From IMG/VR virus record IMGVR_UViG_3300035661_000242, positions 1 through 31,032 of that record: a DNA stretch of 31,032 nt. The stretch is one strand, 5' to 3'. This document shows positions 1 through 31,032 of this stretch, one piece after another. Numbering within the stretch: position 1 is the first letter of the stretch; every line of letters begins with the position of its first letter. The translations under genes were made by a program, and so were the position numbers. A model generated the notes under the pieces. That model made no database searches and had not been told where the DNA came from. It was given only the letters and a program-made list of their open reading frames with translations. The stretch comes from a virus.

Positions 1-631
1 TATTTATATTTTCTTTTTTATTTTTTTTAGATGCTTCTAATAAACTTTTAAATTCTTTTAATTTTTGTTGATTATCGTCACCAAAGAAATCTTGCATACC
101 TGAACTTGGTTGTTGCAGTTGATTTCCTTGTGGTTGCTGTGACTGATTATCGTCACCAAAGAAATCTTGCATACCTAAACTTGGTTGTTGCGGTTGATTT
201 CCTTGTGGTTGCTGTGACTGATTATCGTCACCAAAGAAATCTTGCATACCTGAACTTGGTTGTTGCGGTTGATTTCCTTGTGGTTGTTGCGGTTGATTTC
301 CTTGTGGTTGCTGTGACTGATTATCGTCACCAAAGAAATCTTGCATACCTGAACTTGGTTGTTGCGGTTGATTTCCTTTTGGTTGCTGTGGTTGATTTCC
401 TTGTGGTTGTTTTTGTTGATTATCATCACCAAAGAAATCTTGCATATCTGAATTTGGTTGCTGTGGTTGATTTCCTTTTGGTTGCTGTGGTTGATTTCCT
501 TGTGGTTGTTTTTGTTGATTATCGTCACCAAAGAAATCTTGCATTTTATTTTCTTCATTAAAAATAATTTTATTATTTTGCAAGAAAATTTTGTTTAAAT
601 GAGTGAATAAATCTTTTGAACTTATTTTCAT
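1..631 (-). CDS. Q/P/N-rich repeat protein with six MQDFFGDDNQ motifs (3' end missing)
   Basis: The minus-strand frame opens at an ATG at 631 and stays open to the window edge, giving 210 residues with no stop, so the gene continues to the left. An AAGGA sits about nine bases before the ATG. Residues 1-31 look like a short ordered head (MKISSKDLFTHLNKIF...). The rest is low-complexity Q/P/N/G sequence of PQGNQPQQ type, interrupted by six copies of MQDFFGDDNQ. After the last copy a Lys/Glu-rich segment (KLKEFKSLLEASKKNKKEN) begins. I do not recognise the family. The composition suggests a disordered protein with repeated acidic/aromatic binding motifs. It is divergent from the prohead protease gene, so a head or scaffold role is possible but unproven. 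The gene identification is sure; the function is unknown. Confidence 0.85.
   Translation of the reverse strand, partial: MKISSKDLFTHLNKIFLQNNKIIFNEENKMQDFFGDDNQQKQPQGNQPQQPKGNQPQQPNSDMQDFFGDDNQQKQPQGNQPQQPKGNQPQQPSSGMQDFFGDDNQSQQPQGNQPQQPQGNQPQQPSSGMQDFFGDDNQSQQPQGNQPQQPSLGMQDFFGDDNQSQQPQGNQLQQPSSGMQDFFGDDNQQKLKEFKSLLEASKKNKKENIN
71..544 (-). repeat. In-frame tandem repeat, 75-bp and 99-bp units
   Basis: A 27-bp core coding for MQDFFGDDN occurs at 71-97, 146-172, 221-247, 320-346, 419-445 and 518-544. Spacing is 75, 75, 99, 99 and 99 bp, all multiples of three. The longer units carry one more copy of a 24-bp sub-repeat that encodes an eight-residue Q/P/G/N block. Units are nearly identical in DNA, for example one core differs only as ATCATC instead of ATCGTC. 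This points to recent expansion by slippage or unequal recombination. All changes keep the reading frame, so the protein is probably under selection. Confidence 0.95.
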
Positions 632-716
632 AATTTTTTTCCTTATTTTTAAATTATTTGATTGTTTTTCAAAATTAACATATTAATAATTTAAAAAATA
701 AATTAAAAGGATAAAA
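632..716. promoter_or_regulatory. Divergent gap upstream of the repeat protein and the prohead protease
   Basis: This 85-bp A/T-only-like gap separates two divergent genes and must hold both promoters. It contains the palindrome TATTAATA at 681-688, which could be a -10-like element for either strand. No convincing -35 can be called. The protease gene has AAAGGA seven bases before its ATG. Confidence 0.35.
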
Positions 717-1556
717 ATGAATAAGAAAATAGTCGGAGTAATAATTAATGAAGCTGCAACCGAACCTCAAAAAGTTAAAGTAGAAAAATCAACTCCAGAT
801 CATATTATTATTAGAGCAGTGTTGCAGGATTTCGTAAAAAGAAATAGAAATAGAAGATACTACAAAGAAAGTAGTATAGTAAAAGCATTAAAAGAAGAGC
901 ACATACAAGAAATGATTGATACCGGAACTTGGTATGGAGAAAATGGGCATCCATTAGACACTGACATTAAACGTCAGATGACCATTGATATCAACAATGC
1001 GTCACATGTAATTCTTTCTTATAAACATAATCCAGGAGAAAACATTGAAGGAGTTATACGTTCTACAATGTTTCCAGCAGGAATAGCATTTAGAGATGAA
1101 ACAAGATTAGGAGCCAAACCAGCTTTTTCGATGAGAGGAATGGGTCCAGTTGTACGTCATCCTAATGGAGATATAGACGTAGGTGATCCTTTAAAAATTT
1201 TAACATATGATAATGTACGTTTTCCTTCTCATAAAACAGCTTATATGAAAGAAATCATTTCTGAAAGTGCTTCTTTAACTAATAAGAAAAAACAAAGTGA
1301 TTTAATTCCTTTTACAGAAGACGCACTTATAGATTTTTTAAATGAAAAATCTGACATAGTAAAATCAACTGTAGAAAATTTAGAAATAGACACAAAAACT
1401 TCTAATTTTTATGTTTTTAAATCTTTTAATAATATTTTATTAGAAACTACAGAAGATGAAGACAGATATAAAAGTAAAATAATTTTAAATTTAGATGAAA
1501 ATTTAAAACCATTAAATGAAGTAAGACGATATTTAATTAAAAAATTTGGAGTATAG
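717..1556 (+). CDS. 21: Prohead core protease, T4 gp21-like
   Basis: This is a 279-residue serine protease of the herpesvirus/T4 prohead type. The family cleaves scaffold and shell proteins inside the assembled prohead before DNA packaging. The N-terminal part carries the family signature of an NRNRRYY segment (43-49) followed by a long helix and YGENGHP, which puts the catalytic His at about residue 78. The catalytic Ser is in KPAFSMRG at about residue 138. The protease core ends near residue 190 (VRFPSHKTAYMKEI), and the last 90 residues are more variable. The ATG at 717 follows AAAGGA. The next gene starts two bases after its stop, so the two are cotranslated. The normal family context is beside scaffold and capsid genes, which supports a head-assembly role for this cluster. 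Confidence 0.85.
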   Translation: MNKKIVGVIINEAATEPQKVKVEKSTPDHIIIRAVLQDFVKRNRNRRYYKESSIVKALKEEHIQEMIDTGTWYGENGHPLDTDIKRQMTIDINNASHVILSYKHNPGENIEGVIRSTMFPAGIAFRDETRLGAKPAFSMRGMGPVVRHPNGDIDVGDPLKILTYDNVRFPSHKTAYMKEIISESASLTNKKKQSDLIPFTEDALIDFLNEKSDIVKSTVENLEIDTKTSNFYVFKSFNNILLETTEDEDRYKSKIILNLDENLKPLNEVRRYLIKKFGV

Positions 1557-1557
1557 T

Positions 1558-2271
1558 ATGGCTATTTTAACTCCAACAAGATTAATAAAACTTTTAGGAA
1601 ACGAATTAGCTTTTTCACATAATGTTTTGGAAATTACTACTGAATACATGCTTAATATAATAAGAGACAAAACATTAGGAACGTTTTCTAGTTTTTATCC
1701 TCACATTGTAAGAATTAATCTTTCAGCTGATATAACAAGAGTTCCTGGAAGTCAAAATAAATACAGAATTCCAAGAGAAATGATTAATCCAAATCAAATA
1801 AGACAAATAATAAACATTTATTGTGATAATTTAAATAGTACATATAATACTCCTTTTTTAGGACAAAATTATTTTGTAAATATTTTTGAAGAACAAATGA
1901 GAGTTAATACTCTTTCAGGAATTTTATTAAATGAAACATTTAGATTTCATCCACCTAACATAATTGAAATATTTCCAGCATATGCATATTTTAAAAATTT
2001 CACAGTAGATGTTGCTCTTACACATCATCCTAATTTTTTTACTATAAGACCACAGCATCAACAAAATTTTATAGAACTTGCTTTAATAGATATTAAAAAA
2101 ACTATATGGACAATTCGTTCTATATATCCTAATTTAGCTACAGCTTTTGGAAATATAGAAATGGATCTTGACAATTATTCAAATGCTGATGATAAACGTC
2201 AAGAATGGATAGAACGTCATACTAAATATTTTACAAAATCAGTATTAAGAAAAAGAATATGGGTTGGTTAA
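1558..2271 (+). CDS. Probable virion structural protein, unassigned
   Basis: The protein has 237 residues when started at the ATG at 1558. A TTG-initiated frame opens at 1546, but GGAG at 1548-1551 is correctly spaced for the ATG. Visible features are a segment TLGTFSSFYPHIVRI near residue 40, an YRIPREMI strand, and a His/Phe-rich region (TVDVALTHHPNFFTIRP) followed by a helical, Arg-rich C-terminus. There is no signal peptide or membrane segment. I do not recognise a named family. Its place directly between the prohead protease and a charged small protein suggests a head, neck or tail component (inference). The stop overlaps the region just before the next start, giving tight coupling. Confidence 0.75.
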   Translation: MAILTPTRLIKLLGNELAFSHNVLEITTEYMLNIIRDKTLGTFSSFYPHIVRINLSADITRVPGSQNKYRIPREMINPNQIRQIINIYCDNLNSTYNTPFLGQNYFVNIFEEQMRVNTLSGILLNETFRFHPPNIIEIFPAYAYFKNFTVDVALTHHPNFFTIRPQHQQNFIELALIDIKKTIWTIRSIYPNLATAFGNIEMDLDNYSNADDKRQEWIERHTKYFTKSVLRKRIWVG

Positions 2272-2272
2272 T

Positions 2273-2860
2273 ATGGAAACAAAAATTAATAAAGAAAAAT
2301 TATTAAAAAGATTAATAGAATATACAATAAATAGTTCTTCAATAAAAGAAGAAGAAATAAAAGCTATTTTAGAAGAAGCTAAAGAAGAAGAAAAAGAAAA
2401 ACCTCAATACTATAAAAGAGAAAAAGAAGATAATAAAGATGATGATACTCTTGATTATATATTTTCAGATTTAGAAAGTCAAGAAGAAGAAACAGATCTT
2501 GTTGATCCTTCTGAAAAAAGTAATTTAAAAAAGAAAAAAATGAATATTCTTAAAGAAAGAAAAAAAGCAAAAAATAATTTAAAAAAGAAAAAAATTACAA
2601 TAAAAGAAAATACAGATATAATAAAATTTTATAAAAAATACGAAGATAAAATATTTGATTTTTCTGAAAAAATGTCTAAGAAAAAAGAATTAAAATTAAA
2701 TGAAGAACTACAAAAAGTTTTTAATGAACACTATGATATCACTACTAAAATAATAGTAAAAAAATTTCTTGAAAATAATAATTGTAAAGATATTAATGAC
2801 CTTGACATTAAACAAAAAAAAGAATTACTTCATAAAATAAAGAATCCTAATACCTACTAG
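2273..2860 (+). CDS. Highly charged Lys/Glu-rich protein, unknown
   Basis: The gene encodes 195 residues, starting at the ATG at 2273, one base after the upstream stop; a TTG nine bases earlier is less likely. Residues 1-45 are acidic helix (EEEIKAILEEAKEEEKEK), residues 45-85 are acidic and probably disordered, residues 85-115 are strongly basic (KKKKMN, KKKKIT), and the C-terminal 80 residues are predicted helical. The composition resembles scaffold or prohead-core proteins, and the prohead protease is two genes upstream, so a scaffold or internal head protein is a reasonable but unproved guess. The stop codon lies in the loop of the terminator at 2843-2871 and overlaps the convergent gene by four bases. 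Confidence 0.7.
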   Translation: METKINKEKLLKRLIEYTINSSSIKEEEIKAILEEAKEEEKEKPQYYKREKEDNKDDDTLDYIFSDLESQEEETDLVDPSEKSNLKKKKMNILKERKKAKNNLKKKKITIKENTDIIKFYKKYEDKIFDFSEKMSKKKELKLNEELQKVFNEHYDITTKIIVKKFLENNNCKDINDLDIKQKKELLHKIKNPNTY

Positions 2861-2871
2861 GTATTAGGATT
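2843..2871. terminator. Bidirectional hairpin terminator shared by two convergent genes
   Basis: The 13-base arms AATCCTAATACCT and AGGTATTAGGATT are perfect complements around a three-base loop. A T-run follows on the plus strand (TTTTTT). On the minus strand the tail is weaker (CTTTATTTTAT). The stop codons of both flanking genes lie at the loop. Confidence 0.85.
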
Positions 2872-3522
2872 TTTTTCTTGCTTTTTCAAAACTTCCTTTT
2901 TCTTATTTGTTTCTTCTTCTGTTTTTATATTTAAGATATTAGCTAAGATACTATCTTTTTTCTTATTTAATAAAAATTTTTTATTTATTTCTATTGAGAT
3001 ATTCAATAAAGTTCTATGAGCAGATTCTACAATGAATTTTTGTATAGCCTCTTCATTTTTAAATATTTTTTTTAATGCTGATTTATAATTTTCTGAAAGA
3101 TTCCCTAAAATATCCATGGCTACAATTTTTGTCCATTCCATTAATTTCTCATCAGAAATTATATTACTATTACTTTCCATTATTAAATAAGGTTTTACTT
3201 CTTTATTTATAATATCATTAATTTTTCTTCCTATTAATTCATTTTCAATAAATACAATTAATTTAGAAGGATCTGAAAACATTATTCCAAAATTTCTTTC
3301 AATTCTAATTTCTTCTTTTAAAGTTTCAATTTGTTTAATTAAATTAAGTTCTTTTTCTTTAAATTCTTTTTTAGCATTTTCATATTCTTTTTCTAATATA
3401 GAAAATTTTTTAATCACATCTACTAGAAATATAAAAAGACTTCCTATAATAGTTATAACGATAACGTAAAAGAAGTTAATATAATCTGCTAATTTAATAA
3501 TAAAGTTAGTTAGTGTTTCCAT
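2857..3522 (-). CDS. Membrane-anchored coiled-coil protein, unknown
   Basis: This 221-residue protein has one hydrophobic segment at about residues 18-38 (FYVIVITIIGSLFIFLV), followed by a long charged helix at about 42-78 with heptad-like Lys/Glu/Leu spacing. The remaining part is helical and the tail is Lys-rich. The topology suggests a single-pass inner-membrane protein with most of its mass in the cytoplasm. The ATG at 3522 is preceded by AAGGA. It is nine bases downstream of the preceding minus-strand gene, so the two form an operon. I do not recognise the family. Phage proteins of this layout include lysis or membrane-remodelling factors, but no motif here supports a choice. Confidence 0.75.
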   Translation of the reverse strand: METLTNFIIKLADYINFFYVIVITIIGSLFIFLVDVIKKFSILEKEYENAKKEFKEKELNLIKQIETLKEEIRIERNFGIMFSDPSKLIVFIENELIGRKINDIINKEVKPYLIMESNSNIISDEKLMEWTKIVAMDILGNLSENYKSALKKIFKNEEAIQKFIVESAHRTLLNISIEINKKFLLNKKKDSILANILNIKTEEETNKKKEVLKKQEKNPNT

Positions 3523-3531
3523 TTTGTTTCC

Positions 3532-4260
3532 TTATTTAATCATTTTTGAAATTTTTTCATTTTGTTCTTTGTTAATTTCTAATAATTTAGGTTTTTCATG
3601 TTCTTGAAGATTAAAACGTCTTACTTCAGCTTTTAAAAATTCATTTAATTCTTTAGTTTTCTCCTCATCATTTTCTTCTGAAAGTTTAATAAGAGTTTCC
3701 AAAGATGATTTCATTTCTGGAGTAAAATAATCTTTATATTCATCGATAAAAGCTTGAACATTTCCTTCTACTTGTTTAATATTGATAAATAATTTTCCTG
3801 AATGAGCAAGTTCATGTAAAGTTTTAGTCAAAGGAACAAGTCCTATTTTTAATTGATAATGTAACTGAGTAACTTTATCAGCAACTTCAAATTTATTTAC
3901 ATAAATAATATCTTCATTTTCAGCCATTTTGGAAAGAACTAGATAGACTATTTCATAAAGTGTAAAAGGATAATGATGAAATTCAATCGTTACGCCATCT
4001 AATTTTTCTTTATTATGGTCGATATTTTTGAAAAAAGAACAATGATTTTTATTTAATTCTTGTTTAAGATATTTAATAAAATTCTTATATTCTAAACTTT
4101 GTCTTATTATATTTTCTATCTTTTTTATTAATTTAGGAAGTGTTTTTTCATCATCAAAATCACATTTGCTATAAAGAATACTGGAAATAAAAATTTCTTC
4201 TTTTTCTACTTTAAAATAACTTTTATTTTCTTTATTTTTCTTGAATACTGGTAGTTTCAT
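3532..4260 (-). CDS. Conserved-looking hypothetical protein with an FHHYPFTLYEI segment
   Basis: The protein has 242 residues and no membrane segment. The most distinctive part is residues 94-150: VTIEFHHYPFTLYEIV, then a run with VADKVTQLHYQLKIGLVPLTKTLHELAHSGKLF, which has paired histidines and an HELAH sequence. HELAH resembles the HExxH zinc-metalloprotease pattern (H-E-x-x-H), but the surroundings are not clearly those of a peptidase and no third ligand is evident. The C-terminus is charged and helical. The ATG at 4260 has an AGAAG-type site and is the first gene of the two-gene minus-strand operon. Function is unknown. Confidence 0.75.
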   Translation of the reverse strand: MKLPVFKKNKENKSYFKVEKEEIFISSILYSKCDFDDEKTLPKLIKKIENIIRQSLEYKNFIKYLKQELNKNHCSFFKNIDHNKEKLDGVTIEFHHYPFTLYEIVYLVLSKMAENEDIIYVNKFEVADKVTQLHYQLKIGLVPLTKTLHELAHSGKLFINIKQVEGNVQAFIDEYKDYFTPEMKSSLETLIKLSEENDEEKTKELNEFLKAEVRRFNLQEHEKPKLLEINKEQNEKISKMIK

Positions 4261-4312
4261 ACATTATTCTTCTTATTTTAATTATTTTTTTGTTTTTTTC
4301 GTTTTTAACAAT

Positions 4313-4324
4313 AAATTATAATTT
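4313..4324. promoter_or_regulatory. Symmetric -10 element, candidate bidirectional promoter
   Basis: AAATTATAATTT is a perfect palindrome and contains TATAAT on both strands. It lies in the divergent gap between the genes starting at 4260 (-) and 4419 (+). Leaders would be about 45 and 90 bases. The identical 12-mer occurs in the other divergent gap at 13633-13644. No clear -35 is visible, and the region is very AT-rich, so this is a candidate only. Confidence 0.4.
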
Positions 4325-4418
4325 TCATAATTCTTTGATTTCCAAGAATTTTTAAAAAAATACATGAAAATATATTATTTTTATGTATTATGTATTTATT
4401 AACAAAAGAAGGAAGAAA

Positions 4419-5051
4419 ATGAAGAAATTTTTATCAGCAATAATAGTATTTATACTATTATTAAATGTATTTATATCACCGCATAATTATTTAAAAAGAC
4501 TTTCTCCTACTCAACCAAAAAATAAAGAAAAAAAAGAAAAAAAAGAGGTAAAGAAAAGAATTGAAATGGAAAAAATGAAAAAGTTTGTTATAACAGTTAA
4601 TAAAAATTTTAATAAAGATGCTGAAGTTTTAATTACTGTTTTAACAAATAAAAATATTATAATTGATAGTAGTAAAAATTTTGATACAAAATTTTTACTT
4701 CTGTCAATTGCCATAAAAGAAACTAACGTAAGAAATATTGTTTCTAAACATGGTGACTATGGTTATTTTCAAATCAAATATTCTATCGTTAAAAGTATAC
4801 AAAAGATAAAAGAATTTTCTTTACCTAAAGTTACAGAAAAAGAATTTTTAAATTCTCCTGAAATTCAAATCAAATATGTTATATGCCTTTTATATTATTT
4901 TATTAAAAAATATGATTTGGATATAACAAAGGAAAACGATTTAAAAGTTCTTTTAGCTATGTATAATGCTGGAGAACGTCGTTTTAAAAATTCTTTTTCA
5001 ATGAATTATGCAGGTGATATAATTAGTTATTATAAAATGCTGAGAATTTGA
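4419..5051 (+). CDS. Membrane-anchored lytic transglycosylase
   Basis: The 210-residue protein has an SLT/goose-lysozyme-type catalytic domain that would cleave the glycan strands of peptidoglycan. Residues 3-20 (KFLSAIIVFILLLNVFIS) form a signal anchor, and residues 30-50 are a Lys/Glu-rich linker. The catalytic Glu is about residue 101 in AIKET, followed by GDYGYFQIK (112-120, the usual GLMQ-type motif) and MYNAGERRF (181-189). The ATG at 4419 is preferred over the ATG at 4383 because GAAGGAAG stands just upstream of it and it places the signal anchor at the N-terminus. It is a lone plus-strand gene, with its own terminator. A role in entry, lysis or peptidoglycan remodelling is possible. 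It is the only gene here that ends in TGA. Confidence 0.85.
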   Translation: MKKFLSAIIVFILLLNVFISPHNYLKRLSPTQPKNKEKKEKKEVKKRIEMEKMKKFVITVNKNFNKDAEVLITVLTNKNIIIDSSKNFDTKFLLLSIAIKETNVRNIVSKHGDYGYFQIKYSIVKSIQKIKEFSLPKVTEKEFLNSPEIQIKYVICLLYYFIKKYDLDITKENDLKVLLAMYNAGERRFKNSFSMNYAGDIISYYKMLRI

Positions 5052-5074
5052 ATTTATTGATTTCTGATAAAAAT

Positions 5075-5108
5075 TCCTCTAATAGTTTATTTAAAAACTA
5101 TTAGAGGA
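5075..5108. terminator. Hairpin terminator between convergent genes
   Basis: The 14-base arms TCCTCTAATAGTTT and AAACTATTAGAGGA surround a six-base loop. The T-run (ATTTTT) follows on the minus strand, so it mainly ends the replication operon. The transglycosylase transcript also runs into it. The minus-strand stop codon is inside one arm. Confidence 0.8.
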
Positions 5109-5862
5109 GATAATTTATAAGAGGCAAAATTATTGCTAAATAATTATAACTGATATCTATATTTTTTTTGTCGTCTGATATATAATTATCTAATAATAAA
5201 TGATGACCAGCCAATTCTGTCTTCAATTTTATCTTACCAGATTTAAACTCTCTATAAGATTCCACGTCCATTTCATATCTAAGATATTTTTCCCTTAATT
5301 TTATTAGTTCATTATATAAAAATTTATTTCTTGTTTCATTCATTAAAAAAATTTTTTTTAAGAATATAAATAATTCCGAATCTTTAGAAACTTCATTTGA
5401 AACTCCTTTCGTTGTTATTTGTTTATTAGCATAATAAAATTCCATATGATTAAAATTATAAAATGAAGTATACCGATTTTTAAGTCGAAATCTATATTCA
5501 TTATCTTTACCATAGATTAAATATTTACATTGTTTTAAGGTAAATATAGCATCTTTTTTAATAGTTATAATATCTTCTTCTTTTATATTATTATAATAAT
5601 AAAAAGCATGACGAATATTTATTAATTCTTCATTAACCTTTTTTAATAAGTCAGGATATTTATAATTAATTAAATTTCCAATGTAAATATTTTTCTTTTT
5701 TTTGTCAGTTATAGAAGAAATATAATTTATTTCTTTTTCCGGTAATAACTTCATTTTTTTAATTATCGAAAATCCAGCATCCTGTAAATCATATTCATAT
5801 ATAAATTTATTAACAACGAATTTAATATTTTTTGATAAATAATTATGTTTTTTTGCATCCAT
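5101..5862 (-). CDS. Unknown protein, last gene of the replication operon
   Basis: The gene encodes 253 residues and starts in a TAATG overlap with the RNase H stop, so it is translated by coupling. The protein is basic, rich in Tyr, Lys and Ile, with no signal or membrane segment. A central stretch around residues 105-145 (FTLKQCKYLIYGKDNEYRFRLKNRYTSFYNFNH) looks like a mixed alpha/beta fold. I do not recognise a family. Linkage to RNase H and primase suggests DNA metabolism, but this is inference only. Confidence 0.7.
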   Translation of the reverse strand: MDAKKHNYLSKNIKFVVNKFIYEYDLQDAGFSIIKKMKLLPEKEINYISSITDKKKKNIYIGNLINYKYPDLLKKVNEELINIRHAFYYYNNIKEEDIITIKKDAIFTLKQCKYLIYGKDNEYRFRLKNRYTSFYNFNHMEFYYANKQITTKGVSNEVSKDSELFIFLKKIFLMNETRNKFLYNELIKLREKYLRYEMDVESYREFKSGKIKLKTELAGHHLLLDNYISDDKKNIDISYNYLAIILPLINYLL

Positions 5863-6410
5863 TATTCATATTTTTCTTTTATTTTATTAAATGCTTCTTT
5901 TTTTGCTTGAACAGCAAGCTTATCTACCATATCATTATAAATTAAACGGATATCTACGTTTGTTTGTTTCTTTAATTTAATATGTGAATATACATGTGTA
6001 TATTTTATTTGAACTCCTTTATTTTTTAATTGATATATAAGACTATCGATTTTTTTCCATAAATCTAAATTTTTTATCGGTTTTCCTATATAGGAAAGCC
6101 AATTATTTTCTTTCCAATTTTTTAAATATTCTTTAAGTCCGTTTATAGCATAATTACTGTCACTTACTATTTCTAATAAAACTGGATATTCATTATTAAT
6201 TTTAGAAAATTTTTCTAAACCTTCTAAGATAGCAGTGAGTTCCATACTATTATTAGTGGTTGTAGTTTCTATTTCACCTTTTTTTTCTTCTAATATTACT
6301 TCATTTTTATCATTATCGAATAATATATAGCCGTAACCTCCATAAAAAGTTTTAGCAACGTATGGATTTTTAGATGAAGCACCATCTGTGAATAATAAAT
6401 AATTTTTCAT
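5862..6410 (-). CDS. rnhA: Ribonuclease H, type I
   Basis: This 182-residue enzyme would degrade RNA in RNA-DNA hybrids, for example Okazaki primers or R-loops. The fold and catalytic set of RNase HI are visible: D9 in LLFTDGASSKNP, E57 in NNSMELTAI, D84 in VSDSNYAI, and D163 in NDMVDKLA, with a His at about 143 in the flexible loop. The glycine-rich GGYGYILF strand is at 24-31. The ATG at 6410 follows AAAGGGA. It lies 15 bases after the primase gene, and together they form the core of a replication operon. Confidence 0.92.
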   Translation of the reverse strand: MKNYLLFTDGASSKNPYVAKTFYGGYGYILFDNDKNEVILEEKKGEIETTTTNNSMELTAILEGLEKFSKINNEYPVLLEIVSDSNYAINGLKEYLKNWKENNWLSYIGKPIKNLDLWKKIDSLIYQLKNKGVQIKYTHVYSHIKLKKQTNVDIRLIYNDMVDKLAVQAKKEAFNKIKEKYE

Positions 6411-6425
6411 AATTTAAATCCCTTT

Positions 6426-7484
6426 TTAAATTTTCATTTCTTTAATATTAATAAAACGTTTAGGAACTCCAAAATCTGTTTTCTTATTTTTTTCAAGAGA
6501 CGTATTATAATAAATATTTAATTTTTTAATAGGAAGACTAATTATTTTTTTAATTGAAATATTATTTCTTTTTATATCATTTAATAAAAAGTCAGAATCT
6601 GAATACAAGTTAACTTCCATATTTAAAAAACCAAATCTTAAAAAGGTTTCAATAATATTTCTAAAATTGTTTCCACAGGCAGCTATAAAAACATTATTAG
6701 TTATCATCGGTCTATCTAAATAGTTCCATAGTCCTATTGCATCAAAAACTCCTTCTACTAAATTTAATGTAAAATTGACATTTAAAAGATCTATTTCATT
6801 TTTAATAGCATAAAGAGGAAATGTTTTTAAATTTTCAGTTTCTTTTATTGCCCAATTTGTATAACGTGTCGCATCATTAGAATTTGAAATATTTCTAAAT
6901 ATAATCATATTTTTAAAAAAATTAAGAAATCCAATATAATTCAAATCAAAAGTTTCAACTTTTTTTACATTATAATCTAAAAAATGTTTTAAATTATTAT
7001 AAAAAATAAATTCTTTAAAATTTAAAATTAATTTTAATGTTTCGATATCATCAAAAGTAAAATTAGTTTCTAATCTAGCGTTTAAATATTCAAGATTTCT
7101 TTTTTCTATATTAGTGTATTTTGGTGGAGGAATTTTAATATCATCTAAAACTTTAATTTCTTCTTTTTTTAAATAATCAAAATTATTTTGTTCTAAAACA
7201 ATTTTTTTAGATTCACTTAGAATTTGATAAATATCTTGGTCGTATATATTAAGATCTGAAAAAAATTTTTCAGTTAAAATTCCTGAAGCGTTGCATCTTT
7301 GACAAAAAAATGCATATGGTGGAAAATTATTAATATAAAAATGTCCATGGTGAGGATTCTTTATAGAATCCCCACAATATGGACATCTTATTATAATTTC
7401 TTCTTTAGAAATATTATTATTAAAATAAATAATTTTAAAATATTTTTTTAAAACATTATATAAATTTTGATTATACTCTTTCAT
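6426..7484 (-). CDS. DnaG-type DNA primase with zinc finger and Toprim domain
   Basis: The 352-residue protein would synthesise RNA primers for the phage replisome. The N-terminal zinc finger has C34 and C37 (CPYCGDSIKNP) and C61 and C64 (CQRCNASG). The Toprim domain has the catalytic Glu at about 244 (LNLVEGVFDAIGL) and the metal-binding D296 and D298 (LYSDSD). A KKTDFGV segment near 335 matches the late Toprim region of phage primases. There is no helicase domain, so it is a stand-alone primase, shorter than bacterial DnaG. It starts one base after the upstream stop (TAA T ATG), which means coupling. Confidence 0.88.
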   Translation of the reverse strand: MKEYNQNLYNVLKKYFKIIYFNNNISKEEIIIRCPYCGDSIKNPHHGHFYINNFPPYAFFCQRCNASGILTEKFFSDLNIYDQDIYQILSESKKIVLEQNNFDYLKKEEIKVLDDIKIPPPKYTNIEKRNLEYLNARLETNFTFDDIETLKLILNFKEFIFYNNLKHFLDYNVKKVETFDLNYIGFLNFFKNMIIFRNISNSNDATRYTNWAIKETENLKTFPLYAIKNEIDLLNVNFTLNLVEGVFDAIGLWNYLDRPMITNNVFIAACGNNFRNIIETFLRFGFLNMEVNLYSDSDFLLNDIKRNNISIKKIISLPIKKLNIYYNTSLEKNKKTDFGVPKRFINIKEMKI

Positions 7485-7485
7485 A

Positions 7486-8928
7486 TTATACCTGTTCTAT
7501 AAATGATAAAACTTCATAAGCTATTTCTTCTATTCTTTCAATTGGTTCTTTATATTCGATAATTCCATTTTTATAATCATCATACGATAACCATTTATTA
7601 TAATAGATCGTAGAAATAAAGAAAAGAATTGGATCTTTATTAACAAGAAATTTATTAGAAACAAATTTATAACGATTAAAGATTTTGTTATATATCTTAG
7701 TACTTATTAATTTTTCAATAAAATCTTTTTTCATTATAAGTTTTTTATTTTTGAAATCACCAAATGCCATCAAATATTTAGCAAGAATATTTAGTTTATT
7801 TTTTTCTAAAACCTTTTTTAAAGCAATTAATAATACTTTAAATTCTTTTCTATTTAATTCATAATTATCATAAGTTCCGAAATATTTAGAGTAATATAAA
7901 AGAACTAAATTTACTTGCATTTTATTTAATTCGATTTCATCATAATATTCTAATTCTTCTTTAGATATATTTATATCAAACGTTTTCAAAAAATTCTTTA
8001 TTTCATTTATTTTATTAACTTCTTGAATACATTTCAAACCTTCATCTTCTCTACTTATTTCAATCTTTAATTTATCCATCGAAGTAATACCATCGTTTTC
8101 TTCATCTAATCTTGGATTAATCGGATTATATTCAATACTAATATTTCCTCTAAAAATAAATTTTATTTGATTTTGTAACGCAGCATGTATATAACTAATA
8201 GGATTCTTATCAACTTCTAATTTATACAAAATTAAAACTATAGTAGTATCATAAATATTAAGAGTTTCACTTTCAGGATCTTTTCCTATATTTTCTAAAT
8301 AACTCCATATCACTCTATCACTGAAAGAAGTACTTTTTACTCTTGATTCTACTAATTTGTATAATTTATTAGAAACTTTATGTTGATCATTTAATCCTAT
8401 TATTAATTTAAAAATATCAAGATAAAGTATTCTTAAATCTTTAAATTTATCCTTATGAATTGAATAAAAATCACTTATCAAAGGAATACAAAATTTCATT
8501 ATAAAACTAATTTTTTGAAGATCTTCACAATGTTCTTTTAAAAGTATTAATTGAGAATTAATTTTTTTATCGTTATTTTCTTTATGAATATAGTATTTTT
8601 CTATATATTCATTTACTATACTTTTAAAAGAAGGAAGTTCTAATAACTTTTTAATTTCTTGAGCAAATGTTATCGTATCATAAACACTTTCATCAAAGGT
8701 ATATTTAATCTTAATAGTATAAAATTGTTCAATGATATCAGCTATTTCTTCATAAGACCTTTCAAAAATATAAGTATACGTTTTTTTAATTAAATTAAAA
8801 ACATTGGTAAATCGTTGAGCACTTAAATCAAAATATTTTAATTGCTCATCAATTTCTAAATCTTCAATATCTAATTCAATAATTTTGCTGTTTAAAAGTT
8901 TCATTTTTAATTTTAGAGTTTCACCCAT
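7486..8928 (-). CDS. Unknown helical protein upstream of primase
   Basis: The protein has 480 residues, is mostly helical and has no membrane segment. The ATG at 8928 has an AGAGGGA site. One segment at about residues 243-262 (PISYIHAALQNQIKFIFRGN), followed by an acidic linker, has the look of the helix that ends region 2 of sigma factors (a pattern like SYL..AI.N.I..+LR). No clear region-4 helix-turn-helix is seen. The best description is an unknown replication- or transcription-linked protein, with the sigma-like idea kept as a weak hypothesis. Its stop is one base from the primase ATG. Confidence 0.7.
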   Translation of the reverse strand: MGETLKLKMKLLNSKIIELDIEDLEIDEQLKYFDLSAQRFTNVFNLIKKTYTYIFERSYEEIADIIEQFYTIKIKYTFDESVYDTITFAQEIKKLLELPSFKSIVNEYIEKYYIHKENNDKKINSQLILLKEHCEDLQKISFIMKFCIPLISDFYSIHKDKFKDLRILYLDIFKLIIGLNDQHKVSNKLYKLVESRVKSTSFSDRVIWSYLENIGKDPESETLNIYDTTIVLILYKLEVDKNPISYIHAALQNQIKFIFRGNISIEYNPINPRLDEENDGITSMDKLKIEISREDEGLKCIQEVNKINEIKNFLKTFDINISKEELEYYDEIELNKMQVNLVLLYYSKYFGTYDNYELNRKEFKVLLIALKKVLEKNKLNILAKYLMAFGDFKNKKLIMKKDFIEKLISTKIYNKIFNRYKFVSNKFLVNKDPILFFISTIYYNKWLSYDDYKNGIIEYKEPIERIEEIAYEVLSFIEQV

Positions 8929-8957
8929 TGTTTTATTCCCTCTTGTTATTTAATTCC

Positions 8958-8969
8958 AAAATTATAATA
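8958..8969 (-). promoter_or_regulatory. Candidate -10 element in the gap before the 480-residue gene
   Basis: Read on the minus strand this is ATATTATAATTT, containing TATAAT about 30 bases before the ATG at 8928. It shares ten bases with the symmetric element found in both divergent gaps. No -35 is evident. Confidence 0.3.
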
Positions 8970-8974
8970 TATAT

Positions 8975-9820
8975 TCATTTCTTTTTTTTACCTACTAATT
9001 TTTTCCTTGGTTTTAATTTCTTTATATTACTAATTTGTGCTGATATCTTTTTAGAAAATAACTTTCCTTTACCAGAAACAATTGTTTTAACTTTAGAAAT
9101 TTTTTCTAACATCTTAGTACGATTTACTTTTTTTTTGTGATCAGCTTCTCTTGATTGATATTCTTCTAATTTTTTATCAGTATGATCAATATTTTTTAAT
9201 ATTTCTTTTAATAAAATAGGTTGTTTTAATTTTTTAATATTACTTAATTTATAATATCCTTTATATATTAAATAATTACGTGCAAAAAAAAGATATTTTT
9301 CAAATCCTAAACGATTTGAAGGATTTCGAACAGAAGGAGCTGTTTCAAGCGCCATACTACTACATTTTTGTAATAAAAATTCTGGAATTAATTTATATTG
9401 ATTAGCTAAATAAGTATAAGAAAAATTAAATGATGGAGCATTACAAAAAAATCTTATATGATAATCTTTCAAACTTAATAAAAATTTCGTTTTTTTCTTT
9501 TCAGGTTTAATAAATTCAAATACTACATCATAAAATATTTTTATTTTACTTACTGTTACTTTTTCAGAAGGAATTTTTAAATGAATATAAATGGTTTCTA
9601 AATTATCATCGGCATAAATAAATATAGGAAAAATATTTTTGTGTTCTTTCATTAGTTTTAAGGTTCTCTTTTCTAAATTTTGTTTTATTACTTCTTGACT
9701 TGCAAAATATGCTGCTCTTTTTCCACCTGGATTATTAAAGAACTCGGCAAAAGTTATATCCTTATAAGGATTTTCAATTTCTTGTTTTTCTATATTTGTC
9801 TTTTTAACTTCTTTAGCCAC
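8975..9820 (-). CDS. Unknown basic protein with Lys-rich tail
   Basis: I start this gene at the GTG at 9820, because AAGGA lies eight bases upstream; the frame also allows a TTG at 9859 that has no ribosome binding site. The protein has 281 residues. Visible parts are an ITFAEFFNNPGGKRAAYFASQ helix near residue 23, alternating strands at 65-125, a segment FFCNAPSFNFSYTYLANQY, then RNPSNRLGFEKYLFFARNYL, and a C-terminal 60 residues full of Lys, ending in KKKK. The basic tail suggests nucleic-acid binding. The family is not recognised. It is the first gene after the chaperonin terminator and heads the replication module. Confidence 0.72.
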   Translation of the reverse strand: MAKEVKKTNIEKQEIENPYKDITFAEFFNNPGGKRAAYFASQEVIKQNLEKRTLKLMKEHKNIFPIFIYADDNLETIYIHLKIPSEKVTVSKIKIFYDVVFEFIKPEKKKTKFLLSLKDYHIRFFCNAPSFNFSYTYLANQYKLIPEFLLQKCSSMALETAPSVRNPSNRLGFEKYLFFARNYLIYKGYYKLSNIKKLKQPILLKEILKNIDHTDKKLEEYQSREADHKKKVNRTKMLEKISKVKTIVSGKGKLFSKKISAQISNIKKLKPRKKLVGKKKK

Positions 9821-9886
9821 GTTAGTATTCCTTATTATTAATATTTTATTATTCGTCAAATCAAATTTTATTATTAATAATAAAAA

Positions 9887-9913
9887 GGTATCAAGAATTA
9901 AATTCTTGATACC
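9887..9913 (-). terminator. Terminator of the baseplate-chaperonin operon
   Basis: The 13-base arms GGTATCAAGAATT and AATTCTTGATACC are perfect complements. On the minus strand the hairpin is followed by TTTTTATTATT. It begins ten bases after the chaperonin stop codon. Confidence 0.9.
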
Positions 9914-9922
9914 ATAAATATA

Positions 9923-11701
9923 TTAAGAAAGCATTTGATTACTTGTAACTAAAAGAGTAATAATTGAAAATACCGATTTTAAAATTTCAACGTCAGTTTC
10001 AACACTATTTATTACGTCAGTTTTATCAAACGCTTCATTTTCAAATTTGATAAGATTAAAAATATATTCTTTTTTAATACAATCATAAGCTATTTCTTTA
10101 GAAATTTCACAAATATTTCCTTTATTAGCTTCTGGGTTATAATAATTATCTAGTACTCTAATATATGCAAATAAAAAAGAATCTTTAATAATATTTAAAA
10201 GATTTGCTATTTGCTCTTCTTTTAATTTATGATGAGTAGATTTAGTATACAGATAATTTTTTAAATCTTCAAAATTTTTTGAAATATAATAAGGAATAAC
10301 TAAATTACCACCAAAAACATATCCATGATTAAAAGTAGAATGACAAGCCTGAACAGCATCTTCTACAAGATATTTTATATTTTTCTTTTCAAGTTCAGAT
10401 TGTCCTCCAACATATATGGTTGCCATATTTCCTTTTAAAGCATGGATACGACTTTCTAGCTTCCAAATTTCAGGAGTATGATCTACATGGTCAGCAATTT
10501 GTTTTATTTCATCTTTTTCTTTTTCCAATTTTTTAATATAGTTTTCAATCGTTTCTTTGTCTCCTCCTCCTTCAATAAAAAAACAATTTTTAGGAGTTGC
10601 TATAAATTTTTTACAAGTTCCTAAATTTTTTTCATCCCAATAATTATTTACAAATTCTTCTCCTTCCATCCTTTTTAATACTCTTGCTCCTAAAAATGTA
10701 GCAAGATCATAAAATTTATTTTTTGAAAGTTCTGTAGAAGTAGGAATTTCGATATATGCTATCATAGCATGTGGATTTTTTTCTTTATTTATTTTAAAGA
10801 AGTCAAATACAACAGGATCAATCTTAGGAGCTAAAAGAATAAAAGGAACTGGATCGGGAGCTTCAAGATTAATTTTCTTTTGTTGTAAACGATAACTTTG
10901 TACTCCATCTATGAGTATTGAAAGTGTAATTAAATCTTTTTGTATTATCGTTCCGTCAGACATTAAAAAAACTGGATTTTCATAAACTATTTGATTATTA
11001 TCCCTGTCTGTAACGAATAATGGATTTGAGAATCCATAATCCATTTTAAATCCATCTACGTATTCTACAGTAGTGAATTCAGATTTAGAAGTTTCTACGT
11101 TGATATTACCAGAAGTTCCTATTTTAGAATAAATTTCAGAGATCAAGTCTGACATTTTTTGATTATTATTAGTCGAAACAAGTGAAACTTTTTTAGCTAT
11201 ATTCACTATTTCCGTAACATCATTTACATCAACTTTTTTAGCAAGTTGTGAAATAGAATTAATTAATTTTTTTTCTAATAATTTTAAAAGTTCTTTTAAA
11301 ATATTAGCATTTATTTTATGAGTTTTTTGAAATTTATTTAAATAATAATAAAAACGTTCTGCTATAATAATAGCTGAAGTTGAACCATCCCCTACAGTCC
11401 TAACTAAATTACGACTAATCCTTATTATATTATCGAATATTCCTCTATATTCTACTTGCCCAAATTTTAAATTAGAAAGAATAGTATAACCATCCTTTGA
11501 AACAGAATGCTCACCGTATATATTTTGAATTATTGTATTAAACCCATAAGGTCCTAAAGAACTTCCTACAGCATTGGAAACGTAATTAAGCGTTTCTTTA
11601 ATTACTTTTTCTGTATCTTCTTTATTTACATAATTAGTTTTTGACATATCAAGAGTTCTTTTTTCATTGTTTTTTTTAAAGAACTTTTTTAACCAATTCA
11701 T
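9923..11701 (-). CDS. groL: GroEL-like chaperonin (phage-encoded)
   Basis: The 592-residue protein belongs to the group I chaperonins, which fold proteins in an ATP-driven ring. ATP-site elements are in order: SSLGPYGFN (48-55), SKDGYTIL with D70, and VGDGSTSAIIIAERF with D105. The late equatorial elements are VEDAVQACHSTFNHGYVFGG with D448 (equivalent of the ATPase Asp of GroEL) and FDKTDVINSVETDVEILKSV near the end. Identity to bacterial GroEL is clearly low and the apical region is divergent; the hydrophobic GGM tail is missing. A roughly 18-residue basic N-terminal extension precedes the usual start. A strong GGAGG lies before the ATG, which overlaps the preceding stop (TAATG). No GroES-like gene is in the window, so it either acts alone, as reported for the chaperonin of phage EL, or uses another co-chaperonin. 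Confidence 0.9.
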   Translation of the reverse strand: MNWLKKFFKKNNEKRTLDMSKTNYVNKEDTEKVIKETLNYVSNAVGSSLGPYGFNTIIQNIYGEHSVSKDGYTILSNLKFGQVEYRGIFDNIIRISRNLVRTVGDGSTSAIIIAERFYYYLNKFQKTHKINANILKELLKLLEKKLINSISQLAKKVDVNDVTEIVNIAKKVSLVSTNNNQKMSDLISEIYSKIGTSGNINVETSKSEFTTVEYVDGFKMDYGFSNPLFVTDRDNNQIVYENPVFLMSDGTIIQKDLITLSILIDGVQSYRLQQKKINLEAPDPVPFILLAPKIDPVVFDFFKINKEKNPHAMIAYIEIPTSTELSKNKFYDLATFLGARVLKRMEGEEFVNNYWDEKNLGTCKKFIATPKNCFFIEGGGDKETIENYIKKLEKEKDEIKQIADHVDHTPEIWKLESRIHALKGNMATIYVGGQSELEKKNIKYLVEDAVQACHSTFNHGYVFGGNLVIPYYISKNFEDLKNYLYTKSTHHKLKEEQIANLLNIIKDSFLFAYIRVLDNYYNPEANKGNICEISKEIAYDCIKKEYIFNLIKFENEAFDKTDVINSVETDVEILKSVFSIITLLVTSNQMLS

Positions 11702-11970
11702 TATTCAGCCTCCACATTTTGATTATTTTTCTTAACAGCAAAAAAATTCACACGTTCTTTACCATTAGAAGCTTTTTTCTGTGCTTCTTTATTTTTAACA
11801 ATTGCATCTAATAATGCATCTATAAAAGAACGTGGCATTTTCATAATTTCTTGATAAGAGAGCTTACCACCGAATACTTCTAATATAGAATAAATAAATT
11901 CAGCTTTTTCTTGCTCTAAGAGACTTAAGCTCTCTAATCCTTCCCTCTTAGAGCTAACTCGAAAAGCCAT
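11701..11970 (-). CDS. Small partner of the baseplate hub protein (gp51 position)
   Basis: This 89-residue frame begins inside the end of the gp26-like gene, overlapping it by 37 bases in the -1 frame. It contains LLEQEKAEFIYSILEVFGG (17-35) and a helix with MPRSFIDALLDAI, which resembles the short second product of tail-assembly gene pairs. The ATG at 11970 has only a weak ribosome binding site, so it may be made by translational coupling or by a frameshift from the upstream gene. No classic slippery heptamer is present in the 48-base window between the two stops. Its place matches gene 51 in the T4 order 25-26-51. The C-terminus ends in a charged tail, and its stop overlaps the chaperonin start. 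Confidence 0.72.
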   Translation of the reverse strand: MAFRVSSKREGLESLSLLEQEKAEFIYSILEVFGGKLSYQEIMKMPRSFIDALLDAIVKNKEAQKKASNGKERVNFFAVKKNNQNVEAE

Positions 11971-13076
11971 TCTTGTAGCTCAACAGGAACGTTTTCAATA
12001 GGATTACCACATTTTTGACAATTGAATTTAGGAATAGCATATCTAATTATATATTTATCTGCTAATTCTTCAATTTCTTTATATAAATCAAGACCTTCTT
12101 CAGTAGGAATTTGTTTTATTATATCTATAATAGCATCTTTTTTAGTTATTTTATCAAAAATAGGAGATTTACGTTCTAATGATTTTTCTTCATTTAACAC
12201 ATAAATACTTTTTGTGTAAGCTACACAAGAAGCTATTCTTTTCTTTATATTTTTATCAGAAGCTAATATTTTTAAAAAGCTTAAATGATCTCTTAAACTC
12301 ATTAATCCAACTTCAAAAATAATTCTTCCTTTTTTAATTGGAATTCTTTTTATTTTATATAATGGAGCTTCTTTTTGTATTTCTTTTGCTTCTTTTGTAT
12401 ATTCAAATAAATGTTTTCTAATTTCTGAATAAATTTCATCATCATTAATACAAATAAGACTTTCATTATCTTGATGAAAATTATTTTGATGTCCACATAT
12501 TTTTCCTTTTGATTTAGGATTTTCAGAATCTTTTAAAAAATTATAACATCTTACATTTACTTTTGTACCTTTTTTAATAGTTTGACAATATATTCCGTAT
12601 ACTAATGTATCTAAATCACCAAAAGAAACTTGATCTAAAAATTCATCAAAGGTTAGTTTACCTACAGAACTATCAACCATTAATCTATGTAATATTTTAT
12701 AAAGTGTTTCTTGAATGGTTACAGCATCTGCATCCGTCTCTGCTATGAGATCAAGTTCTTCTAAAGTAGCTCCTCTCATCCTTGCTAATATTCCAGATTG
12801 TAAACATGGAACTTGTTTAAAAGGAGTTAAGTCAGTTAAAGCTTTACTAATATTAGTAGAAATCTTTTCTACTTTTTCACTATTTATACATTCAATAGAT
12901 TCTAAATTAATCTTATTTAAAATAGAATCAAACTCTTTCAATGCTTCTTCCATCTCATCGTTTGTATTTTCAATTTCTTCGTTAATTTCTTCATTATTTT
13001 TTTCTTCAATAACTACATTGTCTTCGATTATTTCTTCTTCAAAATTAACCTGCTTTTTTTTAACATTTGTCTTCAT
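11934..13076 (-). CDS. 26: Baseplate hub / tail assembly protein, T4 gp26-like
   Basis: The protein has 380 residues. Residues 1-60 are an acidic, low-complexity lead. The core begins at about residue 97 with LARMRGATLEELDLI, then a helix (IQETLYKILHRLM), then LTFDEFLDQVSFGDLDTLVYGIY, the layout of the T4 baseplate family (an MR..T..E start, then a DLD..L block, then a cysteine-rich strand). Candidate zinc ligands are C177 and C194 and, at the end, C353 and C356 (CQKCGNP). It is longer than T4 gp26 (208 residues). The ATG at 13076 has a strong GAGGAG. Twenty-two bases separate it from the gp25-like gene upstream, and the order matches T4 genes 25 and 26. Function by family: assembly of the central hub of the baseplate. 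Confidence 0.72.
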   Translation of the reverse strand: MKTNVKKKQVNFEEEIIEDNVVIEEKNNEEINEEIENTNDEMEEALKEFDSILNKINLESIECINSEKVEKISTNISKALTDLTPFKQVPCLQSGILARMRGATLEELDLIAETDADAVTIQETLYKILHRLMVDSSVGKLTFDEFLDQVSFGDLDTLVYGIYCQTIKKGTKVNVRCYNFLKDSENPKSKGKICGHQNNFHQDNESLICINDDEIYSEIRKHLFEYTKEAKEIQKEAPLYKIKRIPIKKGRIIFEVGLMSLRDHLSFLKILASDKNIKKRIASCVAYTKSIYVLNEEKSLERKSPIFDKITKKDAIIDIIKQIPTEEGLDLYKEIEELADKYIIRYAIPKFNCQKCGNPIENVPVELQEWLFELALRGKD

Positions 13077-13098
13077 TTAAAAGCTCCTCGTTTAGTTA

Positions 13099-13566
13099 TT
13101 ATAAAATTATTTTTGTTTCTATCTTTTCTTCTTTAGTTTTATGAATTACATAAGTTACATTAGTAGGTTTTTTATTTACTTGAAGTTCTTTTAAAGGAAA
13201 TGGAAGTCCTCTATTAAGAACATCGTAATCTACTGCTAATTTAATATATAAAACATGTCCTCTTTTAGTTTTTTTAACACTAGCGTCTACTTCTATATTT
13301 GTAAAATTAACAAAAAACTTGTTACAAATTTCACGTATTTCTCCTGATATTTTTTCTATATCTTGTGCTTGTTCAAAATTATATCTTGTAACGTCTCCTG
13401 CAAATTCAGGAAAATTAGGATAACCTTCTCCTCTTTTATTTGTTAAAAGATTGAAAAAATGAATAGCTACTCCTTCATCTTCTGTGAGTTCAAAATGCTC
13501 TCCGAACGGAGAAAATTCAGGTACTATATCATACTTAAAGAAATTTATTTTATCTTCAAGTGCCAT
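13099..13566 (-). CDS. 25: Baseplate wedge protein, T4 gp25-like
   Basis: I start at the second ATG (13566), which leaves 155 residues and better spacing from AAAGAG than the ATG at 13572. The gp25/lysozyme-like family pattern is seen: LLTNKRGEGYPNFPEF (41-55), then a helix ending in ISGEIREICNKFF, and strands with FTNIEVDASVKK and HVLYIKLAVDY. In contractile tails this protein sits in the inner wedge that contacts the sheath. It is the first gene of the 25-26-51-chaperonin operon, with a candidate promoter in the divergent gap upstream. Confidence 0.82.
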   Translation of the reverse strand: MALEDKINFFKYDIVPEFSPFGEHFELTEDEGVAIHFFNLLTNKRGEGYPNFPEFAGDVTRYNFEQAQDIEKISGEIREICNKFFVNFTNIEVDASVKKTKRGHVLYIKLAVDYDVLNRGLPFPLKELQVNKKPTNVTYVIHKTKEEKIETKIIL

Positions 13567-13632
13567 AATCATCTCTTTATTATTTTTGATTAATTAATTA
13601 TTAAAGGAATTTTTTTTTAATAAAAAATATTA

Positions 13633-13644
13633 AAATTATAATTT
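13633..13644. promoter_or_regulatory. Symmetric -10 element, candidate bidirectional promoter
   Basis: This is a perfect palindrome, AAATTATAATTT, with TATAAT on each strand, in the gap between the baseplate operon (-) and the lone nuclease gene (+). Leaders would be about 60 and 30 bases. A second TATAAT on the plus strand is at 13664-13669, but it is very close to the ribosome binding site. Confidence 0.4.
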
Positions 13645-13683
13645 AAAAAAACAATTATTTAATTATAATATAAGGAAATAATT

Positions 13684-14439
13684 ATGGCAAGTATACCAAC
13701 TGAAACATGTCCATTTTGTCAAAAAAAATACGTTATTAAAAATGGCAGAGCAACTTTATACGAACATATGGAAAAAGTTCATTCAAAAGAATTAAATGGA
13801 ATAAGTCCAGCTCAATATTTATTTAACATAAGAAATAATAAAACCACTTTATATGGCAGTTGTATAATATGTAAAAAGCCTACTACTTGGAATCCTGTAA
13901 CGGAAAAATATAACAGACTTTGTTCTTTAGAATGCCAAAAAAAATACAGGGATATGTTTAAAAAAAGAATGTTAGATCGATACGGAAAAGTTCATCTTTT
14001 AGATAGTCCTGAACAACAAAAGAAAATGCTTAAATCTAGAAAAATTTCAGGAACTTATACTAGTCCTTCGGGATATAACCATACCTACACAGGAACATAC
14101 GAAAAAAATTTCTTAGAATTCTTAGATATCTTTATGAAATTTGATCCAGTAGACGTTCTTTCTCCAGCTCCTCAAACTTTTTATTATAAAGATGAAGAAG
14201 GAAAAAAAAGGTTTTATATCCCTGATTTTTATATTCCATCTTTAAATCTTTTTGTAGAAATCAAATCCTTTGAAAACAAGCACTATAGAGAAAGAGATAA
14301 ACATTTAGAAGAACTCAAAGCAGACATAGTCAAAAAAAATAAATACAATTTTGTTACAGTTCCAGATAACAAATTTATGATATTTGTTAATTATCTTATA
14401 GAACTCAAAAAAAAGAATAGTAAAACCGATACTGAATAG
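13684..14439 (+). CDS. PD-(D/E)XK nuclease with two zinc modules
   Basis: The protein has 251 residues. A C2H2-like finger is formed by C9, C12, H29 and H33. A second zinc ribbon uses C60, C63, C80 and C84, followed by a basic helix (FKKRMLDRYGKVHLL). The nuclease core comes last: E140 or E145 in TGTYEKNFLEFLD, then the metal-binding pair FYIPDFYIPSLNLFVEIKS, with D181, E192 and K194. The order of zinc modules before the nuclease suggests DNA binding plus cleavage. It could be a homing-type nuclease, as often found singly in phage genomes, or a recombination or packaging nuclease; the sequence does not decide. The ATG at 13684 has AAGGA. It is flanked by a symmetric promoter element and a bidirectional terminator, and it is alone on the plus strand amid minus-strand genes. 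Confidence 0.85.
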   Translation: MASIPTETCPFCQKKYVIKNGRATLYEHMEKVHSKELNGISPAQYLFNIRNNKTTLYGSCIICKKPTTWNPVTEKYNRLCSLECQKKYRDMFKKRMLDRYGKVHLLDSPEQQKKMLKSRKISGTYTSPSGYNHTYTGTYEKNFLEFLDIFMKFDPVDVLSPAPQTFYYKDEEGKKRFYIPDFYIPSLNLFVEIKSFENKHYRERDKHLEELKADIVKKNKYNFVTVPDNKFMIFVNYLIELKKKNSKTDTE

Positions 14440-14452
14440 TCAGTATCGGTTT
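14423..14452. terminator. Bidirectional hairpin terminator after the nuclease
   Basis: The arms AAACCGATACTGA and TCAGTATCGGTTT pair perfectly around a four-base loop that contains the nuclease stop codon. T-rich runs follow on both strands (TTATTTTTTA on plus; a run of T on minus), so it can end both the nuclease transcript and the convergent minus-strand transcript. Confidence 0.88.
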
Positions 14453-14457
14453 ATTTT

Positions 14458-16350
14458 TTATTTAAATACTTCCATTATTTTTTCATAGACTATATCATTT
14501 ATTTTTTTATTATTTTGATATATATTGTCTTTTATTTGTTCGAAATATTCTTTATTTCCATTATAAATAATAACTTTTTTATTTTCAGAAAACAAAGATG
14601 AAAGTTTAACATATAAAAATCCTTCTGGATCATCTTTTAATGAAGAAATGAATAAAATTATTCTTTCTGTTTCATCTTCTATTGAATGAACTTTTATTAA
14701 ACTTTCATTATTGAATTTAATTTTATCAACTAATTCTTCTTTTAATTTTTTAGACATAGTTTGTGTTTCTAAAAGTTTTTGTAAATCAAACAAATAATAA
14801 TTTTCTTTTATAAAATCTTCTGTAAGTAAATTTTTATGATTTTTTAAGAAAAACGTTCTAGTAATTGGTTCTATTTTTGTAATTCCTTTATTTATTAAAT
14901 TTACATCTAATTTTCCTTTTTCATTAATAAAAATATATTTAGAAAAAATTATGTTTAAACAGGTTTCTGAATAAATCAAGTCACGTATTATGTCAACAGG
15001 AAGATAAGAAACATAGTTAAGAAGGATTATTAATTCATTGTAATCCAATAATTTAATTAATTTTCTTATATATTTTAAAGAAACTACATTTTTTATAAAT
15101 AAATTAGCTAAAATATTTTTGTTAATAATTTCTTTTCGTTTTTCTATGGTAATATTTTCTTCCTTCTCAATTTTCAGCATCTTATTTTCAAGATACCATT
15201 CTACTACATTTTTATAATTAGAAAGAAAATTAATAGCATCATTTTCTAAAAATGTATTATAATATTTTTTCATCAAATAAAGAGCTAAATCTTCACTAAC
15301 TTTTATATCATACAAACTGAATTCAGTAATCAAAGTTTTAAATTCTTGTTCAGGATTTTTTTCCATTAATTCAATAAGTTTTTCAATATCATTTTTTTGT
15401 TCTAAATTTAATTTTTTATACATATTTAAATCTATCTTTTTAAATTCAAGATAACAATTTGAATTAATAAAGAAATAATTTTTGTCTAATATTTTGTTAA
15501 TTAATTCAAAAGTAAAAACTTTATTTTTAAACAATGTTTTTCTAAATTCTTCTTCAGTAAATATTATATCAAAAACATGATCTAACTTTAATTTTTGATA
15601 ATCATCAAAAAATTTTATTATTTCTTCTTCGGTAAATTCAGTAATTTTAATTAAATATTTTATAATTATTTTATTATAGTTAATTTCTTTTAATAAAAAA
15701 ACTAAATTATAAAATGTTTTAAAATTAATCGTAAATTCTTCTAATTTTTCTAATTGTTGAAAGATTTTTTTGTTTATAAATGAATGTGACAGATATTTTT
15801 TCTTTTCTTCATAATCAAATTTTTCACTTATTAATAAATGAATAAAGTTAGCATATTCTTGATACTGAACATAGAAATCTATAGGAAGAACTTCGATTGG
15901 TTCTTGATAAGTAGTTATTGTATTAATTATTTTATTAAAAAATTCATAATCTTTAGTTAATGAAACAATCTTTTTAATTATTTCATAATTTAATTTTTGA
16001 TATTTACATAATGAAATTATAGTATTAACAAAATGATTATTTTTTTCTTTAAAATTATAAAAAATAAAATCAACAATTTCCCATTTTAATTCATCATTAA
16101 AAATAAATTTTTCATTTAACAATAAAATAATTTTTTTTAATAAGTCATATTCTGAAACATTTTCCTTTTTATATAAAAAAAGTTCAGATAATAATGCAGA
16201 AAATCTTATAGTATTATTCTTTAATATTTTTTGTATATCTTTATTAAAAAAATATTTTCTATCATGTGAAAATAAAATTTCATTAATTATTAAACTTTGA
16301 GCTTTTTCATTTAAATTATTTCCAATAAATTTTCTTTCTAGGGTTTTCAT
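14458..16350 (-). CDS. Large all-helical protein, unknown
   Basis: The protein has 630 residues and is dense in Leu, Ile, Lys, Asn and Phe. The pattern of many short helices (for example LLSELFLYKKENVSEYDLLKKI) suggests a HEAT- or ARM-like solenoid, but no repeat consensus is clear. There is no signal or membrane segment. The ATG at 16350 follows AAGGAG. It is the last gene of the minus-strand group that holds the beta-prime N-terminal gene, separated from the others by a hairpin at 16391-16415. A transcription role is only a guess from position. Confidence 0.75.
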   Translation of the reverse strand: MKTLERKFIGNNLNEKAQSLIINEILFSHDRKYFFNKDIQKILKNNTIRFSALLSELFLYKKENVSEYDLLKKIILLLNEKFIFNDELKWEIVDFIFYNFKEKNNHFVNTIISLCKYQKLNYEIIKKIVSLTKDYEFFNKIINTITTYQEPIEVLPIDFYVQYQEYANFIHLLISEKFDYEEKKKYLSHSFINKKIFQQLEKLEEFTINFKTFYNLVFLLKEINYNKIIIKYLIKITEFTEEEIIKFFDDYQKLKLDHVFDIIFTEEEFRKTLFKNKVFTFELINKILDKNYFFINSNCYLEFKKIDLNMYKKLNLEQKNDIEKLIELMEKNPEQEFKTLITEFSLYDIKVSEDLALYLMKKYYNTFLENDAINFLSNYKNVVEWYLENKMLKIEKEENITIEKRKEIINKNILANLFIKNVVSLKYIRKLIKLLDYNELIILLNYVSYLPVDIIRDLIYSETCLNIIFSKYIFINEKGKLDVNLINKGITKIEPITRTFFLKNHKNLLTEDFIKENYYLFDLQKLLETQTMSKKLKEELVDKIKFNNESLIKVHSIEDETERIILFISSLKDDPEGFLYVKLSSLFSENKKVIIYNGNKEYFEQIKDNIYQNNKKINDIVYEKIMEVFK

Positions 16351-16390
16351 TTTGTACTCCTTATTTGTTTATTAATTTATTTATTAACAA

Positions 16391-16415
16391 GGGAAGAGGC
16401 TATCTGCCTCTTTCC
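16391..16415 (-). terminator. Probable terminator between minus-strand genes
   Basis: The arms GGGAAGAGGC and GCCTCTTTCC pair with one G-T pair around a five-base loop. On the minus strand the following bases are T-rich but broken (TTGTTAATAAAT), so termination may be partial and allow some read-through into the 630-residue gene. Confidence 0.6.
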
Positions 16416-16417
16416 TT

Positions 16418-16738
16418 TTAATTATTTTTTAATAAATATAATAGAAGCTCTTTTTTAGCTTCTTTTAACGTTTTGTAATTTTCTTTAATAAGAACATAAT
16501 CATACTTCATCTTATCATTAGACTTAACAAATTTATAGATATCATATTGTTTAGTTTTATCATAAAAAATCTTTCCTTCTACATATTCTAAAAAATCTAT
16601 AGCGCTATCCCCTTCTACTTTACTTTTCTTTATTATTAAGCAATCAATAATATTATTTGCAGCATATTTCCATATGACTGCATAATTTTCTGGAATAATA
16701 CTTTCATTTCCAGACGATGGTATTTCTACGCCATACAT
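16418..16738 (-). CDS. Small unknown protein after the beta-prime N-terminal gene
   Basis: The gene encodes 106 residues, with an ATG at 16738 and AAGGAG before it. It has an N-terminal GNESIIPENYAVIWKYAANN region and a C-terminal helix with repeated Lys/Leu. There is no recognised motif. It starts 13 bases after the RNA polymerase gene and so is cotranscribed with it. It could be a small polymerase-associated factor, though nothing in the sequence shows this. Confidence 0.7.
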   Translation of the reverse strand: MYGVEIPSSGNESIIPENYAVIWKYAANNIIDCLIIKKSKVEGDSAIDFLEYVEGKIFYDKTKQYDIYKFVKSNDKMKYDYVLIKENYKTLKEAKKELLLYLLKNN

Positions 16739-16751
16739 AACAAATACTCCT

Positions 16752-18077
16752 TTATTCTATTAAACGATAAAATCCTAATACATAATCCCTGTCCACTGAA
16801 AATTGTTTTTCAAAATAACCATCATTAGTACTAATGATTAAGTTTTGTGGACTTAATGGTTTAAAGAAATTTTTTAATTCTTCATCTATTAATAATACTA
16901 TATTTAAACAATCACCATCATAATCACCACCAAGTGGTTTTAATATATCATTATGAATTTCTGCTGTAAAATCATTTATATCACTTTTTATTTCAGCTAT
17001 TTCCAAATATAAAATACTTCCAAAATTAATAGTTGGATTTCGATTTAATAAAATAGCTGGCTTGCTTTCTTTTATAATTAAACATAAAATATCGTAGATT
17101 TCTTGATTAAAACTATAAATAGCTTCATACCATAATTTTAAAGCTTCTATATAGGAAATATTCTTAGTTTTTACCAATAAATTTATTATATGGAACTTAA
17201 ATAATTCTATACCTCCTAAGTATGGAAGACGTATTTGATTTGTTTTATAAAATGGGGGTAATGGAATTATAACGGAACGTGAACTAAAATTAATTCTATA
17301 ACCTAATAGATTGTTTCTAATTATTCCTGTTTTTTGACTTATACTATCAATTATATAATCAATTAATTTTTCATATTGTTTTTGTATTTGTAATAATAAA
17401 GGATTGATAAATCTTTCTTCTTTATTTTCTTTTATTATCCTTAAATTTCCAAGTATCATAGTATAAAACTTACTTACTTCATCATATATCATCTTATTTC
17501 CAGTTACTACTATTGCAGGACGTAACCTTGAATTGAATACTATTATTTTATTAGTAAATATATTATCAAAATTTTCTTCTATAATTTCATAGTATTCTTT
17601 TTTCTTTGTTTCATAAAACTCTTTTTTAAAGTAATTATAAATCTCCTTAAACTTTCTTTTAAATTCTATTAAACCTATTCCTATATATGAAACTTTAGTT
17701 TTCTTATAAATCTCATTTCCCTCTTCATCAATATTCATTTCATAATCAATAATCTTATTTAATGGCATTACTTTAGAAAGAAAATTAATAAATATCGGTT
17801 GTATTACATAGTAATCTTCTAAATAAATCCATCCTTTTCTTTCTATACTTTGTTTACCAATTACTGGAGTATTACAATCTGGACAAATTTCTCCTTCTTT
17901 AAATTTTCCTTTTAAATTTCCACATCTACATTCATAAATATAGCTTTTTAAATTGCCAAATATCCTTGGAGAAAATATTCCGTCATCTGTAAATTCTCCT
18001 TTTTCGATATGTGAAGGATTATCGATGATTAGAGTTTGATCAAAAATTTCATCGAAATTAAAGAATTTAAGTCTCAT
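16752..18077 (-). CDS. rpoC: RNA polymerase beta-prime, N-terminal part
   Basis: The 441-residue protein matches the first third of bacterial beta-prime. The N-terminal zinc finger is C50, C52, C65 and C68, with exactly the C-x-C, 12, C-x2-C spacing of bacterial RpoC. Later comes NNLLGYRINFSSRSVIIP (the RQNLLGKRVDYSGRSVI region) and LLNRNPTINFGSILYL (the LNRAPTLHR region). The catalytic motif is GGDYDGD at about 383-389: all three Mg-binding Asp are kept, while the usual Asn-Ala before them is Gly-Gly. The protein ends at SVDRDYVLGFYRLIE, equivalent to the region just after the active site of RpoC near residue 510. The ATG at 18077 has AAGGGGG. The rest of beta-prime is in other genes; the C-terminal part is upstream at 20711-19476. 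Confidence 0.93.
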   Translation of the reverse strand: MRLKFFNFDEIFDQTLIIDNPSHIEKGEFTDDGIFSPRIFGNLKSYIYECRCGNLKGKFKEGEICPDCNTPVIGKQSIERKGWIYLEDYYVIQPIFINFLSKVMPLNKIIDYEMNIDEEGNEIYKKTKVSYIGIGLIEFKRKFKEIYNYFKKEFYETKKKEYYEIIEENFDNIFTNKIIVFNSRLRPAIVVTGNKMIYDEVSKFYTMILGNLRIIKENKEERFINPLLLQIQKQYEKLIDYIIDSISQKTGIIRNNLLGYRINFSSRSVIIPLPPFYKTNQIRLPYLGGIELFKFHIINLLVKTKNISYIEALKLWYEAIYSFNQEIYDILCLIIKESKPAILLNRNPTINFGSILYLEIAEIKSDINDFTAEIHNDILKPLGGDYDGDCLNIVLLIDEELKNFFKPLSPQNLIISTNDGYFEKQFSVDRDYVLGFYRLIE

Positions 18078-18096
18078 TACGCCCCCTTGTTTTATT

Positions 18097-18537
18097 TTAA
18101 TTAAAAATTAATTTTTCAACCTTAAAAATAGTTTCATCATCCGCAGTATTTTTAACAACAAAACTAATCAAGAAATCTTTTAAATTTTCCATAATAGATA
18201 TAGTAAAATCTTCAATATAAATTTCGTCAGACTTTTTTGTTAATACTTCATTGACTAAATTTTTAATTTTTATATAATTATATTTTTTATCATCTAAAAT
18301 AATATGGCTACTAACTAATAAAACGTCTAACGATTTTTTATTTATTGAAAAATCTTCAATTTTTAATTTATTAATATTTAATAAATCGAAAATAGATAAT
18401 ATTGTCATTAAATCATCAAATCTTTCAATATCTTTAATATTATTATTATCTTTTTTTATTGTCATTACAACTTCATTGGAAATTTTAAAATCATTAGAAT
18501 TATTATGTGTTAATTCTACTATATCGTACTTTTTCAT
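18097..18537 (-). CDS. Unknown protein ahead of the beta-prime N-terminal gene
   Basis: The 146-residue protein has a clear start at 18537 after AAGGA. It is rich in Ile, Asp, Lys and Asn. Several short strands and helices suggest a compact domain, possibly with a beta-sheet at the C-terminus (IFKVEKLIFN). No family is recognised. It is 19 bases from the polymerase gene and is probably cotranscribed with it. Confidence 0.68.
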   Translation of the reverse strand: MKKYDIVELTHNNSNDFKISNEVVMTIKKDNNNIKDIERFDDLMTILSIFDLLNINKLKIEDFSINKKSLDVLLVSSHIILDDKKYNYIKIKNLVNEVLTKKSDEIYIEDFTISIMENLKDFLISFVVKNTADDETIFKVEKLIFN

Positions 18538-18589
18538 TTTAATTTTCCTTATTTTATTACTTTAATATAATATATATTTATTTAAATTA

Positions 18590-19243
18590 TTAATTTGACT
18601 TAATTTCTTTCTTTTTTCTTTTAAATTCTATAGCTTTTCTTTTAAGATAAGTTCCTGCTAAATATAGGATAGCTTCTATTACATCCATTTCATTTTTATG
18701 ATTATCTAAATACATGTGTAATTGAAGGAAAGCAAAGAAAGGTTTCATATTGTAGGCTTTATTAGTTCCTTGTACTTCTTTATAAATTTTTATACTACAT
18801 AAATATAAGTTTCCAAACGGAATAACTTTAGCGTTATCTATAAATTTTTCAATTTTTACAGTGTCTTTTAATTCCCTTGAAGCAGCATCTAATATTACGT
18901 CTAAATAATTCATATTTGTTTTATTAGCTTTCTTTATTACATAATTATAAGCAAAATAATTCTTATTAATTTTTATTCCTTCAGCTAAAGTAATTGAAAA
19001 AGGAAATTCTTTTTCTTCTTTATTAGATGTGCTTACACTCGCTCCTAATTCTTTTAATTGATGCGTTTCTTCTTCCCTAATAATATTTTCCAATTTAATT
19101 AATTCTCTGTTCAAATTACTAATTTCTTTTTTTCGTTTATTTTTAGCACTTTCAGTTTTTAAATTATTCATTTCTTCTTCCAATTTTTTGATTTTCTTAA
19201 TAATTTCTTGTTTTTGGTCTAATAATTGTTTTTTGTTTTCCAT
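18590..19243 (-). CDS. Coiled-coil protein, unknown
   Basis: I place the start at the ATG at 19243, because CGGAG lies 8-10 bases before it; an upstream TTG at 19318 would read through the terminator hairpin and is rejected. The protein then has 217 residues. Residues 5-70 form a strong coiled coil of Lys/Glu/Leu heptads, and a separate domain follows (FPFSITLAEGIKINKNYFAYNY) with a helical C-terminus that is basic. The function is unknown. It is the first gene after the terminator at 19285-19310, in the group with the beta-prime N-terminal gene. Confidence 0.72.
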   Translation of the reverse strand: MENKKQLLDQKQEIIKKIKKLEEEMNNLKTESAKNKRKKEISNLNRELIKLENIIREEETHQLKELGASVSTSNKEEKEFPFSITLAEGIKINKNYFAYNYVIKKANKTNMNYLDVILDAASRELKDTVKIEKFIDNAKVIPFGNLYLCSIKIYKEVQGTNKAYNMKPFFAFLQLHMYLDNHKNEMDVIEAILYLAGTYLKRKAIEFKRKKKEIKSN

Positions 19244-19284
19244 AAAATTTCTCCGTTTTTTGTTGTTAATAAAAAAAATAAAAC

Positions 19285-19310
19285 CCGAATACCTTAGGGG
19301 AGGTATTCGG
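19285..19310 (-). terminator. Strong terminator of the beta-prime C-terminal operon
   Basis: The arms CCGAATACCT and AGGTATTCGG are perfect over ten bases with a six-base loop. On the minus strand the hairpin is followed by GTTTTATTTTTTTT, a textbook intrinsic terminator. It is unusual in being 165 bases after the beta-prime C-terminal stop codon, leaving a long 3' untranslated region. Confidence 0.92.
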
Positions 19311-19475
19311 ACTAACAAGAGGGACTAATGATGAATTTAAGAGGGGTAAATAATATTTATTGAAGTTATACATGCCTAAAAAATTTTATATTTATATGTT
19401 TATGAATTTTTAAAATTTAAAAATTTAAGTCTATAAAACGCCTTTCATTTAAATAATATACATTTAATTGTAATT
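19311..19475 (-). other. Long non-coding gap between beta-prime C-terminal gene and its terminator
   Basis: The gap is very AT-rich, holds no convincing ORF, and is one of the two longest gaps in the window. A 35-codon minus-strand frame opens at 19373 but has no ribosome binding site and runs through the terminator. A run of A/T with internal self-complementarity (AAATTTTTAAATTTTAAAAATT on the minus strand, split here for description) may fold. This may be the untranslated 3' end, or a promoter and small RNA ending at the terminator. Confidence 0.4.
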
Positions 19476-20711
19476 TTATATTTCAACTATCGATTTATTC
19501 AAATCAATGGCACCTACCTTTACACTTGTGTCATGAAACTTCTTCATAGAAAGATTCAATATAGCAGTTCCTACTGTATTAAATAATAAACCAACATTTT
19601 TAATTTCCAATCTATAAAAAAGATCTCCTGCACATATATTACATAATTTATCACTTATGCAATATAAAGGTAAACGCATTTGAACTACTTTTCCAATGTA
19701 TTTTTTGATAGTTTCGGAATCTAACAAAACTTTTTTTCCATTTTCTATTATATATTGATACATAAATTTTTCAATATTGTCTTTTTCTATTAGGATAGGA
19801 ACTGTTTTTTTCGTGCCACAATCACTTCCTTTTTCATCAAGGGTTAAAGATTGAAAGGTAGCAGAAAGTAATTTAGATGTATATCCTCCTTTTTGTGTTT
19901 CTACTCCTTTGGAAACAAAGGAATATATAGCAAGATCATTAAAGAAAGGCATTTCTTCTATAGCTATTCCATCTACTAAATTACTTTTACATATTTTAAC
20001 TCTTTTCTCACCATCAGCAGAAAACATCGCTCCTCTCATTATAGAAGAAGATTTATAATTATTGCTAAACGATCCTCTAGCTCCACTTTCATATATATCC
20101 ATAATAGGATCATCTTTTAATTTTTCTTTTGCTATATCAATTAATTCTTTTTCAATTAAAGAAACGGTTCCTATATCACTTTTTTCAATAGCATCTTTAT
20201 GTTTTTCAAAAAGTTCTTCTTTTCTTTTTTCTACTTCTGGAACTGGAATGGTTCCTTTTAATGTTAAACTTCTTCCAAGAAAATTTACTACAAAATAACC
20301 TAAATTATCTCTTCTATTTATATATTCGATATACTCATCGCTGGTTATTTTATTTTCTATTAATGCTTTTGACATATTAGCATCTATTTCAGAAATCTTC
20401 TTTTCATTAAGAGTTTCATTAACATATCCGTTTATTCTAAAAAACGTTGGATTATCCCTATCATTCATATAAAGATTGAAAATGTATCTTCCTACTGTAG
20501 TAAGAATATATTCATCTTCTTTTGCATTAAAATCAAGCATTTTTTTAAATTTTAATAAATTTAATCTAAACGTTTGATTAGGTTCAAATTTAGCAGGTTT
20601 TTTATATTTATTAGCAAAAAGTTCTTTTAAAAGCTCTCTTGTTAAATCAATATCTTCTAAAGAAAGAAGATATTTAACTTCTTCTTCAGTACATTGTTTA
20701 GGTGGTTTCAT
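19476..20711 (-). CDS. rpoC: RNA polymerase beta-prime, C-terminal part ending in the trigger loop
   Basis: The 411-residue protein (ATG at 20711; AGGAGG ends about 11 bases before it, and a GTG at 20723 overlaps that site) matches the middle of bacterial beta-prime. In order: TTVGRYIFN (71-79), the F-loop region SGARGSFSNNYKSSSIMRG (209-227), a shortened bridge helix with KGGYTSKLLSATFQ (274-287), and DCGT with a zinc-ligand C298 joined by C351, C357 and C360 (CISDKLCNICAGDLF). The trigger-loop first helix follows, ending in LSMKKFH (387-393), with the catalytic Met and His kept. It ends about 18 residues later, so the second trigger-loop helix, jaw and C-terminal clamp parts of bacterial RpoC are not here. 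It follows the 202-residue structural gene by 18 bases. Confidence 0.92.
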   Translation of the reverse strand: MKPPKQCTEEEVKYLLSLEDIDLTRELLKELFANKYKKPAKFEPNQTFRLNLLKFKKMLDFNAKEDEYILTTVGRYIFNLYMNDRDNPTFFRINGYVNETLNEKKISEIDANMSKALIENKITSDEYIEYINRRDNLGYFVVNFLGRSLTLKGTIPVPEVEKRKEELFEKHKDAIEKSDIGTVSLIEKELIDIAKEKLKDDPIMDIYESGARGSFSNNYKSSSIMRGAMFSADGEKRVKICKSNLVDGIAIEEMPFFNDLAIYSFVSKGVETQKGGYTSKLLSATFQSLTLDEKGSDCGTKKTVPILIEKDNIEKFMYQYIIENGKKVLLDSETIKKYIGKVVQMRLPLYCISDKLCNICAGDLFYRLEIKNVGLLFNTVGTAILNLSMKKFHDTSVKVGAIDLNKSIVEI

Positions 20712-20729
20712 CTGTTTTTCCACCTCCTT

Positions 20730-21338
20730 TTAAGCGTAAATATAATATAAAATTTGTAAAGATTTTGTTCCTAAAAGAAATTCAGAAGCAAATGTTATCC
20801 TTGAAAAAAGTTCGTCATCTACTACCTGTCCAGCTTCATTTATCCTTCCATAATAAAATCCTATTTCACTTATAGCTTCTCCTCTAGCATCTGTTTCATC
20901 TATAGATGCTGAATATATTATAGAAATATTATTAGTAGATTTATTTAAATCTGCCCAACGATCTCCATTTGTTAAAGTATCAAAAAATTTTCCATAAAAA
21001 TTTTTATCTACAGAATCATATTTACAATATCTTCCGTTTTCATTATTATTAGTAAAAGCAACTCTAGTAACTTTCATTGTTTCCATATCATTTGAAGAAA
21101 CAGGTGGTATAGGAACATTATGTTGTCCGCTTAAAATTCCTCCGTTACCTATAGAAAAATATAATAATTTTCTTCCTGAACCTGCATTAATATTATCTTC
21201 TGTAAGAAAACTAGAAATACTTTCTAAAGCAAAAATACGTCCTGAAGTAACTACAAGATTTTCTTTTTCCCACAAGAATTTTTTAGTTTTTTTATCATAA
21301 ACTCTAATCTTATTTTTTAAATTTAAATTACTTTCCAT
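20730..21338 (-). CDS. Small tail or baseplate structural protein, unassigned
   Basis: The protein has 202 residues and looks all-beta. Segments are NLVVTSGRIFALESI (28-42), LLYFSIGNGG (59-68), and at the end ISEIGFYYGRINEAGQ then LFSRITFASEFLL. This arrangement (opening GR helix, FGIGNGG strand, then ISEIGLY and an LFSR.TF strand) is common in phage baseplate or fibre-related proteins, but I cannot name the family. The ATG at 21338 has TGGAGG. It lies just after the giant structural gene and the hairpin at 21368-21396. Confidence 0.72.
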   Translation of the reverse strand: MESNLNLKNKIRVYDKKTKKFLWEKENLVVTSGRIFALESISSFLTEDNINAGSGRKLLYFSIGNGGILSGQHNVPIPPVSSNDMETMKVTRVAFTNNNENGRYCKYDSVDKNFYGKFFDTLTNGDRWADLNKSTNNISIIYSASIDETDARGEAISEIGFYYGRINEAGQVVDDELFSRITFASEFLLGTKSLQILYYIYA

Positions 21339-21367
21339 TATTTAAAATCCTCCACATTTTTTAATAA

Positions 21368-21396
21368 AAAGAAACAGGATATAATCCTGTCTCTTT
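21368..21396 (-). terminator. Terminator after the giant structural gene
   Basis: The arms AAAGAAACAGGAT and ATCCTGTCTCTTT pair with one G-T pair and a three-base loop. On the minus strand TTTTTATTAA follows. It stands five bases from the stop of the giant gene and may be attenuating, since the next gene is only 30 bases downstream. Confidence 0.8.
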
Positions 21397-21400
21397 ATTT

Positions 21401-24400
21401 TTAATCAATAATTATTCCTTTTTCTTTTCTTATAATAACAAATTCGTCTCTAAAATTTAAATTGGAATTTCTATCAATTTGATTTTCTATTTCTTGATAA
21501 TCTATAGGAAGGCTAAGATTTTTTTCTTGCATTTTTATAAGCATTCTTTCATATTCAGAACGATTATTATTAAAATAATCTCTAAATACATTCTTTCCTT
21601 TATTAGTAAAATTGTCTATCATTTTTATATTGCCTTCTATAGGATTATTAGAAACTAAGATAGAAGTTCCACTTATTATTTTTGTAGAATAAAATTTAAA
21701 AATATCAAATATTTGTAATAAAATATCTTTAATTTTATCTACTAAAAATGAACCTTGTATTATATCATCATACTTATTATTATTTATATAATCTCTTAAT
21801 AAATCTGTTAAATAAATATAACGTTTTAATTTAAATTCTTTTAATTTTTCTACATTATTTGCATAATCTATATTTTCTTCAGAATCAAATGTAGAAAATA
21901 AGAAATTAACATATTCTTGATAATTTTGTTTTGAACTTAAATAATCATAAATATTAATATTTTCTCCAAAAGGTTCATTCTCTATTACTCTTCTATATCT
22001 ATTCTTATATTCTTCTAAAAATACTCTATATTCAAAAATAGATTCAATTTTAAGACTTTCTTTTTCAATATTTCTTTTTTGTTCAAATAAATTTTCTAAC
22101 CAATCAAAAAATATTTTTATTTCATCAATTTCAAATAAATTTTCACTTAATTCAGGAATTTTGTCATATTTAACTACTGTTGTTTCATTATTATCTAATT
22201 TTTTTGGAAAATATGCAGTAGGTCTTAAATCATCTATAAATTCTTCATGCATATAATAATCATTTTGTCCAGGATTTAAAGTAAATATTAAATTATTTTT
22301 TAAATTTAAATCATGTCTATCATTATTTCCTTTAAAATAATGATTTAATAATACATTTATTCCTAATAAAATATCGATAAATTCTACAGGAGTTGGATTA
22401 TTTTCATTTTCTATAGAAACAAAATTTATTATTGAATCAAATATTGGAAATTGTACTGTTCTGTTAGGATATTTTAATTTTAATCTTATTAAAGTATCGA
22501 ATAAAAATGCAAATTCATAACACCTTTCAATATTATATATTTTATTATTTATTGAAATATATTTAGTTAATGCGTAGTTAAAATCTTGACTTTTTACTTC
22601 ATCTTCAGTTGCTTTCCAATATTTATCAGAAATAGTAATTCTTCCAAATGGAATAAAATCATAAAATTTTAAAGATTTAAAAATTTTTTCAATATTATTC
22701 TCAAATAAAGGAATTGAAACAAAATATAATGATTTTCCTTCATTATAATCTGGATTTAATTCTAATATTTTATTTATTAAACAAAGTTTTACAAATTCTT
22801 CATGTTCATAAGAAATAGAATCATAATCAATTACTGAAATTTGAAGTCTTCGTACAATTAATTTATAATAATTATAAATATTTATTTTTTCTTCAGTAAG
22901 AGAAATTTCTTGATTTTTAAAATCTAAAGAAACATATTCTAAAGCTTTATTTAACTTTTCAGAATTATTTTCTAAAAAGTTATTAATAAGAATATTAACT
23001 AAATTTTTCTTATATATATTAATTTCATCTAAATTAAAATAATCTTTTTGTATTTCTGTTAATTTAAAATCATTAAAAATATATTCTTTTTTATCTTCAA
23101 AAAGAAAACATTCTTCTGTATATTCTTTAGTTTTAATTAAAGCTATTATTTCTAATAATTTTATTAATATATCATTATCTATTGTTTCTTTTTCTTGAGG
23201 TGTTACAGTAAATGAATATATTCTTTCTCTAATATTAACTTGATTATCATTTTTTATTAAATTATATAATTTTTGTTTATATAAATCAACTAAAAATTCA
23301 ATATAATTTTTCTTATAATCATAATTAAGATTTTCTAATTCATTTTTTAAATCCTGTATATATTTACTATAAAAAAGATTTTTCATAATGTCTAATTTTA
23401 AAAATTCATTTTCTATTTCAGCTAAAGCAATTGAAATTTTAAGTTCATTATTATTTTTGTCTGTTAGTTTATCCAATGTTAAAGGATTTTCTATTGTTTT
23501 TCCTTTAATATTATAACTTCTAATAATAATATTTCCTTCAATAAAATCTTCTTTATATTCTTCATTAGGAATTAATTTAAATTTAAAATTAGTAGCTTTA
23601 GTTATAGTTAAAGATTCATCAAAATAATCAAAGTTTTCTAATGAAACAATAGGATCTATCGGAAGATCATTAGATTCAGATTTTGTATATATAATCGAAT
23701 AATATTTTTTATCTATTTTATCTGGAACTAAAGCCATTATATCAACAGATTCACTATTTGGATTTACATTTTTAGGACTAATTAAAACATCTGGAAGTTT
23801 TATTCTTAAATCTTTTTTGTATATATCGCTTATAGGAAGTTCTTCAATATTTTTTTTTATAAATGCATATATACTTGTAGTTTTTTCTATACGTAAAGGT
23901 TCATCAATAATATATTTTTCCGAATAAAAATTTTGGTTATTTTTAATTTGTATTTTATAATTTTCATCACTTTTATTAGAATTTTTAATATATTCATCAT
24001 TTAAAATATAATAAATATCATATTCTCCATAATTTAATGAATAATTATACATTTTTATTAATTGAGAACCTGTATATACATTATTTAACAAACTTGATGA
24101 ACTATCAGCAATTGGTTTATTATCTGGTAATATATAAAGATTTTCATCATCTAATGAAGGAAAAGGAATTTCTGAATCTTTAAAACCATCGTTACGTATC
24201 TGATAATCATTTTTAATTTCTAGAACTGTATAAAAATTCTTTTCGTGTTCTCCTTTTTCTATTAAATCAAAACAAAAATAATAGTTTTTTCCATTAATTA
24301 CTTGAAGAGGTTCATTAGGTTCATTTTTACTTTGTCCTACTATAAATTTATTTTCATCTATAAGAAACATATTTCCTGTTTTTTCAATTTTTTGAGAAAC

Positions 24401-27400
24401 AATAAAAGGAAATTTAACATCTATTGTATCATAAAAACCACGTAAAGTATTAGGAAAATGACTTCCAATAGGAATATAACAATTTGTAGCAGAATTCATA
24501 TCGTCAGGATCTTTATTGTATTTAATAGTATTTATAAAAGGATTAGGAAAACCAAGTATTTGATTATTATTTCTAATATTTTCAAAAGTTGGATTTATTG
24601 TTTTTTTATTTGGAGAATCTGAACTAGGAAAATTATAAATATTTGTTATAATACAATAATAAATATCATCATTATCAGTTCTTTTATCTTTATCAATTCT
24701 TAAATAATTATATCCATCAAATTCTTTTTTATCAATTAATATTTCAAATATGTCACTATCATTTATTTTTTTCTCAAGATCTAATGCTACATATTTAAAT
24801 TGATAAATTCCATATAATTTAGTTTCTAATTGATTCTCATCTTTATCCATGTGTATTTCTCTATTTACTATAATAGGACCTGAAACCTTAACCCATCCAT
24901 CTTTATCAGCATTTAATGATAAATTAGAAAAATTTTCATTAAGTGTTCTATTGATTTTATGTTTTTCATTTTCTGTATTTAATGGAATATTATTTAAATT
25001 TTCATCTTTAACTACTCTATAACATAAAACCATTTGAGAACCATCAAAAAGAGTTCCAGTTTTAATATCTTCAAATAAATATATTTTTTCAGTCGTTATA
25101 AAATTTACAGGAAGCGCTTTATGTCCACTCTCATGATTGGAATCAATTTCTACTTTTTTCAAAACATATTTTCTTTTAATTAATATTCTAGGATTTTCAC
25201 ATTTTGTTACGATTACAATTTTTTTACTTGTTATAATATCTGAAAGAAGTTTATCATTATTAGAAAAAATTCCATATTTTATTATATAAATTTTTTTATC
25301 TTCATTAAAAATTAATGGTTTTGTTTTATCATAATCTATAAAATCATGTTTTTTAACAATTTCATTTTTATCATTAAGTTCAAATAAAGAATATTTAATT
25401 TTTTTATTAATTCCATTATTAATAAATTCAAATTCTGCTTTAACTTCAGTATTAAAATAATATTTATCGCCTATTAATGTTGGGTAAATTAATTTATTAC
25501 TTGTTTTTTCTTTAAATATTAATTCAGGTGGAGATATTTTAGATTCTTTTTCAATTATGTTTATATATTTATCTATTTGATTACTAATTTGATAAGAAGA
25601 AAGTAAATTATAAGTTATAGCAGAAATGTGATATTTTCCAGGAGTTAGATTAATTGATTGAGTAAATAAAGTCCATTGACTATTACTATCAAAAAAAGTA
25701 TTATCAAAATTAAAAGAAATTAACTTTTCATTTCCTGTTTCTTCATCTATAGAATATAATCTATAAAAAATTCTTTCATAATCTATATATTGATCTGTAG
25801 AACTAAAATCTAAATTTAATTTAAATAGATTTGTAACTATTTCGTTATTAGTTGGAAGATTGATTACCGGAGGATTTATTTCAAATTGTTCTAATATAAA
25901 AAATCTATATGTATAAATTTTGTATGTTGTTATTTTATTATTTTTTCCATTTTCTATAGATTGTTCATCATTATAATTTTCTGTAGAAATAAAACATGTT
26001 ATTTGATAAAAATCTTTACCAGTAATTTTAAATTCATAAAAATCTTTTTGCTGCCCTGAAAGATCTTTAGGATGAATCTTAATATATTTTGAAAATTCTA
26101 TCTTAGATGGTAATAGATTCGTTCCTCCTCCACCAGTGTTAGGATTCGTTCCTCCTCCACCAGTGTTAGGATTCGTTCCTCCTCCACCAGTGTTAGGATT
26201 CGTTCCTCCTGTACCTGTTCCTCCAGTATTATCATAATCATTATTAGGAGGAATTACTGTATATTCTAATTTTACTGAAGGAGTTAATGATAATTTATCT
26301 ATTTTAAAATAAATATAATTATATTGGCTTACAGATGAATAATTTAATTTTATAGAACATTCATTTTCATAAATCTGATCATAATTTTGTTCATCAATAG
26401 GAATAATGTCATTATTAAAATGTATATATACATTTTCATTATTTTGATTATTAATAATTTTTGTATAACTATGTTTAATAAAAGGATATTCTTTATAATT
26501 AATTGAAAAATTACTTTTATTTTCATCAGAATCATCTATTCCATATTTTATTCCAGGTGTTACTCCATCTTTATTTGCATTTTGTTTTATTATATCTTGA
26601 TTTAATATGTTTTGTTTTTTATCATTTAATTCTTTTTCTTTTTTTTGCATTTCTTCTTTTATAACATCTTTGTATTTTTCTTTAATTCTTTCTAATAAAT
26701 TATTTTTTATAATTGTAAATTTTTCATCTTCTATTTTATAATTAATCTCCAAATTAGTACTTCTTTCACCATATTTATTAGCAGCTTTTATTTCAGCAGT
26801 TTGTTCATCTACTTTAATAAAATCTTCAAATTCATATTTTGAATATAATACTATAACTTCATTTATTTCTTGAGTTTCTTCTATTTTTTCTTTATAAGCT
26901 TCTATTAATTTATTATATAAATAATTTTTTATTTCTTCATATGGATAAGGAAAAAGTTCATCAGTAAAAATAGGTTCTAAACTTTTATCAATAGCATCTT
27001 TTAATGGTTTAATTTCAGTTCTTTGAAAATCTTTATAAATCATTAAATATTTTTCTACTAATTCATTGGAAATTCTTTCTATAGAACTTGTTAAATCTAT
27101 TTTTGATTGACTTTGTAAATATTCTTGATCTTGAAAAATATTAAAAGAAGAATTATTTAAATTATTTGAAATCATTTGAAGACGCATTTCAACAAAATAA
27201 TCTTTTAAAAATTCAGTAAAATTAAATTCTTTATTAGCATTTAATAAAAAAGCTAATGCTGTTTGTTCATTTAATCCTTCAAGAAAATTATTTAAAAATA
27301 AATTAAATTCATCATTATAAAATTTAGATAAATCATTTTTAATTACGTCTTCACTAAGAAGATTATTTTCATAAATATTTTCATAAATATTTTTTAATTC

Positions 27401-28768
27401 TTCAAATGTTTTTTCTTCTAATAATTTTATAATTCTTTCTTCAATTATTTTTTTTACTATTTTAATATATTCAGACAAATAAATGTTTTTATTAAATTTT
27501 TTAAAAGAAAGTAAAATTTCTTCTAATTCTTCTTGATTTTTTTCTTCTAATTCTTCAGGAGAATAAATTTTATATTTTTCATTTATTATCATTTTTGTTT
27601 CAGGATCTTTATAATAATCTGATTTATTTCTTTTAACTAATATATATTTTTTTATTTCTAATCTATCAATATCAAAAATATTTAATATATCTTGAAAAAC
27701 TTCATTAGTTCCTTTTTTTCTAAAAAATTTATCTATATTTTCAATTAATTTTAAAGTATAATCATCTGGAATTTCATCTAAGTTAAATATTCCATATGAA
27801 GCTAATAAATTTTTAATTTGTTTTCTATTATATTTTTCAAATTTAATAAAATCTTTTCCTAAAAATCTTTTTATAGAAAATAAAACTATCATAAATGTAA
27901 CAAAATCAAAATATCTTTCATAAGTATAACCAAAAAATCTATTATAAATATTTCTCATAAAATATTCTTTAGTACTTTCAACTTCTTTTAAAAAATTATT
28001 TAAAATTTTTTCAGGGAGTATAACATTATCACTATATTTATCTTTATTATAATAAAGCATTACAGAAAATTCTTTTTTTTCTCTACATCTTAAATAAAGT
28101 TCTGTTAATTCTTCTGTTGATATCATTATATTATATTTATTAATAAAAGTTTGTACAGTATCTATTAAATAATAATTTTCTTCTTTATAAAAATTTACTA
28201 TTTTTTTATTAATTAAAAATTCAATTGGATAAGCTTTTCTTTTTTCATTATCAATTAAAATTATATTTTTTGAATAACTTTTTGCTACTAGATTAGTGTA
28301 TACAAAAATTATTTCAAAATTTTCCCATAATAATCTTTTTATTTGTTCTTTTTGAATTTCTATTGGATATTCTTTATTTATAGTATTATTTTTTTTATTT
28401 AAAAAATCATTTAAAAGTAAATAATAATCTCTGTTATCTTTTACATAAATTTTTGTAACATCTATTAATTCACTATCAAAAAGTATATCTGTTTCAGAGT
28501 TAAAATCTTCACCTGAAAAAATTTTTAAATTTTTATATTCATTAAAAATAATTCCATTTTCTATTTGACTTTGAAAATATAATAATTTTTCTTCTTCAAA
28601 AGGTTTATATTCATTATTTAAACATTTAATAGCTTTTTGAGATTCTGTAGCCGAACGTAAAGTTTCATATGATTCTAGTAAATCATTATTTTTGAAAACA
28701 AATGTTTTAGATAATTCTATTAAAGCAGAAAAAAGTGACATTTCAGTATTAAAATTTAGTATATTCAT
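21401..28768 (-). CDS. Giant baseplate/tail structural protein, 2455 residues
   Basis: The ATG at 28768 has AAGGAG. The N-terminal 850 residues are mostly helical; residues 350-390 (FFRKKGTNEVFQDILNIFDI and following YILVKR) look like the helical block found in large phage baseplate proteins, but I cannot tie it to a named T4 gene. A repeated GGGGTNPNT linker follows at about 853-885. The middle third is a string of beta-sandwich domains: an Ig/FN3-like one at about 960-1070 (PPVINLPTNNEIV...), and a chitobiase-C-like one at about 1578-1640. The C-terminal 550 residues (from about 1900) are helical again, with the segment RRLQISVIDYDSISYEHEEF. Such a layout fits a baseplate or tail-fibre protein that reaches the cell surface. 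There is no signal peptide. It is the first gene of its operon and fills a quarter of the window. Confidence 0.82.
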   Translation of the reverse strand: MNILNFNTEMSLFSALIELSKTFVFKNNDLLESYETLRSATESQKAIKCLNNEYKPFEEEKLLYFQSQIENGIIFNEYKNLKIFSGEDFNSETDILFDSELIDVTKIYVKDNRDYYLLLNDFLNKKNNTINKEYPIEIQKEQIKRLLWENFEIIFVYTNLVAKSYSKNIILIDNEKRKAYPIEFLINKKIVNFYKEENYYLIDTVQTFINKYNIMISTEELTELYLRCREKKEFSVMLYYNKDKYSDNVILPEKILNNFLKEVESTKEYFMRNIYNRFFGYTYERYFDFVTFMIVLFSIKRFLGKDFIKFEKYNRKQIKNLLASYGIFNLDEIPDDYTLKLIENIDKFFRKKGTNEVFQDILNIFDIDRLEIKKYILVKRNKSDYYKDPETKMIINEKYKIYSPEELEEKNQEELEEILLSFKKFNKNIYLSEYIKIVKKIIEERIIKLLEEKTFEELKNIYENIYENNLLSEDVIKNDLSKFYNDEFNLFLNNFLEGLNEQTALAFLLNANKEFNFTEFLKDYFVEMRLQMISNNLNNSSFNIFQDQEYLQSQSKIDLTSSIERISNELVEKYLMIYKDFQRTEIKPLKDAIDKSLEPIFTDELFPYPYEEIKNYLYNKLIEAYKEKIEETQEINEVIVLYSKYEFEDFIKVDEQTAEIKAANKYGERSTNLEINYKIEDEKFTIIKNNLLERIKEKYKDVIKEEMQKKEKELNDKKQNILNQDIIKQNANKDGVTPGIKYGIDDSDENKSNFSINYKEYPFIKHSYTKIINNQNNENVYIHFNNDIIPIDEQNYDQIYENECSIKLNYSSVSQYNYIYFKIDKLSLTPSVKLEYTVIPPNNDYDNTGGTGTGGTNPNTGGGGTNPNTGGGGTNPNTGGGGTNLLPSKIEFSKYIKIHPKDLSGQQKDFYEFKITGKDFYQITCFISTENYNDEQSIENGKNNKITTYKIYTYRFFILEQFEINPPVINLPTNNEIVTNLFKLNLDFSSTDQYIDYERIFYRLYSIDEETGNEKLISFNFDNTFFDSNSQWTLFTQSINLTPGKYHISAITYNLLSSYQISNQIDKYINIIEKESKISPPELIFKEKTSNKLIYPTLIGDKYYFNTEVKAEFEFINNGINKKIKYSLFELNDKNEIVKKHDFIDYDKTKPLIFNEDKKIYIIKYGIFSNNDKLLSDIITSKKIVIVTKCENPRILIKRKYVLKKVEIDSNHESGHKALPVNFITTEKIYLFEDIKTGTLFDGSQMVLCYRVVKDENLNNIPLNTENEKHKINRTLNENFSNLSLNADKDGWVKVSGPIIVNREIHMDKDENQLETKLYGIYQFKYVALDLEKKINDSDIFEILIDKKEFDGYNYLRIDKDKRTDNDDIYYCIITNIYNFPSSDSPNKKTINPTFENIRNNNQILGFPNPFINTIKYNKDPDDMNSATNCYIPIGSHFPNTLRGFYDTIDVKFPFIVSQKIEKTGNMFLIDENKFIVGQSKNEPNEPLQVINGKNYYFCFDLIEKGEHEKNFYTVLEIKNDYQIRNDGFKDSEIPFPSLDDENLYILPDNKPIADSSSSLLNNVYTGSQLIKMYNYSLNYGEYDIYYILNDEYIKNSNKSDENYKIQIKNNQNFYSEKYIIDEPLRIEKTTSIYAFIKKNIEELPISDIYKKDLRIKLPDVLISPKNVNPNSESVDIMALVPDKIDKKYYSIIYTKSESNDLPIDPIVSLENFDYFDESLTITKATNFKFKLIPNEEYKEDFIEGNIIIRSYNIKGKTIENPLTLDKLTDKNNNELKISIALAEIENEFLKLDIMKNLFYSKYIQDLKNELENLNYDYKKNYIEFLVDLYKQKLYNLIKNDNQVNIRERIYSFTVTPQEKETIDNDILIKLLEIIALIKTKEYTEECFLFEDKKEYIFNDFKLTEIQKDYFNLDEINIYKKNLVNILINNFLENNSEKLNKALEYVSLDFKNQEISLTEEKINIYNYYKLIVRRLQISVIDYDSISYEHEEFVKLCLINKILELNPDYNEGKSLYFVSIPLFENNIEKIFKSLKFYDFIPFGRITISDKYWKATEDEVKSQDFNYALTKYISINNKIYNIERCYEFAFLFDTLIRLKLKYPNRTVQFPIFDSIINFVSIENENNPTPVEFIDILLGINVLLNHYFKGNNDRHDLNLKNNLIFTLNPGQNDYYMHEEFIDDLRPTAYFPKKLDNNETTVVKYDKIPELSENLFEIDEIKIFFDWLENLFEQKRNIEKESLKIESIFEYRVFLEEYKNRYRRVIENEPFGENINIYDYLSSKQNYQEYVNFLFSTFDSEENIDYANNVEKLKEFKLKRYIYLTDLLRDYINNNKYDDIIQGSFLVDKIKDILLQIFDIFKFYSTKIISGTSILVSNNPIEGNIKMIDNFTNKGKNVFRDYFNNNRSEYERMLIKMQEKNLSLPIDYQEIENQIDRNSNLNFRDEFVIIRKEKGIIID
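26116..26210 (-). repeat. 27-bp tandem repeat encoding a GGGGTNPNT linker
   Basis: Three identical 27-bp units start at 26116, 26143 and 26170 and a partial fourth starts at 26197. Each encodes nine residues of the type TNPNTGGGG. The repeat lies inside the giant structural gene at about residues 853-885 and is a flexible hinge between its helical head and beta domains. Confidence 0.95.
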
Positions 28769-28772
28769 AAAG

Positions 28773-28892
28773 CAGCTCCTTATTTATAATTATGTAAATG
28801 TTTTATGAATTTTTTTAATTAAGAAATTTTTAAATTAACAATTTTATAAACCATAAATTTAAGGAAAATAGCTATGAAACAGCTCCTTATTT
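28773..28892. repeat. 13-bp direct repeat around the giant gene's leader
   Basis: CAGCTCCTTATTT occurs at 28773-28785 and again at 28880-28892. On the minus strand the first copy is the ribosome binding site of the giant gene (AAATAAGGAGCTG followed closely by ATG). The second copy is next to the IS607 end, and has no start codon at the same place. The 95-bp stretch between them is AT-rich, with no gene, and must hold the giant gene's promoter; AATTATAAATAAGG just before the ATG contains TATAAATA, a T4-late-like box. Confidence 0.6.
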
Positions 28893-29020
28893 CTAAGACT
28901 TCTGCAGACTTATTTTATATAAGTCCGAATGATTTGGTTAAAAATAACCTTGCTAAAGGATGCATTAATAAATTTAAGAGGCAACCTTTAGAAAATCAAA
29001 TTCATTTTTTATTTTCTTAG
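28874..29020 (+). pseudogene. Possible phage gene start cut by the IS607 insertion
   Basis: A plus-strand frame of 48 codons begins MKQLLISKTSADLF, with AAGGA nine bases before the ATG at 28874. The good ribosome binding site and divergent position relative to the giant gene suggest that a real phage gene started here, and that from about the tenth codon on the frame reads into the IS607 end and antisense to tnpB. The rest of such a gene would lie right of the window. It could equally be a chance frame. Confidence 0.3.
28893..28991 (-). ncRNA. Probable omega-RNA (TnpB guide RNA scaffold)
   Basis: TnpB nucleases use an RNA made from the 3' end of tnpB and the element end. Here this region folds well: CTAAAGG/CCTTTAG (28953-28959 with 28985-28991, overlapping the tnpB stop), GGTTA/TAACC with an AAAA loop (28936-28949), and GACTTAT/ATAAGTC (28907-28925). 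The guide would be the DNA just outside the element, that is, left of about 28893, next to the giant gene's leader. The scaffold location is established for the family; the exact ends here are inference. Confidence 0.45.
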
Positions 29021-30362
29021 GATTACATAATTGATATGTTTGTATGGATATTTTTTGTTTTAAATATTTTTGTAATATATTAATTGCTCCATTAATATCT
29101 GCATGAAATATTAAATTTTCTTTTTTATCTTTAAATAATGATACATTTAATTTACCATTTTGCATGAAACCTCTAACCCCACTTGGTTGATTCGGTTTAT
29201 GTTTAATATCAAATTTCCATACTTCGTCATTTATACATGATAATTTACTAGTATAACTTTCTTCTTGTTCAATATAAGTTATGCCTTCTTCATTTAACCT
29301 ATATTCTAAAATATGATAAATTAATTCATAAGGTAATAAATATGCTATTTTATTATTATTTTTACCAATATTAATATTGGATTTCATTTTTTTATTTCTT
29401 CCTATAACTAAAGTCCCGACATTATTTTTCTTTAAATATTTTATTATATAATTTACTATTTTATGAATTTCATTTTTATGAATTCTATTCCTTTGATTAT
29501 ATAAATAGTTTTTTAAATGTTTATTTTTCTTTTTATCTAATTTAGGAATTAGATTCATTAATTTTCTATTAATTCTTTTTATAGATGAAAAATCTATTAA
29601 AAGTGAATTTACATCTTGAACAAATAAGGTTATTAATGTATTAAAGCCTAAATCTATTGAAGCGTATTTATTATTTATATTATTATTTAATTTTATTTCT
29701 TTTTCAATTGAAGCGTATTTATTATTTATATTATTATTTAATTTTATTTCTTTTTCATATGTTATTATCATATAATATTCGTCATGTATAAAACCTAATG
29801 TTATATTTTTTATATTTTTATTTTTTAATAAATCTGGATTTACATAGTAACTAAAAAACATTTTACCTTTATCACTTAATTTACTAAATATATTAGCATA
29901 TATTAACCCATTTTTATATTTTACTAGATTTGAATTTATATCTATAGATCCTTTATAAATGTTTTTTAATTTTTTAGGTTTAAAATTAAAATAATTTATA
30001 TTACTATTATTATAATTTTTATGTGTTACTTGAATATTACTATTTAATTCTTTTACTATATCGACTATAATTTTATTTGAATAAATTTTAAATTCTAATA
30101 ATTGTTTATATAATTGTCTTAATTCATTATTACTATTTAATATTTCGATTAATCTTTTAGTTTCAGGTTTATATTTTACATCGTTAGCTAATAATTGTCT
30201 TACTATAGCAAAATTTAAAATTAATTTTTTATCTTCTTTTTCTAATTTATTATATATTAATAAAATTATATTTTTTAAATGTTGTTTAGTCTTAACTAGA
30301 GAGTGTATAAATTGTTTTTTATTTTTATCTTTTATCAAAATTCTTATATTTCTAATTGCCAT
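28974..30362 (-). CDS. tnpB: TnpB RNA-guided nuclease (zinc-finger-less type)
   Basis: The protein has 462 residues. RuvC catalytic residues are present: D237 in YASIDLGFN, E368 in IEQEESYTSK, and D422 in FHADINGAINIL. The usual CxxC...CxxC zinc finger between the second and third motifs is absent; instead there is one Cys (LSCINDE) and a PSGVRGFMQNGKLN stretch, a variant known in some TnpB groups. The N-terminal half has the normal WED/REC-type helical content. A perfect 51-bp tandem duplication adds 17 residues directly before the first RuvC motif. It overlaps tnpA by 11 bases (coupled start). It would cut DNA next to a guide match, helping the element persist; activity is uncertain because of the duplication. 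Confidence 0.88.
   Translation of the reverse strand: MAIRNIRILIKDKNKKQFIHSLVKTKQHLKNIILLIYNKLEKEDKKLILNFAIVRQLLANDVKYKPETKRLIEILNSNNELRQLYKQLLEFKIYSNKIIVDIVKELNSNIQVTHKNYNNSNINYFNFKPKKLKNIYKGSIDINSNLVKYKNGLIYANIFSKLSDKGKMFFSYYVNPDLLKNKNIKNITLGFIHDEYYMIITYEKEIKLNNNINNKYASIEKEIKLNNNINNKYASIDLGFNTLITLFVQDVNSLLIDFSSIKRINRKLMNLIPKLDKKKNKHLKNYLYNQRNRIHKNEIHKIVNYIIKYLKKNNVGTLVIGRNKKMKSNINIGKNNNKIAYLLPYELIYHILEYRLNEEGITYIEQEESYTSKLSCINDEVWKFDIKHKPNQPSGVRGFMQNGKLNVSLFKDKKENLIFHADINGAINILQKYLKQKISIQTYQLCNPKKIKNEFDFLKVAS
29656..29757 (-). repeat. Perfect 51-bp tandem duplication inside tnpB
   Basis: Bases 29656-29706 and 29707-29757 are identical. The duplication is in frame and gives EKEIKLNNNINNKYASI twice, at about residues 203-219 and 220-236, immediately before the RuvC-I Asp. 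Absence of any difference implies a very recent event. Confidence 0.97.
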
Positions 30363-30951
30363 TTTTTATTGCATCCTTAATTTTATTTTTATAATTTCTT
30401 AAACCATATAATCTCGCAGAAAATACATGAATAATTGTCATTAAATCAGTTATTAATTCATCTTCTGGAGAGGTTTTTTCTAAATTTATTATAGTTAATT
30501 TTACATTATATTTTTCAAATAAAAATTCCAATAATTCAAATCCAAATCTAACTAATCTATCTTTATATGTTATAATAATTTCTTCAATTTCATTATTTAA
30601 TACCATTTCTAACATTTTTAAAAAACCTTTACGTCTATAATTTATTCCAGAACCAATATCTTTTATATACTCATCTATTATTTTTCCAGAGTTTATTGCA
30701 TAAGTTTGTATATATTCTAGTTGATTTTCTAATTCTTTCTTTTGAGAATTTGATGATACTCTATAATATGCTATAGTTTTTCTATTTCTTTCTTTTTCAA
30801 TATTTAAATATTTTAAAACATCTTTTTTAAAATAATATTTTCTACCATTTTTCCTATAGGGGATTAATTGACCTCTTTCTTCTAATCTAAATAAAGTTCT
30901 TTGGCTAATTTTAAGAAATTCACAGACTTCTTTAGACTTCATTATTTCCAT
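30352..30951 (-). CDS. tnpA: IS607-family serine recombinase TnpA
   Basis: The 199-residue protein has a MerR-like helix-turn-helix at residues 4-50 (SKEVCEFLKISQRTLFRLEERG, with the wing RKNGRKYYF) and a resolvase-type catalytic domain after it. The nucleophile is S66 in AYYRVSSNSQ; D131, R132 and R135 lie in TYKDRLVRFGFELLE, which is the conserved DRL.RFG motif. This HTH-first order is typical of IS607 transposases and differs from ordinary resolvases. The ATG at 30951 has AAAGGAG. It catalyses excision and insertion through a circular form, with no target-site duplication. It appears intact. Confidence 0.95.
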   Translation of the reverse strand: MEIMKSKEVCEFLKISQRTLFRLEERGQLIPYRKNGRKYYFKKDVLKYLNIEKERNRKTIAYYRVSSNSQKKELENQLEYIQTYAINSGKIIDEYIKDIGSGINYRRKGFLKMLEMVLNNEIEEIIITYKDRLVRFGFELLEFLFEKYNVKLTIINLEKTSPEDELITDLMTIIHVFSARLYGLRNYKNKIKDAIKNGN

Positions 30952-31032
30952 TTTTATTCTCCTTTCGTTTATATTTAATATTTTGTTTTAAAATTTAGTC
31001 TAAAAAAGTCTGTTTTTTAATTAACTTAAGAA
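30952..31032 (-). promoter_or_regulatory. Upstream end of the IS607 element with TnpA-site-like motifs
   Basis: This 81-bp gap holds the ribosome binding site of tnpA and two copies of a GTCT motif (TAGTCT at 30996 and AAGTCT at 31006), mirrored at the other element end. It must carry the tnpA promoter; AATATTAAATATAAA on the minus strand is a possible AT-rich -10 region. The element boundary is either here or just beyond the window. Confidence 0.45.

Follow-up and report, generated by a model that had tools for sequence, protein, structure and literature searches.

The DNA analysed here, virus record IMGVR_UViG_3300035661_000242, is a stretch of 31,032 nucleotides, the whole of which we call the window. 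It carries a GroEL-like chaperonin gene in a series of minus-strand genes that begins beside a divergent endonuclease gene:

7486–8928, minus strand: AR9 gp226-like non-virion RNA polymerase subunit (phrog_25005, 2e-31), a conserved downstream neighbour of the chaperonin.
8975–9859, minus strand: AR9 gp227-like protein (phrog_20045; structural in phiR1-37), likewise a conserved downstream neighbour.
9887–9913, minus strand: intrinsic terminator immediately 3' of the chaperonin, a 12-bp stem followed by TTTTT.
9923–11701, minus strand: GroEL-like chaperonin, 592 aa, of the AR9 gp228 group (profile and PDB matches, alignment).
11709–11713, minus strand: the chaperonin's Shine-Dalgarno sequence, GGAGG, which lies within the upstream ORF, 7 nt before the ATG.
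11701–11970, minus strand: 89-aa ORF in the -1 frame, probably the C-terminal (T) domain of a tail assembly chaperone (profile).
11961–11966, minus strand: proposed site of -1 ribosomal frameshifting, CTT_TTC (Leu-Phe in the 0 frame), with the 0-frame stop 30 nt further on.
11934–13076, minus strand: gp26-like protein, 380 aa, probably the short form (TAC-N) of a tail/hub assembly chaperone (phrog_18873, 1e-41; AlphaFold fold).
13099–13572, minus strand: gp25-like baseplate wedge/sheath initiator, 157 aa (family profile).
13684–14439, plus strand: Zn-finger/endonuclease gene, AR9 gp233-like (phrog_15137, 9.6e-79), divergent, at the start of the conserved block.

An earlier note on this DNA had recognised the chaperonin, and its identity is borne out by matches to Pfam Cpn60_TCP1 (E=1.8e-26), to phrog_5725 'chaperonin groEL' (9.3e-104) and to chaperonins in the PDB (down to 1.4e-38). 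Cpn60 homology extends over the full length of the protein, and the ATPase motifs KDG (D70), GDGST (D105) and VEDA (D448) hold the equivalents of GroEL D52, D87 and D398, all in columns that are invariant in an alignment of eight phage chaperonins. The closest known chaperonin is AR9 gp228, together with EL gp146 and OBP gp246; full-length identity to the AR9 and BpSp proteins is 31–33%, within the same family, and the window protein shares with AR9 gp228 both the ATPase residues and the gene neighbourhood. Unlike AR9 gp228, it has an N-terminal extension of ~16 residues and a start codon that shares TAATG with the end of the upstream ORF. The type is thus already known, and the window adds to it a diverged member, whose best relative (locus L024) is 37% identical.

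The published structure of AR9 gp228 is a single heptameric ring, active without a co-chaperonin (PMC9598537), and by analogy the window protein may work in the same way. As had been noted, no co-chaperonin gene lies in the 31-kb fragment, which is part of a larger genome; Cpn10 was not found in six complete AR9-type relatives either, but a GroES/Cpn10 gene is present in two relatives, both contigs of the clade. The terminator noted just after the chaperonin was also found (9913–9887); the region has two terminators in all, where shuffling predicts 0.8. The remark that phage chaperonins are usually discussed with capsid or lysis proteins holds for lysis, as endolysin was the substrate in assays of the AR9 and EL chaperonins (PMC9598537).

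Both upstream assignments, gp25-like and gp26-like, are upheld, each through evidence of a different kind. Searched alone, the window gp25-like sequence gave no match; the profile of its family matched Pvc9 (3.2e-6), T4 gp25 (3.8e-5) and also Afp9, and Pfam GPW_gp25 was detected in 5 of 8 family members, with the window member below threshold. As far as sequence profiles can tell, the assignment as gp25 baseplate wedge holds at family level. For the gp26-like protein, the phrog_18873 profile is joined by an AlphaFold model (pLDDT 86) with a fold that matches those of T4-type 'baseplate hub assembly' proteins; a PDB fold search with the same model returned no significant match.

The 89-aa ORF, previously taken for a small partner gene, probably encodes instead the gp26-like protein's C-terminal domain, and the two together probably encode a tail assembly chaperone pair (TAC-N/TAC-NC) through a -1 frameshift. 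The ORF lies in the -1 frame, shares 37 nt with the gp26-like gene and, although the protein searched alone had no match, it was the only match in the window to a profile of the -1 extensions of other loci (2.1e-14). Across the gp26-like junction the -1 frame is open in 42 of 43 distinct loci, the window included, compared with 65 of 536 other ORFs under a loose criterion; locus L054 is without the extension. The shift site CTT_TTY is nearly invariant, its Leu codon being CTT in 41 of 42 loci when CTT makes up 27% of Leu codons, a bias that over 33 clusters below 60% identity gives log10 P = -22. At this site only the A-site tRNA can re-pair well, and no upstream Shine-Dalgarno sequence or downstream hairpin is conserved as a stimulator. 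In AR9 the corresponding product, gp231, is predicted to cross into the -1 frame with the peptide EEMLFSSSSSGGLK, and the annotated start of gp230 truncates that gene. Separate initiation of the T ORF is possible because of an in-frame ATG at 11970, and V09 and RL2RES also have an ATG near the junction, but an ordinary gene read from its own ATG is very unlikely given the near-invariant CTT, the lack of a good Shine-Dalgarno sequence before the window ATG and the lack, in 38 of 42 loci, of any start codon further than 15 codons upstream of the conserved T core.

Under the frameshift reading, most ribosomes would end at the gp26-like stop and release TAC-N, and a minority would slip by -1 at CTT_TTY, ~30 nt before that stop, adding a helical T domain of ~85 aa to produce TAC-NC. 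By comparison with lambda and T4, both products would bind tape-measure/hub and tube proteins while assembly proceeds, and would then leave the virion; TAC-N and TAC-NC are the forms of the tail assembly chaperone in phage Adele (PMC12846349).

Lambda G/GT, T4-like gp26/gp51 and the window locus have in common a short form, a 3' extension in the -1 frame, a poly-T shift site and a small helical C-terminal domain, and with the T4 gp26 type the window locus also shares a homologous fold. T4 gp26 and gp51 are themselves paralogues (hhalign 99.4%). An AR9-clade fusion aligned with a T4-family fusion over 282 columns (probability 95%, E 2.7e-8), with the T domain in register; small hhalign profiles of 6–7 sequences gave no usable gp26 link and were weak against T4 gp26 alone, whereas larger profiles gave one. 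In cyanophage, KVP40-type, Kuttervirus, rhizobial and Aeromonas phages, gp26 carries T_TTT_TTC or a similar sequence at its end. Tail assembly chaperones of the T4-like gp26/gp51 kind are reportedly the subject of Vladimirov et al. 2022 (PMID 34826709). In T4, with gene orders 26-25 and 51-27-28-29, gp25 and gp26 are adjacent as in the window, but the two forms come from two paralogous genes, 26 and 51, and no chaperonin stands at that place. The AR9-group locus departs from lambda and T4-like phages in its N domain of 380–500 aa, in its site CTT_TTY rather than T_TTT_TTC, and in its place beside a chaperonin gene, where the others have tape measure or hub genes. In lambda-type phages the tail assembly chaperone gene usually comes just before the tape measure gene; T4 gene 26 does not. 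No identified tape measure gene adjoins the present locus, where the next gene is the chaperonin or a member of the AR9 g229 family, and we therefore file it with the T4 gp26/gp51 branch, with which it shares short-form homology, an open -1 extension and a slippery site.

The overlap of the chaperonin ATG with the preceding stop, from which translational coupling to the hub genes had been proposed, is present; of 41 loci, however, the window alone has it (the gaps in the others are 5–577 nt), so that the coupling is not conserved and TAATG is peculiar to this phage. A ribosome that terminates at the gp26-like stop is still 232 nt short of the chaperonin start, which is preceded by a GGAGG of its own; only ribosomes in the -1 frame reach TAATG. 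In 24 of 41 loci an AR9 g229 family gene intervenes, and in phiR1-37 a terminator is annotated between the chaperonin and the gene upstream. The AR9 late-promoter motif AACA-N6-TW was absent from the 100 nt in front of each of gp25, gp26 and the chaperonin.

What has been kept is the neighbourhood. The order gp25/gp26-like/chaperonin, whose conservation the earlier note had proposed to check, recurs in AR9, in jumbo phages of staphylococci and Yersinia, and in 51 of the 80 viral contigs (52 of 81 loci), and the linkage is therefore old; on the tree it is likely the ancestral state, lost at least twice. Downstream, gp227 is retained beside the chaperonin in 65 and gp226 in 62 of the 81 loci. 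Relatives beside unrelated genes, which the note had named as evidence against its proposal, do exist: 29 loci are without gp25/gp26 nearby, 20 of which keep gp227/gp226 downstream, and the chaperonins of EL, Vibrio and crAss-like phages sit among unrelated genes. LPJP1 was rejected as a further break, since its gp25- and gp26-like genes are present at the opposite end of its record; an IS607-type element precedes its chaperonin, the ends of the record lack the T domain, and a group I intron suspected by eye in the insertion gave no Rfam match. The chaperonin thus stands in an old syntenic block of endonuclease, gp25, tail assembly chaperone, chaperonin, gp227, RNA polymerase subunit and primase. 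Taken together, the window is probably a segment for late morphogenesis from a jumbo phage of the AR9/PBS1 supergroup, with a chaperonin of the AR9 gp228 type, one frameshifted tail assembly chaperone locus in place of the two genes before it, and an old synteny binding the block.

The AR9 chaperonin gene g228 is late, as are the virion genes of AR9 (PMC5312081). This timing and the neighbourhood fit the folding of late virion proteins, and indicate no specific client, tail or other; the 2455-aa protein, suggested as one, had no Pfam or PHROG match. That the clients of the chaperonin are other late or transcription proteins (virion or non-virion RNA polymerase subunits, gp227), or that it serves the nucleus-like compartment of the phage, with gp26 adjacency as incidental synteny, seems rather unlikely: gp227 and gp226 stay beside it even where gp26 is gone, and HSP60 has been noted to go with multisubunit-RNAP/tubulin phages and has been proposed to act on such a compartment (PMC7824862), but in AR9 gp226 is expressed continuously and the chaperonin late (PMC5312081), and in EL other genes surround the chaperonin. 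We regard it as unlikely that the chaperonin has hub or tail proteins as clients and is for that reason translationally coupled to the hub genes; the shared strand and TAATG in the window, the kept and likely ancestral order and the late expression are consistent with it, and the hub linkage stands. Against the hub as specific partner are the unconserved overlap, the intervening gene and terminator, the unlinked relatives and the downstream neighbours, which are kept more often than gp26 and so weaken any inference of clients from position. It is decidedly improbable that in the AR9 supergroup the chaperonin makes up a single unit for assembly and folding with the frameshifted tail assembly chaperone, with TAC-NC, tape measure or hub as main clients and TAATG in this phage tying chaperonin output to the rare frameshifted form.

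For the chaperonin itself, the direct finding is one more diverged member and evidence of an old gene neighbourhood. In the literature searched we found no description of a frameshifted tail assembly chaperone in the AR9-type group, and two 'hypothetical' genes of AR9/PBS1-type phages, AR9 gp231 and gp230, can be reassigned as its probable parts. The same frameshift reading would apply to the puzzlingly short 'gp51' of cyanophages, and with AR9 growing on Bacillus subtilis, an easy host, both the frameshifting and the clients of the chaperonin become testable.

The chaperonin gene of the window lies in a minus-strand block with gp25-like and gp26-like neighbours, named after T4 baseplate wedge and hub assembly proteins:

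13099-13572, minus strand: gp25-like gene
11934-13076, minus strand: gp26-like gene
11701-11970, minus strand: 89-aa ORF
9923-11701, minus strand: chaperonin, 592 aa
9913-9887, minus strand: terminator after the chaperonin

Matches to Pfam Cpn60_TCP1 (1.8e-26), phrog_5725 'chaperonin groEL' (9e-104) and solved chaperonin structures identify the chaperonin, and the ATPase residues are retained; apart from a new reading of the 89-aa ORF, the arrangement described in the earlier note is confirmed. The nearest named relatives belong to Bacillus phages BpSp (33%) and AR9/PBS1 (31%), followed by Listeria LPJP1, staphylococcal jumbo phages of the S6 kind and Yersinia phiR1-37. The window, a viral contig of 31,032 bases forming part of a genome, also carries split multisubunit RNA polymerase genes and encodes an AR9-like primase and polymerase subunit; this phage is a diverged AR9-supergroup jumbo phage, its chaperonin lying on a long branch of the tree. 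Elsewhere lie an IS607-type element (28974-30951; MerR-HTH serine resolvase and TnpB) and a 2455-aa protein (21401-28768) without a match in Pfam or PHROG.

The 89-aa ORF, a separate 'small partner' in the earlier note, is real but is better read as a -1 extension of the gp26-like gene. AR9, BpSp, Madawaska, SA1, Machias and phiR1-37 all have an uninterrupted -1 frame that runs from within the final 31-73 nt of the gp26-like gene to where the small ORF stops, and most have no usable start codon ahead of the conserved core L-D-L-F-x-G-K-x-S, so that annotated starts cut the core short. That of AR9 g230 (L003:8308-8610) lies past the shift site, the -1 frame being open 73 nt back into g231. Of 43 distinct junctions across viral contigs and the window, 42 have the frame open; the site is CTT_TTY (Leu-Phe) in 41 of these 42, against a share for CTT of 27% among the Leu codons of the same genes (log10 P = -22 over 33 clusters below 60% identity), and in 38 a start codon is absent >15 codons ahead of the core. 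By a loose criterion, a comparable -1 frame occurs in 65 of 536 other ORFs of the same contigs. The only linked locus lacking the extension, L054 (4313-5734), has a +1 frame open for ~240 nt downstream of its gp26-like gene, of unrelated sequence. No conserved Shine-Dalgarno or hairpin was found beside the shift site. The window is among the few loci with an in-frame ATG within the overlap, and its ORF may therefore be started separately; it is also the sole match to a profile of the other -1 extensions (2.1e-14). Frameshifting would yield two isoforms; these and the efficiency of the shift are inferred.

A 2022 study reportedly identified tail assembly chaperones in T4-like phages. Because of these and the poly-T -1 sites of phage Adele (PMC12846349), a frameshifted tail assembly chaperone is a known kind; the literature searched, with most subscription journals outside coverage, yielded no report of one in AR9/PBS1-type phages. 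T4 gp26 and gp51, both given as hub assembly chaperones (PMC3004832), are paralogues, gp51 bearing a C-terminal extension. The alignment of the AR9-clade fusion to their family spans 282 columns (probability 95%) and keeps the extension in register. As modelled by AlphaFold (pLDDT 86, pTM 0.80), the gp26-like protein resembles T4-type 'baseplate hub assembly' proteins as well as proteins from other jumbo phages, and three helices are predicted for the extension. Counterparts of the gp51 C-terminus occur as -1 extensions of gp26, at T_TTT_TTC, T_TTT_TTG or ATT_TTC, in cyanophages, a KVP40-type phage, Kuttervirus GG32, Rhizobium RL2RES and Aeromonas Asswx_1, with 61-82 codons open in cyanophage, GG32 and Asswx_1 loci:

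L018:2645-2869, gp26 -1 extension
L023:2624-2872, gp26 -1 extension
L020:2432-2617, gp26 -1 extension
L022:2381-2569, gp26 -1 extension

In GG32 and Asswx_1 the extension is present but unannotated, and cyanophage 'gp51' is annotated as 31 aa from an internal ATG despite it. The ~200 N-terminal residues reported missing from cyanophage 'gp51' (PMC3037559) would be absent because the extension is part of a frameshifted gp26.

AR9 gp228, the product of a late gene (PMC5312081), forms a single heptameric ring and with ATP refolds denatured endolysin without a co-chaperonin (PMC9598537); the clients of the window chaperonin may be tail, capsid, lysis or polymerase proteins. No Cpn10 was found in 6 complete relatives or 48 further contigs. 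Two jumbo-phage contigs of ~300 kb from different metagenomes belong to the AR9-type chaperonin clade yet encode a clear GroES, in a common neighbourhood far from the chaperonin:

L104:1520-1822 (L026 contig), GroES-like protein, 100 aa
L105:1323-1625 (L045 contig), GroES-like protein, 100 aa

In a review, HSP10 and HSP60 fall into separate sets of phages, HSP10 being limited to other jumbo phages (PMC7824862).

Translational coupling to hub genes, proposed in the earlier note, is not supported by comparison: among 41 loci measured only the window has the TAATG overlap. In the other 40 the final upstream frame stops 5-577 nt ahead of the chaperonin, and in 24 an AR9 g229-family gene intervenes. 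A terminator is annotated between the upstream genes and the chaperonin in phiR1-37, and in the window a GGAGG of its own precedes the chaperonin. Since the gp26-like stop lies 232 nt from the downstream chaperonin ATG, reinitiation at TAATG would be possible only for -1-frame ribosomes. Functional coupling to the hub is likewise not established.

AR9, BpSp, Madawaska, SA1, Machias and phiR1-37 share one gene order (endonuclease, gp25, gp26-like, small ORFs, chaperonin, gp227 and the non-virion RNA polymerase gene gp226), with primase gp225 next in several, and LPJP1 matches it, bar an IS607-type insertion, when its record is treated as circular. There (L011, 219000-223580) the element sits between a g229 homologue and the chaperonin; the record terminates within the tail assembly chaperone locus, and that portion is absent from it. 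The linkage in related phages stands, gp25 and gp26 keeping this order and strand at 51 of the 80 chaperonin loci on viral contigs (or 52 of 81 when the window is counted), but its hub specificity does not. Relatives with the chaperonin beside unrelated genes exist (EL, Vibrio and crAss-like phages), and gp227 (65 of 81 loci) and gp226 (62 of 81) are kept more widely, persisting in 20 of the 29 loci that lack gp26. Two loci inside the linked clade, L063 and L059, have no gp25/gp26 nearby and carry gp226, gp227 and primase genes upstream on the opposite strand. The linkage is thus real but is block synteny, with no hub-specific bond. Because it takes 5 changes on the chaperonin tree (65 rows) against 16.6 when labels are shuffled, and linked rows enclose some unlinked ones, it is likely ancestral and was lost at least twice.

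Follow-up and report, generated by a model that had tools for sequence, protein, structure and literature searches.

The virion RNA polymerase (vRNAP) of phage AR9 is composed of gp189/gp078 and gp145/gp264/gp125, all of them products of late genes, and gp270, of the non-virion enzyme (nvRNAP), is continuously expressed (PMC5312081). The AR9 annotation agrees, with gp264 a "virion RNAP subunit" and gp270 a "non-virion RNAP subunit". A vRNAP β′ in three parts is already published for SPN3US (gp42/gp244) and AR9 (gp264/gp125). SPN3US gp42 is detected in virions, and the gap in the vRNAP, corresponding approximately to Thermus β′ residues 1260–1524, was assigned to gp244 (Thomas 2016, PMC5105663). 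In the nvRNAP, by contrast, AR9 gp154 and phiKZ gp74 (β′C) are single chains that continue through a trigger-loop insertion domain (TLID), residues 400–508 of gp154 (PMC9209446). Cyanobacterial β′1/β′2 are split after the DPBB, as in both phage enzymes (PMC7598289), and cyanobacterial Si3 is an insertion within the trigger loop (PMC10802570). The literature we searched locates the break in the vRNAP β′ no more closely than by residue numbers and the labels of conserved regions.

The stretch of viral DNA analysed here (the window, 31,032 nucleotides) comes from an AR9/PBS1-like jumbo phage, of whose genome it is a fragment. Two of its ORFs (Table 1) had been taken by a first-pass annotation for the halves of one β′ in reversed order; we consider it very probable that they are subunits of two distinct enzymes, nvRNAP and vRNAP, the latter with a three-chain β′. 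The first ORF would encode the β′ N-terminal subunit of the nvRNAP, the late-gene polymerase, and the second the middle β′ subunit (Mid-β′) of the vRNAP, which in relatives is packaged in the head and injected for early-gene transcription. In the three-chain β′ of the vRNAP, N-β′ would carry the active-site Mg, Mid-β′ the bridge helix and the first trigger helix with a catalytic-type His, and C-β′ would be the third chain. Taken by itself, the window holds nothing unusual: its phage is AR9-like, with normal subunits of both enzymes.

Table 1. Features of the window discussed in the text
Feature	Coordinates	Strand	Basis
nvRNAP promoter-specificity subunit (AR9 gp226 ortholog)	7486..8928	-	blastp E 2e-22; phrog_25005 E 2e-31
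nvRNAP β′N (ortholog of AR9 gp270)	16752..18077	-	phmmer, phrog_2987, motifs
Intrinsic-terminator-like site downstream of Mid-β′	19282..19313	-	13-bp stem, 6-nt loop, T tail
vRNAP Mid-β′ (ortholog of AR9 gp264, SPN3US gp42, phiKZ gp80)	19476..20723	-	homology, AF2 model
First trigger helix (modelled residues 377–395), K394, F396, H397 and 18-residue tail	19479..19595	-	alignment A4, DSSP
Virion protein (AR9 gp259 / phiR1-37 g233 ortholog), 6 nt upstream of Mid-β′	20730..21338	-	blastp, PHROG
Protein of 2455 aa, similar in one segment to AR9 gp260 / phiR1-37 g234	21401..28768	-	blastp E 1e-10 / 2e-7

The β′N ORF (441 aa) matches the AR9 gp270 chains by phmmer (7s01, E 1.2e-79; 7s00, 7um0 and 7um1, E 1.6e-79) and phrog_2987 (E 4.9e-83). 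The zinc finger and Mg motif ascribed to it at first reading are both present: the N-terminal zinc motif is the four-cysteine pattern CRCG...CPDC at residue 50, and the Mg site DYDGD lies near the chain end. AR9 gp270 (PDB 7s00) likewise has DYDGD near its C end, with homology over residues 2–43 and 77–438, but it does not have the N-terminal 4-Cys motif that the window protein retains (PMC7618050). A gp226-like specificity subunit, as expected of an nvRNAP, is also encoded in the window. The profiles used for identification also match cellular RNAPs (10/14, 5/14 and 14/14 control genomes, by profile). As a query of viral_contigs the β′N piece matched zero contigs, and Mid-β′ alone matched one.

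Mid-β′ is 415 aa from a GTG; the start previously taken is the in-frame ATG at 20711. Its affinity is with SPN3US gp42 and AR9 gp264 rather than with nvRNAP β′C: phrog_2962 is matched at E 1.3e-73 versus 6e-15 for phrog_3015, the nvRNAP β′C family, and identity is 42–44% to gp264 (42% over 411 columns) versus 23% over 241 to gp154. The AF2 model (mean pLDDT 80) has exclusively β′-type chains among the 50 matches listed, at Z 11–14; the matched part of β′ begins past the DPBB and extends as far as the trigger loop. Bridge helix, second zinc site and first trigger helix, all attributed to this piece beforehand, are borne out by the model and by conservation. A long helix at 255–290 is the bridge helix and one at 377–395 the first trigger helix; at the second zinc site, C302, C355, C361 and C364 are invariant in alignment A1 (9 sequences), and in A4 (17 sequences) the same holds for C302, C361 and C364 and very nearly for C355. 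K394, F396 and H397 are invariant in 17/17 sequences of A4, and pLDDT falls below 50 from about residue 400. The chain ends 18 residues past FH, as had been reported. AR9 gp264, SPN3US gp42 and phiKZ gp80 resemble it in sequence family, length, first trigger helix and a stop just after; the window protein is 2 residues longer past the His (18 versus 16), so that its end and that of gp264 lie 2 residues apart. The nvRNAP chains gp154 and gp74 cover the same stretch of β′ and then run on, whereas Mid-β′ stops about where their insertion domain begins.

This stop is not a peculiarity of the window. It falls 16–21 residues after the trigger-loop His in 11/11 records (exactly 16 in nine, one via an inferred exon) and 15–19 after it in 25/25 IMG/VR loci, hence 15–21 in 36/36 records and loci, 34 of them distinct; AR9 and a 234-kb relative sit in both sets (as L123 and L110, respectively), and the loci include the near-identical groups L103–L106, L120–L122 and L117/L118/L124. 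Two tails missed by the motif pattern, L115 (motif KAKH; 18) and the LPJP1 second exon (16), were counted by eye or from the tails; the Mid genes of L125 and LPJP1 are interrupted, their exon reading being presumptive. For JD-Fnp4 the assessment used 844 aa of a longer ORF; FLC9, also missed by the pattern, is absent from the tail-only alignment; and in the SPN3US record, where tags are numbered otherwise, gp42 and gp244 were assigned from homology and from protein lengths of 431 and 240 aa, respectively. In each relative examined, sequence shows Mid-β′ ending close to where the trigger-loop insertion is rooted. It had been proposed that the break would lose its novelty if known jumbo-phage subunits broke at the same residue; alignment with those subunits finds it shared to within a few residues, and since the stop is conserved and a three-part vRNAP β′ is published, the claim of novelty falls. 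A break here may be tolerated because E. coli SI3, cyanobacterial Si3 and the nvRNAP TLID are all inserted at this place, so the tip of the loop need not be continuous. The cyanobacterial trigger loop is whole on one chain, and we know of no cellular multisubunit RNAP with a trigger loop broken between two chains.

The earlier suggestion that the rest of the loop comes from a third polypeptide is supported, that polypeptide very probably being the known C-β′ (SPN3US gp244 / phiKZ gp176 / AR9 gp125). A search for the last third of β′ had been recommended: at E ≤ 10, a threshold at which 1/14 control genomes also matched, the C-β′ family (phrog_2926, that of gp125) was found in 8/9 records, each of the eight larger ones at E 2e-33 or lower, the miss being the window, and profile searches of the 31-kb contig likewise found no vN (the vRNAP-type N-β′) and no nvRNAP β′C. 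As single queries of contigs, AR9 gp125 retrieved one, the AR9 genome, and phiKZ gp176 one, at 100% identity to the query.

Comparison of C-β′ with nvRNAP β′C suggests that C-β′ begins with a trigger-loop insertion domain and carries a putative second trigger helix, an arrangement that we did not find in the published literature searched. The two profiles align by HHalign with a score of 37.8 (E 4.3e-4; probability only 34%) over 199 columns in register, gp125 35–246 lying on gp154 438–631, against a maximum of 19.4 in 100 column shuffles and 25.2, over 13 columns, for a control pair of non-equivalent profiles (nvN versus nvC). With a narrower C-β′ profile the match began only at the second trigger helix (E 0.0014); in that alignment gp125 residues 115–132 (96–113 with the later start used there) fall on the helix following the gp154 TLID. 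The later nvC alignment kept the LPJP1 nvC (504 aa, start uncertain). An earlier one contained phiR1-37 g261, taken for nvRNAP β′C but actually a β subunit and removed from later alignments; on that flawed alignment rest the absence of a match for a two-sequence gp244/gp176 profile (E 0.72) and a result of E 0.027. AR9 g112, with its window ortholog at 1546–2271(+), was also tried as C-β′; it has no profile similarity to gp244/gp176 and was dropped because the true family is that of gp125.

Structural models point the same way. Residues 1–113 of the gp125 AF2 model match the TLIDs of AR9 gp154 (406–507; Z 5.8, 5.4 and 5.2) and phiKZ gp74 (400–530; Z 4.9), which are the best four rows of 996 aligned chains, the next scoring 3.6; these values are middling, under 8. 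The model is weak past residue 110 (block pLDDT 39–76); Foldseek returned nothing at E ≤ 0.001, its 50 listed matches contain no TLID, and phmmer of gp125 against the PDB had no match up to E 10. In the structural alignment to 7s01_D, the Mid model of the window covers gp154 1–406. Given the profile register, the TLID match and this range, Mid-β′ and C-β′ would tile gp154, meeting at approximately residue 406. We put at roughly three in four the probability that in AR9- and phiKZ-type phages the vRNAP builds its trigger loop in trans, Mid-β′ ending with the first helix and C-β′ beginning with the TLID and second helix.

A rather unlikely alternative is that Mid-β′ makes a short, functional trigger loop by itself, with C-β′ giving only clamp and jaw parts and having its N-terminal β domain at another place on the enzyme. 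A short helix is modelled in the Mid tail (408–411, low confidence), and the placement of the tail varies by row: the 7s00_D range runs to 532, with the tail beyond the insertion, and several E. coli rows end at 1137–1158, the last, low-pLDDT residues again placed beyond it. Thomas 2016 matched gp244 to region a20 only (PMC5105663). Against this alternative stand a profile match that stays in register through the TLID slot, a gp125 N-terminus whose best model matches are TLIDs, and the alignment of its next segment with the helix after the gp154 TLID.

Far less plausible is the original proposal of one β′ in two reversed halves. The ORFs share a strand, are separated by 1.4 kb and jointly cover most β′ motifs, but their AR9 matches fall in different enzymes, so that the "reversed order" is mere closeness of the genes of two RNAPs. 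In the 234-kb relative the two genes follow each other in this order too, again on a single strand (Mid 9905–11194, nvN 15482–16897), and its genome also encodes a separate nvRNAP β′C, a C-β′ and a second, vN-like N-β′ gene (weak matches). Three natural N-β′/Mid-β′ fusions, moreover, join Mid to vN, the vRNAP-type N part. Against the vN profile their N parts reach 381, 359 and 149 bits; against nvN two of them reach 36 and 39 bits, and the third has no match among those listed. The nvN profile includes the window protein and the vN profile the G001 protein, making those scores circular; a comparison of the window protein independent of these profiles gave 280 versus 57 bits. In the fusions the break is still in the trigger loop, 18, 18 and 22 residues from His to stop as counted by eye or from printed tails. 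Truncation of Mid-β′ by assembly error, frameshift or decay, conceivable in a contig that is a fragment, can be practically dismissed given the stop common to all 36 records and loci and the occurrence in virions of SPN3US gp42, the product of a gene with the same end point (PMC5105663).

If the trigger loop of the vRNAP is completed by a second chain, the joining of C-β′ could switch the enzyme on. In phiKZ the late-made vRNAP must stay inactive until packaging (PMC5312081), a need on which such a switch, if real, would bear. Assembly in trans would also serve as an experiment of nature on how far a trigger loop depends on an unbroken chain.

Between the β′N and Mid-β′ ORFs lie two unknown genes and a terminator-like site, as first described; there are 7 such sites in 16300–21500, against a mean of 0.9 in shuffles. 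Immediately upstream of Mid-β′, on the same strand, is the virion-protein gene (blastp E 8e-13 to AR9 gp259 and 5e-18 to phiR1-37 g233; phrog_19418, head and packaging), and the next gene upstream, for the 2455-aa protein, presumably shares their transcript. A blastp match to AR9 gp232 is weak (E 0.001). On the other strand, the AR9 g112 ortholog adjoins the prohead protease.

The first-pass annotation had read two ORFs as pieces of a single beta', split in reversed gene order. ORF inspection confirms that both are present where it placed them, but one split beta' is not borne out, since matches to AR9 proteins and phrog families assign one to the non-virion RNA polymerase (nvRNAP) as beta'N and the other to the virion RNA polymerase (vRNAP) as Mid-beta'. 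Jumbo phages of the AR9 kind are described, in passages of a review (PMC7598289), as having two multisubunit RNAPs. The beta'N frame matches AR9 gp270, an nvRNAP beta'N of known structure, at residues 2-43 and 77-438 (E 1.6e-79), and fits phrog_2987 (E 4.9e-83) rather than phrog_2986 (E 1.4e-15). The Mid-beta' frame matches AR9 gp264, annotated as a virion RNAP subunit, across 410 residues, and fits phrog_2962, the SPN3US gp42 family (E 1.3e-73), rather than phrog_3015, the AR9 gp154 family (E 6e-15).

Features of the window discussed in the text
Position	Strand	Feature	Remark
2-631	-	Repeat protein	MQDFFGDDNQ...QPQGNQPQQP units head-to-tail; open at contig end; overlapped by other ORFs
717-2271	+	Prohead protease, then virion protein	Virion protein of phrog_18911 / DUF7484 family
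3532-4260	-	Frame with several matches	Two distinct AR9 frames (gp242, gp261) and two phiR1-37 frames
16752-18077	-	nvRNAP beta'N	N-terminal 4-Cys motif kept at residues 50-68 (simple pattern)
19313-19282		Terminator	Between Mid-beta' and nvRNAP beta'N
19476-20723	-	vRNAP Mid-beta'
21401-28768	-	2455-aa protein with GGGGTNPNT linker	Only ~110 residues match AR9 gp260 (740-aa frame)
28974-30951	-	TnpB-like protein and serine resolvase	OrfB_IS605, Cas12f1-like TNB domain; MerR-type HTH in resolvase

The three-part vRNAP beta' is published. Parts of Thomas et al. 2016 (PMC5105663) describe the vRNAP part that is missing as starting at about Thermus beta' residue 1260, and name SPN3US gp244 for it. 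The family of this third polypeptide (C-beta'), phrog_2926, was found in eight of the nine records searched (AR9, as gp125, BpSp, phiR1-37, LPJP1, Madawaska, phiKZ, SPN3US and G001, a 234-kb IMG/VR relative), each time at E 2e-33 or lower, the 31-kb window being the only miss at a loose limit of E <= 10, at which one of 14 control genomes also matched. The Madawaska match contains one internal stop codon.

The break in the trigger loop, of which the first-pass annotation could not say whether it was shared, falls at the same residue in known subunits to within two residues, a result which that annotation had named as one that would refute it. The Mid chain extends 16 residues past the trigger-loop His in AR9, BpSp, Madawaska, Vibrio JHP1101, FLC9, SPN3US, phiKZ and G001; in the window it extends 18, and in phiR1-37 it extends 21. 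In all 25 IMG/VR loci the distance is 15-19 residues. The annotated gene of Listeria phage LPJP1 ends at the motif itself. Some 0.7 kb further downstream lies an apparent second exon, which likewise ends 16 residues past the His; the apparent intron (about 2598-3290 of the fetched locus) lies within trigger-loop codons, between SM and KAFHD. In three records, two IMG/VR phages (L111:4333-7131, L115:4405-7230) and Fusobacterium phage JD-Fnp4, a vRNAP-type N-beta' and Mid share a single frame, which identifies Mid's partner. These fusions end 18, 18 and 22 residues past the His, so the trigger-loop break exists even where the other break is absent. No Mid-C fusion was seen, the C-beta' profile having no ORF match at E <= 1e-3 in any of the 25 IMG/VR loci.

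From profiles and models, we infer that the vRNAP trigger loop is probably assembled in trans from Mid-beta' and C-beta'. Profile alignment places the C-beta' family on nvRNAP beta'C, starting within the insertion domain and running through to the end (199 columns; score 37.8, E 4.3e-4; HHalign probability 34%). Scores from 100 column shuffles never exceeded 19.4; of the other control pairs one, nvRNAP beta'N versus beta'C, reached 25.2, its alignment covering 13 columns. A narrower C-beta' profile, made earlier, aligned from the second trigger helix onward only (E 0.0014). The AF2 model of AR9 gp125, built with eight sequences, has a confident beta domain (1-110) and a helix at lower confidence (117-128). 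When this model was aligned to 996 PDB chains, trigger-loop insertion domains filled the top four rows: three from AR9 gp154 (residues 406-507 or close to that range; Z 5.8, 5.4 and 5.2) and one from phiKZ gp74 (400-530; Z 4.9). The next-ranked row has Z 3.6. Counted against assembly in trans are these middling Z values and the lack of a significant match for the C-beta' model by Foldseek alone.

The window Mid model (17 sequences, mean pLDDT 80) aligns with gp154 in 7s01_D over 1-406 (Z 12.2). In many of the listed rows it also covers E. coli beta' from 517 as far as about 932-961, where the E. coli insertion (942-1129, in the part of PMC7618050 that treats it) starts. Mid and C-beta' would thus meet at the insertion site. 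Rows differ in where the last Mid residues fall, the low-confidence tail being aligned past the insertion in 7s00_D (532) and several E. coli rows (1137-1158). By term search, "trigger loop" is absent from the gp244 papers PMC5105663, PMC5312081, PMC5694885 and PMC7598289, and "split trigger loop" was not found in the eight papers listed, the AR9 genome paper (Lavysh 2016) and others lying outside that search. Sections of a 2026 review (PMC13282480) restate "at least five polypeptides".

In the window, Mid-beta' comes after virion genes, in the order of phiR1-37 g234-g233-g231, and nvRNAP beta'N lies on the far side of the terminator. This arrangement fits AR9 expression, late for gp264 and continuous for gp270 according to the portion of PMC5312081 concerned. 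A beta'N match lies within the fetched flank in 13 of 25 IMG/VR loci (same strand in nine, opposite in four, including AR9), a rough count, as some flanks are short and some loci near-identical. The 4-Cys motif was seen in 12 of 20 beta'N sequences (window, G001, phiKZ, FLC9 and eight IMG/VR loci), with AR9 counted twice and L117, L118 and L124 near-identical, and was not seen by simple pattern in AR9, BpSp, LPJP1, Madawaska, phiR1-37, SPN3US or JHP1101. This patchiness may reflect repeated loss.

The window is an entire virus record of 31,032 bases, which holds only part of the genome. A Blast comparison that took in AR9 as well as portions of phiR1-37 and G001 shows an AR9-like phage. Matches include primase gp225, sigma-like gp226 and RNase H gp241, together with gp227, GroEL gp228, gp231, gp233, gp239, gp242 and, weakly, gp232, as well as the virion protein gp259, and also gp264, gp270, gp112, the prohead protease and a segment of gp260. 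In AR9 and Madawaska the protease and the phrog_18911 / DUF7484 protein are likewise near each other. The frame matching gp242 and gp261 belongs to what is, by its matches, a small paralog family. The TnpB-like protein and resolvase form a pair that we take to be IS607-type.
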